Positions 1 to 57,456 of a stretch of DNA of 57,456 bases are shown here, piece by piece. The notes below the pieces were generated by a model. It did not search any database and was not told the DNA's origin. It saw only the letters and a program-made list of their open reading frames with translations. The stretch is from a virus, in IMG/VR virus record IMGVR_UViG_3300013004_000054, positions 1 to 57,456 of that record; one strand, given 5' to 3'. Every line of letters starts with the position of its first letter. Positions within the stretch are counted from its first letter, which is position 1. The position numbers and the translations under genes are program-made.

Positions 1-1366
<1,366 letters not shown>

Positions 1367-1369
1367 TAA

Positions 1370-3661
<2,292 letters not shown>

Positions 3662-3662
3662 T

Positions 3663-4562
3663 ATGCTAGTCGCGCAGCATGGAGTATTTGACGCGGTAGA
3701 GATACCTTTTACGCCATCAACATGGGCTCAACAAACATCTTCATTTGATTCGTATGATGTTCTTGATGTCACATACGGACTAGGAACGTACATTGCAGTT
3801 GGAGGAAGCGGCTCACTAGCTTCATCACCAGACGGTCAAACATGGACAAACCAGGTTTCGTCATTTGCAACATCAAACATACAGTGCGTTTCATTTGTAA
3901 ATGGTGTGTTCCTTGCTGGCGGAAGCTCCGGAAAGATTGCATATTCTGCTGACGGGAGTACTTGGTCACAACGCACTTCGCCATTCGGTGCAAGTTCTGT
4001 TCTTGGTATTACGTATTCAACCGCACTCAGTCTTTACGTTGCGGTCGGCGGAGACGGCAAACTAGCGACATCAACTAACACAACGGCGTGGACGCTACGC
4101 ACATCATCTTTTGGGACCTCGTTCATCTATGATGTCATTGACACAGGTTCATTCTTAATAGCGGTAGGCGACTCTGGAAAACTAGCTACGTCGAGCAACG
4201 GCACAACCTGGACGCAAAGAACATCTTCCTTTGGGGCAGACAGAATCTACACCGTTGCTAAAGGCGGTGGACTCTACATGGCAGGAGGAGACGCCGGCAA
4301 GCTTGCGACGTCAACAGACGGAACAACATGGGTGCAGCAGACATCCTCGTTTAGCACAACAAGTATACGTAATATCAAGTACTTAAATGATGCGTATCTA
4401 TCCTGTGGCGCAGCAGGGAAGATTGCAACATCATTAAACGGCGTCAACTGGACGCAAAGAACATCTTCATTTGGTGTAACAAACATCAACGGGCTTGCTC
4501 TTACATCAGCTAAGGCAGTAGCAGTAGGGGACACTGGCAAAATTGCAGTGTCGGTAGGGTAA
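3663..4562 (+). CDS. Seven-repeat beta-propeller-like protein (Asp-box type), probable adhesion protein
   Basis: This 299-residue protein is built from seven repeats of about 40 residues. Each has a W-x-x-(R/Q/V)-x-S-x-F segment (for example WTQRTSSFG) and most have a GKLATS-x-(D/N)-G-T-T-W stretch. The S-x-(D/N)-G-x-T-W pattern matches the Asp-box (BNR) beta-hairpin found in sialidase-like and Ycf48-like propellers, and seven copies fit a seven-bladed propeller. No sialidase catalytic residues are evident, so a binding role is more likely than an enzymatic one. It sits between collagen-like fibre genes with a 1-bp gap upstream, which suggests a virion adhesin or fibre tip. Similarity is judged from the repeat pattern only. 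Confidence 0.7.
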   Translation: MLVAQHGVFDAVEIPFTPSTWAQQTSSFDSYDVLDVTYGLGTYIAVGGSGSLASSPDGQTWTNQVSSFATSNIQCVSFVNGVFLAGGSSGKIAYSADGSTWSQRTSPFGASSVLGITYSTALSLYVAVGGDGKLATSTNTTAWTLRTSSFGTSFIYDVIDTGSFLIAVGDSGKLATSSNGTTWTQRTSSFGADRIYTVAKGGGLYMAGGDAGKLATSTDGTTWVQQTSSFSTTSIRNIKYLNDAYLSCGAAGKIATSLNGVNWTQRTSSFGVTNINGLALTSAKAVAVGDTGKIAVSVG

Positions 4563-4567
4563 TAGAT

Positions 4568-4720
4568 ATGTATACATATGAGATAGCTGATAACCCACCA
4601 ATGTGTAAGATACTCAACGGGGAAGAAGTCATAGATCTTTCTGGCCCTTGGGAATCTGTAGAAGCAGCTGAAGGCTGGGCAATTGAGTTCACAAACAAGC
4701 TAAACAGTGAGTCGGTGTAG
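4568..4720 (+). CDS. Small protein, 50 aa, unknown
   Basis: An ATG at 4568 opens a 50-codon frame ending with TAG at 4718-4720. The product begins MYTYEIADNPPMCKILNGEE and has a C-terminal half rich in W, E and A (PWESVEAAEGWAIEF). The frame fills most of the gap between the propeller-like gene and the next fibre. Its composition is protein-like, and small proteins with a W-E-S-x-E-A-A-x-x-W pattern occur beside tail fibre genes in other phages, where they can act as fibre assembly helpers. That role is not shown here. The start lies 5 bp after the upstream stop and has no strong ribosome binding site. Confidence 0.55.
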   Translation: MYTYEIADNPPMCKILNGEEVIDLSGPWESVEAAEGWAIEFTNKLNSESV

Positions 4721-4724
4721 AAAG

Positions 4725-4778
4725 ATGCAAATTACAATTAGTTCTATTAACCCAACAACAAAAGGAGTTGCGATATAA
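4725..4778 (+). CDS. Possible 17-aa leader-like mini-ORF
   Basis: ATG at 4725 to TAA at 4776-4778 gives MQITISSINPTTKGVAI. The stop abuts the ATG of the next fibre gene at 4779, and the frame contains the AAAGGAG ribosome binding site of that gene (about 4760-4766). It may couple translation of the fibre to a short upstream peptide, or it may be chance. No homology argument can be made at this size. Confidence 0.25.
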   Translation: MQITISSINPTTKGVAI

Positions 4779-5798
4779 ATGTCAGCCATTGATTTTCCTA
4801 ACTCCCCCACCGTTGGGCAACAATTTAGCGCAGGCGGAAACGTCTGGGCATGGACAGGTACTGTTTGGCAGGTAGTTCGTGTAACTCCGACTGGTCCAAC
4901 AGGCCCAACTGGTGCTGCTGGTGCTACTGGTCCAACAGGCGCAAGTGTAACTGGTGCAACAGGTGCTACAGGCGCTACAGGCGCTACAGGTGCTACTGGT
5001 GAAACAGGTCCAACAGGCGCAAGTGTAACTGGTGCAACAGGAGCAACTGGTGCAACTGGTCCACAAGGACAGTCAACAAGCTACTACAACTACAAGGTAG
5101 ACACCAGCTTAACAAGTAGCAACCCAGACTCTGGCGATATCCGCTGGAACAATGCAGCTCAGACTAGTGCCAGTGTACTGTACATCGATCACCAGACTCA
5201 GTTGGGTGTCGACATTGATATCTTTCTTACGTTATTAAAAGCTGGAGATGTTCTTGTAATTCAAGATCAAAACAGCTCTGCAAACTTCCAAAAATGGACA
5301 GTCACTGCCGCAATAACAATTGTAGATAACGACTATGTGTCAGTCCCGGTCACACTCACAGACTCTAGTGGCACGGGAACTAGCGGTTTTGCAAACAATC
5401 ACGATGTTATTCTTGCGATTGTAAGCACAGGTATCATCGGGCCAACCGGACCAACCGGCGCGTCTGTCACTGGTCCAACTGGTGCTACAGGTTCTGCCGG
5501 TGCAACAGGTGCAACCGGCGCGACTGGTCCTCAAGGCACCGCGGTATCTATTCTTGGAGAATACGCAGACTACGCTGCACTCATCGCAGCACACCCAACC
5601 GGCAGTCCCGGTCAAGCTTACCTTGTTGAATCCGGTGACCTTTACGTGTGGTCAGCGAACACCTCATCGTGGGTAAACGTTGGTAATATAGAAGGGCCGA
5701 CAGGTCCAGCCGGTTCATCAGGTTCAGCAGGACCAACAGGTCCAACAGGAGCATCTGGCACTGGCGATCTCGCCGCTGCTTGGTGGTTAGGAGTTTAA
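4779..5798 (+). CDS. Collagen-like tail fibre, 339 aa
   Basis: It opens with [16 protein letters not shown] and a W-A-W-T-G-T-V-W motif, the same N-terminal module as the gene at 1370. Two collagen-like blocks (about 4890-5070 and 5435-5540) flank a non-repetitive beta domain of about 120 residues. A second small module contains [20 protein letters not shown], related to the NLYVWDG module elsewhere in this window. A short final triplet block ends in a C-terminus (AAAWWLGV) that looks abrupt for a fibre tip, so a partner protein such as the products of the next genes may cap it. A strong AAAGGAG lies upstream of the ATG. Confidence 0.85.
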
Positions 5799-5799
5799 C

Positions 5800-6126
5800 A
5801 TGGCAGCAATTGAAAGACTGAACATCGTCAATCCAGCGGCAAATACAAACACCGCCGCGTTTACAAGCGACGGCGCTTTTCTTGTGTCCGTTATTGCCAC
5901 AAACAAATCTGCCACTGCAAACGCACTTATCTCAGTATGGGTAGCACCAGGTGGAACAGACACAGCAGGAGGCAGAGGCTATATTGCTTCTAATCTTCCG
6001 CTGCCGGTATCGAACACGTATGAGACAATTAGATTTGCCGCAAACAGTACGGATGTTGTGCGAGTAGAGGCAAGCACTGCTGATGTATCATTCACAGTTG
6101 TTGGCATCGACCAACCAACGGTATAA
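5800..6126 (+). CDS. Tail-associated beta protein, 108 aa, unknown
   Basis: It follows the fibre gene by 1 bp. The 108-residue product begins MAAIERLNIVNPAANTNTAA and is rich in V, T, N and A in an alternating pattern that suggests a beta sandwich. No signal peptide or membrane segment is visible. Proteins of this size with an N-P-x-A-N-T-x-T-x-x-F-T opening occur next to tail fibre genes in other phages, so a small virion or fibre-tip component is the best guess. No enzymatic motif is seen. Confidence 0.6.
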   Translation: MAAIERLNIVNPAANTNTAAFTSDGAFLVSVIATNKSATANALISVWVAPGGTDTAGGRGYIASNLPLPVSNTYETIRFAANSTDVVRVEASTADVSFTVVGIDQPTV

Positions 6127-6140
6127 GTGAGGACTGAATA

Positions 6141-6716
6141 ATGCCAGGATACGCTAATCAACAAGTCTCAGACATCGGCGGAATAGTATCAACTACAACG
6201 GTACGAAACGTCGGTGATTCCGAGCAGTTACTTTATACTGCCACAAAGAAGTCCGGAGTGGTAGGTTTAATCGTTACGAACAGAACTACAGGCATTTTAC
6301 CTGTCTCGGTCTATATCAAGAAATCTGTGGCACAAAACGTCTCAAATAAAGCACTAACAAGTAACGTTGCGACAGTCACAACTTCGTCGTCTCACGGGTT
6401 CTTTTCAGGCGACAGTGTTACAGTAGCTGGCGTAGATGCAACCTTCAATGGCACCTATACCATTGCTTCAGTGCCAAGCAACACTACATTTACCTACGCT
6501 AAGACCGCGTCAAACGTAGGAAGTACCGCAGCTAGCGGCACATCTACCGTAACAGCGACCTTCTATCTTGCAAAGGATCTTCGCGTAGCCAACGGTGAGA
6601 ACACCGAATTAGTCAGCAAGCCATTTATTGTCACCGCAGCCCAAAGTATATACGCCATTTCTGGAGTCGAAAACGCTTTTGATGTGGTACTATCTACTCA
6701 GGAAGGTGCGAACTAA
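6141..6716 (+). CDS. Tail-associated protein with internal Ig-like module, 191 aa
   Basis: The N-terminal 65 residues and the C-terminal 50 residues look like one small beta domain. It has been interrupted by a module of about 70 residues at roughly 6338-6560 that begins SNKALTSNVATVTT and includes VDATFNGTYTIASV. The same module occurs in the large fibre at 6957, the minor tail protein at 39149 and the major tail protein at 48491. Without the insert the rest resembles the preceding 108-residue protein in size and style. It is probably a virion adhesion component. Its last base is the first base of the next gene's ATG, suggesting translational coupling. Confidence 0.65.
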   Translation: MPGYANQQVSDIGGIVSTTTVRNVGDSEQLLYTATKKSGVVGLIVTNRTTGILPVSVYIKKSVAQNVSNKALTSNVATVTTSSSHGFFSGDSVTVAGVDATFNGTYTIASVPSNTTFTYAKTASNVGSTAASGTSTVTATFYLAKDLRVANGENTELVSKPFIVTAAQSIYAISGVENAFDVVLSTQEGAN

Positions 6717-6955
6717 TGGCTGATGTTTTTAATGTCAATGATGTTGCCAATCAAGTGTTCTATGGCTTTAAGTTAAACCATTCAACTGGTAAACTTACCT
6801 TACACAAGATTGATGATGCCACGACACCAGTTCGTCTGCCAGACGAGCACCTTATACGCGACGATGACTACAAACAGTGGTTATGGACTCGTAGCACCTT
6901 AGTTTTTTCCTGGAATGAAAGCGACAAAACTCGCTTACTAGTGGAGGTAGTGTAA
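6716..6955 (+). CDS. Small tail-region protein, 79 aa, unknown
   Basis: It begins MADVFNVNDVANQVFYGFKL and overlaps the upstream stop by one base. The protein is mildly charged with aromatic residues (QWLWTRSTLVFSW) and no repeats. Tight packing between two tail-associated genes supports a structural or assembly role, but no family is recognised. Confidence 0.55.
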   Translation: MADVFNVNDVANQVFYGFKLNHSTGKLTLHKIDDATTPVRLPDEHLIRDDDYKQWLWTRSTLVFSWNESDKTRLLVEVV

Positions 6956-6956
6956 T

Positions 6957-9900
6957 ATGTCACAGCTCATCGACTTGGGCAAGCTTCGGTTCTTCTGGGC
7001 TGGAGAATACAACTCAGCAACAGTATACGAGCAGAACGACGTCATCAAGTACGGCGGTAACGTTTACGTCTATACCTACACACTAGCCGAGGCTGGACAC
7101 GTACCAACCGACACTAACTATTGGGCACTGATGATCTCAGGCCTCAAGTTTGAAGGCGAATACAACGACGCAACAACTTATCAAGTAGGCGACGGAGTTG
7201 CCTACGGTGGTATCGTCTATATTGCAATCGCAGACACCACTGGTAACGAACCGCCAAACGCAACGTATTGGTCACAATTTGCAGACGGTATTCAGTACGA
7301 AGGAAGCTATTCAGGAGCTACCTCATACCAAATGAACGACATTGTCACATACGGTGGCAAGTCATACATCGCAAAGCAACTTACATCAGGAAACGTCCCA
7401 ACAAATGCTACCTACTGGGATGTTCTAACTGAAGGTATCCGCGGGCTTGGCAACTACTCCAATTCAACCGTGTACCTACCAGGTGACGTTGTTTCATACG
7501 GTGGAAACGTCTACCTGTGCACAGCAACAACAACGGCAGGAACACTTCCAACAAACGCCAGCTTCTGGTCCCTTATGGCGTCAGGCATCAAATACATCGG
7601 TGCATACAGCTCGGGAACAGCTTACAAGATCAATGAACTTGTAACATACGGCGCAAAACTTTATGTCTCTAAAGGTGCAACAACAGGCAACCTTCCAACA
7701 AACGGAACCTACTGGGATCAATTAGTTGACGGTATTGGCGCTGAAGGCGTATACAACAATGGAACAGCGTATGTTCCTGGTGACGTTGTTGCGTATGGCG
7801 CAAACCTTTACATCAACAAGCTTGAGTCAACAGGTAACATCCCAACTAATGGAACTTACTGGAACGCATTTATCAACTCTGTCCAAAGCGTTGGTTCATA
7901 CAACTCAGGTACGACTTACTACATTGGCGACATCGTTCGCTACGGTGCTTACCTGTACATCTGTAAGCTTCAATCAGTTGCAAACGTCCCAACAAACGCA
8001 ACTTACTTTGATCTTTTTGTAAACTCTATTGCAAGTGTTGGAGCATACGCTTCAGGCACAACGTACAATCTTGGCGACATCGTTCGCTATGGTGCAAACC
8101 TTTACATCAACAAGCTTGCGTCAACAGGTAACCTGCCAACTAACACGACATACTTTGATACATTCATCAACGGTGTCCAAAATGCAGGAGAATGGGCAAT
8201 TGGCACAACCTATTATCTAGGTGACATTGTCACGTACGGACCAAACCAATACGTCGCACTTCGTGAGACCGTTGGTGACGCTCCAGACGTATCAACCTCA
8301 GACTGGTCAGTATTTGCTGAAGGACTAAACCTTCGCGGTGCTTGGGCAGCATCCACAACCTACTACATCAACGACATTGTAAACCGTGGTGGAGCAACCT
8401 ACATATGTTTACTTCGTCATGCGTCAGGCTCGGTCTTCGCGACTGACCTTGCAGCAAACAAGTGGGTAAAGTTTAACAGCGGAATCAACTGGCGTGGTGA
8501 ATGGGAACCAGCAACTGCGTATCTTGTCGATGATGTTATTTACAACGGTGTAAGCTCTTACATTGCAACAGCTGATTTCACGTCAGATGCAACAGACTTT
8601 ACAAACGACACTGACTGGGATCTACTAGCTCTTGGTGCGGACTACCTTCCAAACCAAGTTGGTCAATCAGGTAAGTTCCTATCAACAAACGGTGTCGCCG
8701 CAGTATGGGCATCAAGCGGAACACTTGACACCTTAACAGTCAACGACGCCCTTGAGATAAACGGTGACACAGTCGCGCGCGGAGACCTAACAGTATCTGC
8801 ACGAACAGTCGACGTTACAAACAAGATTAAGACCAACAACGTTGTAACACTTACAACAGATGGTAACCACTACTTTGACGCCGGTGACGTCGTCGTTGTT
8901 ACAGCCGTAGACGACTACCCTGCAACAGACTTTGATGGAACTTACACAATCGTAGCAACACCATCAAACACAACATTTACGTACACCAAGAACGGCTCAA
9001 ACGTTGGATCAACTGCAGTAGTTGGTGGAACAGCAGTTGTAACCGGTGATGTAGCCGTAACAGGTAACACTCACTTCACAGGTAACATCGAGACAACTGG
9101 AACAACCACGTCAACAGGCACAGTATACGTTGGTGTAAACGCTGCCGCATTTGAGACAGCCGCAGACCTAACAAGTGCATCAGCGGTATTGCAGATCGCA
9201 AGTGACCCTGCATCATATGGTCAACTAGCACTGCACAACACGAGCAACAGCTCATCAACTGACCTCATTGCTTACGCAAACAACGGCACCGATACTGCTG
9301 GTTGGATCGATGTGGGTATCACTGGTGAAGACTTTGACTCCGCAACATTTGGTATCACTGGCGCAAACGATGGTTACATCTTCATGGAGGCACCAGCAAA
9401 ACTTGTTGCTACTGTCACTAACAAGGCGCTAACCAACAACGTTGCAACACTTACAACCAGTGCCGCACACGACTTTAAAGTTGGGCGCTCAGTACTTGTA
9501 GCTGATGTAGACGCGACCTTTAACGGTACATACACAGTTACCGCAACACCATCAAACGTAACATTCCGTTACGCAAAAACAAACGCAAACGTGGCATCAG
9601 CTGTTGCAACAGGAACAGCAACACAGGCAACCGGCGACGGTAACCTTGTTCTTGCAACCGGCGGAAACGGTGACGTTAACAAGATCGTTTTTGCGGCCGG
9701 TGGCTTTGAGTCTGGTCTATCCCAAATGGAGATCATACCTGAGACTAAGGTCGATATCACGATTTCTACAGCATCTACAGACACAACAACAGGTGCGCTT
9801 GTTGTTGAAGGTGGCGTAGGTGTCGGTGGCGCAATGCACGTTGGTGGAGATCTACACGCAACATCAACTGTAAACTTTGAGGCAGCAGACCGCCTGGTAT

Positions 9901-11546
9901 TTGGTACCGGGTCAAACGCGTTCTTTACCTCACTAACAAACCCTACAGTTGCTATCTCAGCAGACGCGGCAGACTACGCACAAGTTGCCTTCCGCAACGA
10001 TGGCGACTCGGCTGATTCATCAACTGACTTCATTGCATACGCGAACAATGGCGATGACACAAGCGGTTGGATCGACATGGGTATCACGTCAAACAACTTC
10101 TCTGACCCTGGCTTCACAATCACTGGTGCGAACGATGGATACCTCTTCATGGAGGCACCAATTGGTACAGCTGGTAAGGGCAACCTTGTTATCGCAACAG
10201 GTGCAAACGGAACAGAAAACAAGATCGTCTTTGCGGCTGGTGGACTTGACTCCAACAGTGAGCAAATGTCAATTACACCTGATCAAAACGTTCACATTGA
10301 AATTGATACACCGTCTACCTCGCCTACAACAGGCGCCTTAACAGTAGTTGGTGGCGTCGGCGTCTTAGGCGACATGAACGTTCAAGGTAACGTAGCCATT
10401 GAGGGAACAATTACCTTCGGCGGTGGTGGAACAACAGTTTCCGCTGCAAACCTTTCTGTTACAGACCCGTTCGTATTCGTTGGCGCTGCTAATCAGGCAG
10501 ACATCTCTGACCTTGGTTTCATCGCAGAACACACCGTAGCGGTTAGCGCAATCACAGCAACTGTGTCAAACAAGGCGTTGACAAATAACGTTGCAACACT
10601 TACAACAGCAGCCGCACACACATACCGTGATGGTGACGTCGTTGTGGTCAGTGGCGTAGACGCAACATTCAATGGCACATACTCAATTACGAGCGTCAAC
10701 GCTGGTGCAAACACCTTCACATACGCGAAGACAGCATCAAACGTTGGTTCAACAGCTGCTTCCGGTAGCACATCGGTATCAGCACGTCGAGTATTCGACG
10801 GTATCGCTCGTGACGCCACAGACAACGTAGTCAAGTTCTTCCAAAACGCGGTAACAAAGCCAACAACAACCGTTAACTTCTCAGAGGCTGGCTTAACATA
10901 CGCTGACATCCTTGTCAAGGGCGCAAACGTAACTGGTGACCTAACTGTAGCAACAAACAAGCTCACAGTGAACGCATCAACCGGTGCGGTTGGCATCAAC
11001 AACGCCCTAACAGTTGGTGGAACTGCTGGTATCACCGGCGTGCTTACCGCGACAGGCGCAATCAACGCGCAGAACACATTGACCGTAGCTGGCCAGACAT
11101 CACTTGGTGCAACCAACGTCACTGGCACAATGAACGTCACCGGAGACATGGTCGTCACAGGCCGCTTCGAGGTCCAGGAGATCCGCGAGTACGTTGTCGA
11201 GAGCACAATCGGTACAGTCACAGCAAACGTTCTCACAGCCGACTTTACACAAGGAAACATCTACTGGGTCAACACAAGCCCGACAGCGAACTTCACTGTC
11301 AACTTGACAAACGTTCCAACTGATAACTTGTACTCAATGTCAGTCACCGTCGTAGTAAACCAGGGTGCAACAGGATACATTCCAAACGCATTCCAAATTG
11401 CAGGTGTAGGCACAACGTTACGCTGGACAACAGGTACCGCACCAACACCTACAAGCACTGCGAACAAGCTCGACGTGTTCAGCTTCACGCTGATCCGCCG
11501 TGCATCTGCATGGATTGTTATTGGTTCATCAGTTCTAAACTTCTAA
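6957..11546 (+). CDS. Large tail fibre with eleven carbohydrate-binding-like repeats, 1529 aa
   Basis: The first ~560 residues consist of eleven repeats of about 47-50 residues. Their consensus is G-x-Y/W-x5-Y-x2-(G/N)-D-(I/V)-V-x-Y-G-x-x-x-Y-(I/V), then (L/V/I)-P-T-N-x-T-Y-W. This resembles the CBM5/12 (chitin-binding type 3) fold with its conserved tryptophans and tyrosines. The remainder contains three copies of the SNKALTNNVATLTT-type module (about 8815-9045, 9415-9630, 10563-10785). It also has two related beta segments that include GANDGYIFMEAP and GANDGYLFMEAP. The last 100 residues form a conserved-looking C-terminal domain. The gene probably encodes a long virion fibre that binds glycans on the host surface. 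It is 1 bp after the upstream gene. Confidence 0.85.
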   Translation: MSQLIDLGKLRFFWAGEYNSATVYEQNDVIKYGGNVYVYTYTLAEAGHVPTDTNYWALMISGLKFEGEYNDATTYQVGDGVAYGGIVYIAIADTTGNEPPNATYWSQFADGIQYEGSYSGATSYQMNDIVTYGGKSYIAKQLTSGNVPTNATYWDVLTEGIRGLGNYSNSTVYLPGDVVSYGGNVYLCTATTTAGTLPTNASFWSLMASGIKYIGAYSSGTAYKINELVTYGAKLYVSKGATTGNLPTNGTYWDQLVDGIGAEGVYNNGTAYVPGDVVAYGANLYINKLESTGNIPTNGTYWNAFINSVQSVGSYNSGTTYYIGDIVRYGAYLYICKLQSVANVPTNATYFDLFVNSIASVGAYASGTTYNLGDIVRYGANLYINKLASTGNLPTNTTYFDTFINGVQNAGEWAIGTTYYLGDIVTYGPNQYVALRETVGDAPDVSTSDWSVFAEGLNLRGAWAASTTYYINDIVNRGGATYICLLRHASGSVFATDLAANKWVKFNSGINWRGEWEPATAYLVDDVIYNGVSSYIATADFTSDATDFTNDTDWDLLALGADYLPNQVGQSGKFLSTNGVAAVWASSGTLDTLTVNDALEINGDTVARGDLTVSARTVDVTNKIKTNNVVTLTTDGNHYFDAGDVVVVTAVDDYPATDFDGTYTIVATPSNTTFTYTKNGSNVGSTAVVGGTAVVTGDVAVTGNTHFTGNIETTGTTTSTGTVYVGVNAAAFETAADLTSASAVLQIASDPASYGQLALHNTSNSSSTDLIAYANNGTDTAGWIDVGITGEDFDSATFGITGANDGYIFMEAPAKLVATVTNKALTNNVATLTTSAAHDFKVGRSVLVADVDATFNGTYTVTATPSNVTFRYAKTNANVASAVATGTATQATGDGNLVLATGGNGDVNKIVFAAGGFESGLSQMEIIPETKVDITISTASTDTTTGALVVEGGVGVGGAMHVGGDLHATSTVNFEAADRLVFGTGSNAFFTSLTNPTVAISADAADYAQVAFRNDGDSADSSTDFIAYANNGDDTSGWIDMGITSNNFSDPGFTITGANDGYLFMEAPIGTAGKGNLVIATGANGTENKIVFAAGGLDSNSEQMSITPDQNVHIEIDTPSTSPTTGALTVVGGVGVLGDMNVQGNVAIEGTITFGGGGTTVSAANLSVTDPFVFVGAANQADISDLGFIAEHTVAVSAITATVSNKALTNNVATLTTAAAHTYRDGDVVVVSGVDATFNGTYSITSVNAGANTFTYAKTASNVGSTAASGSTSVSARRVFDGIARDATDNVVKFFQNAVTKPTTTVNFSEAGLTYADILVKGANVTGDLTVATNKLTVNASTGAVGINNALTVGGTAGITGVLTATGAINAQNTLTVAGQTSLGATNVTGTMNVTGDMVVTGRFEVQEIREYVVESTIGTVTANVLTADFTQGNIYWVNTSPTANFTVNLTNVPTDNLYSMSVTVVVNQGATGYIPNAFQIAGVGTTLRWTTGTAPTPTSTANKLDVFSFTLIRRASAWIVIGSSVLNF

Positions 11547-11600
11547 CAAGTAACCGTGTAGCATTATCACCGTCAGGTAGCGACACAGGAGGAGACGCAA

Positions 11601-12638
11601 ATGCCATTTTTTAGCGCAAGACCTAGTGCGGTATTCGGTGTACGCTCTAAGCGTGGAATACTCCCGTTTCTTACCCGTCAGATAATCACCACAGGTTACG
11701 TCGCTGCTGGTTACAAGGACAGTGTTGCCTGGCGCAACGTGAACTCAATGAACATCACAACGGAAACGTCAACCAATCGAGGTGACCTTCTACAGGCAGC
11801 TGCAAATTACACATCAGGTGCGCACAATCGAAACAATGCGTTCATATGGGGAACAAACGGTACAGGTACTGAAGGTGTAGGCGCGTTTACAAACACGTCA
11901 GTATTTAATATGCGCAACAACACGACTCAAACAAAGACCGCGCAAATGAACACAGCTCAAACAGTTGGCGACTCGGCCACCGTGTTAGCAGCTGATCTTG
12001 ACGGTAGCTATACTTATTCCTGGCAGACAGGTAACCAAGCTGCAGCGGTGTATCAAAAGTTTAATCTCTCTACAGAGCAACATCAAAGCACACTTGCAAC
12101 CGCATTCGACCAAACTGGAACAGGTGCAGGCGCTCACTTTAGTGAGAATTTTGGCTACTTCTGGATGGACTCAGCAACAACCACAAATGGTAAAAGAAAA
12201 TTCGTTTTTGCAACTGAAACAGAGTCTACACCAGCTGCTAACATCGGTCACCACGGGCAGCAAAAGGGTATGTCATCAAAGGTCGGCAAAGGCTACGCCG
12301 GTAACGAAGGTAGCTACGGTGAAGGAACCAACTTCCGTATCACAAACTACACAACAGAGACAGTCACTGGAACAGTGGGCAAAGGTATCGCCAATGTCGG
12401 TGAAGAAAACATAGTAATGGGGCAGGACAAAGGGTTCCTTTACGGAGTCTACCAAAACCCAGGTCCAGGGCAAGTTAACAGTACAACAAGAACGACCTAC
12501 GCAACAGACGTTGGCGCACAACTTGGCGCTTCAGCTGAGCCTACTGGTACAGCTTCAGGAACTGGAGCAACAGGAACATGTTGCCCTTCAGGTCTTATCG
12601 GTGGACGTTCATCAGGACACGGGTATTGGAGAGATTAG
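11601..12638 (+). CDS. Virion-associated protein, copy A of a tandem pair, 345 aa
   Basis: The product begins MPFFSARPSAVFGVRSKRG and ends with a G-T-C-C-P-S-G-x-I-G-G-R-S-S-G motif before the terminal WRD. The body is rich in G, N, T and aromatics with repeated NGTGTEG and NEGSY motifs, a style typical of beta-structured virion surface proteins. It is paralogous along its whole length to the next gene. A GGAGGA ribosome binding site precedes the ATG in a 54-bp gap after the large fibre. The paired cysteines near the C-terminus are conserved between both copies and could bind metal or form a disulphide. The function is unknown; comparable proteins occur among structural proteins of cyanophages. 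Confidence 0.7.
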   Translation: MPFFSARPSAVFGVRSKRGILPFLTRQIITTGYVAAGYKDSVAWRNVNSMNITTETSTNRGDLLQAAANYTSGAHNRNNAFIWGTNGTGTEGVGAFTNTSVFNMRNNTTQTKTAQMNTAQTVGDSATVLAADLDGSYTYSWQTGNQAAAVYQKFNLSTEQHQSTLATAFDQTGTGAGAHFSENFGYFWMDSATTTNGKRKFVFATETESTPAANIGHHGQQKGMSSKVGKGYAGNEGSYGEGTNFRITNYTTETVTGTVGKGIANVGEENIVMGQDKGFLYGVYQNPGPGQVNSTTRTTYATDVGAQLGASAEPTGTASGTGATGTCCPSGLIGGRSSGHGYWRD

Positions 12639-13673
12639 ATGCCATTTTTTAGTGCAAGACCAAGTGCGGTATTTGGTGTACGCTCTAAGCGTGGAACACT
12701 CCCGTTTCTTACCCGTCAAGTTCTGACAACAGGTTACGTTGCCGCAGGGTATAAGGACACTGTTACATGGAGAAACGTTAACTCCATTAACAACTCAACA
12801 GACGTAACAACAAACCACGGAGACTTGCTAGGAAAAGGCGGAAGCTACATAGCAGGAATTCACGACAGAAACAACGGTTTCTTGTTTGGAACAAACGGCA
12901 CGGGTACTGAAGGCTGGGGTGCCTTCAACGGCTCATCTTGCTTTAACATGCGTAACAACACGACTTTGACAAATACTGCTGGTATGAACCCTTACTCAAC
13001 CGTGGGTTCCTCTTTCGGAATGATGAACCACAACCTTGACGGAAACGCCGACTTTGGTTGGTACACAGGAACGCACAGCAGCAACTTTATTGCTAAGTTT
13101 AGTTTTGCAACTCAGGTGCACGTAGGTCAACCATCTACCTCATATCCTAACGTTTCTGGTTCGGACACAGCAGGCGGTACTGCAGGATTTATGACAGAGT
13201 TATTTGGTGTCTGGCACAATGACGGAACGGCCAAGGTTAAGTTCACGTTTGCCACCGAGACAGAGGCAACCTACGGTGTGTTCTCCTCATTCCACTCTCA
13301 ACAGAAGGTAATGAGTTCTAAAGTAGGTTTTGCCTGGGGAGGAAACGAAGGTTCCTACAACGCTGGAAATAACTTTAGAAAGACAAATGTAACAACTGAG
13401 ACAACAACAGGAACTATGGCAAAGCCTATTGCTGACTCTGGTGAAGAAAACTTTACAATGGGTCAGGCGCACGCATACTGTCTAGGTTTCTACAACGCCT
13501 CCGGACAAAACAACCGTTCCTATAAGTGGACCTATGCCACAGACTCAGGGTTTGAAGGTGGCGCATCTATGCAACCATCAGGCACAGCCTCTGGTACTGG
13601 TGCGTCAGGAACATGTTGCCCTTCAGGCACAATCGGTGGGCGCTCATCCGGTGTTGGAATGTGGAGAGACTAA
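12639..13673 (+). CDS. Virion-associated protein, copy B of a tandem pair, 344 aa
   Basis: This is a paralogue of the gene at 11601. It shares the N-terminal ~28 residues almost exactly, the NGTGTEG, NMRNNTT, SSKVG, NEGSY and GEEN landmarks, and the Cys-Cys C-terminal motif. The ATG directly follows the TAG of copy A, so translation is coupled. The first 80 bp match copy A at 76 positions while the middle is strongly diverged. This points to an old duplication with recent conversion, or constraint, at the 5' end. It may give the virion two alternative or heteromeric surface proteins. Confidence 0.7.
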   Translation: MPFFSARPSAVFGVRSKRGTLPFLTRQVLTTGYVAAGYKDTVTWRNVNSINNSTDVTTNHGDLLGKGGSYIAGIHDRNNGFLFGTNGTGTEGWGAFNGSSCFNMRNNTTLTNTAGMNPYSTVGSSFGMMNHNLDGNADFGWYTGTHSSNFIAKFSFATQVHVGQPSTSYPNVSGSDTAGGTAGFMTELFGVWHNDGTAKVKFTFATETEATYGVFSSFHSQQKVMSSKVGFAWGGNEGSYNAGNNFRKTNVTTETTTGTMAKPIADSGEENFTMGQAHAYCLGFYNASGQNNRSYKWTYATDSGFEGGASMQPSGTASGTGASGTCCPSGTIGGRSSGVGMWRD

Positions 13674-13740
13674 CCAGCAAGTAGATATTAACCATGTGTT
13701 TCTTGCAGGACTAGTAGTGTACTAATCCGAAGTAAGTGTG

Positions 13741-13746
13741 TATAAT
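13741..13746 (+). promoter_or_regulatory. Candidate -10 element upstream of the coiled-coil gene
   Basis: A consensus TATAAT lies 42 bp upstream of the ATG at 13788, in the 114-bp gap after the tandem pair. No good -35 is seen at 16-18 bp. A GGAGGA ribosome binding site precedes the ATG. It would separate expression of the accessory block from the fibre block. Confidence 0.4.
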
Positions 13747-13787
13747 AATTCATAGCGACGGTAACATCAAACAATGGAGGACACAAG

Positions 13788-14570
13788 ATGACTGATAAGC
13801 ATCTGCCTGAAACTATAGTGCCAATGCCAATGCCAATGACTGACACCTCGATGTTGTCAGAAAATGATAAGCAGCTTCTAGAACTCGCGCTTGCCACAGA
13901 TCACGGCACCCCACTGTTTAAGATTCGCCACTTCGTTGGCGACGCACAGATCACACGCTACGCAAAATACAAGCAACTAATGCTGGAATTACGTGCCCGT
14001 GAAGAAGTTATTGAGCAGACTCTCGTCACCCTTGAGAAAAACAAGGCGCACATTGATGAGGTTAAAGAAATGATTGAACTTGCACCAACACAAGCAGCCG
14101 CTAAGAAACTAAAGTGGGATCTCACTAGTCACGTCAACGACGTTGCTAAAACAGAACGACGCCTTCAAATGGCATATCGTGAGCGCGGTAACTTTCTGAA
14201 GGTTCTAAATGAGATGTACACATCTGGTGAAGCCTATCTAGAAGATGGCACAGACATGCGCAATGCTATGATAAACGAGGACTTGAACGAGCAACTAGAG
14301 GCAGAGCACTGGACGTATCGTTTAGGAAAACAAGCAGCACTAGATCTAATCGCATACGGTCACATTGGTACTGGAAACCTTGAGGCAATCTCAATGATGA
14401 GTGAATCACAAGCGGTAGTGACACTGCAGCTCGCCATGACCTATTCACACGCTGTGAAAAAACAACTTGGCATTATGGAATCAACAATTATTGAAGCCAT
14501 TGAAACTGGTCAAATCAACAGCACCACCGACATCGAGAAGCAGCAGACTCTAAAAGAACTTGAAAGATAA
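13788..14570 (+). CDS. Coiled-coil protein, 260 aa, unknown
   Basis: The protein has a flexible start with three MP pairs, then long charged helices at about residues 60-150 (KYKQLMLELRAREEV and following) with heptad character. The C-terminal half is also helical. No membrane segment, signal peptide or catalytic motif is visible. It is the first gene after a candidate promoter and has a strong GGAGGA site. It could be a virion structural or assembly protein, or a regulator that interacts with the host. The sequence does not allow a choice. Confidence 0.6.
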   Translation: MTDKHLPETIVPMPMPMTDTSMLSENDKQLLELALATDHGTPLFKIRHFVGDAQITRYAKYKQLMLELRAREEVIEQTLVTLEKNKAHIDEVKEMIELAPTQAAAKKLKWDLTSHVNDVAKTERRLQMAYRERGNFLKVLNEMYTSGEAYLEDGTDMRNAMINEDLNEQLEAEHWTYRLGKQAALDLIAYGHIGTGNLEAISMMSESQAVVTLQLAMTYSHAVKKQLGIMESTIIEAIETGQINSTTDIEKQQTLKELER

Positions 14571-14572
14571 CT

Positions 14573-15262
14573 ATGCACTTGTATTACATGGCAGTGCATT
14601 TTGAAGACAAAACCCATATGGGAAGTCTTAAGGAAATTGGTTTCTGGGAGCACTACTACGTTTACGAGATAGAAGATCATGTTCTTTCACGTGTAGATCT
14701 TCTTAGAGTACGCCCTGTGATGTTTCCGTCAAAACACGTTGCGATGGGATGGTTGTTCGCTACCGCTCAAACAGACGCTATAAAAGTTCACCCTGGAACA
14801 GACGCCGGTGACTATCTAACAGAAATTGGTAATGACCGCGTAGTGCCTTACACTAAAGGCAGAATAAAGTACACGCTAAATGAGCAAGACGTGCAAAACG
14901 GAGCCGAGTTTGCTAAGTTGGTTCTACATGAAAAGGTAGATCGTGACTATGAGAACATGTGGATCTATACTAAGCCTCAGCCGTTTTCTCCTTTACTCTC
15001 TGACTACGTCACGCACATACGAGCTGCTGGGCTGCCTGTTGAGCCTGAGCTTCAACGACTCTTTGATGCGCAGGATTCTCACTACACTAGCATGAAAAAG
15101 ATAGTAGATGCAGTGTATGATACACATGTGATGATTGAACAGATTGATAGTTCGGCTGCTGCGCACGCAGTGCTTCTACATCACTTCAATCAGATAAACA
15201 ACCTTCCAACCATACTAAGAGATGCAGAGACTAACGATGTTCAGCATACCATTAAACCCTAA
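14573..15262 (+). CDS. Unknown protein, 229 aa
   Basis: It starts 2 bp after the coiled-coil gene. The product begins MHLYYMAVHFEDKTHMGSLK and is a soluble mix of aromatic and charged residues with no recognisable motif. The C-terminal 80 residues look helical. Its 3' end overlaps the next gene by 26 bp or more, indicating one operon. The downstream neighbours are surface-glycan-type enzymes. Confidence 0.55.
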   Translation: MHLYYMAVHFEDKTHMGSLKEIGFWEHYYVYEIEDHVLSRVDLLRVRPVMFPSKHVAMGWLFATAQTDAIKVHPGTDAGDYLTEIGNDRVVPYTKGRIKYTLNEQDVQNGAEFAKLVLHEKVDRDYENMWIYTKPQPFSPLLSDYVTHIRAAGLPVEPELQRLFDAQDSHYTSMKKIVDAVYDTHVMIEQIDSSAAAHAVLLHHFNQINNLPTILRDAETNDVQHTIKP

Positions 15263-16883
15263 GCTAGATGAAAAGGAACTTCAAGAGTTCCTAAAGTTTC
15301 TTGACGAGAACCGCGCCTACATCTATGACTTCTACTTTACGTGTCGCATGCCACCATTTGTGCAGGACGCGATGGGTGACGTCTTCATAGGTGGCCAAGA
15401 AGATCATGATTACTTAATTGGGTTAGCTCTTCATATACAAAAAGAACTAGGCATAACCGCATCGGCCGTGTTTAACAACACGATGGTTCGTCCGTCACAA
15501 GAAAACTTAGATCTTTTTATCCAAAACTTCCGTCAACTCTATGACGCAGGGATCCGCTCAGTAACTATTCCACACACAAGCTGGATGGCAACAGGGCAGA
15601 TCAAAGCCGAGTTCCCAGATCTATTTGTAAAAAATACCATTCTGCGTAACGTGTCAGAACCCCGCGACATTTCAAAGTTAGCTGAGGCTGGATTCGACTA
15701 CGTCAACCTTGACCGCGACCTAATGCGCGACCACGAGAAACTAAAAAGATTCAAGAAGGCAAAAGAGATGTTTGGCGTCAAGCTCTCACTTCTAGCAAAC
15801 GAAGGTTGCCTCGGTGGTTGCATCATGATGGACGAACACTATCAGTTCAACAACTCTCGCGGTGGAACTAGCCCACAGTATTTTGCCGATTCCATTAGTC
15901 GAGTGTCATGCTCTAAGTGGGATCATGAGGATCAAGCGGTTCCGCTAAAGACAGCGAACATGCCACCTTGGAGAGCAGACTGGCAAGAGTTTTTTGATGA
16001 GCTCGGAATTGACGTCATAAAGATGCATGGCCGTGAGTCTAAGTCTCGCCTAAAAGAGACAATGGACATCGTTAGGCGATACGCCGCTGGAGACGAAATT
16101 CTATTCGACGGTTTCAATGACTTCATTGAAGAGACTAACCTAGCCGACAGACCTATTGAGGTATGGCGCAACAAGATCAAGACCTGCAAGTTTGATTGCT
16201 GGGATTGTGGCTACTGCGACAAAATTATGAAAGCAAAGTATGGGGACAAGCGCAACCCACGCGTGATGACTGTCACTCAGGGGATCGTAGACGCCGTCAA
16301 TCCAAAGAAGCCACTAGATATCAATATTGAAGGACTTACCAGTCCTAGAGTGCAATCATTGCTTAATCTACTAGCAAGTAAGTCAACAACTTACTTAGAG
16401 GTAGGGTCATTCCTTGGTGCTACCGCAGCCGCCGCGTTAAGTGGCAATAAGGTAAAAGCGTATCTTGTTGACAACTGGGCTGAAAGCCTTCAACCTGCTG
16501 AGGCAGACATCGACATGCCAGAAAGCAGCAAGGAAGACTTCTTAGAGAACATTAAACCGCACATTGGTGAAAACACCGTTGAGGTTCTTGACGGCGACAT
16601 GTTTACGTTTGGTAAGGAACAAATTAGTGGTGTTGACCTATTCTTCTATGACGGACCACACGACCACGCAACGGTAAGTCATGCCGTGCAACACTTTGCG
16701 CCGTGCCTTGCACCTGGTGCTATTATTATTTTTGATGATGCTAACTGGACTGACACGCTAACTGGTGCGGATGAAGGTCTTGCCAAGGCAGGCCTTGAGG
16801 TTGCATTCTCTAGGAAGATCATCAATAGTATAGAGTCCCGCCGTGACTGGTGGAACGGACTGTACATCGTAGTAACAAAGTAA
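15237..16883 (+). CDS. Cysteine-rich barrel-like enzyme fused to a SAM methyltransferase, 548 aa
   Basis: The N-terminal ~345 residues alternate strands and helices like a TIM barrel. They carry a cysteine set: NEGCLGGC at about nt 15800, a further Cys in SRVSCSK, and C-x4-C-x2-C-x2-C in CKFDCWDCGYC (about 16180-16230). This is reminiscent of U32-peptidase-like proteins that hold an Fe-S cluster, but assignment is uncertain. The C-terminal ~170 residues are a class I methyltransferase of the Methyltransf_24 type, with a SAM-binding loop YLEVGSFLGATAAA and the motif FFYDGPHDH. I chose the ATG at 15237, with GAGA six bases upstream, over the ATG at 15222, which lacks a spaced site. It neighbours a second methyltransferase and a GT2 enzyme, suggesting a glycan or small-molecule modification pathway. 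Confidence 0.65.
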   Translation: MFSIPLNPKLDEKELQEFLKFLDENRAYIYDFYFTCRMPPFVQDAMGDVFIGGQEDHDYLIGLALHIQKELGITASAVFNNTMVRPSQENLDLFIQNFRQLYDAGIRSVTIPHTSWMATGQIKAEFPDLFVKNTILRNVSEPRDISKLAEAGFDYVNLDRDLMRDHEKLKRFKKAKEMFGVKLSLLANEGCLGGCIMMDEHYQFNNSRGGTSPQYFADSISRVSCSKWDHEDQAVPLKTANMPPWRADWQEFFDELGIDVIKMHGRESKSRLKETMDIVRRYAAGDEILFDGFNDFIEETNLADRPIEVWRNKIKTCKFDCWDCGYCDKIMKAKYGDKRNPRVMTVTQGIVDAVNPKKPLDINIEGLTSPRVQSLLNLLASKSTTYLEVGSFLGATAAAALSGNKVKAYLVDNWAESLQPAEADIDMPESSKEDFLENIKPHIGENTVEVLDGDMFTFGKEQISGVDLFFYDGPHDHATVSHAVQHFAPCLAPGAIIIFDDANWTDTLTGADEGLAKAGLEVAFSRKIINSIESRRDWWNGLYIVVTK

Positions 16884-16908
16884 ACAAAGACATAAGGGAG
16901 AGAAGAAC

Positions 16909-17835
16909 ATGGAATGGTCAGCATCACTTATAACTGACAATCAAGTGTACCTACTGTTGCTTGCAGCAGTGATGGGGTTGTCGTTCACGGCAAAAAGAAC
17001 ACAGGTATTCGTACCGTTTTACGCGTGGATCGCATCACACGTAAAGTCAAAAAGAGCAGTGGTAGCTCTTATCTCACTACTATCCGGGCTCCTGCCTATC
17101 AGTGGTAGAGCCGCTATCTCAGCTGGAGCGCTCGACACCATTGCGCCAGACGACAAGAACAAAAAGAAAAACTATGGTGTAATTGACTACCTGTCAACGC
17201 ACCATTACTATTTCTGGTCGCCGCTAGAGGCAACCGTTATTGTGCCGATGGCAACTCTCGGAATAACATACTTAGGTTTCATGAACTACATCTGGCCTCT
17301 GTTACTTACCGCGATTATCGTAATTCTTTACCAGATCTTCTTTGTGTTAAAGGAAGAAGACATCGAAATCAACGTCATTAAGAAAAAAGAACCAGTTGCC
17401 GGATGGACAAAGGAAGAGCGCAAGCAAATAGTGTCATACGCAAAGACACTACTTTTTGTTGGTGTCATCATTATTCTTGGCAACATTGTGAAGGCAAACT
17501 ATGAGACGATTAACACATGGGTAGAAGCTGCAAGAGATCACGGGCTCCTATTGGTTGTTGCAGTCGCAGGCTTCCTTGCAAGCTTTGCTCTTGGCAGCAG
17601 CGGTAAGTTTGCTGGTTTTACCTCGCTATCAGCCAGTGTGTTTGGCCCAGCCACTCTTCCACTTTTCTTTGCGATTGACTACGCAGGCTACATGCTTTCA
17701 CCAGCACACAAGTGCCTAGTCATATCACAGAGCTATTTCGGGACACCTCTAAAACAGCAGTACAAGGCGATTCTTTCTCTAGTAGTTCCTGTAGCACTAG
17801 TCGGTATCGTTATGTACTTCGGTCTTACTACCTGA
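16909..17835 (+). CDS. DUF401-like multi-spanning membrane protein, 308 aa
   Basis: It has about eight to nine hydrophobic segments separated by short loops and one longer charged loop around residue 150 (KKKEPVAGWTKEERKQ). LLPISGRAAISAG in the N-terminal half and AGYMLSPAHKCLVISQSYFG near the C-terminus match the pattern I recall for DUF401 membrane proteins, which belong to the wider anion-transporter-like group. The substrate is unknown. A host-derived carrier in a phage accessory block would count as an auxiliary metabolic gene acting in the cell membrane. The start at 16909 is preceded by AAGGGAGAGAAG. The gene ends 8 bp before the next ATG. Confidence 0.6.
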   Translation: MEWSASLITDNQVYLLLLAAVMGLSFTAKRTQVFVPFYAWIASHVKSKRAVVALISLLSGLLPISGRAAISAGALDTIAPDDKNKKKNYGVIDYLSTHHYYFWSPLEATVIVPMATLGITYLGFMNYIWPLLLTAIIVILYQIFFVLKEEDIEINVIKKKEPVAGWTKEERKQIVSYAKTLLFVGVIIILGNIVKANYETINTWVEAARDHGLLLVVAVAGFLASFALGSSGKFAGFTSLSASVFGPATLPLFFAIDYAGYMLSPAHKCLVISQSYFGTPLKQQYKAILSLVVPVALVGIVMYFGLTT

Positions 17836-17843
17836 GATACACG

Positions 17844-18539
17844 ATGAAAACAATAAAGTTCATGGCGGTAACACAGGACGTTGCTGACAAGATAAAACCT
17901 CCAGCTCCGGCACGTGCGTATGTGCCGGACTGGTACCGCCAGGCTACGCGCTTCATTGGCGGAAAAATGGAATTAGGCCAGCAAGGTATAAACAAGGATC
18001 TAAAACTTTGTGTTCCGTTTCTTGACGCACTGACTAGCGGATACGTCATTGAACTTCCAGCTGACATGCTCGTACAACGCGATGCGCAAGGCGTGACTTT
18101 TTTCTGGCATGAAGAACCACAACTTCTAGAGTTTCGTTCAAAGGACATGGCAACTACCCTTCCGCGACCAGCAGGACATGACCAAGATCTTTACGCCTGG
18201 GTAACTCAATGGGCAATGATTGCTCCACCAGGTTACAGTCTTTTAGTAACGCACCCGTTAAACAGAAATGATCTGCCATTTACAACAACTTCAGGAATTA
18301 TAGATAGTGATAAGTACTCGTCTGCTGGGCAGGTTCCATTCTTCCTGCGAGCAGGATTCAGTGGCGTTATCCCTGCAGGAACTCCAATCATGCAAGTTAT
18401 ACCAATCAAGCGTGAAAACTGGAAGCACGAAGTACTGCCATATGACCGCAGCTTTATCGTTAGTGTAAAGTACAGCATTCAACGTTACATGTATGGCGGG
18501 TACAAAAAACTACTATGGCAGAAGAAAAACTACTCGTGA
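17844..18539 (+). CDS. Conserved unknown protein, 231 aa (possibly DUF6065-like)
   Basis: I start at the ATG at 17844, 8 bp after the upstream stop; the longer frame from 17712 runs inside the membrane protein gene. The product begins MKTIKFMAVTQDVADKIKPP. It has landmarks YVPDWYR, CVPFLDALTSGY, HPLNRNDLPF and IPAGTPIMQVIPIKRE_W. This pattern recalls an uncharacterised family (DUF6065 from memory) found in environmental phages and bacterial glycan loci. No fold-defining catalytic motif is clear. It overlaps the next gene by 25 bp. Confidence 0.55.
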   Translation: MKTIKFMAVTQDVADKIKPPAPARAYVPDWYRQATRFIGGKMELGQQGINKDLKLCVPFLDALTSGYVIELPADMLVQRDAQGVTFFWHEEPQLLEFRSKDMATTLPRPAGHDQDLYAWVTQWAMIAPPGYSLLVTHPLNRNDLPFTTTSGIIDSDKYSSAGQVPFFLRAGFSGVIPAGTPIMQVIPIKRENWKHEVLPYDRSFIVSVKYSIQRYMYGGYKKLLWQKKNYS

Positions 18540-19114
18540 CAGAGGACTTCCCGAACTGGTTTAACACTGGAAATAGACCACAGGCATTTAAGGAACGTCT
18601 ATATCAGTACGCGGGAAGTGATGTGTCATTCCTTCAAATTGGAGCCTACACAGGCGACGCCACGTTGTGGATGCTGGAGAACATAATTTTTAACAGTGGG
18701 ACACTGACAGACGTTGATACTTGGGAAGGCTCAGACGAACCAGCGCATAAGGATATGAACTGGTCAAGTGTTGAGGACGTGTATGACAAGAGAACATCAG
18801 AAGCTCAAGACAAAGGGCATCTATTAAAGTACAAAGGAACAAGTGATGAGTTCTTTGCAGCAAACACTAAGACATACGACTTCATATACATTGACGGTGA
18901 TCATACTGCCTACGGGGTTCTAAAGGACGCTGTACATGCATACGAATGCCTAAATGTAGGAGGAATCTTAGCGTTCGACGACTACACTTGGACTGCAGGC
19001 TTAGGAGAAATAAACGAACCAAAGATGGCAATTGACGCCTTTGAAAAGATCTATCAGGATAGAATATCTCCCGTACACAAGGACTATCAAGCCTGGTATA
19101 AAAAGACACGATAG
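18515..19114 (+). CDS. Class I SAM-dependent methyltransferase (Methyltransf_24 type), 199 aa
   Basis: The glycine loop is in FLQIGAYTGDA (residues 39-49), the acidic ribose-binding segment is DVDTW (66-70), and FIYIDGDH at about residue 130 is the typical Methyltransf_24 motif. FDDYTW follows. These features match small methyltransferases that act on sugars or other small molecules in surface polysaccharide synthesis. It is the second such domain in the block, after the fusion at 15237, and lies next to a GT2 gene. The target is unknown. Confidence 0.75.
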   Translation: MAEEKLLVTEDFPNWFNTGNRPQAFKERLYQYAGSDVSFLQIGAYTGDATLWMLENIIFNSGTLTDVDTWEGSDEPAHKDMNWSSVEDVYDKRTSEAQDKGHLLKYKGTSDEFFAANTKTYDFIYIDGDHTAYGVLKDAVHAYECLNVGGILAFDDYTWTAGLGEINEPKMAIDAFEKIYQDRISPVHKDYQAWYKKTR

Positions 19115-19123
19115 GAGAGACGC

Positions 19124-20218
19124 ATGAAGGTAGCGATATACACAATCGCACTTAACGAGCGCCAGTTTGTAGAAAAATGGTACGAGGCAGCAAAGGACGC
19201 TGACTACTTACTTATCGCTGATACTGGCTCAACTGATGGGACCGTAGAGGCTGCACGCGATCTAGGCATCAATGTTGTCGATATTCGTGTGTCACCTTGG
19301 CGTTTTGATGATGCGCGTAACGCTGCACTCGCTGCACTTCCAGTTGACATTGACATGTGCGTATCACTTGATATGGACGAGGTAATCACACCGAATTGGC
19401 GTGAACCACTTGAGAAAGCTTGGAAGTCGGGTATAACACGTCCACGCTATAAGCACGTTTGGTCTTGGAACGAAGACGGCACACCAGGACTAGAGTTTAG
19501 CTACGACCACATTCACGCACGCAAGGGATACCGTTGGCGTCACCCAGTTCACGAGTGCCTGTACACCTACGGGATTGATGAAGTGCAAGGTTGGATAGAC
19601 GAAATTGAAACGCATCATCACCCAGACCCAACTAAGAGTCGTTCACAGTACTTACCACTTCTTGCGATGTCAGTTAAAGAAGATCCATACAACGACCGCA
19701 ATGCTTTTTACTATGGCCGCGAACTTTATTTCTATGGACAAAATGAAGCCGCAGCTAACGAACTAAAAAGGCATCTGTCGTTACCAACAGCAACGTGGGC
19801 GCCAGAGCGTGCTGCGTCAATGCGTTTTATTGCAAAGGCTGCACCACACGAAGCTGAAGGTTGGTTGCGTAAGGCAATCAAAGAAGCGCCAGGACGACGC
19901 GAACCTTGGGTTGATCTTGCAAAACTCTATTATCTTCGTCAAGACTGGGACAATTCTCTTGAGTGCGCAATTCAAGCGCTAGCCATTAAAGAAAAACCAC
20001 TTGAGTATCTTTGTGAGGCAGAGGCTTGGGGAGAAGCACCATATGACTACGCGGCTATTGCGTGCTACCGTCTTGGCCGGTACAACGAAGGTATTGAGTA
20101 TGCAACAAAGGCGATTGAGATAAACCCACTGGATGAACGCTTAAAAAAGAACTTAGAGTTTTGTATAGAAAAACTTGCAGAGCAAGCTGGAAGTCAGTCT
20201 ACTACTGAGAAGATTTAG
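19124..20218 (+). CDS. GT2-family glycosyltransferase with C-terminal TPR-like repeats, 364 aa
   Basis: The N-terminal ~190 residues show the GT-A fold of family 2: IALNERQ at the start, ADTGSTDGT (residues 32-40), and LDMDE (82-86) as the DxD-type metal site. The C-terminal ~170 residues are helical and TPR-like (for example LYYLRQDWDNSLECAIQAL). The enzyme probably transfers a sugar from a nucleotide donor in the cytoplasm. In this setting it could decorate virion proteins or alter the host envelope. It is preceded by GGAGAG. Its last 17 bp overlap the convergent WhiB-like gene, which marks the end of the plus-strand block. Confidence 0.8.
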   Translation: MKVAIYTIALNERQFVEKWYEAAKDADYLLIADTGSTDGTVEAARDLGINVVDIRVSPWRFDDARNAALAALPVDIDMCVSLDMDEVITPNWREPLEKAWKSGITRPRYKHVWSWNEDGTPGLEFSYDHIHARKGYRWRHPVHECLYTYGIDEVQGWIDEIETHHHPDPTKSRSQYLPLLAMSVKEDPYNDRNAFYYGRELYFYGQNEAAANELKRHLSLPTATWAPERAASMRFIAKAAPHEAEGWLRKAIKEAPGRREPWVDLAKLYYLRQDWDNSLECAIQALAIKEKPLEYLCEAEAWGEAPYDYAAIACYRLGRYNEGIEYATKAIEINPLDERLKKNLEFCIEKLAEQAGSQSTTEKI

Positions 20219-20756
20219 CTACCTTTTTAGCAGCTGCTTTTTCTTTCTTCTTTTGTAACTTTTCCTTCTTCTTAGCTTTTTCTTTAGCTTGACGTTCAAC
20301 ACGTTCAGCTCGCTCAGCATGATAGGCGTCAACTGCATTTGCGCTAGTGCGACTACGCCATGTGAACTCACACTTGGTGCAATGAACAAGTCTCATTGTT
20401 GCCCAGCGTCCGCCACCTGGAACAGGGACAACTAGTGTTTCAAGATTGCTTGGTCGTGCAGAACAATATGGGCATTGCGGATATCGAATACGCCTAGACT
20501 CGTGTCCATTCCATGAAACACTGAGCGCGCGGCGGATTTCACCTTCATCCTTACCACCCCATATACCCCAGATCTGTCGATGTTCAAGCGCCCACTTAAG
20601 ACACTCTGCTCGCACAGGACAAGAGAAGCATAGATTCTTTGCTTGGTACTTTTCTGCTGGTTCAGTTGAGAAGAAGAAATCTCGAATATGTTTGTTTTGC
20701 GTCTCTGCGCAAACAGCTCCTTTTTGCCAGCTTAGATCTGTTTCACTTCTTGACAA
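20202..20756 (-). CDS. WhiB-like Fe-S transcription factor with C-terminal zinc ribbon, 184 aa
   Basis: Residues 10-80 carry the WhiB signature: Cys16, then Cys43-x2-Cys46-x5-Cys52 for a 4Fe-4S cluster, followed by the GIWGGKDE turn. WhiB proteins are nearly confined to Actinobacteria and their phages and act with the principal sigma factor. A second cysteine pair, CPYC and CTKC (about residues 95-130), forms a probable zinc ribbon. The last ~45 residues are Lys/Ala-rich and basic, suited to nucleic acid binding. At 184 residues it is about twice the usual WhiB length. It is the last gene of the minus-strand early block and starts 1 bp after the upstream stop. Confidence 0.85.
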   Translation of the reverse strand: MSRSETDLSWQKGAVCAETQNKHIRDFFFSTEPAEKYQAKNLCFSCPVRAECLKWALEHRQIWGIWGGKDEGEIRRALSVSWNGHESRRIRYPQCPYCSARPSNLETLVVPVPGGGRWATMRLVHCTKCEFTWRSRTSANAVDAYHAERAERVERQAKEKAKKKEKLQKKKEKAAAKKVAKSSQ

Positions 20757-21092
20757 TTAGATCTCCACCCATGTAATCGGGATGATAGTCTCAACGTAGT
20801 CACCATATGCAGTTTCTCCGCTTTCGTCACAGACAGTGTAGTCGATGTCACCTTCAACTTCCCCTGCGTATCCATAAGAGTTAGTTGACGACTCAATTGC
20901 GCCAAATCCATTACCAAGCGAGACAGCAGAACCGTCCCTTTGAAGAGCCGAGGCAAGAGCCCTCCGAACTATGTCGTTGTCAAGATCTACATGTTCATTT
21001 GTATAGAACACAAGAGCCTCAGACTTAGTGACATCATAGCCCTCACCAGTCCATTCGCGCCATAGGCATTCGCCGGCTCTTGAATCTCGCAT
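20757..21092 (-). CDS. Unknown acidic protein, 111 aa
   Basis: The product begins MRDSRAGECLWREWTGEGYD and is acidic. The C-terminal half is probably beta-rich (GEVEGDIDYTVCDE). No family is recognised. It has no ribosome binding site, because the bases just upstream of the ATG form a perfect palindrome (21093-21107) that contains a TACAAT. The message may therefore be leaderless. It is followed directly by the WhiB-like gene. Confidence 0.55.
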   Translation of the reverse strand: MRDSRAGECLWREWTGEGYDVTKSEALVFYTNEHVDLDNDIVRRALASALQRDGSAVSLGNGFGAIESSTNSYGYAGEVEGDIDYTVCDESGETAYGDYVETIIPITWVEI

Positions 21093-21107
21093 AGATACAT
21101 TGTATCT
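21093..21107. promoter_or_regulatory. Palindrome abutting a start codon, possible operator or leaderless promoter
   Basis: AGATACA-T-TGTATCT is a perfect 7-bp inverted repeat touching the ATG of the 111-aa gene. Read on the minus strand it includes TACAAT ending 7 bases before the start codon. That position would place transcription start at or near the ATG. It could bind a dimeric regulator, such as the adjacent WhiB-like protein's partner or a host repressor. Confidence 0.4.
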
Positions 21108-21184
21108 TGAGTCTGTCTCTAATGCAGGGCTTTACACACGGCATTTTCCTACTTTTTTCGCCATAGACTTATATGGACGCAGGT

Positions 21185-21214
21185 GTGAAAGTGTCTCTAA
21201 TCACCTCTGAGAGC
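21185..21214 (+). repeat. Dispersed 30-bp repeat, copy 1
   Basis: This copy matches 26 of 30 bases with the sequence at 47188-47217, in the same orientation. It lies in the 147-bp gap between the dimer-glycosylase-like gene and the 111-aa gene. A shorter fragment (GTCTCTAA) recurs at about 21115. The function is unknown. Confidence 0.65.
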
Positions 21215-21239
21215 CTCGCTTTTTACCTAAAATGACGAA

Positions 21240-21767
21240 CTATGCGTCGTTATACGTTCCAAGGTACAGATTGCTATTTACGTCTGGCCAAAGGTACTGA
21301 TAGTAAGGAGGACGTGTTCCAGTATCTTCTGGCCAACCAAACTGAGAGTACCAGCCGTAATCTTTACGTAGCAGTGCAATACGGTGAGTAGATGCAACCT
21401 GCTCAAACTTGTCAGTGTCCGACATCCAGCCAGGCATAGTTAGCTTGTCTTGGACACGACCCATACTTACTGCTAGGTCATAGGTACCGTAGATCTTTGG
21501 GAGCATGGTAGACTTGAAACCACGTTTGCGCCATTCAAAGTAGGTCGCCGCAAGATACGAGACTAAAAGCTTTTCGTGACCGCGCCACATGTGCGCAACA
21601 GGATGATTAACCCAGCCTTTAGGGTCACGATGATTACCTTGCGGGTCTAGTTCTGTAAGCGCAAGCAGAACCTGCCAGCCTTCAAGAGTTTGCTTGTGTA
21701 GACGCTTGTTGTCGATCTCGTGAGCAATACGCTCGAACGAGTCAGTCTGAGGTATAAACGTTTGCAT
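21240..21767 (-). CDS. Pyrimidine dimer DNA glycosylase-like protein (MSMEG_6728/DenV type), 175 aa
   Basis: The N-terminus MQTFIPQTDSFERIAHEIDN, then KRLHKQTLEGWQVL, W-V-N-H-P-V-A-H-M-W-R-G and EWRKRGF, follow the pattern of the actinobacterial MSMEG_6728 family annotated as pyrimidine dimer DNA glycosylase. The length (175 residues) fits. Such enzymes excise UV-damaged bases, like T4 endonuclease V. That activity would suit a phage of sunlit water, but the family's activity is largely inferred from fold. A TATAAT with a TTGACG 19 bp further upstream precedes the gene, so it may have its own promoter. Confidence 0.7.
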   Translation of the reverse strand: MQTFIPQTDSFERIAHEIDNKRLHKQTLEGWQVLLALTELDPQGNHRDPKGWVNHPVAHMWRGHEKLLVSYLAATYFEWRKRGFKSTMLPKIYGTYDLAVSMGRVQDKLTMPGWMSDTDKFEQVASTHRIALLRKDYGWYSQFGWPEDTGTRPPYYQYLWPDVNSNLYLGTYNDA

Positions 21768-21797
21768 GTATTGTGTCCTTCGTCATTTGGTATAACA

Positions 21798-21828
21798 ATT
21801 ATATCAGGTTACTAGCCCTCTTCGTCAA
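21798..21828 (-). promoter_or_regulatory. Candidate promoter for the dimer-glycosylase-like gene
   Basis: On the minus strand TATAAT (21803-21798) is preceded by TTGACG (21828-21823) with a 19-bp spacer. The -35 lies inside the 3' end of the upstream gene. A near inverted repeat, GGTATAA-CAA-TTATATC on the plus strand (21789-21805), overlaps the -10. It resembles the one at 23372. Confidence 0.45.
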
Positions 21829-22087
21829 ATTCCTCATCGTCTTCAAGAGGTCCAGAATCAAATGAGATCTCGTCTTCATTCTTCTCAGTGAATATACCGG
21901 CAACGGTGAGTTCGCCGCAAGTGCAACACGCGTGAACAGATCCGGGAGAAAGACGCAATGGAACTGCAATGGCAATAAGTTTGGAGACAAGACTGCCGTC
22001 ATCTCCAACTGACTCTGGTTCCCACTTGCTATTCTCCGCTATGTAGCAGACTTCGCACTGTGGGTAGGCGCTTTTTTTACGGCGCAT
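21812..22087 (-). CDS. Small cysteine-rich protein, 91 aa, unknown
   Basis: The product begins MRRKKSAYPQCEVCYIAENS. It has CxxC near the N-terminus and CCTCGE in the middle, a plausible four-cysteine zinc site. The C-terminal 25 residues are strongly acidic (PLEDDEEFDEEG). A small zinc-binding host-takeover or DNA-associated protein is possible. No family is recognised. Its start overlaps the stop of the methyltransferase gene by one base. Confidence 0.55.
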   Translation of the reverse strand: MRRKKSAYPQCEVCYIAENSKWEPESVGDDGSLVSKLIAIAVPLRLSPGSVHACCTCGELTVAGIFTEKNEDEISFDSGPLEDDEEFDEEG

Positions 22088-23343
22088 CAGGCTCCTTCTA
22101 CAGCATCAGAGTACCACTTTTTCTTAGCCGAGAAACGCGAGAACGATTTGTCAGCGTCAATAAGGTATTCGCGTTCGCCAATCAGTTCACCTTGCGGTCC
22201 GTTAGGCTGGCCTTCTAAGGCGGCTACAATGCCCTCTCCTAGCCATCTAGCAGCATTCACTGGTACTGCTTTGCCCCAGACTGCTTGTAGGCTTGAGTAA
22301 TCCTTTACGCTTTCAATGTCCCAATCGTCTGGCAGACCTTGCATGCGTGCAGACTCACGATGAGTGATAAGACGTGGCTCAGTTGGGTGAACCACATGAT
22401 CTAGTGCAGATCCTGTAAGAACGTTACACCAGTGATCTTCCTTCCAACGATATGGTTGTGAAAAACCAAGTTTGTATTCCTTACGTAGTACACGCGGAGC
22501 AATATCAATCCACTTTTGAGGAAACGCTCCACCGTTCATTTCTACTGCCTTTTTGATAGCTCCGCCAAGATCACCGTTGCCTGGCCAACCATCATTGCCG
22601 ATGATGTCAAACACTTCTTGAATTCTCTGCGCGTGAATGTTGTTCTTTCCAATATGACCATTCACTAGACCATTCTTGGATTTCAAGTGGCTAACCCAAC
22701 GGGACGGTTCTTCCACGTAAGGTTGCGCTTCCCACTTACGCGGAAGTTTTGCAAGATCTCCAATAATGTCCATTATTCTTGGAAGCTCTGTAGGCTGAAC
22801 AACATTGATACCAAAAGGCATACCTGATTCAACTGCAACCCAGAAGTATCGTGGGCGGAATGAGAAACCACCTAATTGAAGATTATTGTGCTTGATGTGG
22901 TATAGGTCGTACTTCTTGTTTGAGACGTCTTCGACCATCTTACGGTACTTGTTCATAACATCGCGACCTTGCGTGTACGCTTGTTGCACACACTCGAAGG
23001 CGATAATCTTAGGCGCTACTCGACCAGCATAGCGCATAAACGCGCGAGTATGCTCGTGCGCCTGTGCGTCTGGGCCTCTGTTCGCTTCACCGGACCAGAC
23101 AGACCAACCAGAGCATGGAGGGCAACCAGCAACTACATCAGCTTTTAACACTGGCCATTCACTGGAGTCTTCTGAGAAAAAGGTACTCCACGAATTGCCA
23201 AGGTAATTTCTGTTTGCTTCAGCAAGAGGATTACCAAAGTTAAGAGTTCCAGTCCGTGCAGTCATTGTCATTCCAGACTGAACAAGGCCAAGACTCATAA
23301 AGCCTGCAAGTCCATTGCAGTCAATAAAGGTAGGTTGAGACAC
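22087..23343 (-). CDS. C5-cytosine DNA methyltransferase, 418 aa
   Basis: The motifs of the Dcm/HhaI family appear in order. Motif I is FIDCNGLAGFMSLGL (residues 6-20). Motif IV is GCPPCSGWS, with catalytic Cys77. Motif VI is degenerate as FECV (ECV in place of the usual ENV). Motif VIII is FRPRYFWVAV. After a target-recognition region come HRESARMQGLPDDW and motif X, GKAVPVNAARW. The enzyme would transfer a methyl group from SAM to C5 of cytosine in DNA, probably to block host restriction. GTG at 23343 is the start, with GGAGG nine bases upstream. No cognate restriction enzyme is nearby, so it is an orphan methylase. The ECV change should be checked for activity. Confidence 0.9.
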   Translation of the reverse strand: MSQPTFIDCNGLAGFMSLGLVQSGMTMTARTGTLNFGNPLAEANRNYLGNSWSTFFSEDSSEWPVLKADVVAGCPPCSGWSVWSGEANRGPDAQAHEHTRAFMRYAGRVAPKIIAFECVQQAYTQGRDVMNKYRKMVEDVSNKKYDLYHIKHNNLQLGGFSFRPRYFWVAVESGMPFGINVVQPTELPRIMDIIGDLAKLPRKWEAQPYVEEPSRWVSHLKSKNGLVNGHIGKNNIHAQRIQEVFDIIGNDGWPGNGDLGGAIKKAVEMNGGAFPQKWIDIAPRVLRKEYKLGFSQPYRWKEDHWCNVLTGSALDHVVHPTEPRLITHRESARMQGLPDDWDIESVKDYSSLQAVWGKAVPVNAARWLGEGIVAALEGQPNGPQGELIGEREYLIDADKSFSRFSAKKKWYSDAVEGA

Positions 23344-23371
23344 GCGGCATATCCTCCATCATTTCGTTATG

Positions 23372-23386
23372 GGTATACTTTATACC
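23372..23386. promoter_or_regulatory. GGTATA-CTT-TATACC inverted repeat upstream of the methyltransferase gene
   Basis: A perfect 6-bp inverted repeat with a 3-bp spacer lies about 30 bp upstream of the GTG start. It contains TATA-rich sequence that could be a -10. A similar, less perfect repeat sits upstream of the gene at 21767. It may be an operator or a palindromic promoter. Confidence 0.35.
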
Positions 23387-23398
23387 GCGTTTGATGTT

Positions 23399-23698
23399 TT
23401 ATTGGGTATTCTTAGAAAGAATTTGGCCTACCTCGTAGCCACAACCTGCGTAGCCAGCGACGTCAATCCATGTGTCAGGTTGGAACCCAGACTTCGACGC
23501 GTAACGCGCAACCTTAAGCCCAACCATCATCATTGCAACATCTTCGGAAGTGATATTGGTACCTAGAATCACTCCCCAGATCTTTGCGATACGTTCAAAG
23601 TTCTCCTCTGGACCTCCGTATTGAATATCGCGGTCGCCAGCGATAATTCGTGCTGCCTCACGGAGAGCTTCTACGCGTGGTGTTACATCTTGTGTCAT
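23399..23698 (-). CDS. DUF6378-like small phage protein, 99 aa
   Basis: The sequence REAARIIAGDRDIQYGGP, then ENFERIAKIW, EDVAMMMVGLKVAR and DTWIDVAGYAG, matches the pattern I know as DUF6378. This is an all-helical phage family often found near nucleotide metabolism genes. The activity is unknown; the helical build is compatible with an all-alpha nucleotide pyrophosphatase relative. Its ATG overlaps the upstream stop (TAATG). Confidence 0.7.
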   Translation of the reverse strand: MTQDVTPRVEALREAARIIAGDRDIQYGGPEENFERIAKIWGVILGTNITSEDVAMMMVGLKVARYASKSGFQPDTWIDVAGYAGCGYEVGQILSKNTQ

Positions 23699-23898
23699 TA
23701 CTTTATCCTCACATGCGCTGTTGCTATATAGATGATTGACTCTGCATCTTCTTGCTGTACTTTAACCTCTACGTCGACAGCAGACATTGCGTCTTCTACG
23801 CTGTCTATTGACAGATAGCCGCAGACAAGCTTATGAACCTGCTCAACTATCTCCCCGTGAGTCTTTCCTTTAACCTTAAATTCCACACTTGATCTCAT
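23698..23898 (-). CDS. Small protein, 66 aa, unknown
   Basis: The product begins MRSSVEFKVKGKTHGEIVEQ and alternates strand-helix-strand, like a small dodecin- or ferredoxin-like alpha/beta fold. It overlaps both neighbours by one base, so it belongs to the same translational unit. No motif assigns a function. Confidence 0.55.
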   Translation of the reverse strand: MRSSVEFKVKGKTHGEIVEQVHKLVCGYLSIDSVEDAMSAVDVEVKVQQEDAESIIYIATAHVRIK

Positions 23899-24317
23899 CA
23901 GCCTACTCTTTTCTCTAACTTGTATGGAGAGTAGTGAGTGCCATCAAGCAAAGGTTCCTTGCCGTCTGTAGACTTAAAGATAATGTCTCCGTAACGAACA
24001 GCAACAACCTTACCTTTACGCCCATTGTGAATGCGACCAGTATCATCACTAAACGCATCACTAGCAACACGGACCTCGTCGCCAACGTTAATAAAGCCAG
24101 GGCGAGCTGGTTCCCATACTTCATGTTTGCTCTCGACAGTAAGAGCATGATTAAGTGCAACCTTAGAAAAGAGGTCAACCGCCTCTTTTGCTGCTGCTTC
24201 ACTTAGTTTTAGATCATTCCATGTTGAAAGAAGCTTAAGCACCGATGTGCCTACGCCTACTTTCACCTTTGCGGCTTGAAATTGTTCTCTAACCCAAGCC
24301 TCATCAACTTGCGGCAT
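23898..24317 (-). CDS. KOW/SH3-like domain protein, 139 aa, unknown
   Basis: I start at the ATG at 24317 because AAGGAGG lies 7 bp upstream; the longer frame from 24377 would run deep into the previous gene. The N-terminal half is helical. The C-terminal half (INVGDEVRVASDAF, then GRKGKVVAVRYGDIIF) resembles a small SH3/KOW-type barrel as seen in nucleic-acid-binding adaptors. It overlaps the dUTPase-like gene by 14 bp. The function is unknown. Confidence 0.55.
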   Translation of the reverse strand: MPQVDEAWVREQFQAAKVKVGVGTSVLKLLSTWNDLKLSEAAAKEAVDLFSKVALNHALTVESKHEVWEPARPGFINVGDEVRVASDAFSDDTGRIHNGRKGKVVAVRYGDIIFKSTDGKEPLLDGTHYSPYKLEKRVG

Positions 24318-24786
24318 TTGTTTCCTCCTTAGGTGAGCATTTTGCACACGTTCCTTCAATAACACCGGCACCGACATCGTCGATGGCTCGCGCGCATGCT
24401 ACGCACTTGACTCCAGCGTCTTTTACCTTGTATCCCTTAAGTTGACGTTGACGGTTTTTCTCCATCTTCTCAAGGTAATACTTGTTTAGTTGTTCGTCTG
24501 TTCCTCCAGCCGCAACAATAATGTTTGCGACAAAGTGCAGAACGTCAACAGCTTCTTTGATTATCTCTTCGCGGTCTGCGTATGGCTTGTCATGCTGCCA
24601 AGGCTTCCACGAGATTGCCTGGCGCATTTCTGCTAGCTCATCATCAATGGCTAGCATGTTCCAGCGCATGTACTCAACAAGACGACGAATGTTCGCGTCC
24701 TTATCCCCACTCATTTCTTCGTAGTTGATAAAGTACGTGTTTTCTTGTAGATCTTTTGTCTTATACAGCCATTTATTAAACAGCAT
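24304..24786 (-). CDS. All-alpha dUTPase/dCTPase-like pyrophosphatase with zinc ribbon, 160 aa
   Basis: The core shows the E-x2-E (Glu50, Glu53) and E-x2-D (Glu78, Asp81) metal-binding pairs of the MazG/dimeric dUTPase superfamily, in DELAEMRQAISWKPW and EEIIKEAVDVLHF. These enzymes hydrolyse dUTP or dCTP to the monophosphate. T4 gp56, which removes dCTP so that hydroxymethyl-dCTP can replace it, belongs to the same superfamily. The last 40 residues carry CVAC and CAKC, a probable zinc ribbon. It lies 1 bp from the glycosyltransferase-like pair. The substrate cannot be told from sequence. Confidence 0.75.
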   Translation of the reverse strand: MLFNKWLYKTKDLQENTYFINYEEMSGDKDANIRRLVEYMRWNMLAIDDELAEMRQAISWKPWQHDKPYADREEIIKEAVDVLHFVANIIVAAGGTDEQLNKYYLEKMEKNRQRQLKGYKVKDAGVKCVACARAIDDVGAGVIEGTCAKCSPKEETNAAS

Positions 24787-24787
24787 G

Positions 24788-25813
24788 CTATATTGCTCCT
24801 CTCCCTACTGCGATGCGAAGACCTAGTTGATCTTCTAGTAACGTTTTTGCTGCACTTTTAGACGGAATACTTGTTAAGTACTCTGCGGTCTGTCTTGTTG
24901 AAAGTGCGTTTCTTTCTTGGTTTGTCATTGTTTCTATTGGTGAGGCAAGCATACTCCACGAATCACCGATGCTGGAACTTTCGCGCCATTCAGTTGCAAT
25001 CGGTGTTTGCGCATTCATTGCTTGTGCATACCGGTATGTCCACCATGTTCCACCCTTGTACTGTGGTAGTAACACTCCTGACGACATTAGAATTTGGTCG
25101 TAGCATTCCTCGTCCTTCCATCCTTTGTTCCAACGGATAGGTACTATAGGAAATGACAGCGTTTTAGCAATTGACTTTGCCCAAGTAGTCGTTGGTCCTT
25201 CAGCAGCCCATCGGTTAAAGCGCACGTCAGTCTTATTTGATCTTGGCTCAATTAGATATGCATCAAGGTTTATTCCGTTAAGCACAAGCCCTTCAGGGAG
25301 TTCACGCTCAATTGAAGTAACATCGTGCCAAGGCAAAGACGGATAGATTGTTTTAGGCCATTTGCCACTCAGTAACTTATTAACAGTCTTGATAAGACGT
25401 TTAGATACGTCTGGGCTGTTGACTAGTTGGTAACCTTTGCGGTATGAGAAGAACGGCTTTGTTAGATTCTCTGGTGTAGACGATATAGCTCGAAGACTCG
25501 CAGTGATCTGCGCCGGGTGCGGTGCGTCGATAAACAAGGTAAGTTTATCACTGTTATACATCACGTCGATAATGTGAAGTGCACCATATGCCTTATTAGC
25601 ACTTAGACTGGTTAATGGCGAGACGCCAACAAGCACTGCGTCATAGTAATTGAGATTTTCAACCGTCCACGTGATGTCAGGTTCCATCATCACAACGGTG
25701 TGTCCTGCTTCAGTTAACACCTTTTCAATTGCGCCAGCAAAAGAAAGAGAGCGTTTATTGGCGGACATGGACATCTGTGGTGCAGACATTCCAGTTATAA
25801 GAACACGACTCAT
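24788..25813 (-). CDS. GT-B-like glycosyltransferase, second of a pair, 341 aa
   Basis: It begins MSRVLITGMSAPQMSMSANK and has a Rossmann-like first half with AIEKVLTEAGHTVVMMEPD. The C-terminal half includes GGTWWTYRYAQAMNAQTPIA, which parallels SGWWRSRFLYAARIGSILV in the gene upstream. The two proteins therefore look like diverged relatives. The layout fits a GT-B glycosyltransferase, as used by phages to glucosylate modified DNA bases. No direct donor-site motif is decisive. It overlaps the upstream gene by 4 bp (ATGA). If base modification is not its role, a glycan function is the main alternative. Confidence 0.55.
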   Translation of the reverse strand: MSRVLITGMSAPQMSMSANKRSLSFAGAIEKVLTEAGHTVVMMEPDITWTVENLNYYDAVLVGVSPLTSLSANKAYGALHIIDVMYNSDKLTLFIDAPHPAQITASLRAISSTPENLTKPFFSYRKGYQLVNSPDVSKRLIKTVNKLLSGKWPKTIYPSLPWHDVTSIERELPEGLVLNGINLDAYLIEPRSNKTDVRFNRWAAEGPTTTWAKSIAKTLSFPIVPIRWNKGWKDEECYDQILMSSGVLLPQYKGGTWWTYRYAQAMNAQTPIATEWRESSSIGDSWSMLASPIETMTNQERNALSTRQTAEYLTSIPSKSAAKTLLEDQLGLRIAVGRGAI

Positions 25814-27021
25814 GCATCAGTCCCGTCTGCATTTAGTTTAAGGCCTTTGTCTTCCTTAAGCGCGCGGGTAATAATTTTCTCAACGTGATCCTTAAAACCG
25901 TCATAGGTTCCAATGTACGGTCGTAGCGCATCAGCCTGAGCCTTTGCAGCAGCCTCTAGTTCCGCGTCAGACATCTTTTCGACGTCAGCCACGGTTAGCT
26001 TATAGGCATCACCTAACGGATCGCCCTCACCCTTGTCTGTGACAAGAATAGAGCCAATGCGTGCAGCATACAAGAAGCGTGAGCGCCACCAACCAGAACC
26101 AGCATGTGGGTACGGAGGTGACAAGATTCCCCAACGCTCGTTGTAGAAGTTTAGAACATCAAGTTCTGTGTCAAGGCGTTGTCCACCAAGTTTACGAATA
26201 AGTTTACGACTACCAATAATTTCAACTTGCCAGCCAAGATTCTTTCTTGCAAGCCATTCATCGTGAGGCATCAACGCGCCAAGTACCCATGCGCGTTTCT
26301 TTTCTGCTGCAGGTTTTGGTGTAATTGCGTTTAGCGTGTCAAATGTTACACAACTTGGATCAAGTGCCTCGATAGGGCCAACTTCACTTGGCATGCGTTT
26401 GCGAACACTAGTGCGGTCGCCCCACGCGTACATTGGACAAACTGGAACCATTCCAGCTTCCCAACGACGGTCAATCATGTCTGTTGCTGCTTGCACAAGA
26501 CGTTTTTCATAAGGCTTAATCTGTTCGTCCGTGTCCATCATGTAGTAGCGCTCAATGTAGCATTTCTTTGCAGCGTCTGGGTCTTTTTCTCTAACTCTTT
26601 CAAGTGCAGCCTCAATGTCTGCACGACTAAAGTATGTTGCGCCTTCTTCGCCGCGATGTTCAGTTCCTACAAGCAGATGTTTGTACAACATCGCAGGTTT
26701 GCGAACCATCGCGCGAGCGCCATTAAAAACTGTGTTAAACTGCCAATCGTCAAAGAATCCGACTGAAGGCAGTCCTGATGAAAGAGCGTATAGTGCACCC
26801 ATCGCGCCTTGGCGTCCGTTAAGTGAGTTTAACGGTGCAAGATTTATCCACGCGGCATCGTATGATGATAGATCTTCTCCAGGCGTGACCTTTCGCCAAT
26901 CTACATCGTGCCCTAGATCTGTTAACGCTTTTGCAATCAGTGCTGGTACATCAATCTTCTGAATAGTACGTCGCTCTGTGTTAATCTGCAGCGCTGTAAA
27001 TCCTGTCATCAAGATTTTCAT
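25810..27021 (-). CDS. GT-B-like glycosyltransferase, first of a pair, 403 aa
   Basis: The product begins MKILMTGFTALQINTERRTI. A Rossmann-like N-terminal domain contains IAKALTDLGHDVDW and YDAAWINLAPLNSL. The C-terminal domain has NERWGILSPPYPHAGSGWW and YAARIGSILVTD, in the position where GT-B enzymes bind the nucleotide sugar. It is related in outline to the next gene. AGGAG lies 7 bp upstream of the ATG. It sits downstream of a strong hairpin and upstream of a dUTPase/dCTPase-like gene, in a window that also encodes a hydroxymethylase, so glycosylation of hydroxymethyl bases is the favoured role. This is inference. Confidence 0.6.
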   Translation of the reverse strand: MKILMTGFTALQINTERRTIQKIDVPALIAKALTDLGHDVDWRKVTPGEDLSSYDAAWINLAPLNSLNGRQGAMGALYALSSGLPSVGFFDDWQFNTVFNGARAMVRKPAMLYKHLLVGTEHRGEEGATYFSRADIEAALERVREKDPDAAKKCYIERYYMMDTDEQIKPYEKRLVQAATDMIDRRWEAGMVPVCPMYAWGDRTSVRKRMPSEVGPIEALDPSCVTFDTLNAITPKPAAEKKRAWVLGALMPHDEWLARKNLGWQVEIIGSRKLIRKLGGQRLDTELDVLNFYNERWGILSPPYPHAGSGWWRSRFLYAARIGSILVTDKGEGDPLGDAYKLTVADVEKMSDAELEAAAKAQADALRPYIGTYDGFKDHVEKIITRALKEDKGLKLNADGTDA

Positions 27022-27041
27022 GCTTACTCCTATCTAAGTTG

Positions 27042-27084
27042 CTGGTATCATTGCCCATATTTTTGGTACAGGCAATGATACCAG
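27042..27084. other. Perfect 14-bp hairpin between ssDNA-binding and glycosyltransferase-like genes
   Basis: CTGGTATCATTGCC (27042-27055) and its exact complement (27071-27084) flank a 15-base loop in a 75-bp gap. Neither strand has a following T-run. It could be a factor-assisted terminator, an RNase processing site, an RNA-binding site or an origin-like structure. Confidence 0.75.
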
Positions 27085-27096
27085 AACAACTAGTTA

Positions 27097-27663
27097 TTAG
27101 AATGGCGACGCAGGTGCTGCTGGCGCTTGAGCAACAGGAGCTACTGGAGCTTCTGCCATTACAGGCGCTGGAGCTGGTGCTGGTGCCGGAGCTGGCGCTG
27201 GAGCCGGTGCTGGTGCAGGTGCTGGTGCAGCTGCTGCAGCGGTCGTTGCAGTAGCGGTTGCAATGTAGTACATCTTGATTTCGTTTTTCTTGGAACCATT
27301 CCAAGTACGTGAACCAATCTGTGCACGGAACGCGCGTCCCTTAAGTGCAGCCTCAATCTGTGCATTACTTGGGCTTGATGAGAAGTATTCACGTCCCAAA
27401 CCAAGTGCTGCCATTTTGCGGAAGAACATGCCTAATGCAGCAGGGCTGTCAGGTGTGACAACTAAGTTGTCCCAGACCAAACGCTTGTTGTGTGGTCCTC
27501 CCTGTACTTGTGCCTTAACAGCAAACATGGTCTTTCCTGATTGTGCTACCTTTGCAGTAGCTTCTAATACGAGGAGATCGTAATCTCCGTCTGGTAGTGG
27601 ATCGTAGTTTCCTCCGACGTCACCGGCGTCCTTAACAAGATCGCCCCAATTGAGTGAACTCAT
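27097..27663 (-). CDS. DUF669-like ssDNA-binding protein with Pro-Ala tail, 188 aa
   Basis: YDPLPDGDYDLLVLEATAKV, SGKTMFAVKAQVQGG, RLVWDNLVVTPDSP and the following ALGLG follow the DUF669 pattern of phage proteins found beside recombination genes and thought to bind ssDNA (OB-fold). After residue ~140 comes an Ala-Pro repeat and a linker ending in SPF, like the flexible tails of SSB proteins that recruit partners. It is directly downstream of the Sak4-like ATPase, the usual context. The tail is unusually regular, with about ten consecutive Ala-Pro pairs. Confidence 0.75.
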   Translation of the reverse strand: MSSLNWGDLVKDAGDVGGNYDPLPDGDYDLLVLEATAKVAQSGKTMFAVKAQVQGGPHNKRLVWDNLVVTPDSPAALGMFFRKMAALGLGREYFSSSPSNAQIEAALKGRAFRAQIGSRTWNGSKKNEIKMYYIATATATTAAAAAPAPAPAPAPAPAPAPAPAPAPVMAEAPVAPVAQAPAAPASPF

Positions 27664-27702
27664 GTACCTTTACCTTTCCTTGTTGTGCGCTAACCGGATT
27701 GG

Positions 27703-28473
27703 CTAGGACGCTGCTTTTTTTGTTTTAGCTTCTGGCTTTGGGCCAAAAACCAAGTCTAACATTCGTTCAATTCCAAGATTTTCTTGTTCGACTACTTTTC
27801 CTAGTCGCCCTTGAACGCGTTCACCGGCCTCGTATGCATCAGTACGTTCGACGTACATGCGACGTACTTTGTATGGAGGTTGCAGTGGATCTGGGTTTGG
27901 CTGTGTTTCCACAGTAATCGCACCCAAAATGTCGTAAAAATACGGAGCCTGAATTGCAAGCTGACCTTGAAGGTACGGACGCACGCGCCCATCTTGTCCA
28001 GGACGAGCCATAGCAGTTAGCACAACAGCTTCTAGCGGTTGTGTTGGGTGCATTGTTAAGTCACGTAGGTCACGCAATAGCGCTCCCATGTGACGAAGCA
28101 ATTCGCCCCACTGCTGCATCTTCATTTGTTCTGTACCAGCGATGCTATCCATACACTTCACTTGAAGCTCTGAGATAGAATCAATAATCAATGACTTAAA
28201 CTGATGCTTACCAGTTTGTAACCATTGAAACGACTTCATGACTACATCGTAGTCACGAACATTCACAACCACAGTATCCCAGGTTCCATCTGCAACAGGT
28301 GGTTCCTCCCGCAATGGGTCCCAGTACTTAACATTGATGGGAAGGAATCTATGTCCACCCTCAACGTCAAGCATGAGACGGGGATAAGGTGCGGTTACCG
28401 CAAAAGTTGATTTACCAACCTTTGACTCGCCATACACCATGATTGTGAGGGAACGTTGTACTTCGTTTGACAT
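27703..28473 (-). CDS. Sak4-like RecA-fold ATPase (recombination), 256 aa
   Basis: Walker A is YGESKVGKST (residues 14-23) and Walker B is in SLIIDSISEL. The sequence between and after (MLDVEGGHRFLP, VVLTAMARPGQDG) follows the AAA_24/Sak4 group of short phage RecA-like proteins that promote single-strand annealing with an SSB partner. The length is normal for the family. It lies between a PD-(D/E)XK nuclease and a DUF669 ssDNA-binding protein, forming a compact nuclease-annealase-SSB set. AAGGAAG at the end of the upstream gene supplies the ribosome binding site. Confidence 0.8.
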   Translation of the reverse strand: MSNEVQRSLTIMVYGESKVGKSTFAVTAPYPRLMLDVEGGHRFLPINVKYWDPLREEPPVADGTWDTVVVNVRDYDVVMKSFQWLQTGKHQFKSLIIDSISELQVKCMDSIAGTEQMKMQQWGELLRHMGALLRDLRDLTMHPTQPLEAVVLTAMARPGQDGRVRPYLQGQLAIQAPYFYDILGAITVETQPNPDPLQPPYKVRRMYVERTDAYEAGERVQGRLGKVVEQENLGIERMLDLVFGPKPEAKTKKAAS

Positions 28474-28476
28474 ACG

Positions 28477-29418
28477 TCACTCACTTCCTTTCTTCTCTTC
28501 GTTGTTGTTGTAATATCCGTATGGATCTGCTGATGCATACGATTCGCTAATTGCTTGTTCGGCGGCGGAACCGTCGTCGATCAGCGGGCAAATAGCGAAA
28601 AATTGGCACTTCCACTTACAGTCACGGCTTGGACGTGGATATGCGACTAGTTGATGAGTAACTCCCTCATCTAAAGCTTTACGGACGTTTAGCAAGTCGC
28701 TAATTGTTCCGTGGACGCGCTGCCAAAAGGCACGCAGTGTAAAGATGTTGTGACGAACTTCCATCTGCTCATAGAAAGGTGGCTTTGCATTTGCAGTGCG
28801 CTTTACCTTCTTCAACATCGTGAAGATGCCGCCTTCTGAACGTTCGCCTTCCTTATTTTGTGCAGTCTCGAGCATCATGTATGTAAGAATCTGCTCATTC
28901 ATATGCGCCATTGACGCGAAGTCTGTAAAGGAACCACCGACTGTCTTAAAGTCACGGAACATACGAACACCGTCAGCCTTGCGACGAACGCGCATGTCAA
29001 TCTTGCCTTGCAAGATTACCTTATTGTCGAACAACGGCATTTCAATAATCTCTTCAGTAGAAATCATCTCTAACTCTGCGTCGATACCTTGGTCTTCTAC
29101 CCAGTCAAGGTAACCTTCAAGCATGATGCGACCAAGCTCTGCCTCAGAGTCAAGATCAGAAGTATCGCGAAACGAATTGGCAAGAATTAACTTATCTTTT
29201 TCTACAAGTGCTGCGTGCGCCTCAATTAAAGGAATGTCCTTTGAGTAGTAGTCATCAAGCGCTTGGTGGATACGTGAACCAAGAGCAAGTGCGCCTGTTT
29301 TTGATTCCATTCTAGGTTGCAGTCTACGATAGTAGCTAAGCCACCACTTTCGTCTGCAGTCCTTAAACGTTTGCAGCTCTGAGTTAGAGATGCGTAGTGG
29401 ACCAGTAAGTTCACTCAT
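28477..29418 (-). CDS. PD-(D/E)XK nuclease, Cas4/RecB-like with Fe-S cluster, 313 aa
   Basis: LGSRIHQAL (His motif), VILQGKIDMRV (Asp motif) and FRDFKTVGG (D-x-K) form the RecB/Cas4 nuclease core. One cysteine near the N-terminus (KDCRRKWW) and three near the C-terminus (DCKWKCQFFAIC) match the AddB/Cas4 pattern that holds a 4Fe-4S cluster. It probably resects DNA ends for the Sak4-type annealing system encoded next to it. The ATG overlaps the helicase stop (ATGA), so the two are co-translated. No CRISPR array or other Cas gene is present. Confidence 0.8.
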   Translation of the reverse strand: MSELTGPLRISNSELQTFKDCRRKWWLSYYRRLQPRMESKTGALALGSRIHQALDDYYSKDIPLIEAHAALVEKDKLILANSFRDTSDLDSEAELGRIMLEGYLDWVEDQGIDAELEMISTEEIIEMPLFDNKVILQGKIDMRVRRKADGVRMFRDFKTVGGSFTDFASMAHMNEQILTYMMLETAQNKEGERSEGGIFTMLKKVKRTANAKPPFYEQMEVRHNIFTLRAFWQRVHGTISDLLNVRKALDEGVTHQLVAYPRPSRDCKWKCQFFAICPLIDDGSAAEQAISESYASADPYGYYNNNEEKKGSE

Positions 29419-31220
29419 AGTTTTCCCGCCTTATCATCTTTAAGAAGCGATAACAGTTGAGCCTTATCGCGAACGATTTGTTCAAAGTTATCTGCCTTTG
29501 TTTCTAGTACTTGAATTACGCGTTCCTCGATAGTTCCTTCAGTGACGTAATCAGTGATTACCACTGAGTCGTGAATCTCTGAACCAATACGGTGAATACG
29601 GTCAAGTGCTTGCTTGTGGTCAACAAGTGACCAAGGACGCTGTAGCATGACAAGACGTCTTGCCGCAGTTAGTGTAATTCCGACACCACCAGCCTGTGCT
29701 GTAAAAAGTATCCACTTGATCTTGCCAGCCTGAAAATCATCAACTGCTTGTTGACGTTCATCTTCATCCTGAGCACCAGTGATGAGACCATGTGGAATTT
29801 TTTCCTTAGTTAGTTCTGCACTAAGTAAATCTATAAGTTGTCGTGATACAGCGCATACTGCAACTGAGTCGTCACCAAAGTCGCCGCTCTTGATGTCGTC
29901 CATAAGCGCATCAACCTTGCACGAAGGACCGATAAGTTTAACTTCAGTCTCGCCTGTAGATTCATCAACTGTTACTTCTGCAAATGAACTTGCAAACTGC
30001 AGAAGACGAATTGTCTGAGTTAGTGCGCTTGGCGCAGTTAATGAATCTCCACCTTCAAGCTCTGCAATCATAAGATCACGCATCTGGTCGTAAGCTTTCT
30101 TTTGCTTAGTTGACATTTCAACGTCCTTGCGTTCAAACATCATTTCTGGCAGCCAAGGAAGTACTTTTTTCTTAAGCATACGACGCATACGAGGATTGAC
30201 GGCAGCATAGAACTCTTCTTCCATGTGAGGCTTTACACCAAGAACCATCATTCCGCCAAATGCGTTAAGCATAATGTTAATCATTCGGTCAATCCAGCGA
30301 GTCTTGCTTGGCCATTCCTCAGGTGACAACCAGTGAAGAATCGACCATAGATCTAAAACGTTGTTTGCAATAGGTGTTCCAGTGAGTGCAAAACGAATGT
30401 CAGCGTTCCCAGTAGCAGCCCACAGCGCACGTGTCTGTTTTGACTTAGGCTCTTTTGAGCGGTGAATCTCATCAGCAACTACTGACTTAAAGTCGATTGC
30501 GTTTAATTCACGACGATGTACCTCGCAACGATTTTCACTTACTTTTTCATCGTGGCCGCCGCAGTCCTTGCATTTTGCAAGAGCAATTGATCCATATCCT
30601 GCAAGTCTAGAGTGTGTCCTCAAGGACTCCCAGTTAATAACGAATACATCAGCGTCGTTCTCAAAGATCTTCCTACGTTGCGTTGCGGATCCTTTGATTA
30701 CCTCAACGTCAATGCCTGGCCACCAGCGCTCAAACTCACGCTTCCAGTTTTTCTTAAGAGTATTAGGGCAGACGATAAGAGCTGGGAACACATCGTTACC
30801 TTGTGCTTGTAATTCCTTTAGCGCACGGATTGCTTGGGCTGTTTTTCCTAAGCCAGGTTCATCAGCAAGTAGCGCCCGTCGTGCTGTAGCAAGAAACTTT
30901 ACGCCTGCTCGTTGGTGGGGAAATAGGTCCTCGTTAGAGGCGTCCTCAAGGGTCTCTAGGTCACGAAGAGCGTTGGCTGGGGTAATACGCGTGGCTAGCT
31001 CATTTGATGCCCAGAGCGACAATTTAGGGCCAATTATTAGGTCGTCACGAAAGGTTGAGCGTAAGGCAAGACAGGTTGCCCACGATGCAGGAACTCTCCA
31101 CTGCTGCGCACCGGCATCCCATTTTGATCCAGGAATACTTTTGCAAAGCTCTTTAAAGCGCCACTCAGTATGGATAATTATATTAGCGCTTGAATCATCA
31201 AGCTCTACATTTACTGGCAC
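29415..31220 (-). CDS. SNF2-family DNA helicase/translocase, 601 aa
   Basis: Walker A is DEPGLGKTAQA, motif II is VVADEIHRSK (DEIH), motif III is FALTGTPIAN, and the second RecA domain ends with GVGITLTAARR and QALDRIHRIGS (motif VI). An N-terminal ~95 residues, including KWDAGAQQWRVP, resemble the HARP-type substrate domain of annealing helicases such as SMARCAL1. An inserted cysteine set (CKDCGGH, then C and H) suggests a small zinc knuckle. It would remodel replication forks or recombination intermediates. GTG at 31220 starts the frame, with a candidate promoter just upstream. Confidence 0.85.
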   Translation of the reverse strand: MPVNVELDDSSANIIIHTEWRFKELCKSIPGSKWDAGAQQWRVPASWATCLALRSTFRDDLIIGPKLSLWASNELATRITPANALRDLETLEDASNEDLFPHQRAGVKFLATARRALLADEPGLGKTAQAIRALKELQAQGNDVFPALIVCPNTLKKNWKREFERWWPGIDVEVIKGSATQRRKIFENDADVFVINWESLRTHSRLAGYGSIALAKCKDCGGHDEKVSENRCEVHRRELNAIDFKSVVADEIHRSKEPKSKQTRALWAATGNADIRFALTGTPIANNVLDLWSILHWLSPEEWPSKTRWIDRMINIMLNAFGGMMVLGVKPHMEEEFYAAVNPRMRRMLKKKVLPWLPEMMFERKDVEMSTKQKKAYDQMRDLMIAELEGGDSLTAPSALTQTIRLLQFASSFAEVTVDESTGETEVKLIGPSCKVDALMDDIKSGDFGDDSVAVCAVSRQLIDLLSAELTKEKIPHGLITGAQDEDERQQAVDDFQAGKIKWILFTAQAGGVGITLTAARRLVMLQRPWSLVDHKQALDRIHRIGSEIHDSVVITDYVTEGTIEERVIQVLETKADNFEQIVRDKAQLLSLLKDDKAGKL

Positions 31221-31247
31221 TGTGCTTAGTCCTCTCGTCGTTACGTA

Positions 31248-31277
31248 ATCATACTATCAGGATTTTTAGAAAAGCAA
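31248..31277 (-). promoter_or_regulatory. Candidate promoter for helicase-nuclease-Sak4 genes
   Basis: On the minus strand TTGCTT (31277-31272) and TATGAT (31253-31248) are separated by 18 bp in the 87-bp gap upstream of the helicase. The predicted start of transcription would be about 20 bp before the GTG. Confidence 0.45.
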
Positions 31278-31307
31278 ACACTTTTCTGCTTAGTATCTAC
31301 TTTTTTA

Positions 31308-31760
31308 TTATTGTAGCAATCTTGTGGGTTTCCATCCTGTTTTTACCAGTCTAAGCAGCCCATGTCGAATAGCGTCAAGCGCGTGACCTTCCCCACCTTT
31401 ATGCCAGTATTCAAGTTTCTTAAGTTTAGGGTTATCAAACATTGCCTTTGCGTCCGCGGGAGACTGAAAATAAATGTCGTCAGGTTTTCTCCCTGCGTCC
31501 ATAAGACACTGCTTAAGGATACCAATTTGCTCAAGTGAGTAAGGTGCCTGCGAGTTACGAACAGTCTGAGCGTTGATGGTAAATCTTTCACACACTACTT
31601 CAACATCAGGGTACATCCGCAATGTTTCACGAATCGGTTGAGCGTATTCTTCCTGTTGGTACTCACCCGACCACACAAGAACGGGTTCAGCATCAGCCTC
31701 CCTGGTGAAAAGAGCCATACCAGTTGCCTTACCTGGGTCTACTGAAAGTATTACCTTCAT
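31308..31760 (-). CDS. RuvC-like Holliday junction resolvase, 150 aa
   Basis: I start at the ATG at 31760, which overlaps the deaminase stop (ATGA); the longer frame runs into that gene. The RNase H fold acidic residues are in ILSVDPGKATGMALF, EVVCERFTIN and HALDAIRHGL. The size is typical of phage RuvC-like enzymes, which trim branched DNA before packaging. The neighbours are replication and recombination genes. Confidence 0.8.
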   Translation of the reverse strand: MKVILSVDPGKATGMALFTREADAEPVLVWSGEYQQEEYAQPIRETLRMYPDVEVVCERFTINAQTVRNSQAPYSLEQIGILKQCLMDAGRKPDDIYFQSPADAKAMFDNPKLKKLEYWHKGGEGHALDAIRHGLLRLVKTGWKPTRLLQ

Positions 31761-32077
31761 GTCCACACCACCTGGGCTACGCCCAACCTTTCCAAATAAC
31801 TTTGACATTTCTTGCACGGCTTCGAATACGCAGGTGAACCATCAGCCGCAAGTCTTGCAACATAAACCAACGCGCCCTTGGCACGAGTCCCAGCAGCAAG
31901 AACGGCAGCAGCCTCAGCATGAATATGTGATCTACGCCAATGCGTTGTTGGGTCCGCTATTTTTTTGTTTGTTGCAGTTGCAATAATTCTCCCCCTAGAT
32001 ACCACGATACATCCGTGCCTGTATCGACACTTACTTTTTTGTGCAACCTCAAGAGCCATCTCAAGGTACCTGTTCAT
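31757..32077 (-). CDS. Small cytidine/deoxycytidylate deaminase-fold protein, 106 aa
   Basis: HIHAEAAAVLAAG and KPCKKCQSYLERLG give the H-A-E and P-C-x2-C zinc motifs of the deaminase superfamily. The early RHGCIVVSRGRIIATA is the usual first hairpin. At 106 residues it is smaller than the dCMP deaminase encoded 1.8 kb upstream, so the window has two deaminases. The substrate is unknown; a nucleotide, tRNA or modified base are all possible. Its start overlaps the polymerase stop by one base. Confidence 0.75.
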   Translation of the reverse strand: MNRYLEMALEVAQKSKCRYRHGCIVVSRGRIIATATNKKIADPTTHWRRSHIHAEAAAVLAAGTRAKGALVYVARLAADGSPAYSKPCKKCQSYLERLGVAQVVWT

Positions 32078-33897
32078 TAGTACTTATCTCCCCATGTTTC
32101 AAGTGGACCGTCGATACCTGATGTAAGCGGGACGTCCCAACCTTCACGAGTTGTCATGCACTCTTTGACTATCTGCATAATCTCTTGAGCGTCCTTGCGC
32201 GGTGCATTAAGAACAATTTCGTCGTGCACTGGAACGATGAGAAGCTCGGTTAGATCTGCTTGGTCAAGTTTAACAAGGTTAGACTTGAAAACTTCAGCCG
32301 CGCCTCCTTGAATTAGATAGTTAACAAGAGTGTAAGCGCGGTCATCATCACATGGGAGACGTCGTCCTGTCCAAGTATAAACGTAACCTTGCCCTTCTGC
32401 CTTTAGACGACGCATACCGGCATCTTCTATTTGGCGTTGGAACAGTGCCATTCCAGGATAGCGTGTGTCAAACGCATCGGACACTTGACGCATCTGCATT
32501 TCTGGAACTCCAGCAGTTAAAGCTTGTTTTGAGACGCCTGCTCCGTAGAGACGACCATAGACAGTTCCCTTAATAAGATTACGACGTTTGTCTGACCGTT
32601 GCATCGTTGGGTCATTGTAGATTTCACGACCAATTTCCGTGAACGGATCCGACCCCGTTGCGTCCGCACGATTGAATAGTGTGATGAGGTTTGGATCTTT
32701 AGAGAGTGATGCGAACATTCTGAATTCAACCTGGTCAAGGTCTGAGGTGATGATGACGTGATCTTCGTCCTTTGGGATAAACGCGGTACGAACAGTAGCA
32801 TCACCTTTAGGCAAAGTCTGTAGCGCTGGATTCTGAATAGACATGCGTGATGTGCGTGCGCCAAGTGTCTTTACTGATGGATGAACAAAGCCGTTGACGT
32901 TATCGTTAAGAAAGTTTGCAAAGTACGTGTTTGCAAGTTTATCTGCCTTGCGCTGCTTTAGAACTGTATCCGCTAGATTCTTTACCTCGGCGTTTCCTTC
33001 AATTGAAAGAAGCTGTAGTTGATCCTTATCTGCAGACTTCTGACCTGACGGAGTAAGCGCTGTGATCTCAGCGCCAAGGCTCTCGAATAGTCTTACCAGT
33101 TGTATGTTACTTGTGATTGATACACCGTTGTATGTTTGTGCTGCCCAGGTCTTTACAGACTCGGCATAGGACGTTAGCTCGTCAAACTTTTTCTTAGAGT
33201 AGTCAAGGTCGATACGCGCGCCATTGATTTCCATACGAGTGACGATCTTACGTGCAGCCATTTCTAATTCGTAGGCACGATGGTACGGTTGCCCTGGACC
33301 ACATTTCTCCCAGAACTGTTCCCACAAGCGCATAGTTAACACAGTATCCAACGCGCCATAAGCCCAGTAAGGTTGGAAGTTAGTTGGAACAGTTCCCCAT
33401 GTCCAACCATTTGTTACAAGTGATACATCTAATGTTTCCTGCATTGCTGCAGCACGACTATCAACATACAAAGATGAAAGACGCTTTAGCGCACCGGAAC
33501 CAAGTGGATCAATGATGTGAGCCATAATCATTGTGTCATGTGAACGTCCCCAGGGCATCTGCCATGTTGAGTGAACATCAAACCAACGAGCCTCAAACGC
33601 AATGTTGTGACAAACTATAGGTCCATCAAACTTGTCCATTGCCTCATAAAACACGCCGGCCCATTCCTTCCAGGGAATTGCCCAGCCAGTCATGCCATCA
33701 CCAACTTGCACTAGGCGCAGTTGCCCGTGCCAAGGTGAAAGAGCGTCCTTACGTTCGCCACCAGGATTCTCACCTGTTTCAGTATCTATTGCAATCGCGT
33801 TGTGTGGACGGCGTTCTCCAAGCCAAGATATAAACTGATGTGCAGTTTCTACGTTGTCTACGAGATGCAGTTTAACGTCACTTAGTCCTTCAGTCAT
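32077..33897 (-). CDS. polA: Family A DNA polymerase with 3'-5' exonuclease domain, 606 aa
   Basis: The exonuclease domain opens with IAIDTETGENPGG (Exo I). Polymerase motif A is TSDLDQVEFRMFA, motif B (O helix) is RRNLIKGTVYGRLYG and motif C is VPVHDEIVLNAP. There is no 5'-3' exonuclease domain, as in phage T7-like replicative enzymes. The residue four after the O-helix lysine is Tyr, as in T7 polymerase, which is known to reduce discrimination against dideoxynucleotides. GAGGTGA eight bases upstream supports the ATG at 33897. It is probably the phage replicase, since no other polymerase is in the window. Confidence 0.92.
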   Translation of the reverse strand: MTEGLSDVKLHLVDNVETAHQFISWLGERRPHNAIAIDTETGENPGGERKDALSPWHGQLRLVQVGDGMTGWAIPWKEWAGVFYEAMDKFDGPIVCHNIAFEARWFDVHSTWQMPWGRSHDTMIMAHIIDPLGSGALKRLSSLYVDSRAAAMQETLDVSLVTNGWTWGTVPTNFQPYWAYGALDTVLTMRLWEQFWEKCGPGQPYHRAYELEMAARKIVTRMEINGARIDLDYSKKKFDELTSYAESVKTWAAQTYNGVSITSNIQLVRLFESLGAEITALTPSGQKSADKDQLQLLSIEGNAEVKNLADTVLKQRKADKLANTYFANFLNDNVNGFVHPSVKTLGARTSRMSIQNPALQTLPKGDATVRTAFIPKDEDHVIITSDLDQVEFRMFASLSKDPNLITLFNRADATGSDPFTEIGREIYNDPTMQRSDKRRNLIKGTVYGRLYGAGVSKQALTAGVPEMQMRQVSDAFDTRYPGMALFQRQIEDAGMRRLKAEGQGYVYTWTGRRLPCDDDRAYTLVNYLIQGGAAEVFKSNLVKLDQADLTELLIVPVHDEIVLNAPRKDAQEIMQIVKECMTTREGWDVPLTSGIDGPLETWGDKY

Positions 33898-34360
33898 TTA
33901 GAATCGTCACCTCAATGTTACAGTTTTTAAGATACTCAATTGTTGCTTCCGGCTTACGGTGCGCGGCGGTACTACTGACACGCATAACAACTCGATGTAC
34001 TCCTGAGTTTGACACAAGCTTTGCACACTGCATACACGCAACATCAGTGATGTATATTGTTCCGCCTTCAATACGAGAACGGTCAACATACATGAGTGCA
34101 TTAGCCTCAGCATGAATGGACGGGCAAGCGTCATAAACGTTGTCCAATGGAGCAACACCTTGTGCCCGTGGACACCAGCTAATACAATCACCTTCAACCT
34201 CAAGTGTTGCTGCTGGTCCGTTATAACCGGTAGAGGCTATTCGTTGATTAGCTGAAACGATAACCGCGCCAATTTGCGCACGAGAACAGCGTGAACGACA
34301 TGCAATAGTGTCTGCAATAGTCATCCACGTTGTATCCCAAGATGGCCTAATCTGTGCCAT
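33890..34360 (-). CDS. Deoxycytidylate (dCMP) deaminase, 156 aa
   Basis: The zinc site is SIHAEANALMYV plus CMQCAKLV, preceded by the CSRAQIGAVIV hairpin and a CPRA region typical of dCMP deaminases. It converts dCMP to dUMP. It sits between the hydroxymethylase-like gene and the polymerase, overlapping the polymerase start by 8 bp. In T4-like pathways dCMP deaminase balances thymidine supply against hydroxymethylation of dCMP. Confidence 0.88.
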   Translation of the reverse strand: MAQIRPSWDTTWMTIADTIACRSRCSRAQIGAVIVSANQRIASTGYNGPAATLEVEGDCISWCPRAQGVAPLDNVYDACPSIHAEANALMYVDRSRIEGGTIYITDVACMQCAKLVSNSGVHRVVMRVSSTAAHRKPEATIEYLKNCNIEVTILND

Positions 34361-34368
34361 TTGCTTGC

Positions 34369-35247
34369 CTACTTTTCTTCAGCTTCTTGCTTTTCAGCTG
34401 CTTTTCTTTTATTACTTTCAATAGATGAAACCATTGCGCGAGTGTACCATTCTTCGTCACCTGTAAGTCTCATTGTTGCAGTTAGATCAGTCACCGCGTC
34501 GAGTGCAAGAAGAGCAGACGACTGAACCTCGCGCCAAGAGCGTCCAGTAATGTAAGGAATTGGTTCCATCTCCTTCGCGTACTTAAGAGTATTCGCTGCC
34601 TCATAGTTATTTTCATAGATGTGCAATGAACCAACGTGGTGAGCGTATGTTCCAGGCTCGATACCAAGAACTGATGCCACCGCAAGTTGAACGCGGGTAA
34701 ACTGGAAGAAGTCATAAGCAGCACCAAGCCAAACATCGTTTGAGCGCATGTACACGCTCATGTTAAGCTTATTATTGCGAATTCTAAACTGATGAAGAAT
34801 CGTGCACGGATAGTCGCGCTTTCCAGGTTGCAGATCAAACTGTGGGTTCCAAATAGTAACAACAGCCTGTCGCGTGTCTGGGTCTTTCTTTAGGCGACCA
34901 ATTACTGTGTCAAACTGATTAGCTGTGCGAAGACCGTATGCACCGTGAAACAAACCGTTGTCCTCGGCGTAGTTAGCAAACTGCGGTCCAATTGCAACCA
35001 CAAGCCCTGGGTAACTTGTACCAGACAGAAGCTGGCAAGCCTCAACCGCACCAATACCAGGCACAGCTCCACGACCTACGCCTAACGGTAAGGTGTCATA
35101 GATATTATCTATATGAATTACCGCGTCCTCAATCTCAAGTGTCTTAAGACCGCGTGGAGCGACCTCTACACCGTTGTTTAAGACGTGCTTTACAAGATCA
35201 ACGTAACCGTTAACCCCGTCCTTTAGCTCGATTACCGAAGCGCCCAT
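34369..35247 (-). CDS. dCMP hydroxymethylase-like enzyme (thymidylate synthase fold), 292 aa
   Basis: The nucleophile is Cys148 in DYPCTILHQF. MRSNDVW (168-173) and VGSLHIY (205-211) match T4 dCMP hydroxymethylase (MRSND, VGSLHVY) better than thymidylate synthase (QRSCD, GGDTHLY). The residue that is Asn177 in E. coli thymidylate synthase, and that selects dUMP, is Asp179 here. T4 gp42 also has Asp, which favours dCMP. The predicted reaction adds a hydroxymethyl group from methylene-tetrahydrofolate to C5 of dCMP. GGAGG precedes the ATG. It overlaps the kinase fusion by 16 bp. A plain thymidylate synthase is the main alternative, but the motif pattern argues against it. Confidence 0.8.
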   Translation of the reverse strand: MGASVIELKDGVNGYVDLVKHVLNNGVEVAPRGLKTLEIEDAVIHIDNIYDTLPLGVGRGAVPGIGAVEACQLLSGTSYPGLVVAIGPQFANYAEDNGLFHGAYGLRTANQFDTVIGRLKKDPDTRQAVVTIWNPQFDLQPGKRDYPCTILHQFRIRNNKLNMSVYMRSNDVWLGAAYDFFQFTRVQLAVASVLGIEPGTYAHHVGSLHIYENNYEAANTLKYAKEMEPIPYITGRSWREVQSSALLALDAVTDLTATMRLTGDEEWYTRAMVSSIESNKRKAAEKQEAEEK

Positions 35248-36233
35248 TTGTCCTCCTTGTTTGGGTTTGTTGTATTTCTTTTAATTGCCTCGCCATACTC
35301 TGTCTTATCGCGATTGTGAAATCTGCGAACGTACTGTGGGTGAGGCAAAACTACGTCCGGTGTTACTCCTTGTGATTCCATTCCTTTTGCCGCAAGGCGA
35401 CCAAGAGCTATGGTTGTCGGTGAGTTAAGCGCAGTGTGAAGGGCGCTAAATGAACCATTCATGTCGTTGACGTTTACTATACCGACTGTCTTCCAAAACT
35501 CTGAAGGTAAGGCCGTAAGCAAGAACTCGCCAGAGTTACCATCAACCGGCATGAAAGGTAGATGGGTTTCTACGCCATACTTCTTTACGATGTTTCTGCA
35601 ATCACCAACAAGTAGAACCTCTGGCTCAAGTGAACCGATGTACTCTGGGAAAGAAACAAGTTTCTTGACTCTTTCGGAATTTAACGAGGCTGTATCAACA
35701 ACGCGCCTTGCAAGATCTGTTATGCCATCAAGACTATCGGCCTCTGGTTTAAGAATATCAGTAAGATTTGACACAACAGCGGCAGCGTTATACTGGTCAA
35801 GTATCTCACTAAGTTCGTTAACGTTGACAAAGTCGTCGCCGCGACTTGATAGACGAGACTGAATAACATCGAGAGGTTGATACAACCAAAATTGAGATAT
35901 ACCACGTGATTTCATGAAGAGCTCTGTCCATCGCCAGCCAGCTCTACCTAGTAAACCGTACCCATCATTATTCGTGTGAGGGCGTTTTAACGGTGCATAC
36001 GTAATCTCACCCCAGTGCCAACGATCTGATAGCGCGTTATTACGCGTCCAATCAACGGACTCAATTGACGTAACATAGTCGTTTAACACCCAACGACGAG
36101 TTTCCTCGCCTGGGCGACCTTTATGGAACTTCTGCAGATCACTTGACGGGTAGCGAGATCTAATCTCAGCATCAATAGCCTCGATTAGAGACGTTTTTCC
36201 AGAAGCGTCTGTACCTTCAATAACTATAAACAT
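35232..36233 (-). CDS. Thymidylate/dNMP kinase-like P-loop protein with C-terminal UDG-like domain, 333 aa
   Basis: Walker A is EGTDASGKTSL (residues 6-16), LSDRWHWGE supplies the DR-type motif, and RLSSRGDDF the lid-like arginines, so the first ~185 residues are a dNMP kinase. The last ~140 residues have the outline of a uracil-DNA-glycosylase-like fold: LLVGDCRN, PFMPVDGNSGEFLL, IALGRLAAKG, then LPHPQYVRRFH. The fusion is unusual. A kinase is needed to convert hydroxymethyl-dCMP to the diphosphate, as T4 gp1 does. The second domain may recognise a base or be inactive. It is the first gene after a promoter-like TGTTATAAT. Confidence 0.7.
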   Translation of the reverse strand: MFIVIEGTDASGKTSLIEAIDAEIRSRYPSSDLQKFHKGRPGEETRRWVLNDYVTSIESVDWTRNNALSDRWHWGEITYAPLKRPHTNNDGYGLLGRAGWRWTELFMKSRGISQFWLYQPLDVIQSRLSSRGDDFVNVNELSEILDQYNAAAVVSNLTDILKPEADSLDGITDLARRVVDTASLNSERVKKLVSFPEYIGSLEPEVLLVGDCRNIVKKYGVETHLPFMPVDGNSGEFLLTALPSEFWKTVGIVNVNDMNGSFSALHTALNSPTTIALGRLAAKGMESQGVTPDVVLPHPQYVRRFHNRDKTEYGEAIKRNTTNPNKEDKWALR

Positions 36234-36260
36234 TGCGTCCTTTGTCCTTAAGTAAATGTA

Positions 36261-36266
36261 ATTATA
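36261..36266 (-). promoter_or_regulatory. Extended -10 promoter of the nucleotide/replication operon
   Basis: On the minus strand TGTTATAAT (TATAAT at 36266-36261) lies about 30 bp before the ATG of the kinase fusion. The TG extension can compensate for the weak -35. It would drive the run of overlapping genes from the kinase to the RuvC-like gene. Confidence 0.5.
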
Positions 36267-36281
36267 ACACGTAAAGTATCT

Positions 36282-36761
36282 TTATGGAATAACCTCAACA
36301 CTATAGATTTTCTGGATTCCTTTGTCAATTGGAGCAGCTTGCTCGAGTAATCTCTCTGCAACCTTTGTCAGATAGCGAGCGCCACCTTGGTCATATTTAT
36401 AGAGAGCCTCGAGTACGGCATCGGGCTCTTCAGATACCTGTGCCCAATAACGATTAGTCTCAGGAAACGCAACCGGAAGATCCGCTGGATCATCAGGTGG
36501 TCTGCACGTATCGCAAGGCAGTGCGTCATCAACAATGTCTGTCGAAGGGACTTCACGAAGTCCGTATCGTTTCACAAGAGGACAAGCAGCAGTGTGGTAG
36601 ATAAGTGATACGCCTACGCGTGAAAGAATATATGAGCCGTTCTCTGTTCGGTATAGCTCAAATTCAATCCAGCGCGTAGACCCTGCTCGCCAAGATGATG
36701 ACTTCGCAAGAAGTTTACCGTTGAACTGAAGTACTCGTGTTCCGTCCTTTACCTCAAACAC
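36282..36761 (-). CDS. Unknown protein with His/Cys cluster, 159 aa
   Basis: The product begins MFEVKDGTRVLQFNGKLLAK. The first 60 residues look like a beta sheet (RWIEFELYRTENGSYILSRV). IYHTAACPLV and LPCDTCRPP provide His and three Cys that could bind zinc. The C-terminal ~60 residues are helical. The family is not recognised, although similar proteins occur in actinophage early regions. It overlaps the upstream small gene by 8 bp. Confidence 0.55.
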   Translation of the reverse strand: MFEVKDGTRVLQFNGKLLAKSSSWRAGSTRWIEFELYRTENGSYILSRVGVSLIYHTAACPLVKRYGLREVPSTDIVDDALPCDTCRPPDDPADLPVAFPETNRYWAQVSEEPDAVLEALYKYDQGGARYLTKVAERLLEQAAPIDKGIQKIYSVEVIP

Positions 36762-36966
36762 TTTGTTCTCCGTCCGTTGTAAATCTAACTACGTCTAATT
36801 CCCTACTATTATTATTTTCGGCGTCTTCTTGCTGAAGCTCAGTTAGTCTGGCCATCGCGTATGGCCATTGAATGTCTAGCAGTGTTTCAACTATATCCCC
36901 AGTAGACGTGTCAATCACGCGAAAATTAAACTTTGGTCTAAGCTCAATTGGTATTTCCTCACCCAT
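36754..36966 (-). CDS. Small protein, 70 aa, unknown
   Basis: It begins MGEEIPIELRPKFNFRVIDT, with a strand-rich first half and a helical second half. It starts 3 bp after the S74 fibre stop with GGAAGG as ribosome binding site. It is the first gene between the structural and early blocks. No function can be assigned. Confidence 0.5.
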   Translation of the reverse strand: MGEEIPIELRPKFNFRVIDTSTGDIVETLLDIQWPYAMARLTELQQEDAENNNSRELDVVRFTTDGEQSV

Positions 36967-36969
36967 AAT

Positions 36970-39159
36970 TTATCCTTCCATCTCTTGTATACGTGCCTCT
37001 AGCGAGACAACCTTTTCTGATAGTTCCTGTATTGCCTTTACTATGGGAGAGATAAACTCTGTGTAACGCAAAAATTGACTAGAATCCGGGTCACTTGGGT
37101 CAGCGATAACCCACCCACCAAAGTCGTCAACAAACCTTGGGTACGTTTCCTTGATCTCCTGAGCGATGAACCCGTAGTGCGGACGTGTTCCAGGTACAGA
37201 AGTATAAGTTTGCTCGCCGTTCTCATCGACAATCGCTGAACCATCCTCATTAACGTGCGGGACGTTATGGGAAAGAGTTCTTCTAAACTTAACTGGTCGA
37301 AGTGCGTTAACAAACTCTAAACCTAGAGGTGAAAGTTCAATGTCAGTTTTTCCACGAGCGTCAGAGGTGTTGATTGTTGTGTCTTGCGCATATACAGAAT
37401 TCCACGGTCTACTTGACTGACCAACACTTAGAGAGTTTGCAACGTTAGGGCTCCAGTTGGATGTAACGCCATAACCAGCAGAGATTGATACCGTGCTGCC
37501 AATTGAAAGAACGCTAACGCTAAGTGTTCCACCAGAGTGTGAATCACTCACGTTCGAGCGCAAGTAACCGCCAGCACCAATACTGCCAAGAAACGAAGCA
37601 GAGTTTGCGGTGGCAACCGTACCGGTAATTGTTCCAGACACTGACAGGTTTCCACCAACCACTGCGCTACCACCACAGCGAAGTTGTCCAGTGGCGTTTA
37701 CCGAGCCACCAACTTCAACGGCGTATGTGCTATTGTTTGTGTCAATCTGAAAACGGTTCGTTGGATCTGTAAGGTTAATTCTCGTTGAAATAGCGTTATT
37801 TTGATACCTCATGCGCAAACCGTTGATTGCGGTAAGTTCTACAAGGTCGTTTAGAGAGTCTTTCATTCTAAAGAAAGGAGAAGAGCTAGCATTAACTTCA
37901 AGATCAAGACCATATACGCTGGAACCAGCGGAGTACAGGTTTCTTGCAGTGATGTTTCCAGCTGTAAGGTTATCAGCGTTTAGACTTGTAACAGAAATCA
38001 CCGCAGCGTTGATGGAACCAGCGTTGATCTTGTCCGCGCTAAGATCAGAGATCTTTGCGTTTGTAATCGCGCCGTTTTCAATCTTTGCGTTCGTGACAGA
38101 GTTTGATGCAAGATCATTCGCGTCAACAAGTCCGGTTGCAGTAAACGATGTAGCTGTAACTGTTCCTGAAAATGATGCTGTCCCGTCAGTGTTAATCGAC
38201 ACCGTAGTTGTGCCGCCACTGTCAATAGCACGAAGCCCGCTAGTGTTCAGAACTACCTTGCTTGTGCCACCAGCGCTTGTTTGAACTGTCGCACCGGTAA
38301 TCGTCTTACCATCAACTGAATCAGCCGAAAGTTTTACGCCAGTGATAGTTCCAGCAGTGATAACACTTGCGTTAATTGTATTAGCTGAAAAACGATCTGT
38401 TGTAATAGTTCCAGCAGTAATCTTCGCCGCATCAAGAGAGTTAGCTTGAATTCGATCCGCGGCAAGAAAACCAGTTGAGATCTTTCCAGCATCAAGGTTT
38501 GCAATCGCCGCGTTACCTAAACCGTACTGAGCCCACGTAGAACCATCCCAGCGGGAAATACGGTTATCGTTTGCAGTATCAAACCAAAGATCACCAACAG
38601 CAAAACCACCAGTAGGCGCTGTCGGTTGCGTGCCTTGACGATAAACCTTATTCTTACCATCAGCCGTGCTTTGTGCTGCAATCGCTGCCGCGTTAGCTGT
38701 TGCAGCCGCGTTAATACCAGCGTTAGCTGCAGCTTGCGCAACGGCGATAGTTGCATCACGCACTGAGGTCCATGCTGTACCGTCATACTGGTACATCTTG
38801 TTGCTATCATCAGTGTCAAACCAAACGTCACCAGTATTTGGGCTTACTGGTTGCCCGTTTTGACGATACGAGGTACTTCCGCCGATGTCACCAGCGGCAA
38901 AGTTAATTTCATTCGTTGTAACAGAGCCGGGTTGAATCTGAATAGTACCAACCGCGTTCTCAGCAATTGTTATCTCTGTGACCGCGTTATCAGCAATCTT
39001 TGCTGTGGTTACCGTTTTAGCGTAAAGCTTCTCGGTTGTAACAGCACGCGGCTTAAGACGAGTTTTTGATGTTCTCTTCTCAACATAGCGAAGACGCTTC
39101 TGAAGTTGATCAACTGTCTTATTTAGCGTTTTACGCGCACGGAATCTTCTACTGGCCAA
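36970..39159 (-). CDS. Tail fibre with C-terminal intramolecular chaperone (peptidase S74), 729 aa
   Basis: The N-terminus is basic with a coiled coil. It is followed by repeated beta-helix-type units (ITAGTITT, VTNAKIENGAI and similar) and two copies of a GDVWFDTDDS/GDLWFDTAND module with YRQG-x-QP. The C-terminal ~130 residues hold TSDARGKTDIELSP with the catalytic Ser of the S74 (endosialidase chaperone) family, GFIAQEIKE, and a final coiled coil. These domains trimerise the fibre and then cut themselves off. Translation appears to begin at TTG 39159, because no ATG lies near the tight junction with the upstream gene (11-bp overlap). It is probably the central receptor-binding fibre of the tail tip. 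Confidence 0.88.
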   Translation of the reverse strand: MASRRFRARKTLNKTVDQLQKRLRYVEKRTSKTRLKPRAVTTEKLYAKTVTTAKIADNAVTEITIAENAVGTIQIQPGSVTTNEINFAAGDIGGSTSYRQNGQPVSPNTGDVWFDTDDSNKMYQYDGTAWTSVRDATIAVAQAAANAGINAAATANAAAIAAQSTADGKNKVYRQGTQPTAPTGGFAVGDLWFDTANDNRISRWDGSTWAQYGLGNAAIANLDAGKISTGFLAADRIQANSLDAAKITAGTITTDRFSANTINASVITAGTITGVKLSADSVDGKTITGATVQTSAGGTSKVVLNTSGLRAIDSGGTTTVSINTDGTASFSGTVTATSFTATGLVDANDLASNSVTNAKIENGAITNAKISDLSADKINAGSINAAVISVTSLNADNLTAGNITARNLYSAGSSVYGLDLEVNASSSPFFRMKDSLNDLVELTAINGLRMRYQNNAISTRINLTDPTNRFQIDTNNSTYAVEVGGSVNATGQLRCGGSAVVGGNLSVSGTITGTVATANSASFLGSIGAGGYLRSNVSDSHSGGTLSVSVLSIGSTVSISAGYGVTSNWSPNVANSLSVGQSSRPWNSVYAQDTTINTSDARGKTDIELSPLGLEFVNALRPVKFRRTLSHNVPHVNEDGSAIVDENGEQTYTSVPGTRPHYGFIAQEIKETYPRFVDDFGGWVIADPSDPDSSQFLRYTEFISPIVKAIQELSEKVVSLEARIQEMEG

Positions 39160-41131
39160 CTTTATCCACCAACCATTCTGCCACTAGATCAAGAGTTACC
39201 TTTTCAGGGAACGAAGGAGCGTCAGGCACTGACACCTTTATCTTGTCGATCTTACGAACAATAACTGTGTCACGAGGCTCAAGATCAGACGCTAAACGCA
39301 TACGAACGAACTCATCATCAACGATAATTGAGCACCAGTCACCAGGTGCATATGTGCCAACAACTGGTTGAAGGCTTCCGTTAACATCTACCTTGATGTC
39401 CGCGATAGGTGGACGGTGTTCTTCAAGATAACGCTTAGCCTGCGCGTAAAGAAGTTCTTCATCCTCAATGTCAGAGCGAGTTTCTTCCTGGTCGATGATA
39501 GGCCAGCCTGCTTGCAGTAGTTCAGTTGCAGCAGCAGCTGCGTAAGGTTCACTTGCATCCTCGCCTAGACCAGGTAGCTTTCCAACTACCCAGAAGCGTG
39601 TTGCAGCCTCGTCTGATGATTCATCAATTGTGACATCAGTAATGTTTCCCGGATACTCGAACACGAGCTGATCCGCGCCAAAACGACTAATCGGTGAAAC
39701 CTGTCCAGGCGCTGGAGGGTTTGGGAAGTCAATAGGAATCAAAACAAACTGACGAGAGAATGATGAAGTCTCAGCATCGTAGTAGCAGTCAACACGATAC
39801 TCAAAACCTTCTAACGCATCAGAGTATTCATCAAGCTCTTCACCAGCGTTACGTAACTCAAAGCCGCGATACAGCTTGTTAGCAACGTTCACTCCGCTGT
39901 AGTCCTCAGTGGAATACTCAATCTGTATGTCAGAGTTTGCGGGGAATGGTCCATACGTGCTAGAGATCACTACAGGTATAACCTGCGCAGTTGCACCAGC
40001 GGGAGCCGCAGTAACAGCTACATCTTCTCCAGCCACCGCAAAACTAAATGTATTTGCAGTTACTGAAGTGATTACCTGCGTACCATCAAAAATATACGAC
40101 GTGCCAGCAGGGTCGTCTACTCCAGAAATAACAGCAGCTTGGCCAACCGAGAAACCGTGCGCAGCGCTTGTAGTAAGAGTTGCAGTATAGACTTCAATCT
40201 TCTTCTGTGTAACAGTTCTTACCGGACTTGACACCGCTGTTGATGCTACGTTTGAGCCGGTAGTTTCGTACCTAAAGGTACTAGTCGTAGGAGTACTTGT
40301 GATAATAAAACTTCCGTCAAACGGGGACCCAAGATTGTCAATTGTAACTACTTGACCAGCAGAAAGATCGTGCGTCGTGTTTGTTGTAATTGTTGCAATG
40401 TTGTTTGATAAAGCCTTGTTTGAGATTTGCACGCCAACTGAAAGACCTGGTTCAATTTCATCGTTTGGAAAAGCAATTCCAGTAAAGTCGATAAGAATAT
40501 CATCAAGTAACTGACGAATGTAGTCATAGGTGTCAGTTCGCACCGTGATTGTTGTCAGTACATAAGTGCCATTCGGAATACCAACTGAGAATCTAAAAGT
40601 AGAATCTGTAGGAGCAGGGCTAGCCAAAATCGTGTAGTACCCATTGTAAGTAAAATTGTCAACCTCATAGAACTCTACAAGAACTGAAGAACCAGCAGAG
40701 AAAGGAAACGTGTAACCATTATCAAGTGTTGCAGTGGCAACTCCGCCAGAGACAACTACCGTTGCACCATAATCATGCGTCCATGTTTTCCAGATGTTGC
40801 GATGGTGGAAATAGCTTGTGAATTCGTTTGCGCCGATGCTTAATGAGCGCTCTTTAACGTTATATGAGCGTGACCAGATAATTCCGCCCCACACGCACTC
40901 GCCGTCACGAACAACGTAAAGACCTGTTCTGCCTGGCATAGTGTTGTCGTATAAATCCATGCTGTTTGTGTTAGGTATCACTGGAATAGTTCCACCAAAC
41001 GCGCCTGCGCCTTTAATGGCTCTTTCATACGATACACCTGTGAATGGGATCTCAGCAAGAAGAGTGTTTGTTAAAAGATCAGTCGTAAAATACCGATAGG
41101 TAGGTACAAGTGTGTCAACTACAATTGCCAT
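39149..41131 (-). CDS. Minor tail protein (Gp37-like tail hub type) with inserted beta modules, 660 aa
   Basis: The first ~120 residues (YRYFTTDLLTNTLLAEIPF, RTGLYVVRDGECVWGGII) and the last ~250 (EYPGNITDVTIDES, YAPGDWCSIIVDDEFVRMRL) follow the pattern of siphovirus Gp37-like minor tail proteins that form part of the baseplate hub. Between them lie about three copies of the SNKALSNNIATITT-type module (near 40740-40560, 40430-40220 and 40210-39960). These inserts make the protein longer than usual and may protrude as adhesion knobs. The gene sits between the distal tail gene and the S74 fibre, the expected order. Confidence 0.75.
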   Translation of the reverse strand: MAIVVDTLVPTYRYFTTDLLTNTLLAEIPFTGVSYERAIKGAGAFGGTIPVIPNTNSMDLYDNTMPGRTGLYVVRDGECVWGGIIWSRSYNVKERSLSIGANEFTSYFHHRNIWKTWTHDYGATVVVSGGVATATLDNGYTFPFSAGSSVLVEFYEVDNFTYNGYYTILASPAPTDSTFRFSVGIPNGTYVLTTITVRTDTYDYIRQLLDDILIDFTGIAFPNDEIEPGLSVGVQISNKALSNNIATITTNTTHDLSAGQVVTIDNLGSPFDGSFIITSTPTTSTFRYETTGSNVASTAVSSPVRTVTQKKIEVYTATLTTSAAHGFSVGQAAVISGVDDPAGTSYIFDGTQVITSVTANTFSFAVAGEDVAVTAAPAGATAQVIPVVISSTYGPFPANSDIQIEYSTEDYSGVNVANKLYRGFELRNAGEELDEYSDALEGFEYRVDCYYDAETSSFSRQFVLIPIDFPNPPAPGQVSPISRFGADQLVFEYPGNITDVTIDESSDEAATRFWVVGKLPGLGEDASEPYAAAAATELLQAGWPIIDQEETRSDIEDEELLYAQAKRYLEEHRPPIADIKVDVNGSLQPVVGTYAPGDWCSIIVDDEFVRMRLASDLEPRDTVIVRKIDKIKVSVPDAPSFPEKVTLDLVAEWLVDKVGQ

Positions 41132-41181
41132 GTCATTTAACCCTATGTCTAGTCGTCAACGTCGTTGGTAACATTGTATCA

Positions 41182-42108
41182 CTAACCGATCCAACCTGAC
41201 CGATAATAAACACGTAAAATTGCAGTTGAGTTTACTGCACCTTCGTCAATTAAGGATATGGTGTTTACGCCTGGTGCAAGTTTAATCCAGTCAGCAAGCG
41301 TGTCTATAATAGAACGCGTGCCAGTAGTATCACCGTCAAGTGCAACCTCACGGTCGTAGGTGTCAATTTCAAGATAGCTTCCACCAGGGATTGCATCAAT
41401 AACAAGTAGTAATTCATTTGTTGTAAGATTCTGCAGTGTAGCAGGACCAACAATTGGACCTTGGATCTCAAAAACAGCGGTAACCTCTGTGTTACCAATG
41501 TTATTTACAGAGCCAGAGCCAGTAGCTCCTGTCCCTAAGTTACGACAAGGGATCTCAACAATACTGTAGCCTTCAGGGTCTGCATCGTCCCACTCATACT
41601 TAATAGGATCAGCAGCGCGTAAGCCAATAGAGAACTCCGTGCGTCCGCGCGCGTTTACCGTTTCGATATCTGGGCGACCACTTAAGCGCACGTAGGAAGC
41701 CTTTGGAGGGTCCTCAAAGGTACGCAACCAGGCGCCTGTATAAACTAAACTAGTCGCACGAATAAGTGCATCTCTTGCTGCTGGAACAAATGAAGGGTCC
41801 GGTGGAAGGAACACTCCTTCAAGTGTGAGTTGGCGAGCTTGCCAACGACCTTTAACGTCGTATGAACCGTCACCCCACCCGCGTGTCAGCTCAGGCATTT
41901 CAGGGTCAGGCTGTCCCCACCAACCTTGAATGTTAGTACAAACCCACACAACGTTGTTGTTGTCAATAGTGTTAAGAACAAGATCACCAAGAATGATGTC
42001 AGCGTCCAACTTCATTCCCGTAATGTACGGAGGTGGAAGTGGAGTAAGCGATATGTTTACCGCTTGGTTTTCTTCTGCCTGTAAGATCGGATCTACATAC
42101 TCTGGCAT
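41182..42108 (-). CDS. Distal tail-like protein, 308 aa
   Basis: Residues 30-200 (ILGDLVLNTIDNNNVVWVC, GDGSYDVKGRWQARQLTLEG, FSIGLRAADPIKYEW) follow the Dit/Siphovirus tail component pattern. The remainder is a beta-rich C-terminal domain (LDGDTTGTRSIIDTL, LAPGVNTISLI) also typical of this family. Dit forms a ring joining the tail tube to the hub. It directly follows the tape measure gene with a TAATG overlap, as in other siphophages. Confidence 0.75.
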   Translation of the reverse strand: MPEYVDPILQAEENQAVNISLTPLPPPYITGMKLDADIILGDLVLNTIDNNNVVWVCTNIQGWWGQPDPEMPELTRGWGDGSYDVKGRWQARQLTLEGVFLPPDPSFVPAARDALIRATSLVYTGAWLRTFEDPPKASYVRLSGRPDIETVNARGRTEFSIGLRAADPIKYEWDDADPEGYSIVEIPCRNLGTGATGSGSVNNIGNTEVTAVFEIQGPIVGPATLQNLTTNELLLVIDAIPGGSYLEIDTYDREVALDGDTTGTRSIIDTLADWIKLAPGVNTISLIDEGAVNSTAILRVYYRSGWIG

Positions 42109-45100
42109 TATGCTGCACCCCTACGTGTTTGGAAGGCGATCTGTCGTGAAATCAACGCTGCAAGTTCAACCTCGTCCATTCCTGCTGAAGGATAGACATT
42201 AAATGTTGCGCCTGCTGTTCCGCCCTTAGTTAGCAAGTTAATCATTGCCTTGTCACGCTTTGACAAGCCATCTGGGTCAAGAGGTTCAACACGCTCTGGA
42301 CGACCAGCTTCAGCGATAGTTGCTACTGTTCCGCCGGACGATGGCATAACGATACCACCGGCAGCGAGCTGCACAGGAGAGATCTCACTAAGATTAAAAC
42401 CAATTGCTGGAGTTCTTAGTGGTCCGATACCAATCGACGGGATCTTGATCTTGTTTATTGCTCGAATGATGAAGTTGATACCACTGATAATTGTGTTAAT
42501 TACACCTTGCAGACCAGACTTAAGCCCGTCCCACATTCCACTAGCAGCATTTTTAATCTTTCCACCAATGCCACCAATGAACGCAATGATAGTGTCCCAG
42601 ACACCTTTAATTTTGCCCCAAACGATGTCAAGGCCAGTCTTAAGAACATCCCATACGAACTTTATTGCGCCGGTTACAAGACCAATATAGATCTTGACGC
42701 CCGCAACAATGATGTCCCAGACAAGTTTAATTCCAGCCCAGATAGTTTCAAGCCCAGTCTTAAGAACATCCCAGACAAACTTGATGACTGTTACAAGGGC
42801 ATCAATGTAGAGCTTAACGCCAGTCTTGATAAGTTCCCAAACAAACTTGATACCTTCCCAGACAGCTTCAAGTCCGGTCTTTAGAACGTCCCACACAAAC
42901 GAGTACACGGCGATAAGAGTGTCGATGTATAGTTTGACGCCTGCAACTATTGCGTCCCATACAAACTTAATAGCACCCCAGACAGCTTCAAGTCCAGCTT
43001 TAATTCCGTCCCACATTGTGGAGAATAGGTTGACAAGGAAGTCAACCACGCCGCCAATAATTTCCTTGATCTTTGCCCAAGCCTCTTGAACAAAGTTACG
43101 GAACGCCTCATTCTTGTTGTAAAGAAGAATGAACGCGCCAACAAGAAGAGTGATTGCTAGAAGAATCATACCAAACGGGTTAGTCACAAAAGCTACCTTT
43201 AAGAACTTCATCGCCGTTATCACGCCGCCTATCGCGGTTCTTAGCATGCCAAACATCTTAACGACCGTGTTGTAAGTAATAATTCGTGTGCCAAGCAGGA
43301 TGAGCTGGAACGTCTTCCAGCCAGTCCACATAAGACCAAGGGCAAGGGTTACACCGTGGATATAACCAGAGATCTTTAATAGGAACTGAACAAATTCATT
43401 TTCAAGAATCTTCTTCATTACTTCAGCAACCTTATTTAGAATCTCAAAGAATATCTTAGGACCACTAGAATCAGCAAGCGCAGCGATGATACCAATTATG
43501 TTGGCAACAAGCTCACCAAAGATAGGACCAGTTTCTAAACCAGCTTTTAGAATCTTACCAAAATCAGGTGCTGCTTTTTTAAGCGCGTCCCAGAAACCTT
43601 TAAGATTTGGGTCAGCGCCTAGCTTTAGAAGTTCCTTAACAAATGCGCCAACTGAGCTTAAAATCGACATTGAGTTGGTCGCGGTCCCTGCGAAGTAATC
43701 CTTTAACGCGGCTTGACCAGTGCCGGATCCAGAGAATGCCTCGAACGCTCCAGTGATGTCTCTAAAGTAGTCAAGTAGCATCTGTCCACCGGTGCCAGGA
43801 CCAGTGTTTGCCTTAATGATGTTTCCAAGACCAGACGCGATGTTTCCAATGATTGTTCCAATTTCACCAGCAACGCGACCAGCCTCGTTAAAGAAGTCTG
43901 TAAGTTTTTGTTTATTAGCGTCTTCGTCAAGCCACGCTTCCCACTTGCCGGTGATCTTGTTCAACCAGTCAAGGAACTTCTGAATTAAAGGATCAGCTGC
44001 GACAAGAACACCAAGGAACACACCCCAAAGGTTTCCGGCGATCTCACCGATCTTGCGAATACCTGTTGCAGCATTCTCAAATACCTTACCGAGATCCTCA
44101 AGGTTACCAGCGTCTACGATTGAGTTCGCGATACTTAGTGACGCATCACCAAGTGCGCCTGCCACCTGTTCAATACCAAGTTTAATTGTTGCAAAAGGAA
44201 CAGGACCAAAGATCTTAGCAATAGCCTCTTGAAGTTTAGGCAAGAATGCACCTGCCGCGGCTTCCTTTAGCTCATCAATCTGTGGTTTAAGACTAGAAAT
44301 AAATAGAGCAAACTTTTTCTGTGACTCAGTTAAACCTTCAAGAGGATCAGCCCCGCCGGCAGCGTCTTTCTTTGCAAGGTCTTGTTTAGCTCTTGCTAAC
44401 TCACGGTCAGCATCCTCTTCACGCTCGGCAGCGTCAAGTACAGCTTTATTAGAATCCTTTACTGCCTCTTGAACGCCAACTTCAGCATCAGCGACCTTTT
44501 GGCGAGCATCAATTACAGAGTCAAGACCTTCAACGCCTTCCTTTGCAAGACGGTCCTGCTCCTTGCGAAGATCAGAGTTACGGTCCTTCGCACGACGAAG
44601 ATTAAGATCAGCTTCCTTATACGCAAGTTCAGCTTCGCGACGAGCACGAGAGTTAGGTGGAAGATCCTGAACGCGAGCAAGAGTCTTACGAGCATCTTCA
44701 AGCTCATTAGCTGCGCGTTGTTCAGCAAGTGCTGCATCTTCCGCGTCAAAGTTTATCTGCTGAAGTTCCTCAGCGCCTTCCTTAAGCGCACGGTTAAGAT
44801 CTTTCTGAGCAGTCGTAAGATCTTTCTGAGAATCCTCAAGGTTTTTACTTGCTCGGGCAAGAGCTTCAATGTTATCCGCTTGTACTCTTGCAAGATTACG
44901 TGTTGCGTCTTCAACGCGGCGCTTTGCTGCCGTGTCATCTGTTGCAGCCTTTGTTTGCTGCTTGTTAAGCGCTGCTACAGCTTTTCCAACTCCGCCCAGA
45001 GCAAGTTTAGCTACTGCAGCACCAATACCTACATAGACCAGAGCTCCGCCAAGCGCCATAGCAGAAGGAGTGGCGGACAATAGTGCAGCCCCAAGTGATA

Positions 45101-45410
45101 CAAGACCACTTACGAGTGCGCCAATGGTACCACCGAGGACACCGAGAGAAGTCTGCAGAACATAACCTGCACGAGAAAGACTAGCATACGCCTTTTGCGC
45201 AGATACAGCTTTCTTTAGTTGCTCGTTAGTATACTTGCCAGCACCACTGGGACCAAATGCTTGTCCAAACGCGCCTGCGTAAACCTTTCCAGCTCGTCGT
45301 CCTGCTGTTCTTGCAGTTCCATCTAGTCTTTTAAGATCGCGCGCTACGGCGCCTTCGAAGCCCGCCGTAATTGGACGAACGATTACAAATGCCTCGCCTA
45401 ATACTGCCAC
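42108..45410 (-). CDS. Tape measure protein, 1100 aa
   Basis: This is the largest gene of the tail block. Residues 1-130 contain Ala/Gly-rich hydrophobic stretches, about 140-370 are a long charged coiled coil, and the middle has several membrane-like segments (for example MILLAITLLVGAFILLYN). Residues ~780-950 contain a tandem repeat of 40 residues built on FVWDVLKTGLE and VKLYID. The C-terminus ends with a Gly/Pro-rich segment. Tape measures set tail length, and 1100 residues predict a tail of roughly 160 nm by the usual 1.5 angstroms per residue rule. GTG at 45410 follows AAAGGAGGTG. It lies just downstream of the tail chaperones, the conserved position. Confidence 0.92.
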   Translation of the reverse strand: MAVLGEAFVIVRPITAGFEGAVARDLKRLDGTARTAGRRAGKVYAGAFGQAFGPSGAGKYTNEQLKKAVSAQKAYASLSRAGYVLQTSLGVLGGTIGALVSGLVSLGAALLSATPSAMALGGALVYVGIGAAVAKLALGGVGKAVAALNKQQTKAATDDTAAKRRVEDATRNLARVQADNIEALARASKNLEDSQKDLTTAQKDLNRALKEGAEELQQINFDAEDAALAEQRAANELEDARKTLARVQDLPPNSRARREAELAYKEADLNLRRAKDRNSDLRKEQDRLAKEGVEGLDSVIDARQKVADAEVGVQEAVKDSNKAVLDAAEREEDADRELARAKQDLAKKDAAGGADPLEGLTESQKKFALFISSLKPQIDELKEAAAGAFLPKLQEAIAKIFGPVPFATIKLGIEQVAGALGDASLSIANSIVDAGNLEDLGKVFENAATGIRKIGEIAGNLWGVFLGVLVAADPLIQKFLDWLNKITGKWEAWLDEDANKQKLTDFFNEAGRVAGEIGTIIGNIASGLGNIIKANTGPGTGGQMLLDYFRDITGAFEAFSGSGTGQAALKDYFAGTATNSMSILSSVGAFVKELLKLGADPNLKGFWDALKKAAPDFGKILKAGLETGPIFGELVANIIGIIAALADSSGPKIFFEILNKVAEVMKKILENEFVQFLLKISGYIHGVTLALGLMWTGWKTFQLILLGTRIITYNTVVKMFGMLRTAIGGVITAMKFLKVAFVTNPFGMILLAITLLVGAFILLYNKNEAFRNFVQEAWAKIKEIIGGVVDFLVNLFSTMWDGIKAGLEAVWGAIKFVWDAIVAGVKLYIDTLIAVYSFVWDVLKTGLEAVWEGIKFVWELIKTGVKLYIDALVTVIKFVWDVLKTGLETIWAGIKLVWDIIVAGVKIYIGLVTGAIKFVWDVLKTGLDIVWGKIKGVWDTIIAFIGGIGGKIKNAASGMWDGLKSGLQGVINTIISGINFIIRAINKIKIPSIGIGPLRTPAIGFNLSEISPVQLAAGGIVMPSSGGTVATIAEAGRPERVEPLDPDGLSKRDKAMINLLTKGGTAGATFNVYPSAGMDEVELAALISRQIAFQTRRGAA

Positions 45411-45447
45411 GGTGTCACCTCCTTTCTACTATTACGTTAGAAATATG

Positions 45448-45813
45448 TTAGCGCTCGAAAGGAGCGTCTAACACACTTCCAAATGGTCGTTGTGAATCCG
45501 GATTTAGCTGTGTTGGAGCTACATACGGTTTCGTTCTTATTGCTGGGTTGAATGGTTCGATTGGCGCTTCTTGCGGAGTGTCAATGTCTTCAGTTTCAGA
45601 GAAGTCACGCGTTGTGCCACCAGATCTACCGTACTTATACGACCTATTGTATAGGTTTTGGTATACTGACGACCTAGTCTTATCACGCGCTTCAGCTTGC
45701 TCTGCAGTGCTGAAATCCATATCATCTTCGAAGAAGTAGTGAAGAACGTCTAACATGTCATCAAATTCCATGCTTGCGAGTTGAAGTCCATTCACTAGTG
45801 CTCTTCCATTCAC
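45448..45813 (-). CDS. Tail assembly chaperone extension (T part of G-T), -1 frameshift product
   Basis: A GTG at 45813 would give 121 residues, but the frame is open further upstream to about 45880. Read through, it continues E-W-G-I-D-L-W-P-Y into VNGRALVNGLQLASMEFDDM. This is typical of the C-terminal part of siphophage tail chaperone fusions and does not look like a protein start. The upstream chaperone gene ends at 45840 in the 0 frame. A -1 shift within 45880-45842, for example on GGGG at 45858-45855, fuses the two. The fusion product helps load the tape measure and is not in the virion. Confidence 0.75.
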   Translation of the reverse strand: MNGRALVNGLQLASMEFDDMLDVLHYFFEDDMDFSTAEQAEARDKTRSSVYQNLYNRSYKYGRSGGTTRDFSETEDIDTPQEAPIEPFNPAIRTKPYVAPTQLNPDSQRPFGSVLDAPFER

Positions 45814-45839
45814 ATACGGCCAGAGGTCAATCCCCCACT

Positions 45840-46187
45840 CTAGGAGACTTCTGGCCCCTCCGTAGGGCGGCCTGAGTATTCCTCAACTAACCATGCTGTT
45901 ATCTCTGCGAGAGTCTCAACTGTGACAATACGGTTTTTATCTGTAAGAAGCTCTTGAAAGCGGTCGTAGTCTTCATCTAGGACTACTTGCTTAAAGAACG
46001 TGGTAACGACTCCAGCTGCTTTAACTGGGTCATCTGCTGATGAATCGGCAACAAGGTCAAGCATAAGCTTTCCTTGCACCTGTGGCACACAGCGATATTC
46101 CTCGCCGTATAGCTTAAACGACAATGGTTCCTTTGAAGCGTCGCTACCGCTTCCGGTTCCAAAGTCCTTGAATCTAGGATTGGTCAT
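45840..46187 (-). CDS. Tail assembly chaperone (G part), 115 aa
   Basis: The product begins MTNPRFKDFGTGSGSDASKE and continues with EPLSFKLYGEEYRCVPQVQG, a helical core (LMLDLVADSSADDPVKAAGV, VVLDEDYDRFQELL) and AEITAWLVEEYSGRPTEGP. This matches the actinophage tail chaperone upstream of the tape measure. Translation can end at TAG 45842-45840 or slip -1 into the 45448 frame. AGAGGAAAG precedes the ATG, and a short GAGAC/GTCTC hairpin (46211-46224) lies just upstream in the leader. Confidence 0.8.
   Translation of the reverse strand: MTNPRFKDFGTGSGSDASKEPLSFKLYGEEYRCVPQVQGKLMLDLVADSSADDPVKAAGVVTTFFKQVVLDEDYDRFQELLTDKNRIVTVETLAEITAWLVEEYSGRPTEGPEVS
45842..45880 (-). other. Window for -1 programmed frameshift in tail chaperone pair
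   Basis: The -1 frame is closed upstream by a TGA and the 0 frame by TAG at 45842-45840, so slippage must occur within these ~39 bases. The best candidate is G-GGG-CCA (45858-45852), where a Gly tRNA on GGG can re-pair with GGG. An SD-like GGAGGGG overlaps it. No classical X-XXY-YYZ heptamer is present. Confidence 0.6.
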
Positions 46188-46248
46188 ATTCTCTTTCCTC
46201 TTTTGTCATTGAGACGTGCGTCTCGTTGTTGTTGTTGTTGCTATCCTA

Positions 46249-46638
46249 TCAAAGTACCGCAATATAGAGGTTATCTGTGAGGTACTTATTAGGTCTTGTT
46301 CCAGGATGTTTCACTGCCCTTGTGTAGACAACTCGACCTCCTGATGTAAACCGCAGAACTTGCGCTCTGTTGGCTACAATTAGATGTGGTTTTGTTCCTT
46401 CATGATGAATACGTGCATAGTTAAGGTTAGAACCAACTTTTATGTACTGTCCGAGCATGTCACGTGAATGTCTCATGTGAATTGACGCCTTAAGTCTTCC
46501 AGTGCTAACACCGACCTGCGCCTTAGATGCTACGACAATCATGCGACCGCGACTAGCTAGGTGACGTCCGACCATGCCTGCTGGATTATTAAGTACATAA
46601 TCCATGACTGGTGCATTTGGAACAAACTTGACTACCAT
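46249..46638 (-). CDS. HK97 gp10-like head-tail connector protein, 129 aa
   Basis: MVVKFVPNAPVMDYVLNNPA opens the protein. STGRLKASIHMRH and YARIHHEGTKPHLI follow the gp10/neck protein pattern (G-x-L-K-x-S-I, then a Y-A-x-I-x-H-x-G-T). The length is right for the family. It lies between the tail-terminator-like gene and the tail chaperones. It overlaps the upstream stop by one base. Confidence 0.7.
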   Translation of the reverse strand: MVVKFVPNAPVMDYVLNNPAGMVGRHLASRGRMIVVASKAQVGVSTGRLKASIHMRHSRDMLGQYIKVGSNLNYARIHHEGTKPHLIVANRAQVLRFTSGGRVVYTRAVKHPGTRPNKYLTDNLYIAVL

Positions 46639-47141
46639 TATGGAACCACCATTGTGATGTTCATGTTGATTACCTGAAAACCACCTTCAGCAGTAGGAGC
46701 ATCAATCGTTGCGATAACACCCATACCTAAACTTGTCTCATCCCATACATCAAGAGTTTTCATTGCGTCCATAAGTACCCATGCATCAACCGCCGAGATG
46801 TATGAACCTTCTTGAATCTTTTCATCTGCAGGAGGACGACCATTTTGTCCAACTGTAGGAATAGGGCGAGCAAGGGAGATCTGAAGAACAGCGGATTTTG
46901 GCATATTGCAACGTTGTGGCTGTGACGCTTGGTCACCAGGAGTTCCAAGGTACATCTGAATAAAGGACACGACGAGTTGCTCGCAGTCAATTACAGGATT
47001 TCCCATTGTCCAATACTGACGAGAAGGAAGTGGAACACTATATGAGGTAAATACTGAGACAACTCGTTCGAGGACGCCGTCCATCATATCTTTAAGGTTT
47101 AGCGCATCGGAGGTAACATTATCAATGCTAGTTATTGGCAC
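46638..47141 (-). CDS. Tail terminator-like protein, 167 aa
   Basis: The start is GTG at 47141 with GGAGG a few bases upstream. VISAVDAWVLMD-type text is present as SYISAVDAWVLMDAM, and TPGDQASQPQRCN and IDAPTAEGGFQVINMNITM are consistent with siphovirus tail terminator or minor tail subunits at this locus. No decisive motif exists, and the call rests on position between connector and chaperone genes and on size. Confidence 0.55.
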   Translation of the reverse strand: MPITSIDNVTSDALNLKDMMDGVLERVVSVFTSYSVPLPSRQYWTMGNPVIDCEQLVVSFIQMYLGTPGDQASQPQRCNMPKSAVLQISLARPIPTVGQNGRPPADEKIQEGSYISAVDAWVLMDAMKTLDVWDETSLGMGVIATIDAPTAEGGFQVINMNITMVVP

Positions 47142-47229
47142 TGGAGACCTCCTCTAAAGCTCCTATGGAATTAGCCATTGGTGCTCCTGAAAGTGTCTCT
47201 AAGCCCTTCTGAGTGCCTGTGTCTACCAT
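47128..47229 (-). CDS. Possible 33-aa ORF carrying the dispersed repeat
   Basis: ATG at 47229 follows AAAAGGAG at good spacing and opens a 33-codon frame beginning MVDTGTQKGLETLSGAPMAN. It ends at TAG 47130-47128, overlapping the next gene's GTG by 14 bp. The repeat at 47188-47217 lies inside it, but the other copy of that repeat is not open in the same frame. The coding status is therefore doubtful. It may serve to couple translation. Confidence 0.35.
   Translation of the reverse strand: MVDTGTQKGLETLSGAPMANSIGALEEVSSANN
47188..47217 (+). repeat. Dispersed 30-bp repeat, copy 2
   Basis: This copy is identical at 26 of 30 positions to 21185-21214 in the same orientation, 26 kb away. Both copies sit in short gaps downstream of one minus-strand gene and upstream of the next. 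Confidence 0.65.
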
Positions 47230-47253
47230 CGTTTTGCTCCTTTTGTCGTTGTT

Positions 47254-48393
47254 TTATTCAGAACCAATGGTAAACGCGGTAACACTTGAACGTCCAAGGT
47301 TTACCGACAAATTGCCATCACATACAAAAACTGTCTCTGTTTGTCCCGGGTTAATTGGGCTTGGCCGTGAGGCGTATAGATCCCATGACCCAGGGTCAAC
47401 CATTCCAAGAATCGCAAGTGTACTTGCGTAGTCTACACTAAATGTAATCTTTTCAGTGGCGGTGATTACATTGACACCATCATCAATAACCTTTGATTTT
47501 GTTTCGCCATAGTTGCGAATAGTCAGCTCAGTTGTCCACCCGTTATCTAAAAGGAAGTCAGCGTTTAGATACTCGAGTGTCACAGTAGTTACACCTGTTC
47601 CACCTGCTGGAACGCTAATGTCTAGCGCACTTGTCCCAACCTTAGGCGTCTTAGTTGTGTAACGACGAGCACGAGGAACATCTGGTGAGAATACACGTGA
47701 ACGTGCACGAGCCTTGTCTGGGTTTACAGACTTAAGGAATAGGTCTACCGCATAGATACCGGTCTTCAGCTCTTCGATGAAGTCCTGGCTGTCTAGAAGT
47801 GTGTATGAGACACCTTGACGTGAAATCGATGTGACACGTTGAGGTAATGCACAATCATCATCTCCGGACCACAACTTAGCAAACTCAATTGCTAACGTGC
47901 GAGCTGCCATCTTTCCAGATGTTGGCGGGTAGTTACCGTATGAGTACGTAATCTCGATGTTGCACGGAGTCCAAGGGACGCCTGCCGCAGCTTGAATTGT
48001 TGAGTGATCTACAAGATAATAAGATGAAGGGTCAACGATGTCGCCGCTACGTGTACGTATAGTATGAATCTTTGTTACTGGGCGACCACGAAGTTTAATG
48101 CGTGAGTTAGGGGACATTCCATCAGAAACAATGTCTGAGAAGTCGTCAAATTCCTCGGTAGGAATGTTGTAAATATCACCGTTAAGAATCGCAGGTTGAT
48201 ACGTCTTGCTCGAGGCGCCAAGTCGGTAAGATCTTTGGGCGCAAACATAGCGTTCAGTTACTGTTGTTACTCCGCTGAACTTTCTTCCAGACATAGCCCA
48301 TAGAAGATTAGAGGCTGTCTTGCAAGCTTCGTAAGCAAACTCTGAATCGGCATAACTGCCTAATTCTTCAGGTGTAATCCATAGATTGCTCAA
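47254..48393 (-). CDS. Head-tail connector fused to a beta domain, 379 aa
   Basis: The first ~240 residues (MSNLWITPEELGSYADSEFA, RIKLRGRPVTKIHTI, YSYGNYPPTSGKMAARTLAI) follow the helical gp6-like adaptor pattern of siphoviruses. After a linker at about residue 245 comes an Ig-like beta domain (SALDISVPAGGTGVTTVTLE, LTIRNYGETKSKVI), giving nearly twice the normal length. Translation appears to start at TTG 48393, preceded by GAAGGA; the next ATG would remove conserved sequence. It lies just downstream of a strong terminator-like hairpin. Confidence 0.7.
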   Translation of the reverse strand: MSNLWITPEELGSYADSEFAYEACKTASNLLWAMSGRKFSGVTTVTERYVCAQRSYRLGASSKTYQPAILNGDIYNIPTEEFDDFSDIVSDGMSPNSRIKLRGRPVTKIHTIRTRSGDIVDPSSYYLVDHSTIQAAAGVPWTPCNIEITYSYGNYPPTSGKMAARTLAIEFAKLWSGDDDCALPQRVTSISRQGVSYTLLDSQDFIEELKTGIYAVDLFLKSVNPDKARARSRVFSPDVPRARRYTTKTPKVGTSALDISVPAGGTGVTTVTLEYLNADFLLDNGWTTELTIRNYGETKSKVIDDGVNVITATEKITFSVDYASTLAILGMVDPGSWDLYASRPSPINPGQTETVFVCDGNLSVNLGRSSVTAFTIGSE

Positions 48394-48431
48394 TTGTCGT
48401 CCTTCACTAAGCTACTTGTCCTATTAGTAAA

Positions 48432-48481
48432 ACGAGCGGTGTACCTGTGTACGTATATTTACACATCGGCACACCGCCCGT
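48432..48481 (-). terminator. Strong stem-loop after the major tail protein gene
   Basis: On the minus strand the 14-bp arms at 48481-48468 and 48445-48432 pair, with two G-U pairs, around a 22-base loop that can itself pair. TTTTACT follows. This is a good candidate for a partial rho-independent terminator. It would keep tail-tube mRNA in excess over downstream connector and tail genes. Confidence 0.7.
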
Positions 48482-48490
48482 ACTACTTAA

Positions 48491-49537
48491 CTACGCTGTT
48501 GGGTCCTCAGTTGACGCGATGATGAAGTCAACGTCGTCATCTGCGTTGTACGCAACGTTACCTGGAACGTTGTACTCGCTTGTTGAGCCTTGTGATGTAA
48601 AGTCAGTGACTTGACGTCCGTTGGCAGAAACAAGAGCTGTTCCACTGTCTGCTGTAGAGGCAATGGTTCCAGTCGTTGTAGTTGTGTAGGTAAACGTTGT
48701 TGTTGTTGGCACTGCAGTAATGGTATGTGTACCATTGAGAGCAGTGTTAGTTAGACCTGAAACTACTACAGTATCGCCAGCTTCAAATGTGTGAGCTGTT
48801 GACGTAGTAACTGTTGCAGTCGTGCTCGTGCGAGCAACGTTTGAAACAGTCTTTGTAATGTCTCCGTGCCACTTGTAGAATCCTTCGCGACCAGTCGGTG
48901 CCCATGTTGAACGTGCATATGAGTATGGACGCTCTGTAGCAACTGGGAATTCCCAGCGCTCATCTAGGCCGATATTGAATAGCGAGTTTCCTAGGCCGTA
49001 ACCTTCGAAGGTGTTAGCAAGAAGACCGTTTTCAATAACGCGGTCACCTGACTGACGAACCTTGACGTATGGGAATACCCAGTGGAAGTAAGGAAGAGTT
49101 GCGCTCTTTTTTCCATCCTTGATTGCATGTGACCAAACTTCAATAGCAACACCTGTTGCTGCAGGATCGTCACCAACTGCTGGTGAAGACCAACCGATTG
49201 ACTTACGGTTTGGTGCTGCATACGATCCGAGGTTCTTGCGAAGCAAGAGACCACCAGAAAGAAGCTGTGTAAGTTCTGGATCTGGCTCGCAAATTGCGAG
49301 TTCCATTGTGATACGCTTTAGCGTATCTGGAGACTTGTAAACCACACAAATAACGCCATTAGCGTTCTTTTCTGTGATCTCATCTCCTTCTTCGTATTCA
49401 GGCGTGAACGACACGCGGATGAAAGCTGATGTTGTGTAGCTGTCACCTGGTTCATTCAGAAGATTACCGGCCGCATCGAGGCGAGTAACCCGAATGGACA
49501 CGCCTTGAATACTTGCGGCGTAATCTTGAGTTGCCAT
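48491..49537 (-). CDS. Major tail protein with C-terminal Ig-like module, 348 aa
   Basis: The tube domain occupies about residues 1-225 (IQGVSIRVTRLDAAGNLLNE, FIRVSFTPEYEEGDEI, ENGLLANTFEGYGLGN, NIGLDERWEFPV). It is followed by a module at about 48850-48640 with TATVTTSTAHTFEAGDTVVV and LNGTHTITAVPTTTTFTY, the same family as the inserts in the fibre and minor tail proteins. The last 30 residues return to tail-tube style sequence. Surface Ig-like domains on tail tubes are known, as in lambda gpV. The position upstream of a terminator and the abundance role fit. Confidence 0.8.
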   Translation of the reverse strand: MATQDYAASIQGVSIRVTRLDAAGNLLNEPGDSYTTSAFIRVSFTPEYEEGDEITEKNANGVICVVYKSPDTLKRITMELAICEPDPELTQLLSGGLLLRKNLGSYAAPNRKSIGWSSPAVGDDPAATGVAIEVWSHAIKDGKKSATLPYFHWVFPYVKVRQSGDRVIENGLLANTFEGYGLGNSLFNIGLDERWEFPVATERPYSYARSTWAPTGREGFYKWHGDITKTVSNVARTSTTATVTTSTAHTFEAGDTVVVSGLTNTALNGTHTITAVPTTTTFTYTTTTTGTIASTADSGTALVSANGRQVTDFTSQGSTSEYNVPGNVAYNADDDVDFIIASTEDPTA

Positions 49538-49584
49538 GTCTACTTTTCTCCTTGTTTATTTATTTGCTAGCGGTATAGGTAATA

Positions 49585-50454
49585 CTACGCCGTTAGATCG
49601 ACTCTGACTGCGATATGAACAGATGAATCAAAGTAAACCGCCGCTGGGCGAATTGCCTTGATACGCATATCGTTTTGATTGCCTGATACATCGTAGCCCT
49701 GTGCTAGAGTGTCAGTTACGACATCGATGTCGCCAAGAAATGTCTTGACTGAACCGGTGCCGTACATCCATTTGTTTGTTGCTGACGCTGTTGCGCCTGT
49801 CACCTCGTCTGGGCCTGCTCCAGAATAACCTGAACCAATGATAATCTTGGTCCCGCTGATTGTCTGAAGGTGACCTGACTCACTGTGAAAAATCATGTAG
49901 TTAGCTGCAAGAAGACCTGCAGCGTCTTTTGTCATGTGAATGACGCCATTTTCTCCGCAAGGGGAGGTATCTGCTAGCTCAAAATCTAAAAGTGCAAGTG
50001 CACGTTGGACAGATAGCGCAGTTGTGCCATTGATAAGTGTGGTGTTTGCATCACTAAGCGCTTTATTATCGTGGCTCTCACCTTTTCTAATCGCGCCGTC
50101 CCAGAGCTCGCGCTCCATCGCCTTCTGCGTTACTCCTTCAAGTTGGCGCTTAACTCTTGCTACATAATCAAAACTAGTAAAGCCTAATGTTGAGCGATAA
50201 TCTTCAGCTTCAATAAAAAATGGTTTAACTTCAACGTATCGGTATCGTCCAGGTACCGCGTCTCCGGCAACAACTGCAGATGTAGTATCTGTGTCATCCC
50301 AGTTCTTTGCAGAGAAGATGTCAGTGTCCCACTCTTGCGAGAATCCTCGGGTCCATTGATCTTCGTTTGGACGAGTGTTAGGCTTTGCTACGGTGAATAG
50401 ACCGAACTCTGAAGGCATAATTTTCGGTGCTTCAAAGACTCCTGTAAACGCCAT
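49585..50454 (-). CDS. Virion structural protein, 289 aa, possibly HK97-fold
   Basis: It begins MAFTGVFEAPKIMPSEFGLF. EAEDYRSTLGFTSFDYVARV, KAMERELWDGAIRKGE, GVIHMTKDAAGLLAANYMIF and KIIIGSGYSGAGPDEVTG resemble the core of capsid-type proteins in actinophages. It immediately follows the major capsid protein gene. It could be a minor capsid, vertex or decoration protein, or a second capsid subunit. No catalytic motif is seen. Confidence 0.6.
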   Translation of the reverse strand: MAFTGVFEAPKIMPSEFGLFTVAKPNTRPNEDQWTRGFSQEWDTDIFSAKNWDDTDTTSAVVAGDAVPGRYRYVEVKPFFIEAEDYRSTLGFTSFDYVARVKRQLEGVTQKAMERELWDGAIRKGESHDNKALSDANTTLINGTTALSVQRALALLDFELADTSPCGENGVIHMTKDAAGLLAANYMIFHSESGHLQTISGTKIIIGSGYSGAGPDEVTGATASATNKWMYGTGSVKTFLGDIDVVTDTLAQGYDVSGNQNDMRIKAIRPAAVYFDSSVHIAVRVDLTA

Positions 50455-50497
50455 GTTTTCCTTTTCCTAACCTGTTATCTCGTTACCTATTCGTATC

Positions 50498-50523
50498 GGG
50501 GGAGCCCGTTTCCAGGCTCCCCC
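50498..50523 (-). terminator. Hairpin after the major capsid gene
   Basis: GGGGGAGCC and GGCTCCCCC form a perfect 9-bp GC-rich stem with an 8-base loop in the 89-bp gap after the capsid gene. No T-run follows on the minus strand. It may be a partial terminator or an RNA end-stabiliser for the abundant capsid message. Confidence 0.6.
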
Positions 50524-50543
50524 TCAACGACTGTTCTATCGGC

Positions 50544-52574
50544 TTAGTACTCGATTGCCGCTGCGGTTGCGCCACCAGTTGTGTCGCGGAGGGCTGCTGC
50601 CACACCGTTAACATTGATGGTTGATGTAACCTTAAGTGACTCGATACCAACCTTTGCAACACCTTCGAAGGTCTCAACGAACATCTTGTAGTCGTTGGTT
50701 CCAACAAGGGTAGAGTCGCGGATAACACCGAGGTCCAAAGTTCCACCGTCAAGGAACAAGAATGTTCCTTCAGCGAAGATGTACCATACGAATGTGTCAC
50801 CGAACTCGTTCATTGCACCAGAACCTTGTGAATCATCGAAACCGTCGATGTGCCACGTCATGTTGATGCCACGAGATGCAATGTAACCTTCGATCTCTGC
50901 ATATGCGTTCAAGGTGTTGTCACCAGGAGCTGCAATTGCAAGATCTGCTGCCATAGCGTCGCGAACCCATGCAGGTGCGATAACGCGTAGTGGAGCATCA
51001 GCCTCTAGACGATGACGTCCGCGGTAGTTAGCAGCTGCACGGCCTAGTTGAACTAGGTAGTCGCGGCCCATACCGATAAGGCTTGTTGATGTTACTGCTG
51101 TTGATAATGCTGTCAAGCGAGTAAGGATTTGGCCCTCAGCTTCGCGTGCGTGCTGGACCAGGCCAAGCTCGTTGTGACGAGCAATAAGTTCTGGGTAAGC
51201 ACGTGACATAAGGTTACCGAACTGCATTTGAAGTGTAACAGCGTCAGTTGCGACGGTTGTTTCACTTGCTGCGGTTACAGTAAGGCTTGATTTTGTTCCA
51301 GGTGTTTCTGCTGAATCGTTTGCAGCAGTCCACACGCCCACAGCGTTTCCGTATGCGGAAAGTGCTGGTGGAGTAATGAAGCGAATACCACCACGGTCAG
51401 CTTGGAACTTAGGAAGTGCGTCACGTACTGGACGTGCTGTTGTTCCCAATCCGAAGATGTCGTACTTGGTGGTGAATGGTGCTTGGTGTCCACCGGAAGC
51501 AACAAGTGCTTCAGGGCCTGTTACAGCTTGGACTTTAGCCCAGTTTCCTTCAGCATCCTGTGTAAGGATGCGTGATTCTGGATATTGAGTTGAGACGGAT
51601 GCAACGATGTGTTGTTCTCCATCTCCACCGTTTACACGGCGTAGACCATGAAGACGCTTTGCCATAAGTTCGGCAACTTCCTTCATGTCGTTTACTGAAC
51701 TACCGGCGGTGTAACCAGGGATGTCAGCGCCTGCCGTGATTGCCACGGTGGCTACTGAAGCCTGAGCTACTGGGCGACGGTCAGCTGGAGCCTCAAAGGA
51801 CTCCTCTGATGATACGGCGGCGGTCACTGGTGCCTCCTGCTCTTTCTGCTCTGTTTGAGCTGTTTCTTGAGTTGTTGATGATGCTTCTGCATCGACTTCA
51901 ACTACCACTGCAGCATCTGCTGTAACTTCGGCTGGTGCCTCGACTACTGCGGCCTCAGCTGGTGCTGATTCCTCTGGTGCTACTTCTGGAGTTGCTTCTG
52001 GCATTACTTCACCTTCGGCTGAAGCTGTAACTGCAGGTGCTTCTTCAGCAACTGCAACTGCTTCTTCCTTAGGCTCTTCTACTGAAAATTCTGCAGGTGC
52101 AGCTTCCTCAGTTGTAATTGTTGTTTCTACTGTTGCTGTTGGTTCTGTGTCGGTTGACAATTCGGATCCTTCAATCGCAGCAGCTGATGCTTCCATCGGC
52201 TTCTTTTTTGCATCTTCTTCTTCTGCAGTAGGTGCTTTTTCAGGAGCAGCAGGTTCTTCTGCTGGGTCCATAGCATCTTCTGCTGGAGTTTCTGCATCTT
52301 CAGCCTTTGGCATATCTTCAGCTGCACCCTTAACGCGTGTTGCGGCTTCGGCTGCACGTGCAGCAAGCTCTTCAGCTTGTGCTTCACGGCGGCTTACTTC
52401 ACCACGAACGGTGTCAAGCATGTCAGCAAGAGATGTCATTGCATCTACTGTCTGCGGAGTTGGTTCTTCTTTTTCAACCGTTTCGAACTCAGCAACAATA
52501 GCGCTCTGTAGCTCGGCGAGAGATTTCTCGTCTAGCTCAGATAGCATATCTAGCTGTTCTTTGATACGATCCAC
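50544..52574 (-). CDS. Major capsid protein with N-terminal scaffold-like region, 676 aa
   Basis: I start at GTG 52574, because GGAGGAGGG lies at ideal distance; an upstream frame to 52673 lacks such a site. Residues 1-~100 form a coiled coil (EQLDMLSELDEKSLAELQSA) like HK97 delta domains. About 100-270 are a low-complexity Ala/Glu/Pro/Val acidic stretch. From ~300 the HK97-fold capsid domain follows (EVAELMAKRLHG, GGIRFITPPALSAYGNAVGV, LRVIAPAWVRDAMAADLAIA, FVWYIFAEGTFLFLDGGTLD). The N-terminal part probably acts as built-in scaffold and is removed by the protease encoded upstream. The acidic segment is unusually long. Confidence 0.85.
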   Translation of the reverse strand: MDRIKEQLDMLSELDEKSLAELQSAIVAEFETVEKEEPTPQTVDAMTSLADMLDTVRGEVSRREAQAEELAARAAEAATRVKGAAEDMPKAEDAETPAEDAMDPAEEPAAPEKAPTAEEEDAKKKPMEASAAAIEGSELSTDTEPTATVETTITTEEAAPAEFSVEEPKEEAVAVAEEAPAVTASAEGEVMPEATPEVAPEESAPAEAAVVEAPAEVTADAAVVVEVDAEASSTTQETAQTEQKEQEAPVTAAVSSEESFEAPADRRPVAQASVATVAITAGADIPGYTAGSSVNDMKEVAELMAKRLHGLRRVNGGDGEQHIVASVSTQYPESRILTQDAEGNWAKVQAVTGPEALVASGGHQAPFTTKYDIFGLGTTARPVRDALPKFQADRGGIRFITPPALSAYGNAVGVWTAANDSAETPGTKSSLTVTAASETTVATDAVTLQMQFGNLMSRAYPELIARHNELGLVQHAREAEGQILTRLTALSTAVTSTSLIGMGRDYLVQLGRAAANYRGRHRLEADAPLRVIAPAWVRDAMAADLAIAAPGDNTLNAYAEIEGYIASRGINMTWHIDGFDDSQGSGAMNEFGDTFVWYIFAEGTFLFLDGGTLDLGVIRDSTLVGTNDYKMFVETFEGVAKVGIESLKVTSTINVNGVAAALRDTTGGATAAAIEY

Positions 52575-52720
52575 TGCTGTCCCTCCTCCGGGCCAGTCAT
52601 GATGAACGAGTTTGTTCATTCGCTTATCAGTCCAAGGCCGAGGGACTCCGCTGGGATTCCAGCGTGGAGGCACTCCACCCGAATTGAATAATACATTGTT
52701 TTCATAGGGTATTACTTTTA

Positions 52721-55700
52721 TTAGGTTAGCAATCGAAGCAATTTACTCATTTCAGAGGACACTTGTCCTTGATTGAAGTAATCGCCTCCTGCCATGTAGT
52801 CGCGTAGTCCCTTTGTGGCGACGTCCGCGTCTTCCTGACCGATCTTATCTTCCACTCTAACAATCATGTCTTTTACAAGATCCTTTAGAGCTGGAGGTAG
52901 ATCACTGAATCTCACCTTCTCGGCATCCTTACCGAAAGGTAAAGGTAGATTGGCGATTACCTCACCAAGCTGCCTTGCTGATTCACGCACATTAGTTAGA
53001 GCCTCTGGATTAAGGGCTCCCGAGTCAATACGGTCAACTATTCCAATAAGATCTACGGCTGAACGTGCAGCCTCAAGATAATTACCGGCACTGTCTAGTT
53101 TCTCGGTTTCCTCGATCTTGTCTACAACATCCTGTAAGCTACTATCGCCAAGATCCTGCTTTATACGAGCTAGAACTTGACGAAACTTACCTTTGTCATC
53201 ACGCGGCTGAGTTACGCCAGGAAGGTACTTACCTGCCTGAACCTTTGTTACTTCTCCAAACTCAGCCGCTGATGCTTTTCCCAAGTCAGACCAGCGAACC
53301 TTTTCTGCAGGTTCTACAACTGCTTCCGCAGATGCGGTAATTGATGGAATACGTGAACGAAGTCCCTCAACACTGAAACCAATTTCCTCAGAGGACATTG
53401 CTTTCCAGTTTTCAGGGATTAGGTCAGCCTTATCAAGTTGACGTGCTCTCTTCATAATGTGGCGTCGAACTGCCGCACGTTTTCCTGGCTTAGAACGACC
53501 ATAAGCTTGAATAGAATCTTTAAGTGAATCTACGTTTGTGATTGGGTATGAGCCATCTGGCAGCGCAAGCCCTTTCTTTGCAAGTTTCTGGCGAGTCTCT
53601 CTTGAGATATAACCGAAACTGTCATCAAAGTCATCTGTAACTCGAACTCGAGAGCTGAGCTCTGTCATGCGAGCTGTAAGTTCTGCCTTCCTAGCTTCGA
53701 TAATTGGTGCAAACTTAGAACGAACATCATCAGCCTTGGCTGATAGCTCTGCAAGTTCTAACTGCTCCAATTTTGCAACTCTAGCGGCAAGTTCTGCTAC
53801 AGGGTCACCTTTCATGCGTGCAAGAGTCTGAGCGCCAGCGGCAACAAGTGCCATAACCTGGCCAGACGCAACGCGCGCTCTAGCAATCGGGAATCCAGGC
53901 ACATTCACCTGGCAAACCGCAACCAGTTCAAGGCTTCCCTTAATTGGGCGCCAATCACCGGAAGGGGCAGATGCGCGAAGTGCGCGGATCTGCTCTGGAG
54001 TGGTGCCTGGGCGAAGTGCGCCCGCAACCCAGATGCCGTGAGCATCTTCTCCAGCATGGACATCCGCTATGGCAGAGGCAGTGTCATCGTAATGACGTGC
54101 AGCATCGACTGCACTTGCCTCAAGCGGAGCATGTCCTCCTGCAAGTGTAAGTTGACCAACAGGAACATCAGCTCCTGCGTCAGTGCGAACTACGCCAGTA
54201 TGGAAGTAAGCATACTTGCTCTTACTCCGTGGCGCGCGAGTTCCAAAGGCCATACCAATATGATCTATATGCCAAGCAGCAATATGACCAAATACGTGAC
54301 CTTCATCTGTAATCGTGAGAGGCGTAGCCTTCTCAAGCTTTGGGTTTTCGAACCACTCGTTTGGTGGAACAACTGGAATTGCACCAGCAACGAATCCACA
54401 AGCGACTAACGCTGCAGCCTCCACTGGGTCCACTTCTTCCACATAGACTCCATCAGGAATCACGTTATCCTCCTGCTCGTTGTTTTCCTCGACGAGGAAA
54501 ATCCTACATTCTTGGAACGCAGGCTTAGGTACAATTGTAACTCCCATTACTCTAGCCTGAGTAATGTTTAACTTACCGTTTGTGACCTTGTCCTCTGCTC
54601 CGTTTTCAGTTTCAGCTGATTCTTCCTGCGCTTCAAACTTATCCATGTCTGCTGAAACACCACGGATAAAACCTTCACGAACTAGACGTTCGGCTTCCTT
54701 GCCAAATTCTCCACTATCAAAAACGCCTGTAGCGTTACCAATACCTTCATCGGTGCGTTCCATATGGTCGATGCGACCAACAACAACTGAGCCCATGTGC
54801 CCGTCAGCTGTCTTGATTTGCCACATCAGAGGCAACGGCAGCTCACGTAGTTCAATAGCGCCCTTCTCAAACTTGCGGCCATCACCAGACTCAAGACCCT
54901 CTGGGATTACCAAAGGAATCGTGAACTTGGCACCAGTCTCAACCCACTCGCCGCTGGCAGTCAACTGCATGCGAACTCGGGCATCATTTGAGCGAGCGTG
55001 TAATGACGCAATCTCAAGTACTTTTTCCATAGAATTAACTACCTCTGTGCTAAACACATTACGACCCTTACGACCATAAAGTTGTGCGTGACGCTTATCG
55101 CCTGTCCACATGCCAGTCATCTCATGATGACGAAGTGCACAATATCCTTTAGAGCGAGGACCCATGTACTTGGATAGATAACGAACACAGCGTGTCCAGT
55201 CTCCACCCGTCCCCCAACGGATCTTCATTCCACCCTTGCCAATTGTCCAATAACGACGTAAACGCTCAGCATTACCGCGATTGCGATCTGCGCCACCAGC
55301 TGCAACAAGTGCATAGTTCATCATGTCTTCGTTTGGTCCCCATAGAACCATCAATAGATGATTTACACCAGCTGACGCTACCTTAGGAGCCTCAGTTCGT
55401 GGCGTAGCGTTGTCTTGCTCTACAAGACCACCATCAACTTGCTCTAATACGTTGTAGTAGGTCTCGCCGTCAAGCGGAACAACAGGTGGAGGTGTAGCAG
55501 AGTTTAGATCTGCAAGAATTCCTTCGTCCTTAACCCAGTTTTTATTAGATCTCTTAAATGTTACTGCAGATGTTCGTTTTGTGCTTGCTGGGACAATAGC
55601 TACAAGCTCCAATACCGCACGAGGGTCATCTGGTGATACCAGGGCGACAAACAACGGCGTAACATCTGACGTATCTGGTGTCAGCTCAACATCTTTTTCA

Positions 55701-57454
55701 TTATTTTCGCCAGCAGCGGTAATCTCTCGCAGATTGCTTGTTACAGGCTGATACCAAAGACGATTTGGATGAGATACCTCACCGGTCTTCTTATCCTTGA
55801 CACTCTTGTTCAACCAATCCTTAAGGTTTGGATCCTTGTATGCATCAAGTGTGATTTTTGCGCCTACAGATTTCATGAAGTTAAGCATGTTGTCTGAGAT
55901 TGTGATCTTCTTGCTTTGGAAAGGTGTTTTTGCGTCAGGAGTTACATCAGAAGTTGAAATTGGATCACTCGGAGAGCTAGTAGGCGCAGTTCCTGTTGGT
56001 GCTTTTAGATTTGCACCAGGTGCTGTGCTTGTTGGCGCAGAAGTGCCAGTCTCAAGAGGCTTAAATGCATCGCGCTGCTCTTTGATCCATGCAGGCCAAT
56101 TATAAAGAACCTTTTGAAGATCGCCTGGTGTCAGAGCTGGAAGAGTTCCAGGGATCTTTGCGTTTGGACGGTCAACTGGAACGCGTGGTTCACCAAGAAT
56201 ACCTGAAACATCGAGTGGTGGAACGTCCGCGGTGTCATAAGTCATAGAAGGCAAGAAGTTTGATGCCTTTTCAGTTGTATTGGCTGGTACATCTACGAGG
56301 TTGCCGCTGTCAAGCAGCACAGAAACACTTTGAGTGTCTGGGTTGATAGCACGAATGTAGCCAATTCCATTTTGAAGGTCTCCACCGATAACTACACGTG
56401 AACCTTGTGCCGCAAACTTTCCGTTTGCATCACGTACTTGCCGCGCCGCGTTCTTTGAACGCTCTTCAGGAGTGTATTGCCCATCAGCAGCGGGTGCGCC
56501 AGTTTCTCCAGCACCAGTTCCGCCACCGGATGTTTCACCAGCAGCAGTAATAGCATAGTCAACTGCCTGCCAGTCAATCTCGCCGACAGCTTCATTAAAC
56601 ATTTGAGCTTCTACCGCATCAATTTCATTGATGTGAATTGGCGCAAGTGGTTTCTGCTGCATTATCGCTGAGATAACTATTGCAGACTCAGGGTCGATTG
56701 TTATGTGTTCCTTTTGGATCATGTCATAAGGGCCATCAAGTGACTTATCGTATGTGTAGATATCGTTCTCGATGTTACCGAGATCGTCCCAACCTGATCC
56801 GTCCCACACGTAGACGTTTCCATTCATGTCAATCTTGTATAGACGGTCAATTCCTGAGCCGTCAAGACGCACGCGTGCGACAAACTCTGGTCCCTTCACT
56901 GACTCTAGCTCATAGGCTTCTTTGAAAGCATCAACGTCTGATCCATAGCCATTTTCAGTGCGATAGTCATTAAAATCTGGTTCATAGCTAGGAGATGCGT
57001 ATCCGTCTGATGTTAAACCTTTTTTATTTTCGCGTTCTACGATTGCTTGCGCCCAGCGCCATCCCGAGTCTCCGCCCCAGAGAGCCCACGCAATGCGCCC
57101 GCGAGAAGGAAAGCCCTTCTCACCCGGTTCCCACCCCTCCGCCTTCTTGTCAATCTCATGACGAGGAAAATACTTAGCAATATGACGAACTTTTTGAAGT
57201 CCAATTTGACCACCCTTAGCAAGCGTGTATGCAGTGTTGAGACCTACAGGTGTTCCACCGCGGTCGTGTTCTTTGCGCCATTCAAGCGCTTTCTTTGCCT
57301 CGGCCTGCACACCCTTTGGGATCGTGTATAGACGACCAGCAGAAGCAACAATTTTAATGTCAAGGCTAGTTAGAGCACCAGCAGCAAGATCAGTGATAGA
57401 TGATGAAAATACCTCATTGGTAGTCTCCCATCTGCGAGAACTAATAAGGTGATC
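52721..57454 (-). CDS. Giant capsid maturation protease fusion (5' partial), at least 1577 aa
   Basis: The frame is open to the right edge, so the start is outside; the in-frame GTG at 57310 is internal to conserved sequence. In order: a conserved N-terminal part (IPKGVQAEAKKALEWRKEHD, GRIAWALWGGDSGWRWA), a fibre-like module (NGNVYVWDGSGWDDLGNI), long linkers, a domain with WTRCVRYLSKYM, and an S78-type protease at about 54940-54600. The protease shows IPEGLESGDGRKFEKGAI, catalytic His in DGHMGSVVVG and Ser in RGVSADMD. Downstream is a conserved region with FGHIAAWHIDHIGMAFG, then a DUF6582-like segment with ALPDGSYPI and RRHIMKRARQL. It should cleave capsid scaffold during head maturation. 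Its size is several times that of a simple protease. Confidence 0.8.
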   Translation of the reverse strand, partial: DHLISSRRWETTNEVFSSSITDLAAGALTSLDIKIVASAGRLYTIPKGVQAEAKKALEWRKEHDRGGTPVGLNTAYTLAKGGQIGLQKVRHIAKYFPRHEIDKKAEGWEPGEKGFPSRGRIAWALWGGDSGWRWAQAIVERENKKGLTSDGYASPSYEPDFNDYRTENGYGSDVDAFKEAYELESVKGPEFVARVRLDGSGIDRLYKIDMNGNVYVWDGSGWDDLGNIENDIYTYDKSLDGPYDMIQKEHITIDPESAIVISAIMQQKPLAPIHINEIDAVEAQMFNEAVGEIDWQAVDYAITAAGETSGGGTGAGETGAPAADGQYTPEERSKNAARQVRDANGKFAAQGSRVVIGGDLQNGIGYIRAINPDTQSVSVLLDSGNLVDVPANTTEKASNFLPSMTYDTADVPPLDVSGILGEPRVPVDRPNAKIPGTLPALTPGDLQKVLYNWPAWIKEQRDAFKPLETGTSAPTSTAPGANLKAPTGTAPTSSPSDPISTSDVTPDAKTPFQSKKITISDNMLNFMKSVGAKITLDAYKDPNLKDWLNKSVKDKKTGEVSHPNRLWYQPVTSNLREITAAGENNEKDVELTPDTSDVTPLFVALVSPDDPRAVLELVAIVPASTKRTSAVTFKRSNKNWVKDEGILADLNSATPPPVVPLDGETYYNVLEQVDGGLVEQDNATPRTEAPKVASAGVNHLLMVLWGPNEDMMNYALVAAGGADRNRGNAERLRRYWTIGKGGMKIRWGTGGDWTRCVRYLSKYMGPRSKGYCALRHHEMTGMWTGDKRHAQLYGRKGRNVFSTEVVNSMEKVLEIASLHARSNDARVRMQLTASGEWVETGAKFTIPLVIPEGLESGDGRKFEKGAIELRELPLPLMWQIKTADGHMGSVVVGRIDHMERTDEGIGNATGVFDSGEFGKEAERLVREGFIRGVSADMDKFEAQEESAETENGAEDKVTNGKLNITQARVMGVTIVPKPAFQECRIFLVEENNEQEDNVIPDGVYVEEVDPVEAAALVACGFVAGAIPVVPPNEWFENPKLEKATPLTITDEGHVFGHIAAWHIDHIGMAFGTRAPRSKSKYAYFHTGVVRTDAGADVPVGQLTLAGGHAPLEASAVDAARHYDDTASAIADVHAGEDAHGIWVAGALRPGTTPEQIRALRASAPSGDWRPIKGSLELVAVCQVNVPGFPIARARVASGQVMALVAAGAQTLARMKGDPVAELAARVAKLEQLELAELSAKADDVRSKFAPIIEARKAELTARMTELSSRVRVTDDFDDSFGYISRETRQKLAKKGLALPDGSYPITNVDSLKDSIQAYGRSKPGKRAAVRRHIMKRARQLDKADLIPENWKAMSSEEIGFSVEGLRSRIPSITASAEAVVEPAEKVRWSDLGKASAAEFGEVTKVQAGKYLPGVTQPRDDKGKFRQVLARIKQDLGDSSLQDVVDKIEETEKLDSAGNYLEAARSAVDLIGIVDRIDSGALNPEALTNVRESARQLGEVIANLPLPFGKDAEKVRFSDLPPALKDLVKDMIVRVEDKIGQEDADVATKGLRDYMAGGDYFNQGQVSSEMSKLLRLLT

Positions 57455-57456
57455 AA

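Follow-up and report, generated by a model that had tools for sequence, protein, structure and literature searches.

Bacteriophage T4 replaces cytosine with a hydroxylated form and then attaches a sugar to it, using gp42, gp56, gp1 and the glucosyltransferases AGT and BGT. Other described systems comprise phages of the RB69/HY126 type, in which a cytosine-specific enzyme of the thymidylate synthase (TS) fold and glycosyltransferases (GTs) give arabinosyl-5-hydroxycytosine; phage hypermodification by TET/JBP dioxygenases; and MilA (PDB 5b6d), which acts on CMP in an antibiotic pathway. Here we analysed a 57,456-nucleotide stretch (the window) that spans positions 1 to 57,456 of IMG/VR virus record IMGVR_UViG_3300013004_000054, a contig with no terminal repeat, and propose that its genes probably specify a pathway for cytosine hypermodification similar in operation to that of T4, by hydroxymethylation and then glycosylation of cytosine. 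The virus is of freshwater origin. Its tail genes are of siphophage type and, together with a WhiB gene, are consistent with an actinobacterial host; no close DNA relatives of the window were found among isolated phages, and a scan of genome contigs with its TS-like protein for hosts or prophages gave no match.

A candidate cytosine-modification module

The pathway genes named in the original prediction are open reading frames at the positions listed here, all on the minus strand, and stand with their neighbours as follows.

35232..36233, minus strand: P-loop deoxynucleotide kinase (TMK/YorR-like), a predicted hmdCMP kinase whose C-terminal domain is weakly UDG-like (PHROG thymidylate kinase, 2e-12)
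34369..35247, minus strand: Asp-type TS-fold enzyme, predicted dCMP 5-hydroxymethylase (PF00303, E = 2e-27; Cys148, Asp179, MRSND, SLHIY)
33890..34360, minus strand: dCMP deaminase (PF00383, 5e-18; PHROG dCMP deaminase, 3e-40)
32077..33897, minus strand: family A DNA polymerase with a 3'-5' exonuclease domain (PF00476, 1e-54)
31757..32077, minus strand: second, shorter dCMP-deaminase-like protein (PF00383, 4e-13)
27097..27663, minus strand: DUF669/SSB-like protein (PF05037, 1e-5; PHROG SSB, 2e-8)
25810..27021, minus strand: GT1, predicted GT-B DNA glycosyltransferase, 403 aa (AF2 pLDDT 84; Foldseek)
24788..25813, minus strand: GT2, paralogous predicted GT-B DNA glycosyltransferase, 341 aa (AF2 pLDDT 91; Foldseek)
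24304..24786, minus strand: all-alpha dUTPase_2/MazG-superfamily protein, predicted dCTPase/dUTPase (PF08761, 2e-12)
22087..23343, minus strand: C5-cytosine-methyltransferase (C5-MTase)-like protein that travels with the module (PF00145, 4e-17)

The likeness to T4 lies in the predicted Asp179-type hydroxymethylase, the gp56-superfamily dCTPase, the dNMP kinase, the dCMP deaminase and the GT-B glycosyltransferases. Unlike in T4, the GTs come from other sequence families, a TMK/YorR-like kinase carries a fused UDG-like domain, the polymerase belongs to family A, the modification genes share one operon with replication genes, and a C5-MTase accompanies them. All the parts named in what had been described as a complete list are present, but the C5-MTase should be added to them. 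Because 80 related viral loci share this gene order, the module in the window is not a chance assembly; homologues of the second deaminase-like protein occur in 12 of the 80. The layout is kept in the cultured Micrococcus phage Kurnik, with a T4-gp42-like Asp enzyme, and related modules are also found in cultured Gordonia phages (GMA2, Forza, Sixama and GodonK).

The TS-fold enzyme is predicted to hydroxymethylate dCMP

MRSND, VGSLHIY and an Asp at the selectivity position, all of which had been noted from the sequence, were found in the TS-like protein. Uracil is selected in E. coli thymidylate synthase by Asn177, and a dUMP hydroxymethylase likewise carries Asn at the aligned position 179. 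The window enzyme combines the TS fold and the catalytic Cys148 with Asp179 in place of this Asn; the residue aligns to Asp179 of T4 gp42 and is invariant in 59 of 59 relatives. The top PDB match is the CMP 5-hydroxymethylase MilA (4e-21), ahead of every thymidylate synthase, and MilA has the same Asp and SxHIY context. Whereas MilA uses CMP, the window enzyme is predicted from its sequence to make 5-hydroxymethyl-dCMP from dCMP, and these computed checks agree with its earlier designation as a hydroxymethylase and not a plain dTMP synthase. Cytosine is selected by Asp179, a residue that by itself does not prove hydroxymethyl over methyl transfer.

An alternative product would be 5-hydroxy-dCMP, as in RB69, or 5-methyl-dCMP, with the GTs acting on 5-hydroxycytosine or another target. 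5-Hydroxy-dCMP synthases are described as TS-fold enzymes (PMC13390438); by our alignment they share the same Asp, and a GT1 homologue lies within an RB69-type cluster in Morganella phage Rgz1. The folate-contacting motif points the other way: RSxD, present in thymidylate synthases, is kept as MRSND in the window, T4 gp42, DSL-LC01 and the Gordonia and soil homologues, whereas the RB69 and Rgz1 enzymes read MRSQNC and have lost the Asp of RSxD together with the LG after it. Given this difference and a hydroxymethylase as the top solved match, we consider 5-hydroxy-dCMP or 5-methyl-dCMP unlikely and favour 5-hydroxymethyl-dCMP. No arabinose-5-phosphate isomerase or NTP-transferase cluster of the RB69/HY126 type was identified in the window.

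GT1 and GT2 have predicted GT-B folds

The reading of the two adjacent proteins as related and GT-B-like was borne out. GT1 and GT2 are mutually homologous (hhalign 99.7%); the first Foldseek PDB match of the GT1 AF2 model is T4 beta-glucosyltransferase (BGT; 1qkj, E = 1e-5, probability 1.00), and the GT2 model matches GT-B enzymes that include the phage HY126 GT (9ir0, 3e-4) and T4 AGT (1y8z, 1.4e-3), these fold matches being moderate (TM about 0.5). Searches of the Pfam and NCBIfam families returned no match for either protein, no sequence similarity was detected to solved structures, including any solved DNA glycosyltransferase, and hhalign found no link between GT1 and T4 BGT (probability 0.4%). 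The profiles of T4 beta-glucosyltransferase (PF09198) and alpha-glucosyltransferase (PF11440) were unmatched in the window, with T4 positive as the control for each. Because the GTs lack sequence similarity to T4 BGT and fall outside the AGT/BGT Pfam families, this step is an analogue carried out with other enzymes; the description 'T4-style' thus stands for a GT-B glycosylation step but not for the enzymes, which differ from AGT and BGT. The families of GT1 and GT2 have no link to DNA in the databases that we searched. A further GT is encoded in the window at 19124-20218, near tail genes.

GT1 homologues accompany cytosine-hydroxylating enzymes

At least 452 GT1 loci are present in IMG/VR. 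The DUF669/SSB-like gene marks the left edge of a GT slot, and all 57 loci with room beyond it carry a GT there (48 GT1, 8 GT3 and 1 GT2 only). GT1 homologues accompany four different cytosine-hydroxylating enzymes, the first being the actinophage Asp-type TS, which occurs in every GT1-bearing actinophage record longer than 22 kb in the searched set; the two GT1-bearing actinophage records without it are short fragments. Tulanevirus phages have a GT1 homologue and gp42 (57% to T4) and lack AGT and BGT, for which T4 served as positive control. In phage C48C1 the GT1 homologue comes immediately after a TET/JBP dioxygenase gene, and in Rgz1 it lies within an arabinose cluster that also contains a 5-hydroxy-dCMP synthase of the RB69 type, with no sequence link found between this homologue and the HY126 GT in the PDB. 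A TET/JBP route was rejected for the window's own phage: unlike C48C1, the window has no such dioxygenase, and none exceeded the family cut-off in 35 records. The gene next to the GT1 homologue in several lineages encodes UDP-galactopyranose mutase (UGM).

These associations bear on whether GT1 and GT2 modify a non-DNA acceptor (cell wall, teichoic, arabinogalactan or virion protein), with the TS-like gene serving nucleotide supply only. Many phage GTs have surface or superinfection roles, the UGM product UDP-Galf is a wall precursor, and the other GT of the window is near tail genes. A non-DNA role has also been offered as an alternative for Nanopelagicales phages (PMC10202952). Against such an acceptor, the top fold match of GT1 is a DNA glucosyltransferase, both genes sit in the replication/nucleotide operon, and GT1 homologues track the four enzymes that make hydroxylated cytosine, even where a phage has no other known DNA GT. 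We therefore regard a non-DNA acceptor as quite improbable and continue with DNA as the proposed target.

A proposed route to glycosylated hydroxymethylcytosine

The dCMP deaminase was confirmed by its PF00383 match, and the protein at 24304 belongs, as predicted, to the all-alpha superfamily of gp56, and BLAST matches it directly to T4 gp56 (E = 2e-8, 27% over 134 aa); it is homologous to gp56-type dCTPase/dUTPase, and its substrate is predicted. What had been called a dNMP kinase is indeed a P-loop, TMK/YorR-like kinase (nearest solved structure YorR/TMK; YorR 2axp, 6e-10), but its C-terminal domain, some 140 aa long, had been missed; this domain bears a weak resemblance to UDG (PF03167 was matched by 14 of 30 homologues, with E = 0.007 at best). 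That these genes provide ordinary dTTP supply around a divergent thymidylate synthase is very hard to credit: although databases name the TS-like protein thymidylate synthase, and dCMP deaminase and dUTPase would alike feed dUMP, the uracil-selecting Asn is Asp throughout the relatives, MilA is the best structural relative, and T4-like phages with GT1 relatives have a separate Asn-type TS besides the Asp-type enzyme.

The predicted pathway to glycosylated 5-hydroxymethylcytosine is thus well supported, at the level of sequence and models, by the TS-like residues, the GT-B folds and the gp56 match. From the genes present, their residues, folds and conserved linkage, we infer the substrate and product, the sugar and the order in which the enzymes act. 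The gp56-like NTPase would remove dCTP (and dUTP), yielding dCMP, which the Asp-type enzyme would convert with methylene-tetrahydrofolate to 5-hydroxymethyl-dCMP. The TMK-like kinase, together with host NDP kinase, would phosphorylate this to hydroxymethyl-dCTP, which the family A polymerase of the phage would incorporate in place of dC. GT1 and GT2 would then put sugar on the hydroxymethyl group, most likely sequentially, as a first and a second sugar or as two sugar types.

One component argues against the full pathway, as a conserved C5-MTase would be pointless were all cytosines already C5-substituted. In this protein the motif X Asn is replaced by Lys358, and Cys77, Glu117, Arg163, Arg165 and Lys358 are kept in 53 of 53 relatives. 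At the position of HhaI Asn304, the cytosine carboxymethyltransferase CmoX has Arg350 and the engineered M.MpeI N374K has Lys (PMC12783734). Lys358, a basic residue at this same position, prompted us to consider CmoX-type carboxymethylation, which we set aside because no CmoA partner was found in 25 related records. The protein also differs from CmoX in having Lys and not Arg, and in reading CPPC and not SPPC.

The sugar may be a furanose in some lineages

UGM next to GT1 homologues in several lineages suggests a furanose, possibly galactofuranose, as the DNA sugar of some of these phages. UGM also occurs in Rhizobium/Agrobacterium phages without an annotated GT beside it, and is therefore not assumed to be a general marker of DNA modification. 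For the window's own phage galactofuranose lacks direct support: neither the window nor the window-type records, of 99-136 kb, contain UGM. In the window we identified no gene dedicated to sugar nucleotides, and host UDP-glucose is the default donor; a furanose is nevertheless plausible, because UGM is often the next gene in the closest sister clade of GT1. As a tentative extension, more doubtful than not, GT1 could be a DNA furanosyltransferase family that in several lineages transfers galactofuranose, supplied by the adjacent phage UGM, onto hydroxymethylcytosine, with one slot serving as an arms-race cassette in which GT1, GT2, GT3 and the mutase are exchanged. If true, DNA carrying a hexose in furanose form would represent a base modification of a new kind, and window-type phages could draw UDP-Galf from actinobacterial hosts that already make it.

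Implications

Our analysis extends T4-style cytosine hypermodification, as a probable pathway, to a large, uncultured group of aquatic phages that show actinobacterial features, and puts forward glycosyltransferase families to which earlier work gave at most passing notice. The chemistry is testable at once in cultured relatives, namely Micrococcus phage Kurnik and Gordonia phages GMA2, Forza, Sixama and GodonK. Should furanose sugars be confirmed, they would constitute a new class of DNA modification, provide new enzymes for hmC labelling and give reason to search actinobacteria for corresponding type IV restriction enzymes or DNA glycosylases.

Gene content and phage type

The 57,456-base IMG/VR virus record lacks terminal repeats. 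All the genes named in the original prediction are present on the minus strand at the positions proposed, and Pfam and PHROGs concur on the thymidylate synthase (TS) fold, the P-loop kinase, the dCMP deaminase and the all-alpha dUTPase; PHROGs places the kinase with thymidylate kinases, and both resources assign the all-alpha protein to dUTPase_2. Tail, tape measure, major tail, Dit and head genes, together with a WhiB gene, fit the proposed siphophage infecting an actinobacterium. The features discussed here are as follows.

15222-20218, plus strand: fused methyltransferase, DUF401 membrane protein, second methyltransferase and GT2-family glycosyltransferase, adjoining collagen-like tail fibre genes
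21240-21767, minus strand: pyrimidine dimer DNA glycosylase-like protein (PF03013, T4 DenV type), adjoining the module
22087-23343, minus strand: C5-cytosine-methyltransferase-like gene (C5-MTase), syntenic with the glycosyltransferase module
24788-25813, minus strand: predicted glycosyltransferase GT2
25810-27021, minus strand: predicted glycosyltransferase GT1
34369-35247, minus strand: TS-like enzyme
35232-36233, minus strand: kinase, fused at residues ~190-333 to a weakly uracil-DNA-glycosylase (UDG)-like domain (PF03167)

The plus-strand block looks like an accessory set for host surface or metabolism. Several structural proteins encoded on both strands (6141-6716, 6957-11546, 39149-41131 and 48491-49537) share a repeated domain of ~70-80 amino acids (37-69% identity by blastp), which may be an Ig-like domain of the virion surface that has been shuffled among them.

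A predicted dCMP hydroxymethylase

At the base-selecting site of TS-fold enzymes, Asn favours uracil and Asp cytosine. The corresponding Asp179 of the TS-like enzyme aligns with Asp179 of T4 gp42, and the position is Asp in 59/59 aligned non-identical relatives. Across all PDB sequences, the CMP 5-hydroxymethylase MilA (5b6d, 4e-21) was the top match, above every thymidylate synthase. As a second sequence test, the MRSND motif and residue 179 together separate three cytosine/hydroxymethyl options: MRSND is kept in both the window enzyme and T4 gp42; the motif is MRSQN in RB69 ORF048, an enzyme of the kind that PMC13390438 reports as 5-hydroxy-dCMP synthases; and a Bacillus dUMP hydroxymethylase has RSND with Asn at 179. 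Given its combination of Asp179 and MRSND, the window enzyme is most like a folate-using dCMP hydroxymethylase, as originally predicted, although it might still yield a methyl product.

A predicted GT-B fold for GT1 and GT2

GT1 and GT2 matched no family in Pfam or NCBIfam, the AGT and BGT families of Pfam included, and have no detectable sequence similarity to T4 beta-glucosyltransferase (BGT). They are homologous to each other (hhalign 99.7%), and AlphaFold2 models built from 24 and 23 homologues, respectively, were good (pLDDT 84 and 91). The top PDB match of the GT1 model was T4 BGT (1qkj; E=1e-5, probability 1.00, TM 0.47/0.53). The GT2 model matched GT-B enzymes, including the phage HY126 glycosyltransferase (9ir0, 3e-4) and T4 AGT (1y8z, 1.4e-3). 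By eye, FFDDW in GT1 and LFIDA in GT2 may correspond to BGT LFTD(100)I at a strand end.

GT1 homologues track hydroxylated cytosine

Every searched GT1-bearing actinophage record longer than 22 kb encodes an Asp-type TS (38-69% identity to that of the window); the two without one are short fragments. Tulanevirus T4-like phages (of Aeromonas, and Stenotrophomonas IME13) carry a GT1 homologue and, besides gp42 (57% to T4), a second TS-fold gene that codes for an Asn-type TS; AGT and BGT were not found in them, and were detected in T4 as the positive control. In phage C48C1, whose genome has no thymidylate synthase and no C5-MTase by PF00145, the GT1 homologue is immediately preceded by a TET/JBP dioxygenase (PF12851, 3e-17). 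Morganella phage Rgz1 has its homologue beside arabinose-5-phosphate isomerase, and the deoxycytidylate enzyme of the cluster has the MRSQN motif and 81% identity to RB69 ORF048. GT1 homologues thus track hydroxylated cytosine rather than any single enzyme family. That one glycosyltransferase family should have four independent partners is difficult to account for if GT1 does not act on hydroxylated cytosines of DNA.

Separately, Vibrio phage D525 encodes a protein with a GT1-like C-terminal part (5395-6318 of its locus) near QueC-like and nicotinamide phosphoribosyltransferase genes; it possibly glycosylates another modified base.

The sugar donor

UDP-galactopyranose mutase (UGM) produces furanose sugar nucleotides. 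In DSL-LC01 the order is SSB-GT1-UGM-GT2-MazG, and contigs L033, L103-L107, L112 and L114 likewise have UGM after GT1. In the Aeromonas/Stenotrophomonas phages, Erwinia phage FBB1 and C48C1, UGM and the GT1 homologue are neighbours separated by 5-44 bases; in the last, dioxygenase, GT1 homologue and UGM are consecutive (4586-8033 of its locus). IME13-like UGM occurs at E<=1e-10 in only 87/50,697 phage records; 24 UGM-bearing records, counting DSL-LC01, also have a GT1 homologue, and the two genes were side by side in 15/15 records with coordinates compared. Because most of these records belong to one genus, we counted lineages instead, about five. Given the product of UGM, the obvious candidate for the sugar in these lineages would be a furanose, for instance galactofuranose, or else an arabinofuranose. 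UGM is absent from the window-type clade, records of 99-136 kb included; the donor there may be host UDP-glucose or host UDP-Galf.

The linked methyltransferase and the kinase

The C5-MTase retains intact catalytic motifs, with invariant catalytic Cys, Glu and Arg residues. In 53/53 relatives, Lys takes the place of its motif X Asn (HhaI N304), and Micrococcus phage Kurnik shares this replacement; the cofactor or substrate may have changed. At the N304 position, CmoX has Arg and an engineered carboxymethyltransferase has Lys (PMC12783734); a search for a CmoA partner found none. Since a C5-MTase would have no substrate if all cytosines were C5-substituted, the enzyme would have another role unless cytosine is replaced only in part. 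The UDG-like domain of the kinase, which has no obvious GEAPG-type motif, matched PF03167 in 14/30 kinase homologues (best E=0.007); it occurs in the phage group of the window and is missing from the Kurnik and Sixama kinases.

A conserved glycosyltransferase slot

Scanning viral contigs with the TS protein identified 80 loci in one gene order: kinase, TS, dCMP deaminase, polymerase, RuvC-like, helicase, nuclease, ATPase, SSB, GT1, GT2 and dUTPase_2. Among the 57 with at least 700 bases past the SSB gene, the slot beyond it held GT1 in 48, the alternative glycosyltransferase GT3 in eight and GT2 alone in one; it therefore always holds a glycosyltransferase, and its content is exchanged. In five inspected loci (L013, L016, L032, L039 and L040), GT3 and a nearby APH-like small-molecule kinase replace GT1/GT2, followed in four of the five by a HAD-like phosphatase. 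IMG/VR contains at least 452 GT1 relatives; of the 80 kept, 78 also have GT2.

Taken together, the original proposal of a T4-like hydroxymethylcytosine and glycosylation pathway is well supported as a prediction. The predicted pathway would work as that of T4 does, with a hydroxymethylase of the same family by sequence tests, but its glycosyltransferases come from families other than those of T4. In the literature searched, hydroxymethylcytosine was not described for actinophages. A DNA protection role has been proposed for Nanopelagicales phage glycosyltransferases (PMC10202952), and a glucosyltransferase of Aeromonas phage Aeh1 was flagged as DNA-modifying by Iyer et al. 2013, as cited in PMC8056088.

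Cultured relatives share the arrangement. The complete 56 kb genome of Micrococcus phage Kurnik shows a matching order (polymerase, RuvC-like, helicase, nuclease, RecA-like, GT3, two further glycosyltransferases, MazG-like and methyltransferase); upstream lie a kinase and an Asp enzyme like T4 gp42 (NMRSNDAVYGFRND). Gordonia phages GMA2 and Sixama carry GT1-GT3-GT2, followed by MazG and methylase; their TS is of the Asp type. Kurnik, GMA2 and Sixama are relatives that can be assayed directly.
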